Origin: Silanimonas sp.
GTDB lineage: Bacteria; Pseudomonadota; Gammaproteobacteria; Xanthomonadales; Xanthomonadaceae
Direction of reading: 5' to 3'
DNA length: 49,192 bases
Assembly (NCBI GenBank): GCA_018334015.1
Contig: JAGXTI010000011.1
Span: forward strand, 1 to 49,192
Position numbers and translations under genes: made by a program. Positions within the stretch are counted from its first letter, which is position 1. Every line of letters begins with the position of its first letter. This document shows positions 1 to 49,192 of this stretch, one piece after another. The notes under the pieces were generated by a model that was given only the letters and a program-made list of their open reading frames with translations, ran no database searches and was not told the DNA's origin.

Positions 1-26
1 CCGGTGATCAGACGTGAGGCCCGCAG

Positions 27-82
27 GGTGCGCCCCGGACGGGCGCACCGACCGAGGGCGCAGGGAGGCGCCCTTCGGTCGG
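27..82. repeat. two adjacent hairpins upstream of proS
   Basis: A perfect 9-bp stem (27-35 with 41-49, 5-nt loop) is followed at once by a second stem of about 13 bp (49-61 with 68-81, one bulged T). There is no T-tract after either arm. They may be a terminator or processing structure for a gene to the left of the window, or a REP-like intergenic element. The rest of 1-228 shows no convincing gene. Confidence 0.45.
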
Positions 83-192
83 CCCGTCGGATTTCTTGCC
101 GCACGGCTACCGGCCCGAGTCCGCCGCCGGCCCCCGGCCTGTCGCGGCGTGGGTGCTGCTTCGGGCGCGTCCTGGAACGTGGCGCAGTACAC

Positions 193-198
193 TAGAAT
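193..198 (+). promoter_or_regulatory. possible -10 box of proS
   Basis: TAGAAT lies about 30 bases before the proS start, inside a TACACTAGAAT context. The same hexamer occurs before etfB (40047-40052) and before the minus-strand aminotransferase gene (15197-15192). No good -35 hexamer is visible, so this rests on the -10 and its position alone. Confidence 0.4.
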
Positions 199-228
199 GC
201 GCGCCTTGCTTGATCCGGCCGAGCCCGC

Positions 229-1947
229 ATGCGCCTTTCGCAGTTCCACCTCCACACCAGCAAGGAAACCCCGGCCGACGCCGAAGTCATCAGCCACCGG
301 CTGATGCTGCGGGCCGGGATGATCCGGAAACTCGGCGCCGGCCTCTACACCTGGACCCCGCTCGGCCTGCGTGTGCTGCGCAAGGTCGAGGCCGTCGTCC
401 GTGAGGAAATGGAACGCGCCGGTGCCATCGAAGTGCTGATGCCGGCCGTGCAGCCCCGCGAGCTGTGGGAGGAAACCGGACGCTGGGCCAAATTCGGCGG
501 GCAGTTGCTGAAGATCACCGACCGCAAGCAGCAGGACTACTGCTTCGGCCCGACCCACGAGGAGGTCATCACTGATCTGGCCCGGCAGGAGCTGGCGAGC
601 TACAGGCAACTGCCGAAGACTTTCTTCCAGATCCAGACCAAGTTCCGCGACGAGATCCGCCCGCGTTTCGGCGTGATGCGTGCCCGCGAGTTCCTGATGA
701 AAGACGCCTATTCCTTCCATGCCACGCCGGAATGCATGGCGGAGGAATACCGGAACATGTACGAGGCCTATTCGCGCATCTTCACCCGACTGGGGCTCAA
801 GTTCCGCGCGGTGAATGCCGACACCGGCGCCATCGGCGGTTCGGCCTCGCACGAGTTCCATGTGCTGGCGGAATCCGGCGAGGACGCCATCGCCTTCTCC
901 GATACTTCGGCCTACGCCGCCAACGTCGAACTGGCCGAGGCCGTGGCCCCGGCCACGCCGCGCCCGGTCGCCGCGGAAGCGATGCGCGAGGTCGCCACGC
1001 CGACCCAGAAGAGCTGCGAGGCGGTGGCCGCGCTGCTCGGCATTCCATTGCAGCGCACGGTCAAATCGATCGCGCTGGTGGGTGATGCCGGGGTGTGGGG
1101 TGGCAGCGGTTTCGTGCTGGCGCTGGTGCGCGGCGACCACACCGTCAACGAGATCAAACTCGCCAAGATCAAGGGGCTGGCCGATTACCGGCTGGCCACC
1201 GAGGAGGAGATCCGCGAACACCTCGGCGCCTCGCCGGGCTCCCTCGGGCCCATCGCGCCAAAGCGGCCGATCGCCGTCATCGCCGACCGCACGGTGGCCG
1301 CCATGGCCGATATGGTGGTCGGCGCCAATGCCGACGGCTATCACCTGGCCGGCGTCAATTTCGGCCGCGACCTGCCGGAACCGGCGCTGGTCGCCGACAT
1401 CCGCAACGTGCTCGAAGGCGAGCCCTCGCCCGACGGCAAGGGCAGGATCCGGCTGGCCCGTGGCATCGAGGTGGGTCATGTTTTCCAGCTCGGATCGAAG
1501 TACGCCGAGGCGATGGGCGCGACCGTGCTGAACGCCGAGGGCAAGGCGCAGGTGATGCACATGGGCTGCTACGGCATCGGCGTCTCGCGCATCGTCGCCG
1601 CCGGTATCGAGCAGAACCACGATGCCAACGGCATTTGCTGGCCGGAGGCGATGGCACCCTGGCGGCTGGCGGTGTGCGTGATCAACCCGAAAAACGACGC
1701 GGCGGTGTCTGCTGCCGCCGAGGCGCTCTACAACGATTTCGCCGCGCGCGGTGTCGAGGTGCTGCTGGACGACCGCGGGCTGCGTCCCGGTGCGATGTTC
1801 GGTGATATCGAGCTGATCGGCATCCCGCACCGCGTGGTGGTTTCCGAGCGCGGCCTGGCCGCTGGGGTTTACGAATACCGGGCCCGTACGGCGGCAGAGG
1901 CCGAAAACCTGCCTCGTGAAACGCTGTTCGAACGCCTCGGGGTTTGA
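229..1947 (+). CDS. proS: prolyl-tRNA synthetase
   Basis: Charges tRNA-Pro with proline in the cytoplasm. The 572-aa length is that of the bacterial-type class II enzyme with an editing domain. The N-terminus ([13 protein letters not shown]) and class II motif 2 ([17 protein letters not shown], about residues 139-155) are clear. An inserted YbaK-like editing region lies at about 225-405. Motif 3 ([17 protein letters not shown]) lies near residue 446, and a C-terminal anticodon-binding domain with [13 protein letters not shown] follows. The ATG at 229 begins the family-conserved N-terminus; longer frames upstream overlap non-coding sequence. It stands alone, followed by an H-NS-like gene after about 125 bases. 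Confidence 0.98.
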
Positions 1948-2073
1948 ACCCGAACCCCGGACCCGGTTTGCCGATGCACGGTCGGTATTCCCATCCGGCC
2001 CATGGGGGCTTATCATCGGCCGGTGTCGGGCGTCGCCCGGCGCCATTCCGCCAGCCAACGTGAGGAAACCCCC

Positions 2074-2436
2074 ATGGCCATCGAACTCGAAGGACTGTCG
2101 CCCAAGGAACTGGACACCCTGATTACCAAAGCCCGGCAGCGCAAGCAGAAACTGCAGAAGCGGGCACCGGCCGGGCAGGTGCGTAAAGCGCTCGCTCTGG
2201 TCGCCAAGAAGCAGGGCTACACCCTGGCCGAGCTGTTTGGCGAGGCCACGACCGGGGGCCGCAAATCGGCCGCTGCCGCCAAGCCGCGCAAGCCGCGGAG
2301 CAAGAGCGGCGGCAAGGTTGCCCCGAAATACCGCCATCCGGAATCCGGCGCGACCTGGACCGGCCGCGGCATCCCGCCCAAGTGGCTGGCGGCGGAACTC
2401 GCCCAGGGCCGCAGCCGCGAGGAATTCCTCATCTGA
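2074..2436 (+). CDS. H-NS family nucleoid-associated protein
   Basis: A 120-aa basic DNA-binding protein of the short H-NS/StpA-like family found in xanthomonads. A short N-terminal helical oligomerisation segment (about 1-55) is joined by a Lys/Arg/Ala-rich linker (about 65-85) to the C-terminal core YRHPESGATWTGRGIPPKW. In the minor-groove motif the third residue is Ile (RGI) where many members have Arg (RGR or QGR). The ATG at 2074 is preceded by GTGAGGAAA, a good ribosome site. The frame is open to 2002 but that extension is not conserved-looking. Expected role: binding or silencing A/T-rich DNA, possibly including the A/T-richer part of this locus (inference). Confidence 0.88.
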   Translation: MAIELEGLSPKELDTLITKARQRKQKLQKRAPAGQVRKALALVAKKQGYTLAELFGEATTGGRKSAAAAKPRKPRSKSGGKVAPKYRHPESGATWTGRGIPPKWLAAELAQGRSREEFLI

Positions 2437-2456
2437 GGAAGGCCTGATCTGAACCT

Positions 2457-2478
2457 GCGGCGCTACAGGTAGCGCCGC
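2457..2478. terminator. hairpin between convergent H-NS and thrE genes
   Basis: A 9-bp perfect stem (2457-2465 with 2470-2478, loop CAGG) lies between the two convergent genes and contains the stop codon of the minus-strand gene. No T-tract follows on either strand, so intrinsic termination is uncertain. Confidence 0.35.
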
Positions 2479-3722
2479 GGCGGCACCAGCAGGTTGCCGA
2501 ACAGCAGTCCGGCCACCAGCGCGATCAGGGCGCTCAACACCGCCACGGCGGTGTCGAGTCCCAGCACCACATCGCGCTCCATCACGAAATTGAGGCTGCG
2601 AAAGCCCACACTGCCCGGCACCAGCAGGATGATGCCGGAGACCCGCAAGAGCGCACCGGGCCGTTTGAACAGCCGGCCGTAGGCATTGGCCAAGGCGGCC
2701 ACGCCCAGCCCGGCGAAAAACACCCCGCCAGCGAAATGCTCGGAGGACAGGTTCAGCACCTCGCCGCCGAGTTTGGTCAGGCCGTAACCAATCCAGGCCC
2801 CGGCCATGACGATGGGCACATCGCGCTTGGCCGCGCCGAACAGCACGGCGAAAGCCGCCGAACCCACCAGCAAACCGGCCCATTCCGTCCAGGCCGGCAG
2901 GGCCTGCAGGGCGAGCGTGCTGGGCTGCCAACCGAGGGCATGCACCAGTTGCGAGGCCGCGACCGTGCCGAAGGTCAATTTCAGAAGAACCACACTGGCC
3001 CCGGCGAAGCGCGCGGTGCCCGAGGCCCAGTTGCCGCTGGAAAGTTCGGCCACCGCGGTGGTCAGCATCAGACCCGGCATCAGCACGATCAGGGCGGCGA
3101 TGGTCACGGTCTGCAGCGACAAAGGCACCAGGAACACCGCGATCGCCGAAGCCAGCAGGGTGGCCAGCAGGGCGGCGATGGCCTCCTGCGCCTCGGCGAG
3201 CCGGGGCCGGGCGGTGGCGGCCACGGCGATGGCGCCGATCAGCAGGCCGATCAGCGCGGCGGCCAGCACATCGGCCACGCTGGTGCGCAGCAGGGCGGCC
3301 ACCGAGCCGGAGGCCAGTCCGAAACTCAGCACCGTCGCCAGCAGCCGCCCGCGCGAGGGCGGCTCGTCGAGCACCTTGAGGGCCTGCAGACCGGCCGCCA
3401 CGTCGATCCGTCCGGCCATCACCTGCTCGGCGATGTCGTCGACCATCGCCAGCGCCCTGAGGTTGATGTCGCCCGGCGAAAGCCGCAGCACGCGGGTGAT
3501 CTCGGCGCCGTCGAGCTTGGCCGGATTGGAGAACGACAGGATGATGCCGGTCGGGTTGCACCAGATCTCGGTGTGCACCCCGAGCCGCTGCGACAGCACC
3601 CGCACCGCACCTTCCAGCCGCGGCGTGGAGGTGCCGCAGGCGTGCAGCCGCCGGGCCATGTCGATGATGAAGGTGCAGCGCTGGCGGAAGGTGCTGGCCG
3701 GTTCGGACGGAGGAGGGTTCAT
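2463..3722 (-). CDS. ThrE/YjjP-YjjB-type threonine/serine exporter family protein
   Basis: A 419-aa integral membrane protein. An N-terminal ThrE (DUF1212) domain at about 15-240 begins with FIIDMARRLHACGTSTPRLEGAV and includes a soluble part with SFSNP. A C-terminal ThrE_2 (DUF3815-like) part of several membrane helices ends RRYL. The fused arrangement matches Corynebacterium ThrE; enterobacteria split it into YjjP and YjjB. Predicted role is proton-driven export of threonine, serine or small dicarboxylates; the substrate cannot be read from sequence. The ATG at 3722 fits the start of homology; the open frame extends to 4745 only because it runs antisense to mlaE. Divergent from the Mla operon. 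Confidence 0.85.
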   Translation of the reverse strand: MNPPPSEPASTFRQRCTFIIDMARRLHACGTSTPRLEGAVRVLSQRLGVHTEIWCNPTGIILSFSNPAKLDGAEITRVLRLSPGDINLRALAMVDDIAEQVMAGRIDVAAGLQALKVLDEPPSRGRLLATVLSFGLASGSVAALLRTSVADVLAAALIGLLIGAIAVAATARPRLAEAQEAIAALLATLLASAIAVFLVPLSLQTVTIAALIVLMPGLMLTTAVAELSSGNWASGTARFAGASVVLLKLTFGTVAASQLVHALGWQPSTLALQALPAWTEWAGLLVGSAAFAVLFGAAKRDVPIVMAGAWIGYGLTKLGGEVLNLSSEHFAGGVFFAGLGVAALANAYGRLFKRPGALLRVSGIILLVPGSVGFRSLNFVMERDVVLGLDTAVAVLSALIALVAGLLFGNLLVPPRRYL

Positions 3723-3830
3723 GGCCGGCAAGCATGGCAGATCGCAGTGGCGGCGCGGCACGTTCTCGCCACCTCCGGCGGCAGCTATCCTCGACGGGTC
3801 GCGGCCGGGTGCCGCAGTTTTGCCGGCCGC

Positions 3831-4940
3831 ATGAGCGATCCTTCGCCGCCTCTTTTCGTCGACCCCGAACAGCCCGCCCGGCTGCGCGCCGGTGGCGACT
3901 GGACGCTTGCCGAAGCCCAGCGCCTGCAGGCGGCGCTGACCCGCGCCGGGCCGGCCGAGGCGGTCGACGCCCGCGGCATCGGCCAGCTCGACGCCAGCGG
4001 CGCGATGCTGCTCTGGCGCCTGTGCCGGCAACTTGGCCTCGAGGACGAGGCCCCGGCGCTGCGCGAGGAGCACCGCCCGCTGTTCGCCGCCGTCAGTGGC
4101 ATCTGCCGCAACCCGCCGCGCGAAATCCGGCGCGACTGGGGCCTGCGCGCCCTGCTCGGCCGGATCGGCTGGACCGTGCAGGACAACGCCCGCGAGATCA
4201 TCGCCCTGCTCGGCTTCGGTGGGCAGGTGCTGCTCACCGCCCTGCGTGTGGCGCCACGCCCCGGACGCTGGCGGATCACCTCGATCGTCGCCCACATGGA
4301 AACGGTCGGCATCGATGCCGTACCGCTGGTGCTGCTGCTCAGTTTCATGGTCGGCACCGTGGTGGCTTTTCTGGGTGCCGAGGTGCTGGCCGATTTCGGT
4401 GCCTCCATCTTCGTGGTCGAACTGGTCGGCATCGCCTTCCTGCGCGAACTGGGCGTGCTGCTGACCGCTGTGCTGCTGGCCGGCCGTACCGCCAGCGCCT
4501 TCACCGCGCAGATCGGGGCCATGCAGTCCGGCGAGGAGATCGACGCCATCCGCACGCTCGGCCTCGACCCGATCGAGGTGCTGGTGCTGCCGCGGCTGCT
4601 GGCCCTCGTCCTGATGCTGCCGCTGCTGGCTTTTCTCGCCATGCTGGCCGGCATCGCCGGCGGCGTGGTGGTGGGGGCCACCCTGCTCGGCATCGCGCCC
4701 GAGATGTTCATCGCCCGCTTCCAGGAGACCATGGAGCTGCGGCATTTCCTGACCGGCATCGCCAAGGCGCCGGTGTTCGCCGTGGTGATCGCCCTGATCG
4801 GCTGCCTGGAGGGCCTGCAGGTGCAGGGCACCGCGCAGTCGGTCGGCGAACGCACCACCTCCAGCGTGGTCCAGACCATCGCTCTCGTGATCCTGATCAA
4901 CGCCTTCGCCGCCCTGTGGTTCATGGAGATGGGCTGGTGA
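3831..4940 (+). CDS. mlaE: MlaE-type ABC permease with N-terminal STAS domain
   Basis: Inner-membrane permease of an MCE lipid transporter, 369 aa. Residues about 10-85 look like an STAS domain (the MlaB role), fused ahead of the permease at about 110-369. The permease shows the MlaE family pattern with FLGAEVLADFGA, ELGVLLTAVLLAGRTASAF and the coupling segment IGAMQSGEEIDAI. Fusion removes the need for a separate mlaB gene, and none is seen. The start ATG at 3831 gives a protein beginning at the STAS domain; the long open frame upstream is antisense to thrE. It is the first gene of a four-gene operon and its stop overlaps the next start. Confidence 0.93.
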   Translation: MSDPSPPLFVDPEQPARLRAGGDWTLAEAQRLQAALTRAGPAEAVDARGIGQLDASGAMLLWRLCRQLGLEDEAPALREEHRPLFAAVSGICRNPPREIRRDWGLRALLGRIGWTVQDNAREIIALLGFGGQVLLTALRVAPRPGRWRITSIVAHMETVGIDAVPLVLLLSFMVGTVVAFLGAEVLADFGASIFVVELVGIAFLRELGVLLTAVLLAGRTASAFTAQIGAMQSGEEIDAIRTLGLDPIEVLVLPRLLALVLMLPLLAFLAMLAGIAGGVVVGATLLGIAPEMFIARFQETMELRHFLTGIAKAPVFAVVIALIGCLEGLQVQGTAQSVGERTTSSVVQTIALVILINAFAALWFMEMGW

Positions 4941-5707
4941 GCGGCGAGGTACCGGCGATTGCCGTGCGCGGCCTGGTCAACGCCTTCGGCACGCAGGTGG
5001 TGCACGAGGGCCTCGATCTCGATGTCCGCCGCGGCGAGGTGCTGGGCGTGGTCGGCGGCTCCGGCTCGGGCAAATCGGTGCTGATGCGCAGCATCCTCGG
5101 CCTGCGCCGCCCGCAGGCCGGCTCGGTGCGGGTGTTCGGCGTCGATGCGCTGTCCCGCGTGGCGGCCGACCGCCACGCCGTCGAACGGCACACCGGCGTG
5201 CTGTTCCAGGGGGGCGCGCTGTTCTCCTCGCTCAGCGTGCTGGAAAACATCGCTCTACCGATGCAGGAGCAGCTCGAACTCGACCCGGACCTGCTGCACG
5301 CCCTGTGCTGGATGAAGATGCGGCTCGCCGGCCTGCCCAGCGATGCCGGCCACAAACTGCCGGCGCAGCTCTCCGGCGGCATGCGAAAACGCGCCGGACT
5401 GGCGCGGGCGCTGGCCCTCGACCCGCCCCTGCTGCTGCTCGACGAGCCCACCGCCGGGCTCGATCCGGTCGGCGCCGCGGCCTTTGATGAACTGCTGCGT
5501 AGCCTCAAGCAGGCTCTCGGGCTGACCGTGTTCCTCATCACCCACGATCTCGATACGCTCTACGCGGTCTGCGACCGGGTGGCGGTGCTGGCCGAGCGTC
5601 GCGTGCTGGCCTGCGCGCCCTTGGCCGAGATCGAGCGCCTCGAACACCCCTGGGTGCGGCAGTATTTCCACGGACCGCGCGGCCGCGCCGCGCGACGCGA
5701 GGTGTGA
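4937..5707 (+). CDS. mlaF: MlaF-type ABC transporter ATPase
   Basis: ATPase subunit of the MCE lipid transporter, 256 aa. Walker A GGSGSGKS at about 40-47, Q-loop LFQGGALFSSLSV, signature LSGGM at about 145-149, Walker B LLLLDE at about 165-170 and switch His in LITHD are all present. The GTG start overlaps the mlaE stop (GTGA), so translation is probably coupled. The C-terminal tail HPWVRQYFHG is typical of MlaF. It should power phospholipid movement between inner and outer membrane with the adjacent MlaE and MlaD. Confidence 0.95.
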   Translation: MSGEVPAIAVRGLVNAFGTQVVHEGLDLDVRRGEVLGVVGGSGSGKSVLMRSILGLRRPQAGSVRVFGVDALSRVAADRHAVERHTGVLFQGGALFSSLSVLENIALPMQEQLELDPDLLHALCWMKMRLAGLPSDAGHKLPAQLSGGMRKRAGLARALALDPPLLLLDEPTAGLDPVGAAAFDELLRSLKQALGLTVFLITHDLDTLYAVCDRVAVLAERRVLACAPLAEIERLEHPWVRQYFHGPRGRAARREV

Positions 5708-5708
5708 G

Positions 5709-6665
5709 ATGGAAACCCGGGCCAATCATGTGCTGGTCGGCGCCTTCACCGTGGCGGTGGTGGTGTTCGGCCTGCTGTTCGCGCTGTGGATGGCGAAGGC
5801 GCTGTCCGACCGCAACTGGGACGAGTTCGACGTGGTCTTCACCGAGGCGGTGACCGGGCTCTCGCGCGGCGGTGTCGTGCAGTTCAACGGCATCAGCGTC
5901 GGCGAGGTGCGCGACTTGTCGCTCGACCACGACGACCCGGGCAAGGTGATCGCCCGCATCCGCGTCGATGCCAACACCCCGGTCCGGGCCGACACCACGG
6001 CACGGCTGAGCTTCGCCGGCCTCACCGGGGTCACCCAGATCCTGCTCGCTGGCGGCCAGCCCGGCAGCCCACTGCTGCGCGACACCGCCGTGCGCGGCGA
6101 GGTGCCGCGCATCGTCGCGCGGGATTCGGCCTTCGCCAACTTGCTGGCGCAATCCGAAGACCTCACCGCCACCGCCAGCGAGGCCCTGCTGCGGATCAAC
6201 CGCCTGCTCGACGACCGCACGGTGGACAACGTCGCCCGCACCATGGCGCATCTGGAACAGATAAGCGGCGCGCTGGCCGGTGAACGCGAGTCCATCGCCG
6301 CCCTGCTGCGCGATGCCAGTGAAAGCGCGGCGCGGCTGGAGCGCGTGCTGCAACAGGCCGAGTCGACGATGGGCGGGCTGGACCGCAGCGTCGCCGTGGT
6401 CGACCGCGAACTGCCTGCCCTGATCGCCCAGACCCGGCGCACCCTGTCGGAAATCGAGACCCTGGCCGGTCATGGCAATGCCCTGGTCGAGGACAACCGC
6501 GAGGCGATCCAGCGCTTCGGCCAGACCGGCCTGGCCCAGGCCGGCCCCACCCTCGTCGAACTGCGCAGCCTTCTGCGGCAGTTGAACCGTGCCGCCGCCC
6601 GGATCGAGGAAAGCCCCGCCCAAGCCTTGCTGGGCGGCGCCACGACCAAGGAATACCGGCCATGA
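5709..6665 (+). CDS. mlaD: MlaD-type MCE-domain protein
   Basis: A 318-aa periplasmic lipid-binding protein anchored by one N-terminal membrane helix (about residues 8-28). One MCE domain (about 38-115; VTGLSRGGVVQFNGISVGEV, then LTGVTQILL) is followed by a long helical tail of about 180 residues. This is longer than E. coli MlaD (about 183 aa) and resembles the longer MCE proteins that pair with a lipoprotein partner. It begins one base after mlaF ends, and its stop overlaps the start of the lipoprotein gene. Confidence 0.93.
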   Translation: METRANHVLVGAFTVAVVVFGLLFALWMAKALSDRNWDEFDVVFTEAVTGLSRGGVVQFNGISVGEVRDLSLDHDDPGKVIARIRVDANTPVRADTTARLSFAGLTGVTQILLAGGQPGSPLLRDTAVRGEVPRIVARDSAFANLLAQSEDLTATASEALLRINRLLDDRTVDNVARTMAHLEQISGALAGERESIAALLRDASESAARLERVLQQAESTMGGLDRSVAVVDRELPALIAQTRRTLSEIETLAGHGNALVEDNREAIQRFGQTGLAQAGPTLVELRSLLRQLNRAAARIEESPAQALLGGATTKEYRP

Positions 6666-7312
6666 GCACGAGCTCACCTCGTTTCCACTGGCGCAGCCTG
6701 CTGGCCGTGCTGGCCACCCTGCTGCTGGCCGGCTGCATCCACATCGGCCGCGATCGGCCGGAACTGACCATCTACGCACCGCAGGTGGCGATCACGGTCG
6801 ATCCGGCCTGGCCGCGGCTGCCGCTGACCTTGGCGATCGCCGAACCGCAGTCGAGCACCGCGCTGGACAGCCCGCGCATCGCCGTGCGCCCCGGCCCCGG
6901 CCGCCTGCAGGTCTATGCCGGCGTGGCCTGGTCCGACCGCGCCCCGGCCCTGGTGCAGGCCGCACTGATCGATGCCTTCGACCAGAGCGGTCGTTTCGCC
7001 GCGGTGACGCGACCCACCGGCGAACTGGCCAGCGACCTGCGGCTCGATCTCGAATTGCGCCAGTTCGAAGCGGTCTACGCTGAAGGGGCCGACGCCCCGA
7101 AGGCCACCCTGCTGCTGCAGGCCACCCTGGTGGATGCCCGCCGCGGCCGGGTGCTGGCGACGCGGGCCTTGCGCATCGAGCAGGCGGCCGAAGATTCGCG
7201 GCTGGCATCGGTCATCCCACGCTTCGAGGCGGCCCTGTCGGCGGCCGGCCAGGCCCTGCTGCCCTGGGTGCTGGAGACGGCCGCGGCCCGACCCAGCGGA
7301 ACGTCAGATTGA
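6662..7312 (+). CDS. ABC-type transport auxiliary lipoprotein (PqiC/YmbA-like)
   Basis: A 216-aa predicted outer-membrane lipoprotein. Signal peptide with lipobox LLLAGC gives Cys at residue 25. The mature part shows the auxiliary-lipoprotein pattern: IAEPQSSTALDSPRIAVRPG, VYAGVAWSDRAPALVQAALI, then LRLDLELRQFEAVY. It overlaps mlaD by four bases, so it is the last gene of the Mla-like operon and probably the outer-membrane end of the transporter. Its last 101 bases overlap the convergent AlkB gene. Confidence 0.88.
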   Translation: MSTSSPRFHWRSLLAVLATLLLAGCIHIGRDRPELTIYAPQVAITVDPAWPRLPLTLAIAEPQSSTALDSPRIAVRPGPGRLQVYAGVAWSDRAPALVQAALIDAFDQSGRFAAVTRPTGELASDLRLDLELRQFEAVYAEGADAPKATLLLQATLVDARRGRVLATRALRIEQAAEDSRLASVIPRFEAALSAAGQALLPWVLETAAARPSGTSD

Positions 7313-7862
7313 TCCGCTCATCGGCCACCCGCGCCATTTTCGGCAGGGCGTGCTGGGCCACGCGCTGGCAGTCGCCGCGCATCAGCAGGAGGTCGCCGTG
7401 GCCCAGCCGCCATTCCTGTTTGATGGCGGGCTCGGCCCTCAGGCGCAGCAGGAAACGCCGCGTCGCGCCCAGGCTCAGCGAGGCGATCACCGGCTCCGGG
7501 CCCAGTTCCGGCTCGTCGTCGGCATGCCAGCCCATGTGCTCGGCCCCGCTGCGGTAGCGGTTCAGCAGCACGCTGTTGAAAGGCGCGGCGCAGGCGGCTT
7601 CGAGCGCCGGCAGCAGGGCGTGGATGGCGGGATGCCAGGGTTCGGGCTCGAACCGCGTGCCGGAATAGCGATAGGCCGCGCCAGCGTCGCCCATCCAGCA
7701 GGAGAGCCGCGGCGAATCGACCCAGCGTCCGAACAGGCGGATCCGATGCACCGTCCACGGCACCTCGCGGGCCAGCCGTGCCTGCAGGGCCACGGCCTCC
7801 GCCGCCGGCAACCAGCCGGGACGATGCAGAACGCGGGCAGCCCAGAGGCCTGTGGTGCTCAT
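7212..7862 (-). CDS. AlkB-family 2-oxoglutarate/Fe(II) dioxygenase
   Basis: Repairs alkylated bases in DNA or RNA by oxidative demethylation. The 216-aa protein shows the family signature: LLNRYRSGAEHMGWHADDE (HxD metal ligands), SLSLGATRRFLLR, QHALPK (second metal His) and ERINLTFR with the 2-oxoglutarate-binding Arg residues. The C-terminal 26 residues after NLTFR are Pro/Arg/Gly-rich and lie where the gene overlaps the convergent lipoprotein gene. ATG at 7862 is chosen; GTG at 7868 is also in frame. It resembles the shorter AlkB homologues (ALKBH2/3-like) rather than E. coli AlkB. Confidence 0.9.
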   Translation of the reverse strand: MSTTGLWAARVLHRPGWLPAAEAVALQARLAREVPWTVHRIRLFGRWVDSPRLSCWMGDAGAAYRYSGTRFEPEPWHPAIHALLPALEAACAAPFNSVLLNRYRSGAEHMGWHADDEPELGPEPVIASLSLGATRRFLLRLRAEPAIKQEWRLGHGDLLLMRGDCQRVAQHALPKMARVADERINLTFRWVGPRPSPAPRAAGPGRPPTGPPRSVG

Positions 7863-7944
7863 CGCCACATCATCGCCGGGGCGGGCGTGAACGCTGCGCC
7901 GGCGCGGATCGCCGGGCGGCCATGACAGCCATGCCGGGGCGGGC

Positions 7945-7950
7945 GATAAT
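7945..7950 (+). promoter_or_regulatory. possible -10 box of the ETF-QO gene
   Basis: GATAAT lies about 48 bases before the ETF-QO start, in the gap between divergent alkB and ETF-QO. No convincing -35. Confidence 0.35.
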
Positions 7951-7997
7951 TGCCGGCTGCATGGCCCAGCGCCCCACGGATTCCCAAGGTCCCGCTA

Positions 7998-9599
7998 ATG
8001 TCCGAACGCGATGTGATGGAGTACGACGTCGTCGTCGTCGGGGCCGGCCCGGCCGGTTTGGCCTTCGCCATTCGCTTGAAGCAGAAGTCGCCGGAAACGA
8101 CGGTCTGCGTCATCGAGAAAGCCTCGACGATCGGCGCGCAGGTGCTTTCGGGCGCGGTCATCGAACCCGGTCCCTTGGACGAGCTGCTGCCCGGCTGGCG
8201 CGAGAACCCGCCGCCGATCTGCGTGCCGGCCACCGACGATGAATTCTGGTTCCTCACCAAGACCGGCGGCTTCAAGTTCCCGATCGTGCCGCCGCAGATG
8301 GCGAACCACGGCAACTTCATCGTCTCGCTCGGGGCGACCTGTGCGTGGCTGGCGCCGCAGGCCGAGGCGCTGGGCGTGGAGATCTACCCCGGCTTCGCCG
8401 CCTCGGAAGCACTGATCGAGGACGGCCGTGTGGTCGGCGTGCGCATCGGTGACATGGGTGTGGCCAAGGACGGCACGCACAAGCACAGCTACACCCAGGG
8501 CATCGACATCCGCGCCCGACTCACCGTGCTCGCCGAAGGCGCGCGCGGGCATCTCGCCAAACGCCTGATCAAGCAGTACGCGCTCGACGCCGAGTGCGAC
8601 CCGCAGAGCTATTCGATCGGCATCAAGGAGCTGTGGCAATTGCCCGAGGGCCGCGTCACGCCCGGCAAGATCGTGCACAGCCTCGGCTGGCCGGCCGATT
8701 CGCGCACCTACGGCGGCAGCTTCCTGTATCACTTGACGGACAACCGCGTGGCGCTCGGCTACGTCTCGGGCCTCGACTACCGCGATCCGAACTACCAGCC
8801 CTATGAAGCCTTCCAGCAATGGAAGCACCACCCCACGGTCAAGCCGATGCTTGAGGGTGGGACGATCCTGTCGGCCGGCGCGCGCGCGATCGTCACCGGC
8901 GGCTACCAGAGCCTGCCGAAGACCGAGATGCCGGGTGCTCTCCTGATCGGCTGCGACGCCGGCCTCGTCAACGTGCCGAAGATCAAGGGCGTGCACCAGG
9001 CGATCCGCAGCGGCATGCTCGCCGCCGACCACGTGGCCGCGAACGGCCCGGTGGCCGAGGGCTTCGATGCCGCGCTGCGCGCCTCGCCCGCCTATGCCGA
9101 GCTGAAGAAGGTCCGCAACGTCAAGCCGGGCTTCAAGAAGGGCTTGTGGTTCGGTCTGGTGAACTCCGGTTGGGAGACGATCACGGCCGGCGCCTCGCCG
9201 TGGACGCTGAAAGTCTCGCCGGACTGGAGCTCGCTGACGAAGCTCTCGCAGCAGGAGTCGCCGAAGCGCGACTACGTGGAGCGCAGCCTCGCGCCACGCG
9301 ATCGTCTGGCCGGCGTCTATTTCGCCGCCACCGAGCACGACGAGGACCAGCCCGTGCACCTGCGCGTGGCCGACACCAATGTCTGCATCACGAAATGCGC
9401 CGAGGAATACGGCAACCCCTGCACGCGCTTCTGCCCGGTCGGCGTCTACGAGATCGTCGAGGACGAGGCCGGCTCGCGCCTGCAGATCAATGCCGCCAAC
9501 TGCGTGCACTGCAAGACCTGCGACATCAAGGACCCCTACCAGATCATCGACTGGGTGACGCCGGAAGGCGGCGCGGGCCCGAACTACCAGAACCTTTGA
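7998..9599 (+). CDS. electron transfer flavoprotein-ubiquinone oxidoreductase
   Basis: Passes electrons from reduced ETF to ubiquinone at the inner membrane. The 533-aa protein has an N-terminal FAD Rossmann motif VVVGAGPAGLAFAI (about residues 10-23), the CVIEKAS segment, a GLVNVPKIKGVHQA region, and a C-terminal 4Fe-4S domain with spaced cysteines (CAEEYGNPCTRFCPVGVYE, then NCVHCKTCDIKDPYQ). ATG at 7998 starts the conserved part; the upstream in-frame extension is not family-like. Its partner genes etfB and etfA are about 30.5 kb away, on the far side of the polysaccharide locus. Confidence 0.97.
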   Translation: MSERDVMEYDVVVVGAGPAGLAFAIRLKQKSPETTVCVIEKASTIGAQVLSGAVIEPGPLDELLPGWRENPPPICVPATDDEFWFLTKTGGFKFPIVPPQMANHGNFIVSLGATCAWLAPQAEALGVEIYPGFAASEALIEDGRVVGVRIGDMGVAKDGTHKHSYTQGIDIRARLTVLAEGARGHLAKRLIKQYALDAECDPQSYSIGIKELWQLPEGRVTPGKIVHSLGWPADSRTYGGSFLYHLTDNRVALGYVSGLDYRDPNYQPYEAFQQWKHHPTVKPMLEGGTILSAGARAIVTGGYQSLPKTEMPGALLIGCDAGLVNVPKIKGVHQAIRSGMLAADHVAANGPVAEGFDAALRASPAYAELKKVRNVKPGFKKGLWFGLVNSGWETITAGASPWTLKVSPDWSSLTKLSQQESPKRDYVERSLAPRDRLAGVYFAATEHDEDQPVHLRVADTNVCITKCAEEYGNPCTRFCPVGVYEIVEDEAGSRLQINAANCVHCKTCDIKDPYQIIDWVTPEGGAGPNYQNL

Positions 9600-9649
9600 T
9601 GCCCCGTGGGGCCTCGCCTTTGGCCTCGATCGAACCCAGGAGCAACACC

Positions 9650-10708
9650 ATGCCAACGTGGTTGGTCACCGGCGGCGCCGGCTTTATCGGCGGCAATTTC
9701 GTGCTCGAGGCCCGCCAGCGCGGCCTCGCACGGATCATCAACCTCGACGCGCTGACCTACGCCGGCAACCGCGACACGCTGACAGCACTCGAAGAGGATG
9801 CCGACCACGTGTTCGTGCACGGCGACATCGGTGATCGTGCGCTGGTTGCCAAGCTGCTGGACGAGCACGCCGTCGACGCGGTGATCAACTTCGCCGCCGA
9901 AAGCCATGTCGACCGGTCCATCGACGGCCCGGCCGCCTTCATCCAGACCAATGTGGTCGGCACCCTGGCCCTGCTTGAAGCCTGTCGCGATCACTGGAAG
10001 GCGCTGCCGGCCGAGAAAGCAAAGGCGTTCCGCTTCCTGCATGTCTCGACCGACGAGGTCTACGGCTCGCTGGGCGATACCGGTTACTTCACCGAGGACA
10101 CGCCGTTCGCGCCAAACTCGCCCTACTCGGCCTCGAAGGCGGCCTCCGATCATCTCGTGCGCGCCTTCCACCACACCTACGGGCTGCCGGTGCTGACGAC
10201 GAACTGCTCGAACAACTACGGGCCGTTCCAGTTCCCCGAAAAGCTCATTCCGCTGATGATCCAGAAGCTCGTCAAGGGCGAGCCGCTGCCGGTCTACGGC
10301 GACGGTAGCAACATCCGCGACTGGCTCTACGTGGGCGATCACTGCGCCGCGATCCGCGACGTACTGGCGGGCGGCCGCGTTGGCGAGACCTACAACGTCG
10401 GTGGCGACGCCGAGCGCCGCAACATCGAGGTCGTTCATGCACTCTGCGACGCCATCGATGCGCGCCGTCCGCGTGCCGACGGCCAGTCGCGCCGCGTGCA
10501 GATCAGCTTCGTCAAGGACCGCCCGGGCCACGACCAGCGCTACGCCATCGACGCCAGCAAGCTCAAGCGCGAGCTGGGCTGGGCGCCGACCGTGAGCTTC
10601 GAGCAGGGCCTCGCGCTCACCATCGACTGGTACCTCGGCAACGAAGCGTGGGTGGGGAAGATCCTCGACGGCAGCTACCGCCTCGAACGCATCGGCACGC
10701 AGGGCTGA
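9650..10708 (+). CDS. rmlB: dTDP-glucose 4,6-dehydratase
   Basis: Second step of dTDP-L-rhamnose synthesis: dTDP-glucose to dTDP-4-keto-6-deoxyglucose. 352 aa, normal for the family. NAD motif TGGAGFIGG at about 6-14, [13 protein letters not shown], catalytic TDE in STDEVYG, and YSASK. The ATG at 9650 follows AGGAGCAAC. The product also feeds the minus-strand amino-sugar genes at 13129-15165 (inference). First of four rml genes in order B-A-C-D. Confidence 0.98.
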
Positions 10709-10718
10709 GGAGGCCGCC

Positions 10719-11606
10719 ATGACGCAACGCAAGGGCATCATCCTCGCCGGCGGCTCCGGCACGCGGCTCTATCCGATCACCAAGGGTGTCAGCAAGCAGC
10801 TGCTGCCGGTCTACGACAAGCCGATGATCTACTACCCGCTCTCGGTGCTGATGCTCGCCGGCATCCGCGAGGTGCTGATCATCAACACCCCGCATGAACA
10901 GGCGATGTTCAAGGCCCTGCTCGGGGATGGCTCGCAGTGGGGCATGCGCTTCGAGTACGTCGCCCAGCCGAGTCCCGATGGCTTGGCCCAGGCCTTGATC
11001 CTCGGCCGCGACTTCCTCGACGGTGCACCAAGCTGCCTGGTTCTCGGCGACAACATCTTCCACGGCAGCGGCTTCAGCGAATTGCTGAAGCGCGCCGATG
11101 CGCGCGAATCCGGCGCGACCGTGTTCGGCTACTGGGTGAAGGACGCCAAGGCCTACGGCGTGGCGGAGTTCGACGCCGAGGGCCGCGTGGTTGGGCTGGA
11201 AGAAAAGCCCGCGCAGCCGAAGTCGAACTACGCCGTCACCGGCCTGTACTTCTACGACGGCCGCGCGCCCGAGTTTGCGGCGGCACTCCAACCCTCGCCG
11301 CGCGGCGAGTTGGAGATCACCGACCTCAACCGCCGCTACCTCGAGGACGGCTCGCTGCACCTCGAAAAGATGGGGCGCGGCTACGCTTGGCTCGACACCG
11401 GCACCCACGAGTCGCTGCTGCAGGCCGGCAACTTCATCGAGACCATCGAGCAGCGGCAGGGCCTGCGCGTGGCCTGCCCGGAGGAGATCGCCTACTTCAA
11501 GGGCTGGATCGACGCCGGCCAGCTTGAGGCGCTGGCCAAGCCCCTGGCCAAGAACGGCTACAGGCAGTACCTGCTGTCCCTGCTGACGCACGGCCCGGTG
11601 GCCTGA
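10719..11606 (+). CDS. rmlA: glucose-1-phosphate thymidylyltransferase
   Basis: Makes dTDP-glucose from dTTP and glucose-1-phosphate. 295 aa. N-terminal [20 protein letters not shown], then [15 protein letters not shown] and [10 protein letters not shown] are textbook RmlA. The start has a strong ribosome site (GAGGAGG, six bases ahead). Lies 10 bases after rmlB. Confidence 0.98.
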
Positions 11607-11615
11607 AGCTCGCGT

Positions 11616-12173
11616 ATGAAGTTCATCGACACCGCCCTGCCCGGCTGCACGATCATCGAACCCGCCGTGTACGGCGACGCGCGCGGCGCTTTCTTCGAAA
11701 ACTGGAACGCGGCGAAGTTCGCGGCGGCCGGCATCCATGCACAATTTGTGCAGGCCAACGTCTCGACCTCGACGCGCGGCGTGCTCAGAGGCCTGCACTA
11801 CCAGTGGCCGAACCCGCAAGGCAAGCTGGTGCAGGTGCTGGAAGGCGAGGTCTGGGACGTGGTCGTCGATATCCGTCGCGGCTCACCCAGCTTCGGCAAG
11901 AGCGCCGCCGTCGTGCTGAGCGCCGGGAACCGCCGGCAGTTCTGGATCCCCGAAGGGTTCGCCCACGGCTTCGTCGTGCTCAGCGAACGTGCCCTCTTCT
12001 CCTACCTGTGCACGGCGCTCTACGACCGCGAGTGCGATGCGGCGATCCGCTGGAACGACGCTCAACTGGCCATCGACTGGCCGGTGTCCGCACCCGCGCT
12101 GTCGGACAAGGATGCCCAGGCACCGTTCCTCGCCGATCTGGCATCCGAACGCCTGCCGGTGTTCGCGGCATGA
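11616..12173 (+). CDS. rmlC: dTDP-4-dehydrorhamnose 3,5-epimerase
   Basis: Cupin-fold epimerase of the dTDP-L-rhamnose pathway, 185 aa. ENWNAAKFAAAGI, RGVLRGLHYQWP (catalytic His), GKLVQVLEGEVWDVVVDIR and WIPEGFAHGF are all in place. Overlaps rmlD by four bases (ATGA). Confidence 0.98.
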   Translation: MKFIDTALPGCTIIEPAVYGDARGAFFENWNAAKFAAAGIHAQFVQANVSTSTRGVLRGLHYQWPNPQGKLVQVLEGEVWDVVVDIRRGSPSFGKSAAVVLSAGNRRQFWIPEGFAHGFVVLSERALFSYLCTALYDRECDAAIRWNDAQLAIDWPVSAPALSDKDAQAPFLADLASERLPVFAA

Positions 12174-13120
12174 GCACGGGCATGGCCGACCTGCTCGAGC
12201 GCGGCCCGGTGCTGCTGCTGGGTGCCGAGGGCCAGCTTGGCCGCGAATTGCATCGGGCCTTGCTCCGCAGTGGCATCGCCCCGCTGTGCAGCACGCGCAG
12301 CGGCGAGTTTCGCCACGCCCCCTCCAGCAGTTCCCCCGGCCTGCCGGCCTGCGATCTGGCCGTGCCCGGCGCCCTCACCGCGCTGCTGGCCGACATCCGG
12401 CCGGCACTGGTCATCAATGCCGCCGCCTACACGGCGGTCGATCGCGCCGAGTCCGAACCCGGCCTCGCCCGCCGCATCAACGCGGAGGCCGTGGCCGAGC
12501 TCGGCACCGCGGCGAAGGAACTCGGCGCGACCGTCGTGCATTACTCGACCGACTACGTGTTCGCTGGTGACGGCACACGGCCCTACCGCGAGGACGATGC
12601 CCCCGGCCCGGTGTCGGTCTACGGCCGGAGCAAGCTCGCCGGCGAGCGGGCGCTCGCCGCCAGCGGCGCGGAAGCCCTGACGCTCCGCCTCGCCTGGGTC
12701 TACGCCGCGCACAGCGCCAACTTCCTGCGCACCATGCTGCGGTTCGGCGCCGAGCGCGACGCGCTGCGCGTGGTCGCCGACCAGATCGGCGCACCGACAC
12801 CGGCGCACTGGATCGCCGCGGCCACGCTGAAGGCGATCGACGCCGGTGCCCGCGGGCTCTACCACCTTGCCCCGCAGGGCGAGACCTCGTGGCATGGCTA
12901 CGCCGAGGCGATCTTCATTGGCGCGGTCGCGCGCGGCTTGCTGCCGAAGGCCCCGACGGTCGAGGCGATCCCCTCCACCGCCTACCCCACGCCCGCTGCG
13001 CGGCCGGCGTGGTCGGTGCTCGACAGCGGCGCGCTCGAGCGCGACACCGGCGTCCGCCTGCCGAACTGGCGCGTCGGCCTCGACGAAGTCCTCGACCAGC
13101 TCGCCGCGGCGGCGCCCTGA
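12170..13120 (+). CDS. rmlD: dTDP-4-dehydrorhamnose reductase
   Basis: Final step to dTDP-L-rhamnose. 316 aa SDR-family reductase: LLLGAEGQLGRELHRAL near the N-terminus, VINAAAYTAVDRAE, VHYSTDYVFAGDGTRPY, catalytic YGRSK, and LRLAWVYA. The ATG at 12170 overlaps the rmlC stop, indicating coupled translation. The gene ends 8 bases before a convergent minus-strand gene. Confidence 0.97.
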   Translation: MSTGMADLLERGPVLLLGAEGQLGRELHRALLRSGIAPLCSTRSGEFRHAPSSSSPGLPACDLAVPGALTALLADIRPALVINAAAYTAVDRAESEPGLARRINAEAVAELGTAAKELGATVVHYSTDYVFAGDGTRPYREDDAPGPVSVYGRSKLAGERALAASGAEALTLRLAWVYAAHSANFLRTMLRFGAERDALRVVADQIGAPTPAHWIAAATLKAIDAGARGLYHLAPQGETSWHGYAEAIFIGAVARGLLPKAPTVEAIPSTAYPTPAARPAWSVLDSGALERDTGVRLPNWRVGLDEVLDQLAAAAP

Positions 13121-13128
13121 CGGGCCAC

Positions 13129-14061
13129 TCAACCCACGAGCGACTTGAACGCCTCGTAGCTGCGCACGTACTCCTCGGCGTCATAAGGCTCGGAAGCGAA
13201 CACCAGCAGCACCGCGTCGCGCGAGTAGCGGTACTGCGTGCCCCAGGTCATCGGCGGCAGGTGCAGGCCGAGGTCGGGGCGATCCAGCAAAAATTCGGCG
13301 CGCTGCCGGCCATCGTCGGCCAGCACCCGCACCGAGCCCGCGACGCAGAGCAGGAACTGGTGGCAGCGCTTGTGTGCGTGCTCGCCGCGGGTCTCGGCAC
13401 TGGGCACGTCGAAGACCAGGAAATAGCGTTGCGGCGCGAACGGCAAGTCGCGGGCGAACTCGCCCACCGAGAGCGCGCCGCGCAGGTCGGCGAAGCGCGG
13501 CAGGCGATGCAGGCTGACGCCGTGCACCGGCGTGTCGACACGCCCCGGCCCCGGTGGCGGTGCGATCGTGGCACCGGCCTCGCGGGCCGGGCCTTCGGCA
13601 CCGACGTAACCGACGATGCGCGCCGGATTGCCGACCACGATGGCATTCGGCGGCACCGAGCGGGTGACCACCGCGCCGGCACCGATCATCGCGCCGCGGC
13701 CGATGGTCAGGCCCGGCAGGATGGTGGCGTTCGCACCGATCGAGGCCCCGTTTTCCACGACGGTCTTCGGGAACTCGGCCGGGTACTGCCGGCTGCGCGG
13801 GAAACGGTCGTTGGTGAAGGTGGCGTTCGGCCCGACGAACACATCGTCGCCGAGGCGAAGGCCGTCCCAGAGTTGCACGCCGCACTTCACGGTGACGCGG
13901 TCGCCGACCACCACATCGTTCTCGACAAACACGCCATCGCAGACGTTGCCGTCGGCCCCGATGCGAGCCCCGGGCAGCACATGGGCGAAGGCCCAGATGC
14001 GGGTGCGCGGGCCGATCTGGGTTGATTCGCACAGCGCCTGCGGGTGCACGAAGAAGTCCAT
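13129..14061 (-). CDS. WxcM-like fused sugar N-acyltransferase / dTDP-hexulose 3,4-ketoisomerase
   Basis: A 310-aa two-domain enzyme. Residues about 1-160 are a left-handed beta-helix acyltransferase (hexapeptide repeats such as [20 protein letters not shown], then [10 protein letters not shown] and [22 protein letters not shown]). Residues about 180-310 are an FdtA/QdtA-type cupin ([41 protein letters not shown]). The isomerase would convert the RmlB product to a 3-keto sugar, the neighbour would aminate it, and the acyltransferase would acetylate it, giving a dTDP-3-acetamido-3,6-dideoxyhexose such as Fuc3NAc or Qui3NAc. Which epimer cannot be told. Three bases separate it from the aminotransferase stop. 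Confidence 0.9.
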
Positions 14062-14064
14062 GGC

Positions 14065-15165
14065 TCAGGTCTCCGGAAAGGCGTTGCAGGCGGCGATCAC
14101 GGCCTCGACCTCGGCATCGTCCAACTCCGGGAAGCAGGGCAGGCTCAGCACCTCGCGGGCCAGGCGCTCGGCCATCGGCAGCTGCAGGGCCTGGTAGCGA
14201 CCGGCGAAGCAGGGCTGGCGGTGGTCGGGCAGCGGGTAGTGGATGTCGGTCTGCACGCCCAGCCCGTGCAGGTGCGCGGCCAGCGCATCGCGCCGCTCGC
14301 AGCGCAGCACGAACAGGTGGGCGACATCGTCCTCGCCGCCGCCTTCGGGCAGGCGCAGGTCGGGGTGGCGGATGCCGGCCCGGTAGGCCTGAGCAATGGC
14401 GCGGCGGCGGGCGTTCCAGCCCTCGAGCCGCGGCAGCATGGCGTGCAGGAAGCGCGCCTGCAGTTCGTCGAGCCGCGAGTTGCGACCACCGGGCAGCGCG
14501 TTGTGGTACTTGGCCGACCAGCCGTACTGGCGCAACGGCCGCAGCCGTGCGGCAAGCTCGGGCCGCCGCGACAGCACCGCGCCGCCGTCGCCCAGTGCGC
14601 CGAGGTTCTTGGTCGGGTAGAAGCTGAAAGCTGCAACATCGCCGAAGGCACCGGCACGCCGACCACCGCGCATCGCTCCGTGCGCCTGGGCGCAATCCTC
14701 GACCACCGCCACGCCCTGCGCCGCCGCCCAGTCGACGATGGTCTCGATCGCCGCGAGCCGGCCGTAGAGGTGGGTCACGATCACCGCCTTGAGCCGGTCG
14801 ACAGCCAGCGCGCGCTCGCGCAGCGCGGCCGGGTCGATCCGGCCCTCGGCATCGACATCGACGAACAGCGGCTCGGCACCGCAGGCGAGCACCGCCGATG
14901 TGCCGTACATGGCCGCGTTCGGCACCACCGCGACGCGGTCGCCGGGCCCGACACCGACCGCCTTGAGCGCCAGTTCCAGGGCATCGGTGCCGTTGGCCAC
15001 GCCCACCGCCTCGGCCACGCCGCACCAGGCGGCGAAGGCCTGCTCGAAAGCGCGCACGCCGGGGCCCAGCACGTAATGGCCCGAGCCGATGACCTCGGCA
15101 GCGATGCGCGCCAGCTCGTTCTGCAGGGGCGCGATGTGGCGCCCGAGGGCATTGATCGGAATCAT
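14065..15165 (-). CDS. DegT/DnrJ/EryC1/StrS sugar aminotransferase (FdtB/QdtB-like)
   Basis: PLP enzyme of 366 aa predicted to aminate a dTDP-3-keto-6-deoxyhexose. Family features: SGHYVLGPGVRAFEQAFA, GVANGTDALELALKAVGVGPGD, VEDCAQAHGA, PLP Lys in SFYPTKNLGALGDGG, and NSRLDELQA. The ATG at 15165 follows AGGAACCG, a good ribosome site; upstream in-frame codons pass through the promoter. It is the first gene of a two-gene minus-strand operon with the WxcM-like enzyme, divergent from the ATP-grasp gene. Confidence 0.93.
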   Translation of the reverse strand: MIPINALGRHIAPLQNELARIAAEVIGSGHYVLGPGVRAFEQAFAAWCGVAEAVGVANGTDALELALKAVGVGPGDRVAVVPNAAMYGTSAVLACGAEPLFVDVDAEGRIDPAALRERALAVDRLKAVIVTHLYGRLAAIETIVDWAAAQGVAVVEDCAQAHGAMRGGRRAGAFGDVAAFSFYPTKNLGALGDGGAVLSRRPELAARLRPLRQYGWSAKYHNALPGGRNSRLDELQARFLHAMLPRLEGWNARRRAIAQAYRAGIRHPDLRLPEGGGEDDVAHLFVLRCERRDALAAHLHGLGVQTDIHYPLPDHRQPCFAGRYQALQLPMAERLAREVLSLPCFPELDDAEVEAVIAACNAFPET

Positions 15166-15191
15166 CCACGGTTCCTGTTCGACCGACGCCC

Positions 15192-15219
15192 ATTCTAGCG
15201 CCGGGGCCGGCGCTACACT
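15192..15219. promoter_or_regulatory. back-to-back divergent promoters around a 16-bp palindrome
   Basis: On the minus strand TAGAAT (15197-15192) lies about 27 bases before the aminotransferase start. On the plus strand TACACT (15214-15219) lies about 31 bases before the ATP-grasp start. Exactly between them is a perfect palindrome of 7-bp arms and a 2-base centre (15198-15213). Neither promoter has room for an independent -35, since each -35 region overlaps the other's -10. A regulator could bind the palindrome and control both (inference). Confidence 0.5.
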
Positions 15220-15249
15220 TGTAGGCCCGCCGACCCGCCAGCACCGCGC

Positions 15250-16161
15250 ATGCGTATCGCGCTCGCCACCGCCATCGCCGCCTTCGCGCTCGACGAGGAC
15301 CTGCCGCCGCTGCTCGAGGCGCTGCGCCAACGCGGGCACCACGCCGAGGCCCTGGCCTGGGACGACCCGACCGTGTCCTGGGCCCGCTTCGAGCTCGTGC
15401 TGCTGCGCTCGACCTGGAACTACACCGACAAGCCCGCGGAATTCCTGCGCTGGTGCGAGCAGGTGTCAGCGAGCACCCGGCTGCTCAATCCGCCGGCGCT
15501 GGTGCGCTGGAACACCGACAAGCGCTACCTCGCCGAGCTCGCCGCCGCCGGCGTGCCGGTGATCGAAAGCCACTACCTGGCACCCGGCGATGATCCCGCC
15601 GCGTTTCCCGCCCACGCCGAATTCGTGGTGAAACCCTGCATCGGTGCCGGCTCGCGCGACACCCAGCGCTACACCGCGCCGAATCGCGCCGCCGCCGTGG
15701 CCCATGCCAAGCGCCTGCTCGAGGCCGGCCGCCATGTGCTGGTGCAGCCCTACCTCACGGCGGTCGACAGCGCCGGTGAAACCGCCCTGATGTTCTTCGC
15801 CGGCCGCTACTCGCACGCCATCCGCAAGGGCCCGCTGCTGGTGCGCGACGGCAAGGCCACCCGCGCCCTGTTCGCGCCGGAGGCGATCACCTCGCGCGAA
15901 CCGTCGGCCGTCGAGATCGAGGTCGCAGAGCGGGTGTTGGCCGCGATCCCCGGCGGCGCGCCGCTGTACGCGCGCGTCGACCTGCTGCCCTCGCCTTCAG
16001 GCCCGCAGCTGCTGGAACTGGAACTCACCGAGCCTTCGCTGTTCTTCGCCACCGCGCCGGGTTCGGTGGAACGCTTCGTTGTGGCGATCGAGGCGGCCGA
16101 GGCGGACGCAGCGATCGAGGCGGTCGATATGGCCAAGCCAAGGTTCGGGAAGCAGTGCTAA
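15250..16161 (+). CDS. ATP-grasp domain protein (DcsG/RimK-like superfamily)
   Basis: A 303-aa soluble protein of a family often labelled ATP-grasp. N-terminal pre-ATP-grasp part (1-95: MRIALATA, VLLRSTWNYTDKPAEF, RWNTDKRYLAEL). The ATP-grasp core has EFVVKPCIGAGSRDTQRY, a LVQPYLTAVDSAGETALMFFAG loop, LYARVDLLPS and the metal-binding ELELTEPSLFF. Members ligate an amine to a carboxylate or carbamoyl group; DcsG, the cycloserine cyclo-ligase, is a characterised relative. The substrate is unknown. No biosynthetic partner is obvious next door. Confidence 0.8.
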   Translation: MRIALATAIAAFALDEDLPPLLEALRQRGHHAEALAWDDPTVSWARFELVLLRSTWNYTDKPAEFLRWCEQVSASTRLLNPPALVRWNTDKRYLAELAAAGVPVIESHYLAPGDDPAAFPAHAEFVVKPCIGAGSRDTQRYTAPNRAAAVAHAKRLLEAGRHVLVQPYLTAVDSAGETALMFFAGRYSHAIRKGPLLVRDGKATRALFAPEAITSREPSAVEIEVAERVLAAIPGGAPLYARVDLLPSPSGPQLLELELTEPSLFFATAPGSVERFVVAIEAAEADAAIEAVDMAKPRFGKQC

Positions 16162-16192
16162 TCTGCCCGCCCCGTCCTCATTTCACGCCGCC

Positions 16193-16768
16193 ATGCATCG
16201 TCCTATCGCCCTCGCCTTGCTCAGCCTTGCCTTGCTTGCTGCCTGCGGACGCGAGCTGCCCGCCCCCGCCGAACCCACTCCAGCCGCGCCAGCTCCGGCA
16301 GTGGGTGTCGATGCGGTCACCGCCATCGATGCCCCCATCCCGCCCGAGCAGATCGCCACCCGGCTCGAGCTGGCTCAGGCCCCGCGCTACAACGCCGCCG
16401 GCGACAGCCTCGAACTTACGGTGCGCATCCACAACGACGGCCAAGCCACGCTGGTGGGCCAGGGTTCGGCCATGGTCAACCTCGGCGCCATGCTGGTCGG
16501 CCCGGAAGGCCCCGACGCGCCGCCCGGTCTTCGCGACTTCGTCCGCGCTCCGCTACCGCTCTTGGCCCCCGGCACGCAGGCCGAGGTGGCCATCTCGCTG
16601 CCGGCCGAGCCGCTGCTGGGTCTGCCGGTGCGACTGGAACTGGTGCAGGAGGGGGTGAACTGGTTCGCCGCCTACGGCCAGCCGGTGCTCGACCTCGGCC
16701 CCTTCCAGCGCTGCCAAGGCGCGGCTGGCACGCTCTGCGACGCCGACGGCCAAGCCCTCAGCCCCTGA
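16193..16768 (+). CDS. putative lipoprotein, function unknown
   Basis: A 191-aa predicted lipoprotein: signal peptide with lipobox LLAACG (Cys 18), then a Pro/Ala-rich linker (about 22-42) and a compact domain with [16 protein letters not shown] that resembles an Ig-like or LEA/FxLD-type beta-sandwich. One cysteine pair (CQGAAGTLC) lies near the C-terminus. It was not recognised as a named family. It follows the ATP-grasp gene by about 30 bases and precedes the phosphomannomutase gene by 16, so it may be co-transcribed with either. TGCTAATCT at 16155-16163 could be an extended -10. Confidence 0.65.
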
Positions 16769-16784
16769 ACGGACACCCTCGCGA

Positions 16785-18134
16785 ATGGATCTTCGCTGTT
16801 TCAAGGCTTACGACATCCGCGGCCGCGTGCCGGACGAACTCGACGAGACCCTGGCCGAACGATTGGGCGCCGCCCTGCACGAACTGCTCGAACCCGGCCC
16901 CGTGGTGCTGGGTCGCGATGTCCGGCTCAGCAGCCCGGCGCTGCAAGAGGCACTGGCGCGCGGCCTGCACAGGATGGGCCGCGACACCCTCGACATCGGC
17001 GTGGGCGGCACGGAGGAAGTGTACTTCCAGACCTTCCATCGCGGTGCCGCTGGCGGCGTGATGGTGACCGCCAGCCACAACCCGATGGACTACAACGGCA
17101 TGAAACTGGTGCGCACGGGTTCGCGGCCGATCAGCGGTGACACCGGGCTGTTCACCTTGCGCGAAGCCTGTGCGCGAGACCTGCCCGCGGCCGCAGCCCA
17201 AGCCGGCCGTGGCCGCCGGGACGAGGACCGTTCGGCCTTCATCGAGCACCTGCTGAGCTACATCGACCCCGGCAGCCTGCGAGCCCTGCGGATCGTGGTG
17301 AATGCCGGCAACGGCGGCGCCGGTGCGGTGATCGACGCCCTCGCGCCACACCTGCCCTTCGCGTTCATCCGCATCCAGCACGAGCCGGATGGCCGCTTCC
17401 CGAACGGCATCCCCAATCCGCTCCTGCCGGAATGCCGGGAGGCGACATCCCGCGCCGTGATCGAGCACGGTGCGGATTGTGGCGTGGCCTGGGACGGCGA
17501 CTTCGATCGTTGCTTCTTCTTCGACCACGGCGGCCGTTTCATCGAGGGTTACTACCTGGTGGGCCTGCTGGCCACTTCGCTGCTTCGCCAGCATCCTGGC
17601 GAAGCCATCATCCACGACCCGCGCCTGACCTGGAACACCATCCAGATGGTCGAGGCCGCCGGAGGGCGGCCGATTCAGAGCAAGACCGGGCATGCCTTCA
17701 TCAAAGAACGGATGCGCAGCGAGAACGCCATCTACGGCGGCGAGATGAGCGCCCACCACTACTTCCGCGACTTCGCCTATTGCGATTCAGGCATGATCCC
17801 ATGGCTGCTGATCGCCGGGCTGCTGTCCGAGCGCGGCGAGTCGCTGGCTGCGATGGTCGAGGACCGGATGGCCGCCTTCCCCTGCAGCGGCGAGATCAAT
17901 TTCCGGGTCAGCGATGCCAGCAGCACCGTCCAGCGTGTTCTCGAGCAGGTCGGCGCGGACGAGGCCTCGATCGACCGTACCGATGGTGTGAGCGTCGAGT
18001 TCGACGACTGGCGCTTCAACCTGCGCAGTTCCAACACCGAGCCCCTGCTGCGGCTGAACGTCGAAAGCCGGGGCGACGAAGCCCTGATGCGCGCCCGCAC
18101 CGACGAACTCGCCGCTCTTATCCGCCAGCCATGA
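16785..18134 (+). CDS. manB: phosphomannomutase (CpsG/ManB type)
   Basis: Interconverts mannose-6-phosphate and mannose-1-phosphate for GDP-mannose synthesis. 449 aa, alpha-D-phosphohexomutase family: [11 protein letters not shown], active Ser in [14 protein letters not shown], Mg-binding DGDFDR, substrate loop [13 protein letters not shown], and [14 protein letters not shown] phosphate-binding tail. In Xanthomonas the homologue XanA also acts on glucose phosphates. Separated from its partner manC by a decayed AlbA_2 gene. Confidence 0.95.
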
Positions 18135-18171
18135 ACCGCCACCTGTCTGTTCGCGTTGGTTGTTTCGCCGC

Positions 18172-19146
18172 ATGAAAGAAGGCGATCTCCTGCAAATCCT
18201 CGCGCGCGGCGAAGACAGTCGCCACCAGTTCAAGCGCGACGAAACCAATTCGGACAGCATCGCGGCTGAACTGGCCGCTTTCGCCAACAGCGGCGGCGGG
18301 CTGTTGCTTTTGGGCGTGGCCGACGACGGTAGCGTGACCGGTCTGGACGCGGCCAAGGCGGTGGCCTTCCCCGGCACCTCGCTGGCCAGCCATCACTATC
18401 TGGACAGCGAAGACATCGACGGCACATTGCTGGAGCAGTACCAGCGCAGCCTCGCCTTTATCAAGCGCAACCTGCATCACGTCCAGGCGGGCCAGAACTT
18501 CAATTCGCTGGGCGTGCTGGAAGTGCCCGAGCAGGCCATCATCGAGCTGCTGGTCAACGCGCTGATCCACCGCGACTATTTCACCAGCGCGTCGATCCGG
18601 TTGCTGATTTTCGCCGACCGCATCGAGATCATCAGTCCCGGTCATCTGCTCGACAGCCTGAGCATCGATGCCATTCGCCGCGGCATGACCAACCGGCGGA
18701 ACCCTACACTGACCGAGCACGCCACCCACATCCTGCCCTATCGCGGCCTGGGCTCCGGCATTCCTCGCGCCTTGGGCGAATGGCCGGAGATTCGGTTCGA
18801 GGACGAAGTAGCAGGCAACCAGTTCAAGGCGATCATTCCGAGGCCGGTGACCAGCGTCACCCCCGAAGTCACCCCCGAAGTCACCCCCGAAGTCACCCCC
18901 GAAGTCACCCCCGAAGTCGCGCGGCTGCTCGCCGTGCTGCGAGGTGAGATGAGTCGAGACCAAATCATGACACTGCTCGGCCTCAGGGACGAAAAGCACT
19001 TCCGCATCCACTACCTGCAAGCGGCGATCGCCGCCGGCCTGATCGAGATGACCCTGCCGGATAAGCCTCGCAGCCGCCTGCAGCGTTACCGCCTCACCGC
19101 CAAAAGGCTGCGATGGATGGAGGCGCACCCCGATGGGACGGCCTGA
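18172..19146 (+). CDS. AlbA_2 (Schlafen-like) / HATPase_c_4 protein with a large in-frame internal deletion
   Basis: 324 aa, against roughly 470-480 expected for the family. Residues 1-58 are the start of an AlbA_2 domain (RGEDSRHQFKRDE, AAFANSGGGLLLLGV, VTGLD). From about residue 62 the protein jumps straight to the distal conserved region (KAVAFPG, YLDSEDIDGTLLEQY, FIKRNLHHVQ, ELLVNALIHRDYF, ADRIEIISPGHL, LPYRGLGSGIPRAL). About 150 residues covering the rest of AlbA_2 and the following segment are missing, with the junction near 18349-18357. A (VTPE)5 linker leads to a C-terminal winged-helix domain. Full-length relatives are putative DNA-binding regulators or defence-associated proteins; this copy is probably impaired. 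ATG at 18172 chosen; no clear ribosome site. Confidence 0.8.
   Translation: MKEGDLLQILARGEDSRHQFKRDETNSDSIAAELAAFANSGGGLLLLGVADDGSVTGLDAAKAVAFPGTSLASHHYLDSEDIDGTLLEQYQRSLAFIKRNLHHVQAGQNFNSLGVLEVPEQAIIELLVNALIHRDYFTSASIRLLIFADRIEIISPGHLLDSLSIDAIRRGMTNRRNPTLTEHATHILPYRGLGSGIPRALGEWPEIRFEDEVAGNQFKAIIPRPVTSVTPEVTPEVTPEVTPEVTPEVARLLAVLRGEMSRDQIMTLLGLRDEKHFRIHYLQAAIAAGLIEMTLPDKPRSRLQRYRLTAKRLRWMEAHPDGTA
18856..18915 (+). repeat. five perfect 12-bp tandem repeats coding for VTPE
   Basis: Five exact head-to-tail copies of GTCACCCCCGAA, in frame in the AlbA_2-like gene, make the linker before its winged-helix domain. The exactness at DNA level suggests slippage-driven copy-number change. Similar TPEV-type linkers are known in this protein family. 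Confidence 0.95.
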
Positions 19147-19232
19147 AGTCAACGCGCACTCGCCAAGGGCCCGGACAGTCCGCGCGCTCCGCACACCATG
19201 AGCCATAACCTGCCCACGCACGGAGCAACCCC

Positions 19233-20636
19233 ATGCAGGACCTGATCCCCGTCATTCTCTCCGGCGGCTCCGGAACGCGGCTGTGGCCGCTGTCCCGCGA
19301 GTCGCACCCGAAGCAGTTCCTGCCGCTGGTCGGCGAGGACACCATGCTGCAGGCCACCTGGAAGCGCGTCGCCGCGATCACGCCCTGCCAGCCGATCGTC
19401 GTGGCCAACGATGCACACCGCTTCATGGTCGCCGAGCAGCTGCGCGAAGCCGGTGCGCAGGCTGCCGCCATCCTCCTCGAACCGCTGGGTCGCAACACCG
19501 CCCCTGCGATTGCGCTCGCGGCACTCGAGGCCACCCGGCATGGCGAGGACGCCCTGCTGTTGGTGCTGCCCTCCGACCATGTGATCACCGACGTGCCGGC
19601 CTTCCACGCCGCCGTCGGCGAGGCCGCCAAGGCCGCCGAGGCTGGCCGGCTGGTCACCTTCGGTGTGGTGCCTTCCGGCCCGGAAACCGGCTATGGCTAC
19701 ATCCGGGCCTCCGGCGATGCCGCCGCGCGCCCGGTGCAGCAGTTCGTCGAAAAGCCCGACGCCGCCACGGCCGTGGCCTACGTGGCCAGTGGCGACTACT
19801 TCTGGAACAGCGGCATGTTCCTGTTCCGTGCCTCGCGCCTGCTGGCCGAGCTGGAGGCCTTCCAGCCCGCCATCGTGGCCCGCTGCCGCGAGGCCCTGCA
19901 GGCCGCGAAGCGCGATACCGACTTCGTCCGCATCGACAAGGACGCCTTCGCCGCCTGTCCGGCCGATTCCATCGACTACGCGGTGATGGAAAAGACCGGC
20001 GCTGCCACCGTCGTTCCCTTGGATGCCGGCTGGAGCGACGTCGGCTCGTGGTCGGCGCTGTGGGAGGTGACCCCGCAGGACAGCGAAGGCAACGCCCACC
20101 ACGGCGATGTCATCGCCATCGGCTGCCGCAACACCTATGCCTATGGCCAGCGCCTGATCGCGCTGGTGGGCCTGGAAGACGTGGTGGTGGTCGAGACCGA
20201 CGATGCCATCCTGGTCAGCCACCGCGACCAGGTGCAGCAGGTGAAGGAGGTGGTCGGGCAGCTCAAACAGAACGGCCGCAGCCATGCCACCTGGCACCGC
20301 AAGGTCTACCGGCCCTGGGGGGCTTATGACGCCATCGACCAGGGCGAGCGCTTCCAGGTCAAGCGCATCACCGTGAAACCGGGCGGCGTGCTCAGCCTGC
20401 AGATGCACCACCACCGCGCCGAGCACTGGATCGTGGTGAGCGGCACGGCGAAGGTGACCCGCGGCGAGGAAGTGATCCTGCTGGCCGAGAACCAGAGCAC
20501 CTACATCCCGCTGGGCGTTGTGCACCGGCTGGAGAACCCCGGAAAGCTGCCGCTGGAGCTGATCGAGGTGCAGTCCGGCAGCTATCTCGGCGAGGACGAT
20601 ATCGTCAGGTTCGAGGATGTGTATGGGCGGGGGTGA
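19233..20636 (+). CDS. manC: mannose-1-phosphate guanylyltransferase / mannose-6-phosphate isomerase
   Basis: Bifunctional 467-aa enzyme (XanB/AlgA type) making GDP-mannose. The N-terminal nucleotidyltransferase begins [20 protein letters not shown], followed by HPKQFLPL and WNSGMFLF. The C-terminal type II isomerase cupin (about 340-467) has [35 protein letters not shown] and [17 protein letters not shown]-mannose is the precursor for gmd and rmd on the other strand. The 3' end overlaps the Nudix gene. Confidence 0.97.
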
Positions 20637-21156
20637 GCGTCAACTGCTGCCAGAGTTCCATCGGAAGCGGTGTTCCGCCGGCGCACTCATCCGTGACGAA
20701 TCCGGCAGGCTGCTTCTTGTCAAGCCAGCCTACCGCAATGAGTGGCTTCTTCCCGGTGGAATCGTCGAGGCGGACGAGGATCCGCTGACGGCACTACGTC
20801 GTGAAGTCCTCGAGGAGGTTGGTCTTAAAGCCAACGTCCGGAGGCTGTGGTGCGTGGATTACCTGCCTGCAAATGCCGAGCTTGGCGAAGCGCTGCACTT
20901 CCTGTTCGAGTGCGCAACGGTGCCAAATGCCCTTGCTTCCGCCGTCGAACCACGGGATCCGGAGATCATCGACATCAGGTGGATGATCCTTGACGATGCT
21001 CTTCCTCTCCTTCCTGCAAGCATTGCTAGGCGCCTGAAAACACCGCCGGGATACCTCCTCGCCGACGGGATTCCACAAGTCCGATTCTGCCACCCTGACG
21101 AAGCCAACCACACCATGGTGGGCAATCCTACATGCACGCCCGGAGACGCTCCGTGA
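20623..21156 (+). CDS. Nudix hydrolase
   Basis: A 177-aa soluble Nudix protein. The Nudix box is complete (G-x5-E-x7-REVLEEVGL, from [19 protein letters not shown]), preceded by NEWLLPGG. The substrate is unknown; the overlap with manC suggests a nucleotide-sugar or sugar-phosphate role (inference). ATG at 20623 is six bases after GAGG; ATG at 20617 is an alternative. It overlaps manC by 14 bases, and its stop overlaps the methyltransferase GTG. Codon use is less G/C-biased than manC, marking the start of the A/T-richer segment. Confidence 0.88.
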
Positions 21157-21833
21157 GCCAGAAAGTCGATTTCGATGCATATACTGCTGACTACAACCGC
21201 CTGCTGAGGGAAGGCACGGGCTTCTTCTCGTCGAGCGAAACGTACTTCGCCTCCTACAAGGTCGAGCAAGTGCGTCGAGTTATCCCGCTTCCCGTCAAGC
21301 GAATTCTTGAATTCGGTTGCGGCATCGGCCGCAACGTGCCTTTCCTCGCTGCTGCGTTTCCAGGCGCCGAGATCCTTGGCACCGATGTTTCTCCAGCGAG
21401 CATTGAGCAGGCGCGGCAGGAGAATCCAGGACACGCCTTCCATGTCGAGAGCGAGTTGCTGGATATCGGGACGTTCGATCTCGTGTTCGTTGCGGGTGTG
21501 TTTCACCATATCGCACCCGCCGAACGCCCCGACATCATGGCCCTGATCGCGCGAAGGCTTGCGCCGAATGCACACCTCTGTGTGTTTGAGCACAATCCCT
21601 ACAATCCCGTCACGCGTCGCATCGTCAGCAACTGCCCTTACGATGCGGACGCGATCCTCCTTAATCCATCCGAGCTTGCCGCTCTGATGAAAGCTGCAGG
21701 TTTCGACGTTCTTGCCAAGCGCTACTGCCTGTTCGTTCCACCCCGGCTGGCGGCGCTCCGCCATGTCGAACGAGCGCTGACTTGGCTGCCGCTAGGTGGT
21801 CAGTACTGGATCCACGCCACCACGCGAGCATGA
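21153..21833 (+). CDS. class I SAM-dependent methyltransferase
   Basis: 226 aa. Motif I ILEFGCGIGRNVPFLA, then ILGTDVSPASIEQAR, FDLVFVAGVFHHI and LAPNAHLCVFEHNPYNPVTRRIV. The HNPYNP segment is seen in methyltransferases near polysaccharide genes. The GTG at 21153 overlaps the Nudix stop and has GGAGA seven bases ahead; an ATG at 21132 is possible. The acceptor may be a sugar residue or lipid-linked intermediate (inference from context). It overlaps gtrA by four bases. Confidence 0.85.
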   Translation: MSQKVDFDAYTADYNRLLREGTGFFSSSETYFASYKVEQVRRVIPLPVKRILEFGCGIGRNVPFLAAAFPGAEILGTDVSPASIEQARQENPGHAFHVESELLDIGTFDLVFVAGVFHHIAPAERPDIMALIARRLAPNAHLCVFEHNPYNPVTRRIVSNCPYDADAILLNPSELAALMKAAGFDVLAKRYCLFVPPRLAALRHVERALTWLPLGGQYWIHATTRA

Positions 21834-22216
21834 GAACCTTCTTACGCTTCATCGCTGTTGGAGTGATCAATACTGGCATCGGCTTCTTACTGATCTTCTT
21901 CTTCATGCTCGTCGTTGGCCTGTCGCCCTTCCTGAGTAACTTCCTCGGCTACTGCATCGGACTCTGCATCTCCTTTGCGATGCACAAGCGGTTTAGCTTC
22001 CAGAGCAGGGGTGCAGCGCTGGGAGAGTTCGCAAGATACCTCCCCGTGTTTGCCACCTGCTACCTGTTGAACCTCGGAACGCTTTACGCCTGCCTCCGGT
22101 GGTTCGAGATATCTGATGTATGGGCGCAGGTCGTCGCAGTGTGCGCTTACGTAGGCTCTTCGTTCATCCTTACCAAGATGCTGGTCTTCAGGGATACGGG
22201 GACAAATCGTGTTTGA
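21830..22216 (+). CDS. GtrA-family membrane protein
   Basis: A 128-aa protein with four membrane helices (FLRFIAVGVINTGIGFLLI; FLSNFLGYCIGLCISF; ARYLPVFATCYLLNLGTLY; VVAVCAYVGSSFILTK), the GtrA/DPMS pattern ending in FILTKMLVFRD. GtrA proteins are thought to flip undecaprenyl-phosphate-linked sugars in O-antigen-modifying systems. The likely partner GtrB-like glycosyltransferase is at 23454-24437 on the other strand. ATG at 21830 overlaps the methyltransferase stop (ATGA). It ends 12 bases from the convergent operon. Confidence 0.92.
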   Translation: MRTFLRFIAVGVINTGIGFLLIFFFMLVVGLSPFLSNFLGYCIGLCISFAMHKRFSFQSRGAALGEFARYLPVFATCYLLNLGTLYACLRWFEISDVWAQVVAVCAYVGSSFILTKMLVFRDTGTNRV

Positions 22217-22228
22217 ACACTGATCTGC

Positions 22229-23464
22229 TTAAAGTCGATCATCCAAAGTCTTGCCGGTCTCGCGATGACTGAACCCGGGAATGGCCGCTTGGATGGCCTG
22301 CACGATCGCATGCTTGTTGATCGCACGCTCATTGTCCGATACCGCTTCTTCGAGCATTTCGATGACGCCCTGCGAAAGAGCCGTGCTGCGGACATGGGCC
22401 ACTGCATCGAGTGACGTCAGACCGCTTTGCGTCAAAACCTCGCCTTGACCAACGAACTCCTCGTACGCCTTCTCGCCGCTGGTATCGAGCGGAGTCAATA
22501 ACAACGGCCACTTCCCAGCAGACGCCAAGCGGGCGACCGCCGCCCGCGCTTCGTCCTCGTTCTCGACTACTTCCGGCTCATAGCCCGCGAGCTGCAGAAC
22601 CCGCTCGGCAATATCCTGGAGCGGTTGAAGCTGCGAAATCGGGTCAAGCTTGGGGAAAAGCACGTGGCCTGGCTTTCCGAGCACCGCAGAAAGGAGGCAA
22701 ATCTCTCCGGATTCGCGCTGCGATACAAAGTAGCGGCGTGTATCACGGGGAGCGGCCAGCGGCTGCCCCTTGGCTAATCGATGGATAAAGCCTTGGAGAA
22801 GGCTTCCGTTCGAGAACGCAACGTTTGCAAAACGCGCCGTCGACTCTTGGCCAGCCAACGAAAGGTCGGGGGCAAATACGACATCCTCCATCAGGCGCTT
22901 GCTTGCACCCATTAAACTGGTTGGGTTGGCTGCTTTGTCAGTAGACACCGCGAAGTAGCGAGCGCCATGGCCCGCAGCCTTAAGCCATCTCCGGAAACGG
23001 ATGTGGCGAACGACGTTCGTGTCGATCATCTGAAGCAAGGAGTAAACATCCTTTTCCGATCGAACGTGCTTCAAGGCCGCGAAGTTCAGGACGATATCGT
23101 ACGGGCGGGATTCAGCGAGGAATCGCCCGGTCACTGGAGCGCCATAGTCCAGCGGCAGCGTACGGAAGTCCTTGACCCCCAAGCCGCCCGGGCGGCCGCG
23201 GAGATCACGGACGAGTTCGGCCAGGTAGTTTTCGCTCTGATCGATTACGTGCAGGCATCCGGGACGAAGGTCGGCCAGCAGCGCCGTCGTCGCCGATCCA
23301 ATCGTTCCACCGCCGCCGATGACAAGCACCCTGGCGCCCGCTACCACATCCAGAAGATCCTTTCTTCGTGTTTCGACCTCATGCGAAAACAGGGACTCTT
23401 TTCGACCTAGGACAGCCACATCCAATTCGGCTTGAGACAGTGGGTTCATTCGGTCAACGATCAT
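22229..23464 (-). CDS. NAD-dependent sugar 4,6-dehydratase/epimerase (CapD/PglF-like SDR)
   Basis: 411-aa Polysacc_synt_2-type enzyme, last gene of the minus-strand operon. N-terminal helical leader of about 35 residues, then Rossmann motif VLVIGGGGTIGSATTALL, FAALKHVRSEKD and STDKAANPTSLMGASKR. As in membrane-type WbpM/PglF dehydratases, Met replaces the usual catalytic Tyr. No membrane helices are present and the C-terminal third is long and divergent (LTPLDTSGEKAYEEF). It probably acts on a nucleotide-activated sugar made from the upstream nucleotidyltransferase product. Start ATG at 23464 overlaps the previous gene; ATG at 23449 is possible. No strong ribosome site. Confidence 0.82.
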   Translation of the reverse strand: MIVDRMNPLSQAELDVAVLGRKESLFSHEVETRRKDLLDVVAGARVLVIGGGGTIGSATTALLADLRPGCLHVIDQSENYLAELVRDLRGRPGGLGVKDFRTLPLDYGAPVTGRFLAESRPYDIVLNFAALKHVRSEKDVYSLLQMIDTNVVRHIRFRRWLKAAGHGARYFAVSTDKAANPTSLMGASKRLMEDVVFAPDLSLAGQESTARFANVAFSNGSLLQGFIHRLAKGQPLAAPRDTRRYFVSQRESGEICLLSAVLGKPGHVLFPKLDPISQLQPLQDIAERVLQLAGYEPEVVENEDEARAAVARLASAGKWPLLLTPLDTSGEKAYEEFVGQGEVLTQSGLTSLDAVAHVRSTALSQGVIEMLEEAVSDNERAINKHAIVQAIQAAIPGFSHRETGKTLDDRL

Positions 23465-24437
23465 TTGTGCTCGATTGGTCAATGGTGGCTGTGGATTCCG
23501 GTGATCCAACGTATCGCCGGGCGACCAGATAACGAGGGCGTCCCTTGACCTCATCAAACACCTGGCCAAGATACTCCCCGAAAACGCCCATGAAGAACAA
23601 CTGCACGCCGCCAAGGAAGGCAACGAAAGCCAGCAATGTCGCCCAGCCTGGGACCACCTGTGTGCCGGCGAAGTAATCCAAGACCATCAGTACGGCGGCC
23701 AGTACACTCAAGACCGCAATGATCATTCCGATCGCCGTGCAGAGACGAAGTGGAAACTTTGAGAATGAACTGATGCCCTGAATGGCGAAATTGATCAGGA
23801 TCGACGCTCGGTAGTTCGATGTGCCATTCATGCGTTTCAGTGGCTCGAATTCCACGAACGATGTCGCATAGCCGACCCAAGCGATGATGCCGCGGAGGAA
23901 GATGTTGCGTTCTCCGAAGTCGCTGCGGATCACCTCCACGACACTGCGATCCAGCAACCTGAAGTCCGCAGCACCGCCTTTCAACTCGATCGAGCCGATA
24001 TTCGACAAGATCCTGTAGAACCAAGCGGACATGCTGCGCTTCAGCCAGCCGGTTTCGGAGCCATCCTTGCGCAACGTCTGGACGATCTGCGAGCCTGCCT
24101 CCCAACGCTCCACCAGCACCGGGATGATCTCGGGCGGATGCTGTCCATCGCTGTCGAGCATGACCAGCGCATCACCACGCGCAGCATCGATGCCAGCAAG
24201 CAGCGCTGCCTGGTGGCCGAACCGCCGCGACATGACCAACACGGTGATGTCACGATCAGCGAGCGCCATGTCGCGCAACACCGCTTCTGTGCGGTCCGGT
24301 GACGGATCCATCACATAGATGAAGCGGAACGTGTATCCATCACCGAGAGGCTGCAGGGCAGCGCGGAGCCTTGCATGGAATCCGTGCAGCGCATCTTCCT
24401 CACGGAATACCGGGCAAAGAATATCGATCTGTTTCAC
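23454..24437 (-). CDS. GtrB/DPM1-like family 2 glycosyltransferase with two C-terminal membrane helices
   Basis: 327 aa. GT-A fold: DILCPVFREEDAL, VMLDSDGQHPPE (DxD-type), KRMNGTSNYRASILINFA. Two membrane helices at about 235-262 and 270-292 end in GVFGEYLGQVFDEVKGRPRYLV, typical of GtrB and bactoprenol glycosyltransferases. It should load a sugar onto undecaprenyl phosphate at the cytoplasmic face, for flipping by GtrA. The GTG at 24437 is chosen: it overlaps the upstream stop (GTGA) and has GAGGAG about eight bases ahead. Confidence 0.92.
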   Translation of the reverse strand: MKQIDILCPVFREEDALHGFHARLRAALQPLGDGYTFRFIYVMDPSPDRTEAVLRDMALADRDITVLVMSRRFGHQAALLAGIDAARGDALVMLDSDGQHPPEIIPVLVERWEAGSQIVQTLRKDGSETGWLKRSMSAWFYRILSNIGSIELKGGAADFRLLDRSVVEVIRSDFGERNIFLRGIIAWVGYATSFVEFEPLKRMNGTSNYRASILINFAIQGISSFSKFPLRLCTAIGMIIAVLSVLAAVLMVLDYFAGTQVVPGWATLLAFVAFLGGVQLFFMGVFGEYLGQVFDEVKGRPRYLVARRYVGSPESTATIDQSSTNDR

Positions 24438-25306
24438 GAGCGAAGCTCCTCGACCATCCGTGCGATGCCCTCTCTCAATCCGAAACGGGGTAACCATCCA
24501 TACGCCTCGCGAATGGCAGTGCAGTCGGCCCGCACATCCGGAATCTCGTTGGGCCTTACCTCGCCAGACACATGCACTGGCTTGCGCTGCCCCGTCGCCA
24601 GGAATGCCGCCTCCAGAACATCATGCAAGCTGCTGGATGTCCCGCTACCGACATTGAGGATGCGCATACCGCTGTCAGGAATACACGCGATCAGCGCAGC
24701 GACAGCATCATCAACGTATAGATAGTCTCGGCGCGGCGCAAGGTCCATCAGGTGGATCTCTTGCGTCCCAGCATCGAGGATCTGGCTGACGATCCTGGAG
24801 ATGACGAAGCGATCACTCTGGCCGGCTCCGTAGACGTTGAAAAGCCTGATGGCCGTCACGGGCATCGAGTAGGTCGCAGAAAACCAAGCGCACGCCTGCT
24901 CTCCCATCCATTTCGAGAACGCATACGGGTTGTTGACGTCGAGCGGATGCGCCTCAGAAATGGGAAGTTCCCGCGGAACGCCGTAGATATAGGCTCCGAC
25001 GTACGTCATCGACGCGCCTGCACGCCTGCAGGCATCGAGGACGCGCACGGTTCCGTGGGCGTTCACCAGATGGAAGTGCACAGGATCCTGCCAGGAGTCG
25101 GGGACACCAGTTTCCGCGGCCATATGGAAAACATGATCTTCCTGCCCAAGGGACGGAAAATCGTCTCGCAGCAGATCGAATCCGTCGGCCCTGCTGAGCG
25201 GGGCCACATCCTTGCCCAAGCGTCGCAATGTCGCGACCAGCCGCCGGCCAAGAAAGCCACCGGCACCTGTAACGATGACCCTGGCGGGAGCGCTCCGATG
25301 CGTCAT
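24434..25306 (-). CDS. NAD-dependent epimerase/dehydratase (extended SDR)
   Basis: 290-aa sugar-nucleotide SDR: VIVTGAGGFLGRRLVATL, FHMAAETGVPDSW, YAFSK (Tyr128, Lys132), AIRLFNVYGAGQSD, RRDYLYVDDAVAAL, LNVGSGTSSSLHDVL. At the position of the catalytic Ser/Thr (four before the Tyr in YG) there is Gly104 (YVGAYIYG), which is unusual. It may be a reductase, epimerase or dehydratase acting on the product of the neighbouring nucleotidyltransferase. It overlaps that gene and the GtrB-like gene by four bases at each end. Confidence 0.88.
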   Translation of the reverse strand: MTHRSAPARVIVTGAGGFLGRRLVATLRRLGKDVAPLSRADGFDLLRDDFPSLGQEDHVFHMAAETGVPDSWQDPVHFHLVNAHGTVRVLDACRRAGASMTYVGAYIYGVPRELPISEAHPLDVNNPYAFSKWMGEQACAWFSATYSMPVTAIRLFNVYGAGQSDRFVISRIVSQILDAGTQEIHLMDLAPRRDYLYVDDAVAALIACIPDSGMRILNVGSGTSSSLHDVLEAAFLATGQRKPVHVSGEVRPNEIPDVRADCTAIREAYGWLPRFGLREGIARMVEELRS

Positions 25307-26013
25307 TCAATGCCAACCCTCTTCGAAAACTCAGGCCAGTCGTTGTTTGCCTTCTCGTAGTCATCCGGCCGGCCGATGTCCAACCAGTACCCTTCGTGGA
25401 CAACGGTCGTCACCGCATCAGCGGACGCGAGGTATCCGAGGACGAGATGATCGAAACCGAATGCCTGGTCGGGAGGGATCGCATCAAGCACGCGACGCGA
25501 GACGGCGTAGATGCCCATGCTGACGAGGAATGGAATCGATGGCTTTTCTTCGAATCCCGAGAGAATGCCGGACTGATTTACCTGTAGCACGCCATAATCG
25601 ATTCGCTGCACACGACGAGAGGCGGAAATCGTGAAGAGGTGCCCTTCCGCAGAATGCTCATCCAGGAAGCAGCCATACGGCACGTCGCTGAGAATGTCCC
25701 CATTCATCACAAGGAAGTTGTCGGGCAGATCCGGGATCAGCTTCAAGGGACCCATGGTGCTGAGTGGCTTGGTCTCGAGCGAGTAGTCGATCTGGAGGCC
25801 CCACTTCGAGCCATCACCGAAGAATGCCCGGAAGATATCTGCCTGGTGATTGACTGCGAGGGTGATGTGGCCGAATCCCTGTGCTTTCAGCTGGCGGATG
25901 ATGATCTCAAGGATTGGATACTTGCCCAGCGGCATCAGTGGCTTCGGAATCGCAACGGTATATGGCCGCAAGCGGGTTCCAAGGCCGCCCGCAAGGATGA
26001 CGGCGCGTTTCAT
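25303..26013 (-). CDS. sugar-1-phosphate nucleotidyltransferase
   Basis: 236 aa, short NTP_transferase family member: AVILAGGLGTRLRPYTVAIPKPLMPLG, FLVMNGDILSD, GFEEKPSIPFLVSMGIYAV, and WLDIGRPDDYEKA. The form is like GDP- or CDP-sugar synthases without a hexapeptide tail. It activates a sugar phosphate for the downstream SDR enzymes; base and sugar are unknown. GGAG lies about eight bases before the ATG. It overlaps the next gene by four bases. Confidence 0.92.
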   Translation of the reverse strand: MKRAVILAGGLGTRLRPYTVAIPKPLMPLGKYPILEIIIRQLKAQGFGHITLAVNHQADIFRAFFGDGSKWGLQIDYSLETKPLSTMGPLKLIPDLPDNFLVMNGDILSDVPYGCFLDEHSAEGHLFTISASRRVQRIDYGVLQVNQSGILSGFEEKPSIPFLVSMGIYAVSRRVLDAIPPDQAFGFDHLVLGYLASADAVTTVVHEGYWLDIGRPDDYEKANNDWPEFSKRVGIE

Positions 26014-26042
26014 GTACGTGCTCCAGTAAATTTTGGAAGAAA

Positions 26043-28760
26043 CTACTTTAGTAATGCGATCAATAGCAGAAAAGCGGCTGAGAGCAAGCCCATCGCAAAT
26101 GCAAAAAACCCCAAGCGCAGTTCGGGTGGCGAGAAGCGGAATACGACATCTTGTTCTCCCACCGGAACGATCACACCAAGGTTGAGACCGTAGGCGCGAA
26201 AGACGGGCAAAGGCTGGTCGTTGGCTTTGGCCTGCCAGCCCCGGTGGAACGCAGACGCCAAGACGAGAGGATGCTCCTCACCTGGTGCGATCTTCAGCCG
26301 GATCCTCCCGGGTGTCCACTCAACCAGCTCGGCCGTTCGCTTGCCACGGCAAACCCCCTCACCGATCCCTGTATCGGGATTTACCAGAAGAGTCTTGTGG
26401 ACGTCGATGCGTTGTTCTCCGCCCGTCCAAAGGCGCGCACGCAGACTGTCTAGGGAAACCACTTCGATAACACAAGGCATCCAGTACCTCGCAGGCATCT
26501 GGTTGCGTCTGAGCAGGGCCGGAAGCCCTTGAATGTTCCGGAATGCAGAGAAGTATTCATCAAACCTGGGATGATTTGGCCTTGCAATGGTCGGCTGCCA
26601 GACGACACCATCAGAAGAGTGCTCCACCGATTGGACACGTAGTGGCGAGCCCGGAGAGACTGACTCCAAGGTCAACAGCCGCTGTTCGTCCGTCGCTCTG
26701 CCGTGCAGGTCTATAACCGCGGAGAACCAGTAGCCCGGAAAGCCACCAGCATCGAACGAAGTAGCATGAGCGGGCCGCGAATGTCTAACGACAGCGGCGA
26801 CGTCTGGACGTGCGTGCGCCCATTCTGCCGTATCAATACCTGCCTTTAGCACCCCAATATCTGCCGCCCGGCCTGCGGGTTTTCCTCCCGACAGGCGGGC
26901 CACCGGGGTACCATTCGTGAGATGTGTACTGCAGGAAAGATGGCTACTGACACGTAGCCAACGGGCCGATGCCGGCACCGGGATCGTAACCGCCTTTGGG
27001 GAGCCTTCCGCACCACAACCCGAGCCGATCAACTGGCTCTCCGCTCGCATTGGTTCGCCGGCCACCCAACCAACCCCAAGCACATCAAGAATGGCGGCAT
27101 CCGGTGGAGGAAGCGCGATGCCTCCGGCAGTCGTCGCGCGCGCGAGGTTCAGGTATAGCGGGTCTGCCAGTGGCCCATAGCCAGTCACGACAGGCACGCG
27201 ATGCATCAGGTTCGTGTTGGCCGTCAGCGGCGTGAGTGAGTCGGTTGAAGCGAAGCGCGGTAGGACCCGTCCGCCACTTCTGGCAATCTCCGAAAGCGCT
27301 TCCTTCGCATCCGGCCGCAATGCAAACTGCTCCAACGGAGGCGACGAACGCCATTCGTAGAACCAGCCGAAGCTCCCAAGATCGACCAGAAGCAGGAATG
27401 GGAGCATCGCAAGAGCGGTGCGCGTCCTTGTCTGGATGGCCCACCAAAGCGTTGCGACGGTGGCAAGGCCAAGGGCGAGTGGCAGACCGAGTCGCAGATG
27501 TGCTTGCCCCATCACCGCCAGTTCGGGCCAAGATCGCAGCGACTGCCACACAGCAAGGCCCGTCAGGAGCGCAGCGCCAATCCAGAACGCATTCCGAACC
27601 TTGCGACCACCAATCTCTGCACGCTCTAAGGCGGTGATCGCGATGGCGCTTGCCATGGCTAGAGAAATGCAAAGAACGATGCCGTAGCGTGCTTGAGCAC
27701 GGAACTGGCCGAAAACTGGCAGCTCGAACACCAATCGCCCCAGAGGTGTGAGGGTTCCGAACATCAGCAAGAGCGACACGAATGCCGCCAGAAGCCAGAA
27801 CCATGTTCGCGACATCAGGGATCGTGATACGAGAAGCACTGGCAACAGGAGCCACGGCAGCCAGCCCACATAGGCGGCAAGCTCGGTGAGATTGAAGGGG
27901 CCGGCGTAGGCTCCGAAGGGGCCGGCGGAGTCGGCTCCATAGATATTCGGGAAGAGCAGAAGGGCAAGTTCGTCTGGCGTGTAGCTAAAACTGTTGAAGT
28001 CAAGCTCGCTCCATGTTCCCCGCGCACTATCCAATGAAGCAGCATAGAGTCCTGCGAGGTTCGGACCTGCCAGCATCAACCCCACAGCGAAGAGGGCAGT
28101 GATGCGCCCAAGGTAGGCCATTCGAAGTGCACTAGCCTGGGCAGGCACCAGCGAAAGAGCGAAAAATCCGGCTAAGAACAGACCCATAAGCGATATTTGC
28201 GGGTGTCCACCGCCGATACACAGCCAAGTGCTGACCGCCCCTGCCAACACCGGCAGGGGGCCTTGCGATCTCGATGTCGCCGCTACAGACCAAAGGATCC
28301 ACGGGATCCAAGCGGCCGCATGGATCATCGTTACGTGCCCCAGATGAGCGACCATGAAGCCGCCAAACGCGACCATGAGTCCTGCGACGAAGGCTCCAAG
28401 CCGCGAGGCCCCAAGGGATCTCGCACATCCGAAAGCACCTAGCGCAGCTGCAACGTATGCGACAAGGACAAACAGCGGATAGGTGGATGTCAGCCAGAAG
28501 GGGATATAAAACAACTGGAACTGCGGATCCAATCCGGCCGCATAACCGCCATAAATATCCTCCACCCACATCGAGGGGTCGGCTCGATAGAAATTCGGCA
28601 GGTAAGAGACCGATCCATCTCCTGGTGCGAGTGATGCACCGGACAGCAACGCAGGTAGGAAATACAGTAGTACGGTGGCAGCAAGAGCCGCGGAGCACAG
28701 AAGATCCCTGAGCACCCCCGAGCCTTCCGTACCAACGCACTGAACCGCCCCGGCTTTCAT
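26043..28760 (-). CDS. YfhO-family polytopic membrane protein (probable GT-C glycosyltransferase)
   Basis: 905 aa. The N-terminal 480 residues carry about a dozen membrane helices. The first luminal loop has SYLPNFYRADPSMW and PQFQLFYIPFW, where GT-C enzymes have acidic catalytic residues. Two GG-rich loops (GGFMVAHLGHVTMIHAA; GGGHPQISLMG) are characteristic of YfhO proteins. The C-terminal 400 residues are a soluble, probably periplasmic domain. A last helix sits at the end (GFFAFAMGLLSAAFLLLIALLK). YfhO proteins in Gram-positives glycosylate wall polymers using lipid-linked sugar. Here it is the best candidate for the final transferase working with GtrA and the GtrB-like enzyme (inference). 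Start overlaps the decayed gene upstream by four bases. Confidence 0.85.
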   Translation of the reverse strand: MKAGAVQCVGTEGSGVLRDLLCSAALAATVLLYFLPALLSGASLAPGDGSVSYLPNFYRADPSMWVEDIYGGYAAGLDPQFQLFYIPFWLTSTYPLFVLVAYVAAALGAFGCARSLGASRLGAFVAGLMVAFGGFMVAHLGHVTMIHAAAWIPWILWSVAATSRSQGPLPVLAGAVSTWLCIGGGHPQISLMGLFLAGFFALSLVPAQASALRMAYLGRITALFAVGLMLAGPNLAGLYAASLDSARGTWSELDFNSFSYTPDELALLLFPNIYGADSAGPFGAYAGPFNLTELAAYVGWLPWLLLPVLLVSRSLMSRTWFWLLAAFVSLLLMFGTLTPLGRLVFELPVFGQFRAQARYGIVLCISLAMASAIAITALERAEIGGRKVRNAFWIGAALLTGLAVWQSLRSWPELAVMGQAHLRLGLPLALGLATVATLWWAIQTRTRTALAMLPFLLLVDLGSFGWFYEWRSSPPLEQFALRPDAKEALSEIARSGGRVLPRFASTDSLTPLTANTNLMHRVPVVTGYGPLADPLYLNLARATTAGGIALPPPDAAILDVLGVGWVAGEPMRAESQLIGSGCGAEGSPKAVTIPVPASARWLRVSSHLSCSTHLTNGTPVARLSGGKPAGRAADIGVLKAGIDTAEWAHARPDVAAVVRHSRPAHATSFDAGGFPGYWFSAVIDLHGRATDEQRLLTLESVSPGSPLRVQSVEHSSDGVVWQPTIARPNHPRFDEYFSAFRNIQGLPALLRRNQMPARYWMPCVIEVVSLDSLRARLWTGGEQRIDVHKTLLVNPDTGIGEGVCRGKRTAELVEWTPGRIRLKIAPGEEHPLVLASAFHRGWQAKANDQPLPVFRAYGLNLGVIVPVGEQDVVFRFSPPELRLGFFAFAMGLLSAAFLLLIALLK

Positions 28761-29136
28761 TTTGAACGAGCCCCAATCAGTTCAGACAGGAGCACTTGCG
28801 TGGCAGCACTCCATGACAGCAATTCTCCCCGCAGGCTCGATGCAGGACCCCGAATAGCGTCAGAGCACATCGCCCCTAAAGCCATCGCAAGTGCTTGGGG
28901 ATCTCCAGGAGCAAAGTAGTTAGCGGAGTCGCCTGCGATTTCGCGAAACACCGGAATATCGCTCATAAGCAGACGTGCGCCCAACCGAGCTGCCTCGACC
29001 ACAGAAAGTCCGTAGCTTCTGCGGCAGAGCACTGGAGAAGAACGCCTGCACTCTCAAGCAAACTAATCATTTCTTGGTCACTCGCATTATTAATCCAATG
29101 AAGGCGCTTGCCTCGTGTCGCGCTGAACTTCGACTT
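28757..29136 (-). pseudogene. decayed family 4 glycosyltransferase (frameshifted, 5'-truncated)
   Basis: One minus-strand frame carries KRLHWINNASDQEMISLLESAG and VLLQCSAAE. The conserved SYGLSVVEAARLGARLLMSDIP and VFREIAGDSANYFAPGDP continue in another frame. The switch is near 29010-29017, where GCAGAAGCTACGG would read AESYG if one A were restored. Upstream of about 29136 no glycosyltransferase homology is seen in any minus frame. About 125 C-terminal residues remain. It resembles the C-terminus of the neighbouring 831-aa protein (RLHWLESASD, SDIPVFREIAGG). Its stop still overlaps the yfhO start (ATGA). A sequencing error could explain the frameshift but not the missing N-terminus. Confidence 0.82.
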
Positions 29137-29342
29137 CTTCATGGAACCTCCTGGCGGGGAAAACATGCCAGAAAGCTCTACGCCTCAGGTGACCGAGAAA
29201 CTGGGGCAAGATCATCCATTGCGGATGTCCATCGTCCATCAGCAGGGCCTCCAGAATCTTCGAACTTCCTGATTAGCGCCGAACCCTCGTGATTTCGCAG
29301 CCTGAAGCACAAAATCACGTCAATCCGGCCGAAACTCACGCG
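29137..29342. other. intergenic remnant between two glycosyltransferase genes
   Basis: About 200 bases with no recognisable gene. One minus-strand frame is open from the GTG at 29339 for about 53 codons to a stop near 29178, but it matches nothing I know. It probably holds the eroded 5' part of the decayed glycosyltransferase. Confidence 0.5.
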
Positions 29343-31838
29343 CTATGCCACAACGGTCGTCAGCTGAAGCGCCGACGCGAGACGCTCCGTAGACTCTGCC
29401 CAAGTGAGGGAAATCAGCGTTGACGGCCGAATCCGAGCTTCCCCAACTGAACAATTCGCAAGAATGCTGGCAAGCGCCCCAGCATCACCTACTTCGAAGT
29501 ATGCCGCTTCGCCTCCTGCAATCTCGCGGAATACCGGAATGTCGCTGAGCAGGAGCGGGACTCCCATGCTGCCCGCCTCGACGACAGCGAGCCCGAAGCC
29601 TTCAAGTGCGGATGCTTGGATCAAGCAGCGACTTGACGCAAGAAGTGCCTTCACGTCCCCATCGGACGCAGACTCAAGCCAATGCAGTCGCCGGCCATAC
29701 TCGGCATGCCCGCGGAGTTCATTCGCCAGTGCCTCGACGTTCCACCCCTGCTTTCCGACAATGACGAGACTGAGCCGATGGCCGTCGCGCCAAAGATTCT
29801 CGAAAGCGCGGAGGATCGTGTCGTAGCGCTTCCGTGGCTCGACCGTACTCAGGGCGACGGCGTATCCGCCGGGCTGCAACCGCTCGACCAAGCCAATGAC
29901 CGCATGATCCGGCGCGGGCGATGCGCCGGATTCAAGATCACTGCCAAGGTGAACATGGCGACTCCAGAGCGGCCTTTTTCGCGCGATGTTAGTGTCGGCG
30001 ACGTAAGCGAGCAGATCTACTTCGGTTGCTCGGGAAATGCAGATGCAGCCATCCGCCGTGGCAACAACATAGTCCAACCATGCGCGGAACGCCGGCGGCA
30101 TCCCAGGGTCGCAATACTGAGGCGTCTGGACTGGAACCAGGTCGTAGACCATCCAAACCACCTCGCCGGATCGCTCCTGAATGTCACGATGGAAGGACGC
30201 GAAGCGCTCTGGAGACCACCACGACGAATCGACCATGAAGGCAAGGTCGTACTGACGGACATCCACCAGATCGTCGTCCCCTGGCAGGTGCACTCCAAAG
30301 CGATCACGGCAGTAATTCCGTGCGTATCTGATCCCGTCTGGCGTCCAGTGAATGGGCTCCACGTCGAACTGCCGCGTCTCGGCAGCAAGGCGGAGGAGAC
30401 CCGCGCAATAGTTTCTGACGACACGCTGGATGCCAGTGTTCGCACCCAGTCGAATCACTTCAGAGATGTCGACCAACACCCGCCGTCGTCCTGATAAAAA
30501 AACAGTCTCCAGTGCGCCTCGCAGAATCTCCAAATCAGACCCAGGAAGACGCTCTACGGCAGACGCCATGATCGCAACATCTTCGTTCGACGGTAGCCAA
30601 ACTTGGGTCGCACGATCAACTACTCGATGATTTGCCAAACCCCTCAGTGCATCGATCGCGATCCGGGCACACTTTCCCCAGTCGAATGAAAACGCGTGCC
30701 GCTGAGCACCCGCAACAAGCTCTCGTCGGAAATTGGAATCAACGAGCGCGCGGCAAAGTATGCTTGACGCTTCGCGCGTGTCGTCTGGGTTGAAGAGCGA
30801 GGAAGTCGTTTTCGCTACTTCCGGAAGCGCGCCTCGATCGGAGCTCAGTACTGCCGACCCATAGGCCATTGCTTCAATAACTGGCAGGCCAAACCCCTCG
30901 TAGAGCGATGGGAAGAAAAAGATCGTCGATGCTCGATATAGATCCTTCAAAACCACGTCGCTCACCGTTCCGAGAACCAGCACAGAGTCAGCGATGTTGC
31001 TGTACCGCCCCGCCAAGGCGGAAATCACGTCATCGCCCACTCGCGTTAATACAAGCTGATGCGACCTACGAAGATCCTCTGGTAATCCGGCAAATGCCTC
31101 GACGGCTCCAATACAGTTCTTCCGCCAATCGGCGTTACCTACCGTGAGAACAAATGGTTTTGTAATACCCAGCGCCAGAAGACGATCAGCAGTGCCTGAC
31201 CTGTCGACCTTACCGGGCGCACGGAACTCGCTATCTAGACCCGCCCCAATAACCGCAATCCGTTCGGGCTGTACTCCGAGAACGTCAATAAGATCTCGCT
31301 TCGTGGATTCGGAATTAGCCAGGTACAGATCGAATCCGGCGAACTCTTGCGCGCGCTTCCGGTACCACGCGGTATAAGGATGTCCGTCTGGGATGTAACG
31401 ATCAGGGAACAGCATTGGTATCAAGTCATGCGCTACCACCGCGCGGGGGATACCTGGCATCGCACCCTGTGAGTATCCAGAGACGAACCGGCCTCCACAC
31501 TCAAATGCACTGCATACCAGTAGCACGTCAGAATCGATGGCGGACACCAGCTTTGACTTCAACAGGCTGCCGCACGCGGAGATCTCTGATACAAACTCTG
31601 TGCAGTATTCGTCCGTGGGATAAAGATGATGGACGATCCGACCCGTCGCGACGCGCCCACGAATCGTTTGACGCGCTACCGACAGCCGGTCGGCGTCGAC
31701 GCCGTCCAGCAACAGGTCGAGCGCATCCCCCTGCCCCAACTGCCGAGCCATGGCCTCGACCAGGCTGAGCGAGTAGCGACCGATCCCGCGGTCGCGCGAA
31801 TCTGTCATGCAGGGCTGCATATCCACCGCAAGTTTCAT
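29343..31838 (-). CDS. double-domain family 4 glycosyltransferase
   Basis: 831-aa fusion of two GT-B glycosyltransferases. Domain 1 (about 1-400): MKLAVDMQPCMTDSRDRGIGRY, AVVAHDLIPMLFPDRY, LTVGNADWRKN, and the EX7E motif at Glu314/Glu322 (SLYEGFGLPVIEA). Domain 2 (about 450-831): VLVDISEVIRLGANTGIQRV, VWMVYDLVPVQ, LSTVEPRKRYD, and a second EX7E (ALEGFGLAVVEAG). Tandem GT-B proteins such as E. coli WbdA build repeating units of ABC-exported O antigens, often with mannose or rhamnose from GDP-sugars. The ATG at 31838 has GGAG ahead. It follows gmd by 31 bases. Base composition is A/T-richer than gmd. Confidence 0.9.
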   Translation of the reverse strand: MKLAVDMQPCMTDSRDRGIGRYSLSLVEAMARQLGQGDALDLLLDGVDADRLSVARQTIRGRVATGRIVHHLYPTDEYCTEFVSEISACGSLLKSKLVSAIDSDVLLVCSAFECGGRFVSGYSQGAMPGIPRAVVAHDLIPMLFPDRYIPDGHPYTAWYRKRAQEFAGFDLYLANSESTKRDLIDVLGVQPERIAVIGAGLDSEFRAPGKVDRSGTADRLLALGITKPFVLTVGNADWRKNCIGAVEAFAGLPEDLRRSHQLVLTRVGDDVISALAGRYSNIADSVLVLGTVSDVVLKDLYRASTIFFFPSLYEGFGLPVIEAMAYGSAVLSSDRGALPEVAKTTSSLFNPDDTREASSILCRALVDSNFRRELVAGAQRHAFSFDWGKCARIAIDALRGLANHRVVDRATQVWLPSNEDVAIMASAVERLPGSDLEILRGALETVFLSGRRRVLVDISEVIRLGANTGIQRVVRNYCAGLLRLAAETRQFDVEPIHWTPDGIRYARNYCRDRFGVHLPGDDDLVDVRQYDLAFMVDSSWWSPERFASFHRDIQERSGEVVWMVYDLVPVQTPQYCDPGMPPAFRAWLDYVVATADGCICISRATEVDLLAYVADTNIARKRPLWSRHVHLGSDLESGASPAPDHAVIGLVERLQPGGYAVALSTVEPRKRYDTILRAFENLWRDGHRLSLVIVGKQGWNVEALANELRGHAEYGRRLHWLESASDGDVKALLASSRCLIQASALEGFGLAVVEAGSMGVPLLLSDIPVFREIAGGEAAYFEVGDAGALASILANCSVGEARIRPSTLISLTWAESTERLASALQLTTVVA

Positions 31839-31869
31839 TGACACTCCTCTCCGTGCGAATCCGATTGGG

Positions 31870-32841
<972 letters not shown>

Positions 32842-33747
32842 TCAGTTGCTCCTTGCGTGTTCGAGAATGTCGGAAAGGGTGGTGTCGAGATCGAAGCGTG
32901 GTGCCCAGCCGGTGTCGGTGCGCAGTGCCGTGGCATCGCCGGCCATCCGCCGCTGCTCGGCGGGGCGAAGCTTGGTGGGGTCCTGGCGCACCTCCACCTC
33001 GACCCCCGCCAGCACGCACAGACGGGCGAGCAGGTCGCGGATGCGCCGCTCGATGCCGGAGGCGACCACGTAGGTGGCACCGGCCTGGCCGGCCCGCAGC
33101 ATCGCCGCGTAGGCCCCCACCACGTCGCGCACGTCGAGGAAGTCACGGGTGGTGTCGATGTCGCCGGCTTCGATCACCGCCGGCTGCCGGCCCGCGGCGG
33201 TCGCAACGACCTGGCGCGCCAGCGCGGGCAGCACGAAGCGGGCGTCCTGCCCTGGCCCGACGTGGTTGAAAGGCCGCGCGATCAGCGCATCGAGGCCCTC
33301 CGCACGGTGAAAGGCCAAGCACAACTGCTCGGCCGCGACCTTGCTTGCGGCGTAGGGGTTCCTCGGTGCGGTGGGATGCGCCGGACCGACGGGAAGCTCG
33401 GGCTCGGGCACCAGCCCGTAGACGTCGCCCGAACTGGCGTACAGAAAGCGCCCGCGAAAGCCCCTGCGGCGGAGGCCATCGAGCAGATGCACGGTGCCCT
33501 GCACATTGATGGCAAAGGTTTCGGCGGGGTCGTCGAAAGCGCGCGGCACGAAGCTCTGCGCAGCAAGATGCAGCACCTGCTCGGGCCGCAGCTCGTCGAG
33601 CACCGCGGCAACCGCCGCCGCGTCGCGCAGATCGACCCCGGCGGGCCAGGCAAGCAAGCGGGTTTCGCCAAAGCCGCCGGCCGCCACCGCAGCCGCCACG
33701 TGCCGGCCAACAAAGCCGCCGGCACCGGTGACCAGCAAGCGGATCAC
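32842..33747 (-). CDS. rmd: GDP-6-deoxy-D-mannose (GDP-4-keto-6-deoxymannose) reductase
   Basis: Reduces the Gmd product to GDP-D-rhamnose. 301-aa SDR: LLVTGAGGFVGRHVAAAV, LHLAAQSFVPRAFDDPAETF, YASSGDVYGLVPE, YAASK, RPFNHVGPGQDARF, TTRDFLDVRDVVGAY. Rmd rather than Fcl/WcaG is favoured because the PFNHxGPGQ and RDFxDVRD pattern matches RmlD-like Rmd enzymes. ATG overlaps the methyltransferase stop by four bases. Together with gmd it points to D-rhamnose in the polymer. Confidence 0.93.
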   Translation of the reverse strand: MIRLLVTGAGGFVGRHVAAAVAAGGFGETRLLAWPAGVDLRDAAAVAAVLDELRPEQVLHLAAQSFVPRAFDDPAETFAINVQGTVHLLDGLRRRGFRGRFLYASSGDVYGLVPEPELPVGPAHPTAPRNPYAASKVAAEQLCLAFHRAEGLDALIARPFNHVGPGQDARFVLPALARQVVATAAGRQPAVIEAGDIDTTRDFLDVRDVVGAYAAMLRAGQAGATYVVASGIERRIRDLLARLCVLAGVEVEVRQDPTKLRPAEQRRMAGDATALRTDTGWAPRFDLDTTLSDILEHARSN

Positions 33748-35636
33748 GGGCGAAGCCCCAGCACGGCGTAATCGGGGGCGGCGGTGAAGTGTTCCGACAG
33801 GGTATTGAGGATGGCCGCCCCGGGCAGGTCGGCGGCGACGGGATCAAGCCGGCCCAGTTCGCGGCCGATCGTCAGGCGCTTGATGCGCACGCCGTGGAAG
33901 CCGCGCGCCTCGACGATCCAGCGCAGGGTTTCGGGCGGGATCGGGTTGCGGTGGGTCGGGTCGGTGTAGAACGTGCAGGCGCCCACCAGCAGGTTCTCGG
34001 GGTTGGGAGTTTCCAGCAGCAGCAGGCCGCCCGGACGGAGCACGCGCTTGGCCTCGTCGAGCAGCGCGATGACGGTCTCGAACGGCAGGTGCTCAACCAG
34101 ATGCATCGAGGTGATGGCCCCGACGCTGCACTCCGGCAGGCGGCGCAGGGCCAGCAGCACATCGGCGTGCTCCACGTCGAAACCCCGACCGCGGCAGGAC
34201 TCGACGAACAGCCGGTTGAGGTCGACGCCGCGCGCATGCATCTGGGTGTCGCGCAGGAGTTCCAGCCACTCGCCGCGGCCACAGCCCAGATCGAGCACCG
34301 GTGCCTCGCGGGTGCCCGCGCCGGCCTCGCGCAAGTCGTCGAGATAGGGTTCGACGCGACTCAGGATAAGCTCGCGCGAGCCGCGGAAGCGGTCCTCGAA
34401 GGCGGCGTAGATGGCGTCGAGCGATTCGGTTTGGGCGGATTGCTCCTCGCGCTCGGCGGCCAGCAGCTCTTCGACCGGCCGGATGCGGGCGTCCAGACCG
34501 TCGATCCGGGCGAGTCCGGTCTGGAGGTCCAGACCGTCGAGGCGGGCGAGTTCGGTCTGGAGGCTTGCCTGCGCGGCCTCCAGCCGCTTGACCTGGCTCA
34601 GCAGCTCTTTCTCCAGGCGCTGACCCGCCTCGTCGGCACTCGCCGCCCGTGCCGCCACCGGGTCCAGGGCCTTGCGCACGGCGGCCAGCTCGCTGCGCCA
34701 GCCGCTTTCGATGCTCTCGAGCCGGGTTTGCAGAGCGCTCACTTCGCCACGCCAATCGGTTTCGATACTGCCGAGCCGGGCTTGCAGATCCTGGACCTGC
34801 TTGTGGGTGGCCTCGCTGTGGTCGCGGAGGCGGGGCAATTCGGCCTCCAACAGCGCAAGCCCCGATTGCACGCTGCCGAGCTGAGCCTCCAAGGCCGAGG
34901 CGCGAGCCTCGGCATGGGCGGTGCGCGATTCAAGGGCGCGGATGCCCTGCTCCTGCTGCTGCAGCCGCGACTGCTGGGCCTGCCACGCGGCATCCATCTG
35001 CTCAAAGGCTTGATTGAGCAGTTGGCCGGCCTCATGCAGTTCGCGGGCATGGGCCGCATCCTGCGATTGCAGACGCTGGTGCGATGCACCGAGTCGAAAC
35101 AGACCATGCACCCAGCGCAGCATCGGGCCCAGCACCGGCTTGCGCTGCCAGCGATGCAGGGTGTAGGGCACGAGCAGGCCGGCCACATGCACCTCGTGGC
35201 GCATGCCCTCGGGCGAGAAACGGATTTCACCGAGCACTTCGATTTTGCTGAGCTCGCCGCGCCGCAGGCGGCCAAGGTAATGGTCCAGACCATCCGGGTC
35301 GGGAGAGCGGCGAAGCAGGATGCGGTAGCACTGGTCGACGAAATCGCGATCGGAAAACGCCAGCAGATCGGCCACGGTGTACTGGCTGCGGTAGGGCAAC
35401 CGGGGCACAGCCGGAGACCAGCGCGGCAGGGGCGGAATCCCGATGGCCGGCAAGGCCTCACTCGCATTGCTTGCCATCGCTGCGGTCGCCGGAGTGGTGG
35501 AACGGGCCTGTTTTCGGCGTGCGACTTCCTCGCGCACCCGCGCCATCACTTCGTCCACGTCCAGACGGGGCGGAGATGCAGGCACGCTTTTATTTGTGCT
35601 CTCGCGCAATTGGCGCATTTCTTCGTCAAGGTTCAT
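33744..35636 (-). CDS. DUF4214 - coiled-coil - methyltransferase (candidate O-antigen chain terminator/ruler)
   Basis: 630 aa in three parts. Residues about 85-145 form a DUF4214-like domain (YTVADLLAFSDRDFVDQCYRI, then RRSPDPDGLDHYLGRLRRGE). About 185-405 is a long, probably dimeric or trimeric coiled coil rich in Gln, Glu, Leu and Ala. Residues 420-630 are a SAM methyltransferase (VLDLGCGRGEWLELL at 447-461, GVDLN, MHLVEHLP, LETPNPENLLVG, FYTDPTHRNPIPP). The combination recalls WbdD of E. coli O9a, where a coiled coil sets O-chain length and a terminal modification stops growth. Domain order differs and no kinase domain is present. Operon position directly after wzm, wzt and a glycosyltransferase fits that job (inference). 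Confidence 0.9.
   Translation of the reverse strand: MNLDEEMRQLRESTNKSVPASPPRLDVDEVMARVREEVARRKQARSTTPATAAMASNASEALPAIGIPPLPRWSPAVPRLPYRSQYTVADLLAFSDRDFVDQCYRILLRRSPDPDGLDHYLGRLRRGELSKIEVLGEIRFSPEGMRHEVHVAGLLVPYTLHRWQRKPVLGPMLRWVHGLFRLGASHQRLQSQDAAHARELHEAGQLLNQAFEQMDAAWQAQQSRLQQQEQGIRALESRTAHAEARASALEAQLGSVQSGLALLEAELPRLRDHSEATHKQVQDLQARLGSIETDWRGEVSALQTRLESIESGWRSELAAVRKALDPVAARAASADEAGQRLEKELLSQVKRLEAAQASLQTELARLDGLDLQTGLARIDGLDARIRPVEELLAAEREEQSAQTESLDAIYAAFEDRFRGSRELILSRVEPYLDDLREAGAGTREAPVLDLGCGRGEWLELLRDTQMHARGVDLNRLFVESCRGRGFDVEHADVLLALRRLPECSVGAITSMHLVEHLPFETVIALLDEAKRVLRPGGLLLLETPNPENLLVGACTFYTDPTHRNPIPPETLRWIVEARGFHGVRIKRLTIGRELGRLDPVAADLPGAAILNTLSEHFTAAPDYAVLGLRP
34491..34562 (-). 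repeat. 36-bp tandem duplication in the coiled-coil region
   Basis: Two near-identical in-frame 36-bp units (34491-34526 and 34527-34562) encode the 12-residue repeats LQTELARLDGLD and LQTGLARIDGLD in the methyltransferase/coiled-coil protein. Three to four bases differ. Confidence 0.9.
34679..34786 (-). repeat. 54-bp tandem duplication in the coiled-coil region
   Basis: Two adjacent in-frame units of 54 bp encode the 18-residue repeats LQARLGSIETDWRGEVSA and LQTRLESIESGWRSELAA (residues about 284-319). They are more diverged than the 36-bp pair, so this is an older duplication. Confidence 0.85.
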
Positions 35637-37080
35637 ACGGGTCTGGCGTGGTGGCGGCTTGCATCAGGGCGCGCGCTGCATCGGCCCAGGTGCTGCCGGA
35701 AACGGAGGGAACGAGTCGCTTGGCTAAACCGGGGCTCGTCAAAAGGCTGGCAAGCGAGGGCTGGTTCGGGCCGCCGAAGAACAGGGCCCGGGGACCGGCC
35801 GCTTCGCGGAAAACCGGAATATCGCGCAGCAGCAGGGGCAGGCCGACGGAACGGGCCTCCGCCACGGGCAGACCATACCCCTCGGCATGCGAACCGAGCA
35901 GCAAGGCATCGTGCGAGGCATAGGCCTGGCTCAGTTGGACATCGCCAGCATCGGGATACCAGCGCAGTCGTGGCTCGCGCCGCAGCAGGGCTTCGATCTC
36001 CGTCACAAGAGCCTCCATCCCCCACCCGGGACGGCCCACCAGGGTCCACTGCAGTTCGGCACCACCCGCCCAAGCCTGCTTGAAGGCGCTCAGCAGTTCG
36101 TCATGGCCCTTGCGCGGCTCGATCGTACCGACCGTCAGGAGCCGCAGGCTGCGAGAGGCTGCCGGCGCTTGCGTCTCGCCAGTGAGGGGGTAGGCCGGTG
36201 CATCACCACCCAGCGGGAAGGCCAGGGTGCGAGGACTCGGGATACCGCGTGCGTTTGCTTCAAGACGAGTTCGTACCGCTTCGGCGGTGGTTCTGGAGAT
36301 GCAGCAGAGCCGGTCGGCGTGATGCAAGGTGGCCTGCCACCAATCGGCAAACCGCTGCACCGAATCTGCGGGAAACCAATCGGAATGTTCGAGCGGCAGG
36401 AGGTCGTAGATCACTGCGGCAACCCGCACACCGGCATCACGCAGCCCTGCCAAGGCCGAGGCGTGCGCCTTGGCATGATCGCGAACCAGATCGAGAGCGA
36501 TGAAGACATCGCCAGGATCAGGGCGACAGCGGGCATCGGGCCCGAAAGAACCGGGCGGGCGGCCGGTGAACTCGGCGAGAAAAGCCCGGGCATGGGCATA
36601 GCCGCCATCCGCGGCCAGCCGGACCGGTTCGACCACCCAGCCGGCCGGCGGCTCGATCAGCCATTCGCCCAGAATGCGGCGGCTCACCCGGGCACAACCA
36701 CCCCACGGCGAGCCGGAGGCCAGGCAGGTGACATCGACCAGCAAGGTCCGCAGCCGCTGGCCGGATGGAGGCACTTCGCCGCGGTAGGGACTTGGAGGGG
36801 CCGGCAAGGTATCGGCCGGACGCAAGGCGGGTGCCGACCAGGCCGGCGCAGGATGCCAGCGCGCATAGAAACGGCGCAAAGGACGGGTCAGGGCCCAGCT
36901 CCGGCTCTCGCGCATCTGCTGGAGCTGGGCTGCGAGCACAGCTTGCTGCTGGCAGAGCTCGGCCAGCAGCAATCGTTCGCGCGATTCGCCCAACACCGTG
37001 CTGCCGTTGACGGCTGTAGGCGGCATGGCCTCAAGGGCTTCAGGACAGGACGGCGCTTGGGAGCGGATGCGCATGGACAT
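35626..37080 (-). CDS. family 4 glycosyltransferase with N-terminal coiled coil
   Basis: 484 aa. Residues about 25-70 are a short helix ending in the SRSWALTRPLRRF motif seen in O-antigen glycosyltransferases. A GT-B enzyme follows: RTLLVDVTCLASGSPWGGCARV, AVIYDLLPLEHSDWFP, LLTVGTIEPRKGHDEL, WTLVGRPGWGMEALV, HAEGYGLPVAEA (EX7E-type) and RDIPVFREAAGP. Probably adds a polymer or primer sugar in the cytoplasm before Wzm/Wzt export. ATG at 37080 (or 37074) lies inside the 3' end of wzt, a 41-base overlap; there is no obvious ribosome site. Its 3' end overlaps the next gene by 11 bases. Confidence 0.88.
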   Translation of the reverse strand: MSMRIRSQAPSCPEALEAMPPTAVNGSTVLGESRERLLLAELCQQQAVLAAQLQQMRESRSWALTRPLRRFYARWHPAPAWSAPALRPADTLPAPPSPYRGEVPPSGQRLRTLLVDVTCLASGSPWGGCARVSRRILGEWLIEPPAGWVVEPVRLAADGGYAHARAFLAEFTGRPPGSFGPDARCRPDPGDVFIALDLVRDHAKAHASALAGLRDAGVRVAAVIYDLLPLEHSDWFPADSVQRFADWWQATLHHADRLCCISRTTAEAVRTRLEANARGIPSPRTLAFPLGGDAPAYPLTGETQAPAASRSLRLLTVGTIEPRKGHDELLSAFKQAWAGGAELQWTLVGRPGWGMEALVTEIEALLRREPRLRWYPDAGDVQLSQAYASHDALLLGSHAEGYGLPVAEARSVGLPLLLRDIPVFREAAGPRALFFGGPNQPSLASLLTSPGLAKRLVPSVSGSTWADAARALMQAATTPDPYEP

Positions 37081-38287
37081 GGATTTTAACGGGGATCCAG
37101 GAGCAGCCAACAAAGGTGGGCAGATCGAGATTAACCACTTGGAACACCAGTGCAAGATCACGCCAGTCGAAGTTGCTGGAGAGATGGGTGTCCTCGGCGT
37201 GCAGGGCCAACGACACCGAATAACTGCCCGGGCCGAGATGGGCCGGCAGCTGCACGTCGAAACGCCAACGGCTGTCCGCGCAGGGCGAAACCACGACCTG
37301 CTCGGTGTGGTGGGTGTTGGTGCCGAACACCGGCTGCCCGAGGCGGTCACGCAGCATGAAGCCGAACACCAGGGCCGGAACCGATTCGGTGACCTCGACC
37401 TCGGCACGGATGCACAGCGGCTGCCCGGATTTGGCGATATCGACCGGCTTACCGGCGGCATCGAGCAGGCTGATGTCGAGGAATCGGGCAAACCCGTTGC
37501 CCGAGTGGGTGGCCGCCTGGCCCGCCCGCCGCTCGACCCGCACGGTGCCCGCCTGTTGCTCGGCGATCCGGGCGTTGTAGTAGTCGAGCACCTCGGACGG
37601 CTCACCCTCCATGGCCATGCGACCGGACTCGAGCAGCACGGCACGGTCGCACAGGGAGCGCACCGCCCCCGGATCGTGCGAGACGAAGAGCAGGGTGGTG
37701 CCCAGCTCGCGGAACCCGCGGATGCGCTGGAAGGACTTGTGCACAAAATAGGCATCGCCCACCGAAAGCGCCTCGTCGACGATGAGGATATCGGGCCGCT
37801 GCGCGGTGGCCACGCTGAACGCGAGCCGGACCACCATGCCACTGGAATAGATGCGCGTGGGCTGGTCGAAATAGTCGCCGATCTCGGCGAAGGCCTCGAT
37901 CTCGGGCAGCAAGGATTCGGCCCGCTCGGCATCGATGCCCTGCATGGCCAGCACATGCCTGGCGTTCTGCCTGCCGGTCAACTCGCTGTTGAAGCCCAAC
38001 CCGAGTTCCAACAGGGCCGAGACCGGGCCTGCGACCTGAACCTGACCCTCGTTGGCACGGGTGGTGCCGGTGATGATCTTGAGCAGGGTGCTCTTGCCGG
38101 CGCCGTTGGCACCGATCACGGCAACGGCCTCGCCGCGCTCGACGCGGAAAGACACGCCGCGCAGCACCCAGTGCTCCTCCAGCGGCGGGCGCTTGAAACC
38201 GAACCAGCCGGCCACCCGCTCCCATTCGCTGGCATAGCGGGTGTAGCGCTTGCCGATTCCGTCGACAACCAGTACGGCGCGGGTCAC
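37040..38287 (-). CDS. wzt: O-antigen ABC exporter ATPase with Wzt_C carbohydrate-binding domain
   Basis: 415 aa. ATPase domain 1-250: Walker A GANGAGKST at about 59-67, signature YSSGM near 148-152, Walker B ILIVDEALSVGD, switch His in LFVSHD. C-terminal Wzt_C beta-sandwich (about 270-415: FMLRDRLGQPVFGTNTH, LPAHLGPGSYSVSLAL). In E. coli O9a this domain recognises the capped non-reducing end, so it fits with the downstream methyltransferase. The GTG start overlaps the wzm stop (GTGA). Confidence 0.96.
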   Translation of the reverse strand: MTRAVLVVDGIGKRYTRYASEWERVAGWFGFKRPPLEEHWVLRGVSFRVERGEAVAVIGANGAGKSTLLKIITGTTRANEGQVQVAGPVSALLELGLGFNSELTGRQNARHVLAMQGIDAERAESLLPEIEAFAEIGDYFDQPTRIYSSGMVVRLAFSVATAQRPDILIVDEALSVGDAYFVHKSFQRIRGFRELGTTLLFVSHDPGAVRSLCDRAVLLESGRMAMEGEPSEVLDYYNARIAEQQAGTVRVERRAGQAATHSGNGFARFLDISLLDAAGKPVDIAKSGQPLCIRAEVEVTESVPALVFGFMLRDRLGQPVFGTNTHHTEQVVVSPCADSRWRFDVQLPAHLGPGSYSVSLALHAEDTHLSSNFDWRDLALVFQVVNLDLPTFVGCSWIPVKIHVHAHPLPSAVLS

Positions 38288-39084
38288 AGCACGTCCACCA
38301 GGTCGGGCGAGGCGCGACGGAACACCCGCCAGGCCAAGAGGTTGAGCAAGACCGCCAGCAGGGCCACGGCCGCCACCCCGAGCCCGGGACCACGGCCGAA
38401 CAGCAGGGCGTCGTGGTAGGCCATGACCATGATCGCCATCGGATTCAGCAGAATCCAAGATTCGAGAGCGTCAGGCAGCACTTCGACCGGGTAGACGATG
38501 GGCGTGAGCCAGAAGCCGAACATCAGCACCACCCCCAGCACCTGCCCGACATCCCGCAGAAAGACATTGAGCGTGCCGACCAGCACACCAAAGCCGAGCG
38601 CCAGACCCGCGATGATCAGGGAGTAGAAGGGAATCCAGAGCCAGTGCAGGCCGGGTGGGAAATCGAGCAGCGGCAGCGCCACAAGAAGGATGAGCATCAG
38701 CACCAGATGGCCGACACCCACCGACCCCAGCACCACCAAGGGCAGAGCCGCACGCGGCACGGCGACTTTCTTGAGGGCGCTGGCATGGTCGATGAACACC
38801 GTACCCAGACGCTGGGTGGTCTCGGCGAACAGCGTCCAAGCCAAAAGGCCGGTGAGCAAGTAGCCGGCGAAGCCGAAGGGGCTTTCGACGCCCGGGATGC
38901 GGGCGGCCAGCACTTCGCCCAGCACCAGGGAAAACACCACGACCATGGCCAGCGGCTGCAGGACCAGCCACGCCAGGCCGATACGGCTGCGGGCGTAACG
39001 GCTGGCGAACTCACCCCTGATGGCCGAGGTGATGAACCCCCGGTAGCGCCACACCCCCCGGCACAACTCGACAGCACTCGACAC
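38284..39084 (-). CDS. wzm: O-antigen ABC-2 type permease
   Basis: 266-aa inner-membrane permease with six helices: FASRYARSRIGLAWLVLQPL, TGLLAWTLFAETTQRLGTVF, FGFWLTPIVYPVEVLPDAL, LLNPMAIMVMAYHDALLFG. With Wzt it exports finished undecaprenyl-linked O chain. GTG start at 39084 with AAGGAAG about eight bases ahead. First gene of the 13-member minus-strand operon (including the decayed one). It is preceded by about 70 bases that would contain the promoter, then a ManC stub. Confidence 0.94.
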   Translation of the reverse strand: MSSAVELCRGVWRYRGFITSAIRGEFASRYARSRIGLAWLVLQPLAMVVVFSLVLGEVLAARIPGVESPFGFAGYLLTGLLAWTLFAETTQRLGTVFIDHASALKKVAVPRAALPLVVLGSVGVGHLVLMLILLVALPLLDFPPGLHWLWIPFYSLIIAGLALGFGVLVGTLNVFLRDVGQVLGVVLMFGFWLTPIVYPVEVLPDALESWILLNPMAIMVMAYHDALLFGRGPGLGVAAVALLAVLLNLLAWRVFRRASPDLVDVL

Positions 39085-39153
39085 GGATCCGCTTCCTTGT
39101 GGGCAACGCGTGAACGATAGCGTAAAGCGGGGCAGAACACGAAACTCGAACGG

Positions 39154-39240
39154 TTAAAACATCTGAAGAACAGGCCTGAGACGACCTCTCAGATACAACC
39201 GGGTGCCGCTGCCGCCGCTGAGGATGACCGGGACGATCAT
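39154..39240 (-). pseudogene. 5' stub of a ManC-type nucleotidyltransferase
   Basis: 28 codons: [15 protein letters not shown], the exact start of a mannose-1-phosphate guanylyltransferase (intact manC here reads [17 protein letters not shown]). Then an unrelated tail (YLRGRLRPVLQMF) and a stop. The ATG overlaps the vapC stop (ATGA) and has AGGAAGA ahead, so the start region is intact while the rest of the gene is gone. It marks a deletion or recombination endpoint at the edge of the polysaccharide locus. Confidence 0.85.
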
Positions 39241-39674
39241 GCGCGTTCTTCCTGGAGTAATCGGGCCTGCACGCCGAACCGGAGGGCGGCCTTCGCAAGG
39301 AGGGTATCGAAGGTGACGAGCGCCAGCCCCTGCCGGGCCGCCATCGCGAGATGCAGCGCGTCGCCGGCGCGCAGCCCCCCGGCCGGGTCGGCCACCAGCC
39401 GTGCGGCGAGTGCGAAATCGGCCTCCTCGATGCTGACGCGGCGGCAGGCCTGCTCGATGGTGGCGCTGAACAGTGTCATCGCCTCGGCCGCCTGCGCGGC
39501 ATCGAGCTGGCCGCTGCGCTGTTTCATCGACAGCGCGCTGGAAAACTCGGCCTGCACCCAGCCGCTGGCGTGCAGCGTGCCGGCCGTCTGTTTCTCCAGC
39601 CATCCTTGAGCGAGGTCGGTGAAGGGTTCGCGGCAGAGCGCGGTCACCCAGACACTGGTATCGACATAGACCAT
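39237..39674 (-). CDS. vapC: PIN-domain toxin (VapC family)
   Basis: 145 aa, probable ribonuclease toxin. PIN acidic residues are present: Asp5 (VYVDTSVWV), Glu43 (QAEFSSAL), Asp105 (LRAGDALHLA) and Asp123 (LVTFD). The partner antitoxin gene ends 11 bases upstream. The stop overlaps the ManC stub start. Confidence 0.93.
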   Translation of the reverse strand: MVYVDTSVWVTALCREPFTDLAQGWLEKQTAGTLHASGWVQAEFSSALSMKQRSGQLDAAQAAEAMTLFSATIEQACRRVSIEEADFALAARLVADPAGGLRAGDALHLAMAARQGLALVTFDTLLAKAALRFGVQARLLQEERA

Positions 39675-39684
39675 CGCCCGAGAC

Positions 39685-39930
39685 TCAGAAGCGCGCGTCG
39701 TCGCGCAACTGACGGATCAGCACGGAGGCCGGCGCCTGCTCGGCCTGCGCCGCGGTCACCCGGCGGAACGCAGCGACATCGACGCGACGGGGCTTGTCGC
39801 GCACCTGCTGGATGCGCGCCACCGGCTTGCCGTGACGGGTGATGACCACCTCATCGCCATGCGTCACGCGCTCGGTCAGCTCCGAGAGGCGGGCCTTGGC
39901 TTCGGCGAGACTGAGGGTCAGGATGCTCAT
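39685..39930 (-). CDS. Phd/YefM-family antitoxin
   Basis: 81 aa: LSLAEAKARLSELTERVTHGDEVVITRHGKPVARI is the Phd/YefM N-terminal DNA-binding fold. The C-terminal part (VDVAAFRRVTAAQ) would bind and block the toxin. ATG at 39930 starts the conserved fold; the in-frame extension to 40104 crosses the etfB promoter. A palindrome just upstream is a likely self-regulation site. Confidence 0.9.
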   Translation of the reverse strand: MSILTLSLAEAKARLSELTERVTHGDEVVITRHGKPVARIQQVRDKPRRVDVAAFRRVTAAQAEQAPASVLIRQLRDDARF

Positions 39931-39939
39931 GGGCGAATG

Positions 39940-39959
39940 GTGACCATAAAAATAGTCAC
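39940..39959. promoter_or_regulatory. palindrome ahead of the antitoxin gene
   Basis: Arms GTGAC (39940-39944) and GTCAC (39955-39959) flank a 10-base A/T-rich centre, ending 10 bases before the antitoxin start. On the minus strand the centre reads TATTTTTATG and may include the -10. The size and position fit an operator bound by the toxin-antitoxin complex. Confidence 0.55.
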
Positions 39960-40046
39960 GGGCAAGGCCCGCGACGGCGGCCGCCCGGTGCGGTTCGGCA
40001 ACCGCCGCGTCCACTCCGCCCCCACGACCGCGGGTGGCGCAGCCGC

Positions 40047-40052
40047 TAGAAT
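40047..40052 (+). promoter_or_regulatory. possible -10 box of etfB
   Basis: TAGAAT about 50 bases before the etfB start in GCTAGAATTGGC context, like the -10 boxes before proS and the aminotransferase gene. Confidence 0.4.
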
Positions 40053-40102
40053 TGGCAGTCCGCCGCGCTCCGCGGCCGCCCTTCCCCATCGACACGAACC
40101 CC

Positions 40103-40849
40103 ATGAAGATCCTCGTCGCCTACAAGCGGGTGGTGGACTACAACGTCCGCATCCAGGTCAAGCCGGACGGTTCCGGCGTCATCACCGAGGGCGTCAAGCT
40201 CTCGCCCAACCCCTTCGACGACATCGCCCTCGAAGAAGCGCTGCGCCTGCGCGAGAAGGGCCTCGCCACCGAAGTGATCGTCGCGACGATCGCGCCGGCC
40301 GACGCCCAGCCGCATTTGCGCAACGGCCTCGCCATGGGTGCGAACCGCGCCATCCACATCGTCACCGACAGCGCCGTGCAGCCGCTCACCGCCGCCCGCG
40401 CTCTGCTCAAGCTGGTCGAGCGCGAGCAGCCGGGCCTCGTGCTGCTCGGCAAGCAAGCCATCGACGACGACAGCAGCCAGACCGGCCAGATGCTGGCCAC
40501 ACTCTGGGGCCGCCCGCAGGCCACCTTCGCCTCGAAGGTGGACGTGGCCGGCACCGTCGCCACCGTCACCCGCGAAGTCGATGCCGGCCTCGAGACGCTC
40601 GAAGTCGACCTGCCCGCCGTCATCACCACCGACCTGCGCTTGAACGAACCGCGCTTCATCAAGCTGCCCGACATCATGAAGGCTAAAGCCAAGCCGCTGG
40701 AGACGATCGCGCTTGCCGAGCTTGGCATCGAGGCCGCGGATTTCCTCACGACCACGCACTACGCACCGCCGCCCAAGCGCAGCAAGGGCGTGATGGTCAA
40801 GGACGTCGCCGAACTGGTGGCGCTGTTGAAGCAGAAGGGCCTAGCCTAA
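40103..40849 (+). CDS. etfB: electron transfer flavoprotein beta subunit
   Basis: 248 aa. Starts MKILVAYKRVVDYNVRI, then NPFDDIALEEALRLREKG, QAIDDDSSQTGQMLA (AMP-binding loop) and PAVITTDLRLNEPRF, all typical of EtfB. Forms the FAD/AMP heterodimer with EtfA, receiving electrons from acyl-CoA dehydrogenases and passing them to ETF-QO. Confidence 0.97.
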   Translation: MKILVAYKRVVDYNVRIQVKPDGSGVITEGVKLSPNPFDDIALEEALRLREKGLATEVIVATIAPADAQPHLRNGLAMGANRAIHIVTDSAVQPLTAARALLKLVEREQPGLVLLGKQAIDDDSSQTGQMLATLWGRPQATFASKVDVAGTVATVTREVDAGLETLEVDLPAVITTDLRLNEPRFIKLPDIMKAKAKPLETIALAELGIEAADFLTTTHYAPPPKRSKGVMVKDVAELVALLKQKGLA

Positions 40850-40881
40850 GCGCCGGCACCGCAACTAACGAGCCCACCGTC

Positions 40882-41823
40882 ATGAACAAGATCCTGATCA
40901 TCGCCGAGCACCTCAACGGCACGCTGAACCCCGCCACCGCGCGCTGCGTCACCGCCGCCACGAAGATCGGCGGCGAGATCCACATCGCCGTCTTGGCCGC
41001 CGACGTTGACGCGGTCGCCGCGCAAGCCGCGCAGATCGCCGGTGTTTCGAAAGTCCTCACCGTCGCTCGCGCCGAAAACGCCCACGCGCTGGCCGCCATG
41101 CTGGCCCCGCAGATCGCCAAACTCGCCGAAGGCTACTCGCACGTACTGCTGCCTTCGACGACGTTTGGCAAGGACGTGGCGCCCTGCGTCGCCGCCCTGC
41201 TCGGCGTGGCGCAGGTCTCCGACCTGATGGCGGTGGACGACCCGCACACCTTCCAGCGCCCGATCTACGCCGGCAACGCGATTATCTCGGTCACGGCGCC
41301 GAGTGATCGCACCCTCGTCGCCACCGTGCGACCGGCCTCGTGGCCGGCGACCGCGAACGGTGCCGCGAGCGCAGCTATCGAAGCCGTGGCGCTCGACGTC
41401 GCCCTGCCCACGCACACCCGCTTCAAGGAACTGCAAAGCGGCAAGAGCGACCGCCCGGACCTGCAGAGCGCCAGCAAGGTCGTCTCCGGCGGCCGCGCGC
41501 TCGGCTCGGCCGAGGCCTTCTCGATCATCTATTCGCTGGCCGACAAGCTGGGTGCCGGCGTGGGCGCCTCGCGCGCCGCGGTCGATGCCGGCTACGTGCC
41601 GAACGATATGCAGGTCGGCCAGACCGGCAAGATCATCGCGCCGGAGCTGTATGTGGCGATCGGCATTTCCGGCGCCATCCAGCACCTGACCGGCATCAAG
41701 GACGCCGGCACCATCGTCGCCATCAACAAGGACGGCGATGCGCCGATCTTCGAGATCGCCGACATTGGTCTGGTGGGCGACCTGTTCACCCTGGTGCCGG
41801 AACTCGAGAAGGCGCTGGGCTGA
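40882..41823 (+). CDS. etfA: electron transfer flavoprotein alpha subunit
   Basis: 313 aa. C-terminal FAD-binding domain: [78 protein letters not shown]. Lies 32 bases after etfB, followed by a strong terminator. In Xanthomonas etfA marks one boundary of the LPS locus. Confidence 0.97.
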
Positions 41824-41851
41824 GGGTCGATTCGCGGACGTCCGCAAGGCA

Positions 41852-41880
41852 AAAGGGGCCTTTCGGCCCCTTTGGTTTTG
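41852..41880 (+). terminator. intrinsic terminator after etfBA
   Basis: A perfect 9-bp stem AAAGGGGCC/GGCCCCTTT (41852-41860 with 41865-41873, 4-base loop) is followed by GGTTTTG. Because the flanks carry A on one side and T on the other, it could also act for the convergent scoAB genes. Confidence 0.85.
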
Positions 41881-41898
41881 ATGGTGGTGTCGCTGGGA

Positions 41899-42528
41899 TC
41901 AGGCAAGCACAGGCACACCGGTCTTCGCCCTCACATCATCCAAGGCCACACCCGGGGCTAGCTCCGCCAGCTTCAGGCCCTGCGGCGTGATGTCGAACAC
42001 GCCAAGCTCGGTGATGATGCGGTTGACCACGCCCACACCGGTGAGCGGCAGGGTGCAGGCGGGGACGATCTTGTGCTCGCCGCCCTTGGCGGTGTGCTCC
42101 ATCAGCACGACCACGCGCTTGACGCCGGCGACCAGGTCCATCGCGCCGCCCATGCCCTTGACCATCTTGCCGGGCACCATCCAGTTGGCGAGGTCGCCCT
42201 GGTCGGTGACCTGCATGGCGCCGAGGATGGCGAGGTCGATGTGGCCGCCGCGGATCATCGCGAAGCTGTCGTGGCTGCCGAAGAAGCTGGCGCCTTGGCG
42301 CGCCGTCACCGTCTGCTTGCCGGCATTGATCAGGTCGGCGTCGACTTCCGACTCCATCGGGAACGGGCCGATGCCGAGCAGACCGTTCTCGCTCTGCAGC
42401 CAGACATCCACGCCCTCGGGGATGTGGTTGGCCACCAGGGTCGGCAGGCCGATGCCGAGGTTCACGTAGGCGCCGTCGGTGAGTTCGCGGGCGGCGCGCT
42501 GCGCCATCTCGTCGCGGGTCCAGGGCAT
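41899..42528 (-). CDS. scoB: 3-oxoacid CoA-transferase subunit B
   Basis: 209 aa. [22 protein letters not shown], catalytic Glu in [28 protein letters not shown] and [19 protein letters not shown]. With subunit A moves CoA between succinyl-CoA and acetoacetate. Xanthomonas homologues are known as lpsJ because they adjoin the LPS locus. One base separates it from scoA and it has a good ribosome site (GGAGTGAAG). Confidence 0.95.
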
Positions 42529-42529
42529 G

Positions 42530-43246
42530 TCACTTCACTCCTTCGCGGGTGGTGCGCTGCTCGATGCGCTTCTCAGGTGTGGCATTCACCACGATGCGAT
42601 CCACGTAGATGCCGGGCAGGTGCACGTGGTCGGGGTCGATCGCGCCGACCTCGACGAGCTCCTCCACTTCAGCGACGCAGACCTTGCCGGCCATCGCGCA
42701 GGCCGGGTTGAAGTTGCGCGCAGTCTTGCGGAACACGAGGTTGCCGGCGGTGTCGGCCTTCCAGGCTTTCACCAGCGCGACATCAGCCTGCAGGGCGGTT
42801 TCCATCACGTACCAGTGCTCGCCGAACTGTCGTGTCTCTTTGCCCTCGGCCACCACCGTGCCGTAGCCGGTGCGCACGTAGAAGGCCGGGATGCCAGCGC
42901 CGCCCGCACGCAGGCGCTCGGCCAGCGTGCCCTGCGGGTTGAACTCGAGCTCGAGCTCACCGGCGAGGAACTGCCGCTCGAACTCCTTGTTCTCGCCGAC
43001 GTAGCTCGAAATCATCTTGCGAATCTGCCGCGTGGTGAGCAGCTGGCCCAAGCCGAAGCCGTCGACACCGGCGTTGTTCGAGATCACCGTGAGGTTCTTC
43101 ACCCCGGAATCGCGCAGCGCGGCGATGAGGGCCTCGGGGATGCCGCAGAGGCCGAAGCCGCCGACCGCGAGGGTCTGGCCGTCGGCGAGGAGGCCAGAGA
43201 GGGCTGCAGCGGCGGAAGGGTAAAGTTTGCTTGGGGGGTTCGTCAT
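42530..43246 (-). CDS. scoA: 3-oxoacid CoA-transferase subunit A
   Basis: 238 aa. CoA-binding [52 protein letters not shown] and FYVRTGYGT are diagnostic. Xanthomonas lpsI homologue. ATG at 43246 is the start of homology; the frame stays open upstream to 43336. Confidence 0.95.
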
Positions 43247-43345
43247 GCCGGGATGCCTTGGACGTCGATTCAAGAAGGCGCTCTGTCGCTGGAGTTTGAG
43301 GGGCTCAAGTGAAGAAACCGATGGACTTTCGGGCAAAGCACCCGA

Positions 43346-44503
43346 TCAACCAAGCACCTGCGCCAACTCCGCCCGCAGATCCTCGATGTCCTCGACACCC
43401 ACCGAGAGCCGCACGAGGTTGTCGGTGACACCCAACGCCGCACGACGCTCGGCCGGCACGCTGGCGTGCGTCATCACCGCCGGGTGGTTGGCGAGGCTCT
43501 CGACACCGCCCAGGCTCTCGGCGCAGGCGAACAGTTCGGTGCGCTGCATGAAGCGCTTGGCCGCCTCGAAGCCGCCTTTCAGCCAGACGCTGACCATGCC
43601 GCCGGCACCCTTCATCTGCCGCTGCGCCAGCGCATGCTGCGGGTGCGCCTTGAGGCCGGGGTAGGCCACGCGCTCGACCGCCGGGTGGTGTTCGAGGAAC
43701 TCGGCGATGGCCTGCGCGTTCTCGCAGTGCGCCTTCATGCGCAGGTGCAGGGTCTTCAGGCCACGCAGGGCGAGGAAGCTGTCGAACGGCCCCTGCACGG
43801 CGCCGACGGCGTTCTGCAGGAAGCTCATCTGCTCGGCCAGATCGCTGCGTTCGCCGACAATGGCGAGGCCGCCGATGATGTCGCTGTGGCCGTTGATGTA
43901 CTTGGTGGCCGAGTGCATGACGATGTCGGCGCCCCATTCGATCGGGCGCTGCAGGGCCGGCGAGCAGAAGGTGTTGTCGACCACCACGATCAGGCCGCGC
44001 TTTTTCGCACGCTTAGCGACCGCGGCGATGTCGACCAGTTTCAAGGTCGGGTTGGTCGGCGTCTCGATCCACACCATCCGCGTGTTCGGCCGGATCGCGG
44101 CCTCGAAAGCGGCGAGGTCACTCAGGTCGACCCAGGAGAAATCGAGCCCGGCGCTGCGCCGGCGCACGCGCTCGAACAGGCGGTAGGTGCCGCCGTAGAC
44201 ATCGTCCATCGCCACCACATGGCTGCCGGTATCGAGCAGTTCGAGAATCGTCGAGGTGGCGGCCAGACCGGAGGCGAAGGCATGGGCCTGCTGGCCGCTC
44301 TCGAGGGCGGCCACGCAGCGCTCGTAGGCGAAGCGCGTGGGGTTGTGGCTGCGCGAGTACTCGAAGCCTTGGTGGACGCCGGGGCTTTCCTGCACGTAGG
44401 TCGAGGTGGCGTAGATCGGCACCATCACCGCGCCCGTGCTCGGGTCGGGCGATTGCCCGGCGTGGATGGCCTTGGTGCCGAAGCCGTGGGGTTGTTTGCT
44501 CAT
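43346..44503 (-). CDS. metB: cystathionine gamma-lyase / gamma-synthase (Cys/Met metabolism PLP enzyme)
   Basis: 385 aa. TKAIHAGQSPDPSTGAVMVP, YSRSHNPTRFAYE, PLP Lys201 in MHSATKYINGHSD, VGAVQGPFDSFLALRGLKTL and SLGGVESLANHPAVMTHAS. Sequence alone does not separate synthase from lyase. The adjacent cystathionine beta-synthase favours the lyase role in reverse transsulfuration (homocysteine to cysteine). metB is the other standard boundary gene of the Xanthomonas LPS locus. Confidence 0.94.
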   Translation of the reverse strand: MSKQPHGFGTKAIHAGQSPDPSTGAVMVPIYATSTYVQESPGVHQGFEYSRSHNPTRFAYERCVAALESGQQAHAFASGLAATSTILELLDTGSHVVAMDDVYGGTYRLFERVRRRSAGLDFSWVDLSDLAAFEAAIRPNTRMVWIETPTNPTLKLVDIAAVAKRAKKRGLIVVVDNTFCSPALQRPIEWGADIVMHSATKYINGHSDIIGGLAIVGERSDLAEQMSFLQNAVGAVQGPFDSFLALRGLKTLHLRMKAHCENAQAIAEFLEHHPAVERVAYPGLKAHPQHALAQRQMKGAGGMVSVWLKGGFEAAKRFMQRTELFACAESLGGVESLANHPAVMTHASVPAERRAALGVTDNLVRLSVGVEDIEDLRAELAQVLG

Positions 44504-44537
44504 GTCGGTTCTCGTGAGGGGCGCGCTCGCGGCGGCC

Positions 44538-45914
44538 TCAGGGCACCTTGCGGCGCAGGTCGTTCAGAAAATCGATGCGGGTGATCAGGCCGAGGAACTT
44601 CGGCCCGTCCATCACGATGGCGACATGGCCGCGCTCGAACACGCCCACCAGCGAGTGGATCGGCGAGCGCATATCGACCAGTTCCAGCTTGGTGGCCATG
44701 GCGGTGGACACCGGGTCGCGGAAGCGGGCTTCGTCGGCGTGCACGTGCAGCAGCACGTCACTTTCATCCAGGATTCCAACAATCCGTTCGTTCTCCATCA
44801 CCGGCAGCTGCGAGACGTCGTAGAGCTTCATCCGCTGGTAGGCCACGGTGAGCGCATCGCTGGGGCTGACCACGATGGTGTCGCGCGCGGCGTAGGGGCG
44901 CAGGATGAGGTCGCGCAGGTCGCCGTACTGCGGCCGGTCGAGAAAGCCCTGATCGAGCATCCAGTAGTCGTTGTACATCTTCGAGAGGTACTTGTTGCCG
45001 GTGTCGCAGACGAACACCACCACTTTTTTCGGCGTGGTCTGCTCGTGGCAGTAGCGCAGCGCCGCCGCCAACAAAGTCCCGGAAGAAGAACCGCCCAGCA
45101 CGCCTTCTTTCAGCAGCAGCTCGCGGCCGGCCCGCATGCTGTCGCGGTCGGAGATGGCGTAGGCCTTCCTGACGCGGCTGAAGTCGGCGATGTCCGGCAG
45201 GAAGTCCTCGCCGATGCCCTCGACCAGCCAGCTGCCCGACTTGCTGTCGAGCACACCCTCGTTGATGTAGCGGGTGAGGATGGAACCGACCGGATCGGCC
45301 AGCACCAGCTCGACCTGCGGGGCCACCTTGGCGAAATAGCGCGACAGGCCGGTCATGGTGCCCGAGCTGCCGCAGCCGAAGACGATGGCGTCCATGCCGC
45401 CCACGCTCTGCATCTGTTCCCAGATCTCCGGGCCGGTCACCGTCTCGTGGGTGAGCGGGTTGTCGGGGTTGCCGAACTGGTTGATGAAGTAGGCCCCCGG
45501 CGTCTCGGCCGCGATGCTCGCCGCGAGGTCCTGGTAATAGGCCGGGTGGCCCTTGGCCACGTCGGAGCGGGTGAGGATGACCTCGGCCCCCATCGCCTTC
45601 AGGTTGAAGATCTTCTCGCGGCTCATCTTGTCGGGCACCACCAGCACCAGGCGGTAGCCCTTCTGCTGCGCGACCAAGGCCAGGCCGATGCCGGTGTTGC
45701 CGGCCGTGCCCTCCACCAGGGTCGCGCCCGGTGCGATCGTTCCGGCGCGCTCGGCGGCTTCGATCATGGTCACGCCGATGCGGTCCTTGATGGAGCCGCC
45801 GGGGTTCATGCATTCGAGCTTGAGGTAGAGCTCGCAGAGCCCGGTGTCGAGCTTCTGCGCCCGGACGATGGGCGTGTTGCCGACGAGTTCGAGAACGCTC
45901 TGATGGACGGGCAT
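44538..45914 (-). CDS. cystathionine beta-synthase with CBS-domain pair
   Basis: 458-aa PLP enzyme condensing serine and homocysteine, with possible H2S output. Catalytic domain: ELVGNTP, PLP Lys43 in NPGGSIKDRIG, EGTAGNTGIGLALVA, FGCGSSGTMTG, GGSSSGTLLAAAL. Two CBS modules at about 335-458 (VVSPSDALTVAYQRM; RSPIHSLVGVFERGHVAIV) are likely regulatory. Bacterial CBS usually lacks the heme domain, and none is seen here. It precedes the lyase gene in the same operon (gap 34 bases). ATG at 45914. Confidence 0.95.
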   Translation of the reverse strand: MPVHQSVLELVGNTPIVRAQKLDTGLCELYLKLECMNPGGSIKDRIGVTMIEAAERAGTIAPGATLVEGTAGNTGIGLALVAQQKGYRLVLVVPDKMSREKIFNLKAMGAEVILTRSDVAKGHPAYYQDLAASIAAETPGAYFINQFGNPDNPLTHETVTGPEIWEQMQSVGGMDAIVFGCGSSGTMTGLSRYFAKVAPQVELVLADPVGSILTRYINEGVLDSKSGSWLVEGIGEDFLPDIADFSRVRKAYAISDRDSMRAGRELLLKEGVLGGSSSGTLLAAALRYCHEQTTPKKVVVFVCDTGNKYLSKMYNDYWMLDQGFLDRPQYGDLRDLILRPYAARDTIVVSPSDALTVAYQRMKLYDVSQLPVMENERIVGILDESDVLLHVHADEARFRDPVSTAMATKLELVDMRSPIHSLVGVFERGHVAIVMDGPKFLGLITRIDFLNDLRRKVP

Positions 45915-45972
45915 AGCAGATGTCGACGTGGTGAACGTCGAGTGTATCAGGCCGGTAACGCCCGCTTGAAAC

Positions 45973-46000
45973 GCCACGGCCCGCGAAGGCGGGCCGTGGC
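45973..46000 (-). terminator. strong hairpin after the DUF465 gene
   Basis: A perfect 12-bp stem (45973-45984 with 45989-46000, 4-base loop GAAG) lies 24 bases past the DUF465 stop on the minus strand, followed only by GTTTC. Very stable; probably ends DUF465 transcription before the cystathionine beta-synthase gene. Confidence 0.6.
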
Positions 46001-46023
46001 GGGACAGATCGGCGCTGGCGCGC

Positions 46024-46242
46024 TCAATGCCGGGTCTGCGCGAAGATTCGGGTCAGGCGGTCCTTGGCCAGCAGTTTCTCTTTCTTCCATCGGCCCAGGG
46101 TGAGGTCGTCGATCGGCAGCACGCCCAGTTCGGCGTCCAGCACCTTGCTGTTGAGTTGCTGATGACGCCGGTAGAGCTGGCGGAATTCGGGGTCGGACTT
46201 GAGCAATGCCTCGACCTCGGTCTGCGATTGGCCTTCGAACAT
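46024..46242 (-). CDS. DUF465 (YdcH-family) small protein
   Basis: 72 aa, helical hairpin: EFRQLYRRHQQLNSKVLDAE followed by DDLTLGRWKKEKLLAKDRL. This is the DUF465 signature; function is not established. ATG at 46242 begins the family-length protein; the longer frame to 46377 runs through a non-coding spacer. Stands alone between two hairpin-containing gaps. Confidence 0.85.
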   Translation of the reverse strand: MFEGQSQTEVEALLKSDPEFRQLYRRHQQLNSKVLDAELGVLPIDDLTLGRWKKEKLLAKDRLTRIFAQTRH

Positions 46243-46314
46243 GGATCGCCCTCCATTCAGGATTCGCGTGCCGGGGAAGCCCCCCGGATGACCGACCCTA
46301 CGCCGGCCCCGGAG

Positions 46315-46338
46315 GCCCCGCAAGCCGGTCCGCGGGGC
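46315..46338. repeat. GC-rich hairpin in the OmpA-DUF465 gap
   Basis: A 7-bp stem (GCCCCGC with GCGGGGC, 46315-46321 and 46332-46338) lies in the 176-base spacer 46243-46418. On the plus strand it is followed by TTT only. Nothing else of note is seen in this spacer. Confidence 0.35.
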
Positions 46339-46418
46339 TTTAACGGCGGTCTTACGGACTCGGCGTGAAGGTCTCACGCCGGGCTAACGGGGTGCCGGCA
46401 GCCGCGGCCATAAGCCGC

Positions 46419-47369
46419 TCAGCGGACCGTGATCTCGACCCGGCGGTTCCTCGCCCGCCCCTGCTCGGTGGCGTTGTCGGCCACCGGATCGGCCTCGCCA
46501 CGCCCCTGGGCGGTGGCCTCGATGCCGGCCTCGCGCAGGATCGCCGCCACCGCGTCGGCACGGCGCTGCGAGAGCCGCAGGTTGGCGGCGGTCTCGCCCT
46601 GGCTGTCGGTGAAGCCGGTGACCTCGACCCGTCGCCCGGCCAGTTCCTGGGCCAGCCGGCGCAGGCTGGCGTTGGCCTCGGTGGTGAGGCTGGCCCGGCC
46701 GCTGGCGAAGGCGTTGCCGGCCAGGGTGTAGACGGTGGCCCCGGCGACCTGGCGGGAGGGCGGCAGCGGCGCGTCGGCGGCCAGCGCCTCGGCGACCAGG
46801 GCGCTGGCCAGTTCGGCCTCCTCGCGGGCGAGTTGGGCCTCGCGGGCGCGGCTGGCGGCGAGGCGACGGGCCTGCTCGGCTTCGGCGCGGGCCTGTTCGG
46901 CCAGGGCGAAGGTCTCGGCGCGGGCGACGCGCTCGATCTCGGCCAGCTCGGCGAGCCGGGCGGCCTCCTCCTGCTGGGCCAGGGCGCGGCTGCGCAGGCG
47001 CTCGGCCTCGCGGCGGGCGGTGTCCGCCTCGCGTCGGCTGGCATCGATGAGGATCTGGTCGCGCTCGCGATCGAGCTCGGCCGAACGTTCGGCCAGCAGC
47101 TCGGCGGCGACGGCGGCCTCGGCGGCGCGCAGCCGGTGCTCGGCGATGCCGAGCAGGGCCGGACGCTGGCGGCTGCGGGCGGCGGCGAGCGATTCGAGGG
47201 CCTGGCTGGCTTTCAGGCGTTCGAGCCCGGCCTTGCCGGCGAACTGCGGGTCGCTGTCGATCTGCGCCAGACGGGCTTGCAGGCGGGCCACATCGGGATC
47301 GACGACCGCGGCGGCGCTGACGCTGCCGACGGCAAGGACGAGGCCGAGGATGAGGGCGTTCTTGCGCAT
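46419..47369 (-). CDS. OmpA-family protein with helical periplasmic region
   Basis: 316 aa. Signal peptide 1-20 (LILGLVLAVGSVSAAA), then about 190 residues of Ala/Arg/Glu-rich helix, probably coiled coil, then an OmpA-like peptidoglycan-binding domain at about 215-316 (GNAFASGRASLTTEANASLRR, VEVTGFTDSQGETAANLRLS, GIEATAQGRGEADPVADN). Likely tethers the outer envelope to peptidoglycan. Partner of the DUF4398 lipoprotein gene one base upstream; this pair is commonly linked. Confidence 0.9.
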   Translation of the reverse strand: MRKNALILGLVLAVGSVSAAAVVDPDVARLQARLAQIDSDPQFAGKAGLERLKASQALESLAAARSRQRPALLGIAEHRLRAAEAAVAAELLAERSAELDRERDQILIDASRREADTARREAERLRSRALAQQEEAARLAELAEIERVARAETFALAEQARAEAEQARRLAASRAREAQLAREEAELASALVAEALAADAPLPPSRQVAGATVYTLAGNAFASGRASLTTEANASLRRLAQELAGRRVEVTGFTDSQGETAANLRLSQRRADAVAAILREAGIEATAQGRGEADPVADNATEQGRARNRRVEITVR

Positions 47370-47370
47370 G

Positions 47371-47739
47371 TCAGAGGCCCTCCACGAGCAGGCGACGGCG
47401 CAGGTCGGCATTGCGGGCGGCCTTGGAATCGACCTCCTCGGCCAGCTGGGCGCGGCGTGCCTCGGCGGCGGCGGCGGCGGCGGCGGCCTCGGCCTGCTGG
47501 GCGGCGAGCAGGGCCTCCTCGTGGCGGCCACGCTGGGCGGCGGCGCGGGCGGCGTCGAGCCGGGACTGGGCTTCGGTGAGCCAATCGGCGGCCGGGCCAC
47601 GGGCCTGCAGGGCCTGGGCCTCGGCGATGGCGCGCTCGGCGGCGGTGAGCTGGGCGGTGGGCGGTGGGACGCTGGCGCAGCCGGCCAACAGCCCGATGGC
47701 GAGGACGGCGGCCGCGAGGCCGGAACGGGAACGGGGCAT
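47371..47739 (-). CDS. DUF4398-domain lipoprotein
   Basis: 122 aa. Lipobox IGLLAGC gives Cys21; mature part is a helical DUF4398 domain (AERAIAEAQALQARGPAADWL, then EAQSRLDAARAAAQRGRHEEA). Extreme Ala richness. Ends one base before the OmpA-family gene, so the two are co-translated. ATG at 47739 gives a proper signal peptide; the frame stays open to 47832. Confidence 0.88.
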   Translation of the reverse strand: MPRSRSGLAAAVLAIGLLAGCASVPPPTAQLTAAERAIAEAQALQARGPAADWLTEAQSRLDAARAAAQRGRHEEALLAAQQAEAAAAAAAAEARRAQLAEEVDSKAARNADLRRRLLVEGL

Positions 47740-47824
47740 GGGGACGGGTCGCTTTCGGTCAGGGAACACGGCTATTCTCGAAACCCGTACACGGTAACGC
47801 AACGCCTGCGAGGATCCGCGCCCC

Positions 47825-48940
47825 ATGGACATCGGCTACTTCCTCAAGCTGATGACGGAGAAGAACGCCTCCGACATGTTCCTCACCACCGGTGCGCCGG
47901 TCTACATCAAGGTCGAGGGCAAGCTCTACCCGCTTGGCAACACCGGCCTGCCGGCCGGGATGGTCAAGAAAATCGCCTACTCGCTGATGGACGAAGGCCA
48001 GGTGCCGCAGTTCGAGCGTGACCTCGAGTTCAACATGGCGATCGCCGTGAAGGACGCCGGACGCTTCCGCGTCAACGTCTTCAAGCAGCGCGGCGAGGTC
48101 GGCATGGTGATCCGCGCCATCAAGAGCGCGGTGCCCTCGCTGGAGCAGTTGCAGCTGCCCGCCGTGCTCAAGGACATCATCATGGCGCCGCGCGGTCTGG
48201 TGCTGGTGGTCGGCTCGACCGGCTCGGGCAAGTCGACCGCACTGGCCTCGATGATCGACTTCCGCAACACCCATTCGACCGGCCACATCCTCACCATCGA
48301 GGACCCGATCGAGTTCCTGCACACGCACAAGAAATCCATCGTCAACCAGCGCGAGGTCGGGCTCGACACCCACGCCTTCCACAGCGCGCTGAAGAACGCC
48401 ATGCGCGAGGCGCCGGACGTCATCCTGATCGGCGAGATCCTCGACTCGGTGACGATGGAATCCTCGATCGCCTTCGCCGAAACCGGCCATCTGTGCCTGG
48501 CCACGCTGCACTCGAACAACGCCGACCAGACGCTGGAGCGCATCCTCAACTTCTTCCCCGAGGCGGCGCACAAGAACATCCTGATGAACCTGGCACTGAA
48601 CCTGAAGGCGGTGGTCTCGCTGCGCCTGGTCATCGGCCGCGACGGCAAGCGCCTGCCGGCCACCGAGATCCTGATCAACACGCCGATGATCCGCGACCTG
48701 ATCCGCCGTGGGCAGATCCACGAGGTCAAAGAGGCCATGGAGAAGTCGCTGGAAGCCGGCATGCACACCTTCGACCAGTCGCTGTTCCGGCTCTACAAGG
48801 ACGGCCGCATCGACCTCGAGGAGGCCCTGCGCAAGGCCGATTCGCGGGATGGCCTGGCCCTGCGTATCCGGCTCTCGGAAGGGGCCGGGGCCGAGCACGA
48901 CCCCTATGCCGAGGTGTTTGGCGGCAGTTCCTTGGGCTGA
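47825..48940 (+). CDS. pilU: type IV pilus retraction ATPase PilU
   Basis: 371-aa hexameric ATPase of the PilT/PilU family driving pilus retraction and twitching motility. N-terminal PAS-like domain (LKLMTEKNASDMFLTTGAP). Walker A GSTGSGKST at about 130-138, Asp box with ILTIEDPIEF, His box ETGHLCLATLHSNNADQTLERILNFFPE. PilU rather than PilT is favoured by length, the HSTGHILTIEDPIEF and REVGLDTHAFHSALKNAMREAPD segments and the C-terminal tail MHTFDQSLFRLYKDG. The motif usually GE(I/V)R-x-x-ET reads GEILDSVT here. TATTCT at 47773-47778 is a possible -10. Confidence 0.95.
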   Translation: MDIGYFLKLMTEKNASDMFLTTGAPVYIKVEGKLYPLGNTGLPAGMVKKIAYSLMDEGQVPQFERDLEFNMAIAVKDAGRFRVNVFKQRGEVGMVIRAIKSAVPSLEQLQLPAVLKDIIMAPRGLVLVVGSTGSGKSTALASMIDFRNTHSTGHILTIEDPIEFLHTHKKSIVNQREVGLDTHAFHSALKNAMREAPDVILIGEILDSVTMESSIAFAETGHLCLATLHSNNADQTLERILNFFPEAAHKNILMNLALNLKAVVSLRLVIGRDGKRLPATEILINTPMIRDLIRRGQIHEVKEAMEKSLEAGMHTFDQSLFRLYKDGRIDLEEALRKADSRDGLALRIRLSEGAGAEHDPYAEVFGGSSLG

Positions 48941-48947
48941 GCGCAGG

Positions 48948-48966
48948 CTGCGGTTCCAGGCCGCAG
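48948..48966 (+). terminator. weak hairpin after pilU
   Basis: A 6-bp stem CTGCGG/CCGCAG (48948-48953 with 48961-48966) lies 8 bases past the pilU stop, without a T-tract. Weak candidate terminator. Confidence 0.3.
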
Positions 48967-49028
48967 ATTCAGATCGGGATCATTCTGCAGGTGACGCCGG
49001 TCGGCGCGGAGGTGCAGGCGAGGCCCAT

Positions 49029-49100
49029 GCGCCTGCCCTCGCGCCTGTCCTCGCGCCTGTCCTCGCGCCTGTCCTCGCGCCTGTCCTCGCGCCTGCCGAC
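49029..49100. repeat. 12-bp tandem repeat array
   Basis: Four perfect copies of GCGCCTGTCCTC (49041-49088) are flanked by one imperfect copy on each side (49029-49040 and 49089-49100). Unit length is divisible by three, so copy changes would keep a reading frame. No spacers, so it is not a CRISPR array. Confidence 0.95.
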
Positions 49101-49192
49101 GCGCGACCTGCGGACGCGACGGCTCAGGCTCCGCGTCCCGCTCCGCATTCGCCGCCGCTCGCCATCCTTGGCTCGCTTCGCTGTCCGCGAGG

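What the first reader, a model, noticed from the sequence alone, without database searches (positions are those of the whole stretch)
33744..35636. Candidate O-antigen length ruler with a new domain order: DUF4214 - coiled coil - methyltransferase
Seen: a ~220-residue coiled coil joins an N-terminal DUF4214-like domain to a C-terminal methyltransferase, in an operon with Wzm, a Wzt carrying a carbohydrate-binding tail, and glycosyltransferases. Known: in E. coli O9a, WbdD caps the chain and its coiled coil measures chain length; Wzt_C recognises the cap. Inference: this protein does a similar job with methylation only (no kinase domain) and the catalytic domain at the opposite end of the rod.
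Basis: partly seen in the sequence, partly recalled or inferred. Interest (0 to 1): 0.72.

Follow-up and report, generated by a model that had tools for sequence, protein, structure and literature searches.

The report
Reversed sugar-chain capping and measuring rod
This gene very probably makes the enzyme that puts a methyl cap on a bacterial surface sugar chain so that it can be exported; the enzyme sits at the far end of a long coiled rod whose length differs widely between species, which offers a natural test of whether such rods measure chain length.

Summary
[quoted passage not shown] The reading as a methyl-only chain terminator is well supported by comparison. Of 29 further Lysobacteraceae loci re-read, 27 hold the full protein, and 27 of 27 have Wzm, 26 Wzt_C. 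The window's Wzt_C keeps 7 of 10 positions of the Aquifex pocket that binds a 3-O-methyl sugar cap. In 46 sampled Wzt_C loci, the five with this methyltransferase are the five most Aquifex-like. The same methyltransferase family also stands before the coil in other Wzm/Wzt loci, so the order is permuted. Methyl-only capping is already known (O8 WbdD, WsaE); the anchor-rod-catalyst order was not in the passages I could read. The ruler function is inferred: spacers run from 59 to 335 residues and no coil column is conserved, but lengths are not heptad-quantised, some family members lack Wzt_C, and no structure could be predicted. New variant of a known kind.

The parts
33744..35636 (-). DUF4214 - coiled coil - methyltransferase protein, 630 aa (the finding)
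35193..35384 (-). DUF4214 region, residues 85-148; 21 columns at least 85% conserved in 28 proteins
35079..35192 (-). basic/hydrophobic segment, residues 149-186 (conserved G153-L154, G170, W175, R181); amphipathic moment 0.56 at 166-183, not higher than pieces of the coil (0.59); proposed membrane-facing or docking segment
   Evidence: role inferred
34425..35078 (-). coiled coil, residues 187-404; about 33 nm if fully helical
34491..34563 (-). 36-bp tandem duplication inside the coil-coding DNA (2 copies, 91% matches)
33747..34424 (-). SAM methyltransferase domain, residues 405-630; closest solved structure by sequence 3dli
38284..39084 (-). Wzm, ABC transporter permease
37040..38287 (-). Wzt ATPase with Wzt_C (Wzt_C 37094-37510); closest solved: Aquifex aeolicus Wzt; GTG start chosen by me where it overlaps the wzm stop
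35626..37026 (-). GT4 glycosyltransferase (start chosen by me at an ATG; the open frame is longer)
32842..33747 (-). epimerase/dehydratase-family reductase, predicted rmd; overlaps the finding's last 4 bases
   Evidence: a gene named rmd stands beside gmd in the X. albilineans LPS cluster (PMC3542200, passages)
31870..32841 (-). GDP-mannose 4,6-dehydratase (gmd)
   Evidence: TIGR01472 409 bits, just under its cut-off of 415
29343..31838 (-). protein with two GT4 domains, candidate polymerase (start chosen by me; the open frame begins at 31898)
   Evidence: role inferred

Best explanation
It is the chain terminator of an ABC-transporter-dependent O antigen, probably rich in D-rhamnose. The N-terminal DUF4214 plus basic/hydrophobic segment docks at the membrane or on the GT4 polymerase; the oligomeric coil projects from there; the C-terminal methyltransferase at the far end O-methylates the non-reducing terminal sugar, most likely at O3, once the chain reaches it. 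The methyl cap stops growth, and Wzt_C binds it and admits the chain to Wzm/Wzt. Shown by sequence and comparison: domains, locus, co-occurrence, methyl-cap type of Wzt_C, coil nature and variable coil length. Inferred: the cap chemistry, docking by DUF4214, oligomer state, and that coil length sets chain length.
For: Lysobacteraceae census: 31 of 297 genomes match at E<=1e-20. Of 29 loci re-read (31 less the window and G013, the latter read), 27 hold a full-length protein; of those 27, 27 have Wzm, 26 Wzt and Wzt_C, 27 a match to RMD and 26 to GMD in the fetched ~13 kb (RMD and GMD queries cross-match, so these two counts are not independent). Wider sets: 13 of 18 loci of this methyltransferase family have Wzm and/or Wzt nearby against 1 of 13 weaker methyltransferase hits, Fisher p=0.0007. 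Wzt_C: the solved sequences that match it at E<=10 are four Aquifex Wzt entries and one chance cupin; 7 of 10 pocket positions are identical to Aquifex (positions from PMC9445017). In a sample of Wzt_C genes drawn by Pfam alone (46 of 49 matches examined), the five methyltransferase-positive loci, the window among them, rank 1-5 by Aquifex CBD score; by Wzt ATPase and Wzm they rank less tightly, L069 being 30th and 18th. They keep 6-9 of the 10 pocket positions and four of five keep H350, which 0 of 41 others do. Permuted order: 8 of 10 methyltransferase-first members have a coil-like run after the domain, 6 of these 8 beside Wzm/Wzt. Spacers 59-335 residues, coil periodicity p<0.05 in 23 of 29, control 0 of 29. 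Coil: 0 of 218 columns at least 85% conserved, against 27 of 102 in the N-terminal module and 76 of 226 in the methyltransferase.
Against: Linked genes travel together, so co-occurrence is not proof. If two control loci with only a generic ABC ATPase hit (L089, L090) are counted, the control is 3 of 13 and p=0.011; several control contigs are short. 5 of 18 family members have no Wzm/Wzt nearby, and of the five genomes holding them (G701, G369, G370, G168, G472) only G370 has any Wzt_C; L067's Wzt and L073's Wzt show no clear Wzt_C match. The pocket is not peculiar to this family: two methyltransferase-negative loci keep 6 of 10 and two keep 5, and W362 is kept in 8 of 41. G062 has an Aquifex-like Wzt_C but no strong family methyltransferase in the fetched DNA (17 bits at best). 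Spacer lengths are not whole heptads apart (35 of 280 differing pairs at 50% identity or more). Coil periodicity is not significant in 6 of 29. G918 and G983 keep DUF4214 in the same rmd-gmd slot without a methyltransferase, though both genomes have Wzm and Wzt_C elsewhere. WsaE's methylation was chain-length independent in vitro (PMC2943079). No structure prediction was possible.
Confidence: 0.62

Rival explanations
1. It is the methyl-capping terminator, but the coil is only an oligomerising or tethering linker: capping sets export competence, and length is set by enzyme ratio or kinetics rather than rod length.
For: No heptad quantisation of length overall; no conserved coil column, as expected also for a neutral linker; WsaE's methylation was chain-length independent in vitro (PMC2943079, passages).
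Against: Coil periodicity is kept in 23 of 29 relatives although the sequence is not; the analogous coils of WbdD and WbbB are reported rulers (PMC11231755, PMC5082667, passages).
Confidence: 0.27
2. It methylates internal or side-chain sugars of the polymer, or its lipid-linked adaptor, and does not terminate chains.
For: Substrate cannot be read from sequence; five of 18 family loci lack Wzm/Wzt nearby and four of the five genomes that hold them have no Wzt_C.
Against: Pairing with methyl-cap-type Wzt_C and with Wzm in 27 of 27; a long coil is called a characteristic marker of terminators (PMC11231755, passages).
Confidence: 0.1
3. The coil organises the polysaccharide machinery (scaffold for GT4 proteins and transporter) and the methyltransferase is inactive or secondary.
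For: Two relatives keep DUF4214 without methyltransferase in the same slot; the neighbouring GT4 also seems to begin with a helical stretch (by eye).
Against: 50 methyltransferase positions are at least 95% conserved in 28 proteins, and the SAM motif is intact.
Confidence: 0.08

Closest known systems
WbdD of E. coli O9a / O8 (Klebsiella O3 / O5)
   Same: Methyl-type cap, long coil, ABC-transporter export with a cap-reading Wzt; O8 WbdD is a simple methyltransferase (PMC3482155, PMC11231755, passages)
   Different: WbdD is catalytic domain first, coil and polymerase-docking region last; O9a has a kinase; WbdD was not among the 26 solved sequences matched at E<=1
Klebsiella O7 ORF6, O4 ORF7 and O12 WbbB terminators
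   Same: Terminator module held apart from polymerase by a coil in ABC-transporter loci (PMC11231755, abstract and passages)
   Different: Catalytic terminator is N-terminal; DUF4214 has 0 occurrences in that paper (listing); O7 has a kinase, O4 and O12 add Kdo
WsaE of Geobacillus stearothermophilus
   Same: Methyl-only cap on a rhamnan with wzm and wzt in the cluster (PMC2943079, passages)
   Different: N-terminal methyltransferase fused to two glycosyltransferase domains; 2-O-methyl rhamnose
Aquifex aeolicus Wzm/Wzt system
   Same: D-rhamnose/D-mannose O antigen, 3-O-methyl cap, closest solved Wzt_C with shared pocket residues (PMC9445017, abstract and passages)
   Different: Its capping enzyme was not examined here; 'methyltransferase' occurs 0 times in that paper
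Legionella Lcin_0519-like kinase-methyltransferase proteins
   Same: Methyltransferase, often a coil, in part beside Wzt/Wzm homologues (PMC9758233, passages)
   Different: Carry a kinase domain; a predicted C-terminal coil
LPS clusters of X. albilineans (probably XALc_2708) and X. vasicola
   Same: Same gene place beside gmd, rmd, wzt, wzm (PMC3542200, PMC4235730, passages)
   Different: Given there only as LPS-cluster genes, no role in the passages seen; matching XALc_2708 to this gene is my inference from gene order; spacer only 66 residues in the X. vasicola protein and in L222, which looks identical to the X. albilineans one in the alignment

Membership tests
Coiled-coil chain terminators (WbdD type, as described in PMC11231755) | Locus encodes Wzm and Wzt with C-terminal binding domain | tested here: met
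Coiled-coil chain terminators (WbdD type, as described in PMC11231755) | Extended coil in the protein that bears the terminating enzyme | tested here: met
   coil; that the enzyme terminates chains is inferred
Coiled-coil chain terminators (WbdD type, as described in PMC11231755) | Catalytic module on the N-terminal side of the coil | tested here: not met
   the methyltransferase is C-terminal, residues 405-630
WbdD proper | Kinase domain between methyltransferase and coil (O9a; absent in O8) | tested here: not met
   no kinase family (25 of 36 shown)
WbdD proper | Methyltransferase related in sequence to WbdD | tested here: inconclusive
WbdD proper | Trimer; recruits the polymerase; sets modal length | not testable with these tools
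   structure tool off; needs experiment
DUF4214 (PF13946) | Score above gathering cut-off | tested here: met
   32.4 against 23.2 bits
Class I SAM methyltransferases (Methyltransf_23) | Score above cut-off and glycine-rich SAM motif | tested here: met
   68.8 against 27 bits; DLGCGRG fits the E/DXGXGXG motif given in PMC11231755
Methyl-cap-reading Wzt_C (Aquifex type) | Pocket residues that hold the 3-O-methyl sugar | tested here: met
   7 of 10 identical, T346 to S, L300 to M, I299 (a backbone contact) to F; binding itself not tested
Wzy-dependent loci with Wzz length regulator | Wzy/Wzz genes in the locus | tested here: inconclusive
   none in Pfam scans of 17 window ORFs; other ORFs, and the relatives' loci, were not scanned for them

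The most novel reading that the evidence does not exclude
DUF4214 plus the basic/hydrophobic segment is a membrane/polymerase anchor for a class of chain-length rulers built the other way round from WbdD, and Lysobacteraceae hold a natural series of rod lengths (66 to 335 residues, about 10 to 50 nm if wholly helical) with the same anchor, cap enzyme and cap reader, so that O-chain length should scale with rod length across species.
Probability: 0.4. Interest if true: 0.72.

Novelty: new variant of a known kind. Interest (0 to 1): 0.52.

Why it matters
If true, the capping rod has been built both ways round from the same methyltransferase family, so what selection keeps is distance between anchor and cap enzyme rather than domain order. 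It gives DUF4214, a term found in only 4 papers of the searched library (listing only), a testable role. And it offers a ready-made comparison in which coil length varies about five-fold within one bacterial family while both ends stay conserved, so the molecular-ruler idea can be tested by comparing O-chain lengths of existing harmless species, without engineering.

Tried and rejected
Whole-heptad length steps: looked for as a signature of a rod. At 50% methyltransferase identity or more, 35 of 280 differing pairs are multiples of seven, about chance; at 65% or more 6 of 11, at 70% or more 3 of 4, but these are few events, +42 between G013 and three other Xanthomonas proteins giving three of them. 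Rejected as evidence. In that call L209, L211 and L234 were dropped because the motif did not match, and the start motif was misplaced in L208 and L232; one search used alignment ends instead and still leaves out those three. By the domain gap the window's spacer is third longest of 28 (after L232 and L209).

Co-loss of methyltransferase and transporter in G918 and G983: looked clean within about 6 kb, but both genomes have Wzt_C and Wzm elsewhere, so not used.

The Wzt_C profile was built partly from loci it scored, so circular; replaced by the Aquifex CBD alone. The pocket alignment still uses that profile, and is poor for distant Wzt_C. The window is one of the five in the 46-locus ranking; without it four of 45 rank 1-4. 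Three of the 49 rows were fetched later and show no family methyltransferase and no Aquifex-CBD match. In the weak-hit control, L086 (contig-end fragment of a true member) was dropped, leaving 13 of 14. L222 was left out of the tree as a near copy.

Gave little: the genome-contig scan found 2 loci, having chosen DUF4214-side peptides; PHROGs; tRNAs, none. Literature: the 2020 review on O antigens 'made to measure', Hagelueken 2015 and the P. aeruginosa CPA gene paper (all recalled by me) are not held, so a prior description of this order there cannot be excluded.
Full report
What is there. The minus-strand ORF 33744-35636 encodes 630 residues. Pfam finds DUF4214 (94-144) and a SAM methyltransferase (436-582), both above cut-off. 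Residues 187-405 have the hydrophobic rhythm of a coiled coil (peak 3.55; 0 of 2000 shuffles reach it at that period; p=0.001 with the period free). Between DUF4214 and the coil lies a conserved basic/hydrophobic segment; its amphipathic moment (0.56 at 166-183) is no higher than that of coil pieces, so membrane contact is a guess from its make-up. The closest solved structure to the methyltransferase by sequence is 3dli (E 2.7e-34).

The locus. Going downstream: Wzm, Wzt with Wzt_C, a GT4 protein, this gene, a predicted RMD, GMD, a protein with two GT4 domains. This gene overlaps both neighbours, by 11 and 4 bases. Beyond wzm lie an antitoxin-toxin pair and two CoA-transferase genes, etfB/etfA-like ORFs and a cystathionine-lyase-like ORF (named from my reading of the translations). 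In xanthomonads the LPS locus lies between etfA and metB (PMC524487, PMC2238763, PMC3542200, PMC4235730; passages read); here both stand on the wzm side. The tree tool places the two named relatives in Lysobacteraceae, and the window's genome is of the same held family as G013. GMD scores 409 against a cut-off of 415; RMD is a prediction from its family, its place beside gmd, and the X. albilineans annotation.

How widespread. In 297 genomes of the family, 31 match at E<=1e-20, from 13 of 54 genera. Of the 29 loci I re-read in stretches of about 13 kb (the window and G013 apart), 27 hold a full-length DUF4214-coil-methyltransferase, and of these 27, 27 have Wzm, 26 Wzt and Wzt_C, 27 an RMD match and 26 a GMD match. 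In the exception, G823, a Wzt lies about 12 kb from Wzm on the other strand. The other two (G918, G983) have DUF4214 without methyltransferase. Outside the family the order is seen in G455 and G658, and as two ORFs in G753 (L066).

Permuted order. Elsewhere the same methyltransferase family stands at the N-terminus: 10 members, of which 8 (L067, L070-L072, L074, L076-L078) show a coil-like run after it, two of them with a glycosyltransferase match further on (L071, L077); 6 of the 8 lie beside Wzm/Wzt. L073 and L075 are a third kind, with the methyltransferase last after an N-terminal part without DUF4214 or a coil-like run. In a tree of 56 methyltransferase domains, 46 rows (one of them a weak hit) form a well supported branch; 30 Lysobacteraceae DUF4214-first rows form one well supported branch; 9 of 10 methyltransferase-first rows group with L075, with lower support (80/88). 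DUF4214-first needs two changes on that tree, so it is clustered by descent but a single origin is not shown.

Specificity control. Of 18 loci of the family (E<=2.4e-37 or better to the query), 13 have Wzm and/or Wzt within the fetched DNA; of 13 weaker methyltransferase hits, 1 has; p=0.0007. Counting two controls with only a generic ABC ATPase hit gives 3 of 13 and p=0.011. Five family members lack them: L070 and L079 lie on contigs of 5.2 and 8.6 kb; L068, L075 and L076 were extended by 5 to 15 kb a side without finding any. Of the five genomes concerned, only G370 has a Wzt_C anywhere, so some members must work without this kind of cap reader.

The cap reader. PMC9445017 (abstract and passages) shows that Aquifex Wzt_C binds 3-O-methyl-D-mannose, a cap of a D-rhamnose/D-mannose O antigen. 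The solved sequences matched by the window's Wzt_C at E<=10 are four Aquifex Wzt entries and one cupin at E 0.97. At ten positions discussed in that paper the window has F M R N S A H H W V where Aquifex has I L R N T A H H W V. I then drew Wzt_C genes by Pfam alone: 44 of 229 class-level genomes, 49 matches, 46 of them examined first. Five have the methyltransferase family (257-299 bits; the next best locus has 95), and these are ranks 1 to 5 of 46 by similarity to the Aquifex domain alone. That would be 1 in 1.37 million for random ranks, or 1 in 149,000 leaving the window out; linked genes are not random, so these are only guides. The ATPase and permease give a looser ranking: L069 is first by cap domain but 30th by ATPase and 18th by permease, while L147 and L141, close by ATPase and permease, have neither. 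The five keep 6 to 9 of the ten positions; of the 41 others two keep 6 and two keep 5, and one of these (L136) has a large protein with a weak N-terminal methyltransferase match (42 bits). H350 is kept in 4 of 5 and 0 of 41, W362 in 5 of 5 and 8 of 41. The sixth by rank, G062, has no strong family methyltransferase in reach.

The rod. Measured from the same anchor point, spacers are 59 to 335 residues in 29 proteins, the window's (223) being second longest of those measured; by the domain gap it is third longest of 28. 23 of 29 are periodic at p<0.05 and 17 at p<0.01, against 0 of 29 for equal-length pieces of their own methyltransferases. In 28 aligned proteins no coil column of 218 reaches 85% identity, while 27 of 102 in the N-terminal module and 76 of 226 in the methyltransferase do. 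A 36-bp tandem duplication sits in the coil DNA. Related sequences in the set are not independent (L228 and L229 are identical in the methyltransferase). Length differences are not multiples of seven more often than chance (35 of 280).

How it most likely works. [quoted passage not shown] The chain grows at the membrane-side polymerase; when its end reaches the methyltransferase it is methylated, stops growing and is taken by Wzt_C. Methyl-only capping has precedents: O8 WbdD (PMC3482155, passages) and WsaE (PMC2943079, passages).

Novelty. The terminators in the passages read of PMC11231755 have the catalytic part before the coil. A search for DUF4214 found 4 papers, none with LPS in its title or in the listed start of its abstract. 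The searches listed no title or abstract start that mentions this order; full texts beyond the passages named were not read. Key subscription papers are not held, so I claim novelty only within what I saw. I rate it a new variant of a known kind.

Limits. No structure could be predicted, so coil oligomer state, docking by DUF4214 and active-site fit are inference.

Noticed in passing
window 39237-40104 (-): Phd/YefM-type antitoxin followed by a PIN-domain protein, between wzm and the etf-like genes.
   Followed up: no
L031 155-2496 (own genome, contig C9 end): A second copy, 88.5% identical in DNA, of the 3' part of the methyltransferase plus rmd and gmd, without DUF4214 or coil in the contig; it may be a remnant of an earlier LPS locus or an assembly effect.
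   Followed up: partly
window 22000-32000: G+C falls to about 0.58-0.60 from 0.67-0.69 in the wzm-to-gmd part, suggesting that the far glycosyltransferase half was acquired separately.
   Followed up: no
L235 5927-6970 and L236 5874-6566: DUF4214 proteins without methyltransferase in the same slot before rmd in G918 and G983; G918 has its Wzm and an Aquifex-like Wzt on another contig.
   Followed up: partly
L245 10989-11381: A small separate DUF4214-like ORF directly before a long protein with several GT4 matches in G823, as if DUF4214 also serves glycosyltransferases there.
   Followed up: no
L080 8639-10384 and L081 8504-11074: Other proteins with a DUF4214-like stretch late or midway in the chain (441-528 of 581; 453-547 of 856) beside GT4 genes (Pfam confirmed L080 only just and L081 not).
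   Followed up: no
window 26043-28760 (-): 905-residue hydrophobic protein with a weak YfhO match below its cut-off, a kind often linked to sugar side-branch transfer (recalled).
   Followed up: no
L073 8989-10290 and L075 8980-10335: Members of the same methyltransferase family with the enzyme at the C-terminus but an N-terminal part that matches neither DUF4214 nor a coil.
   Followed up: no
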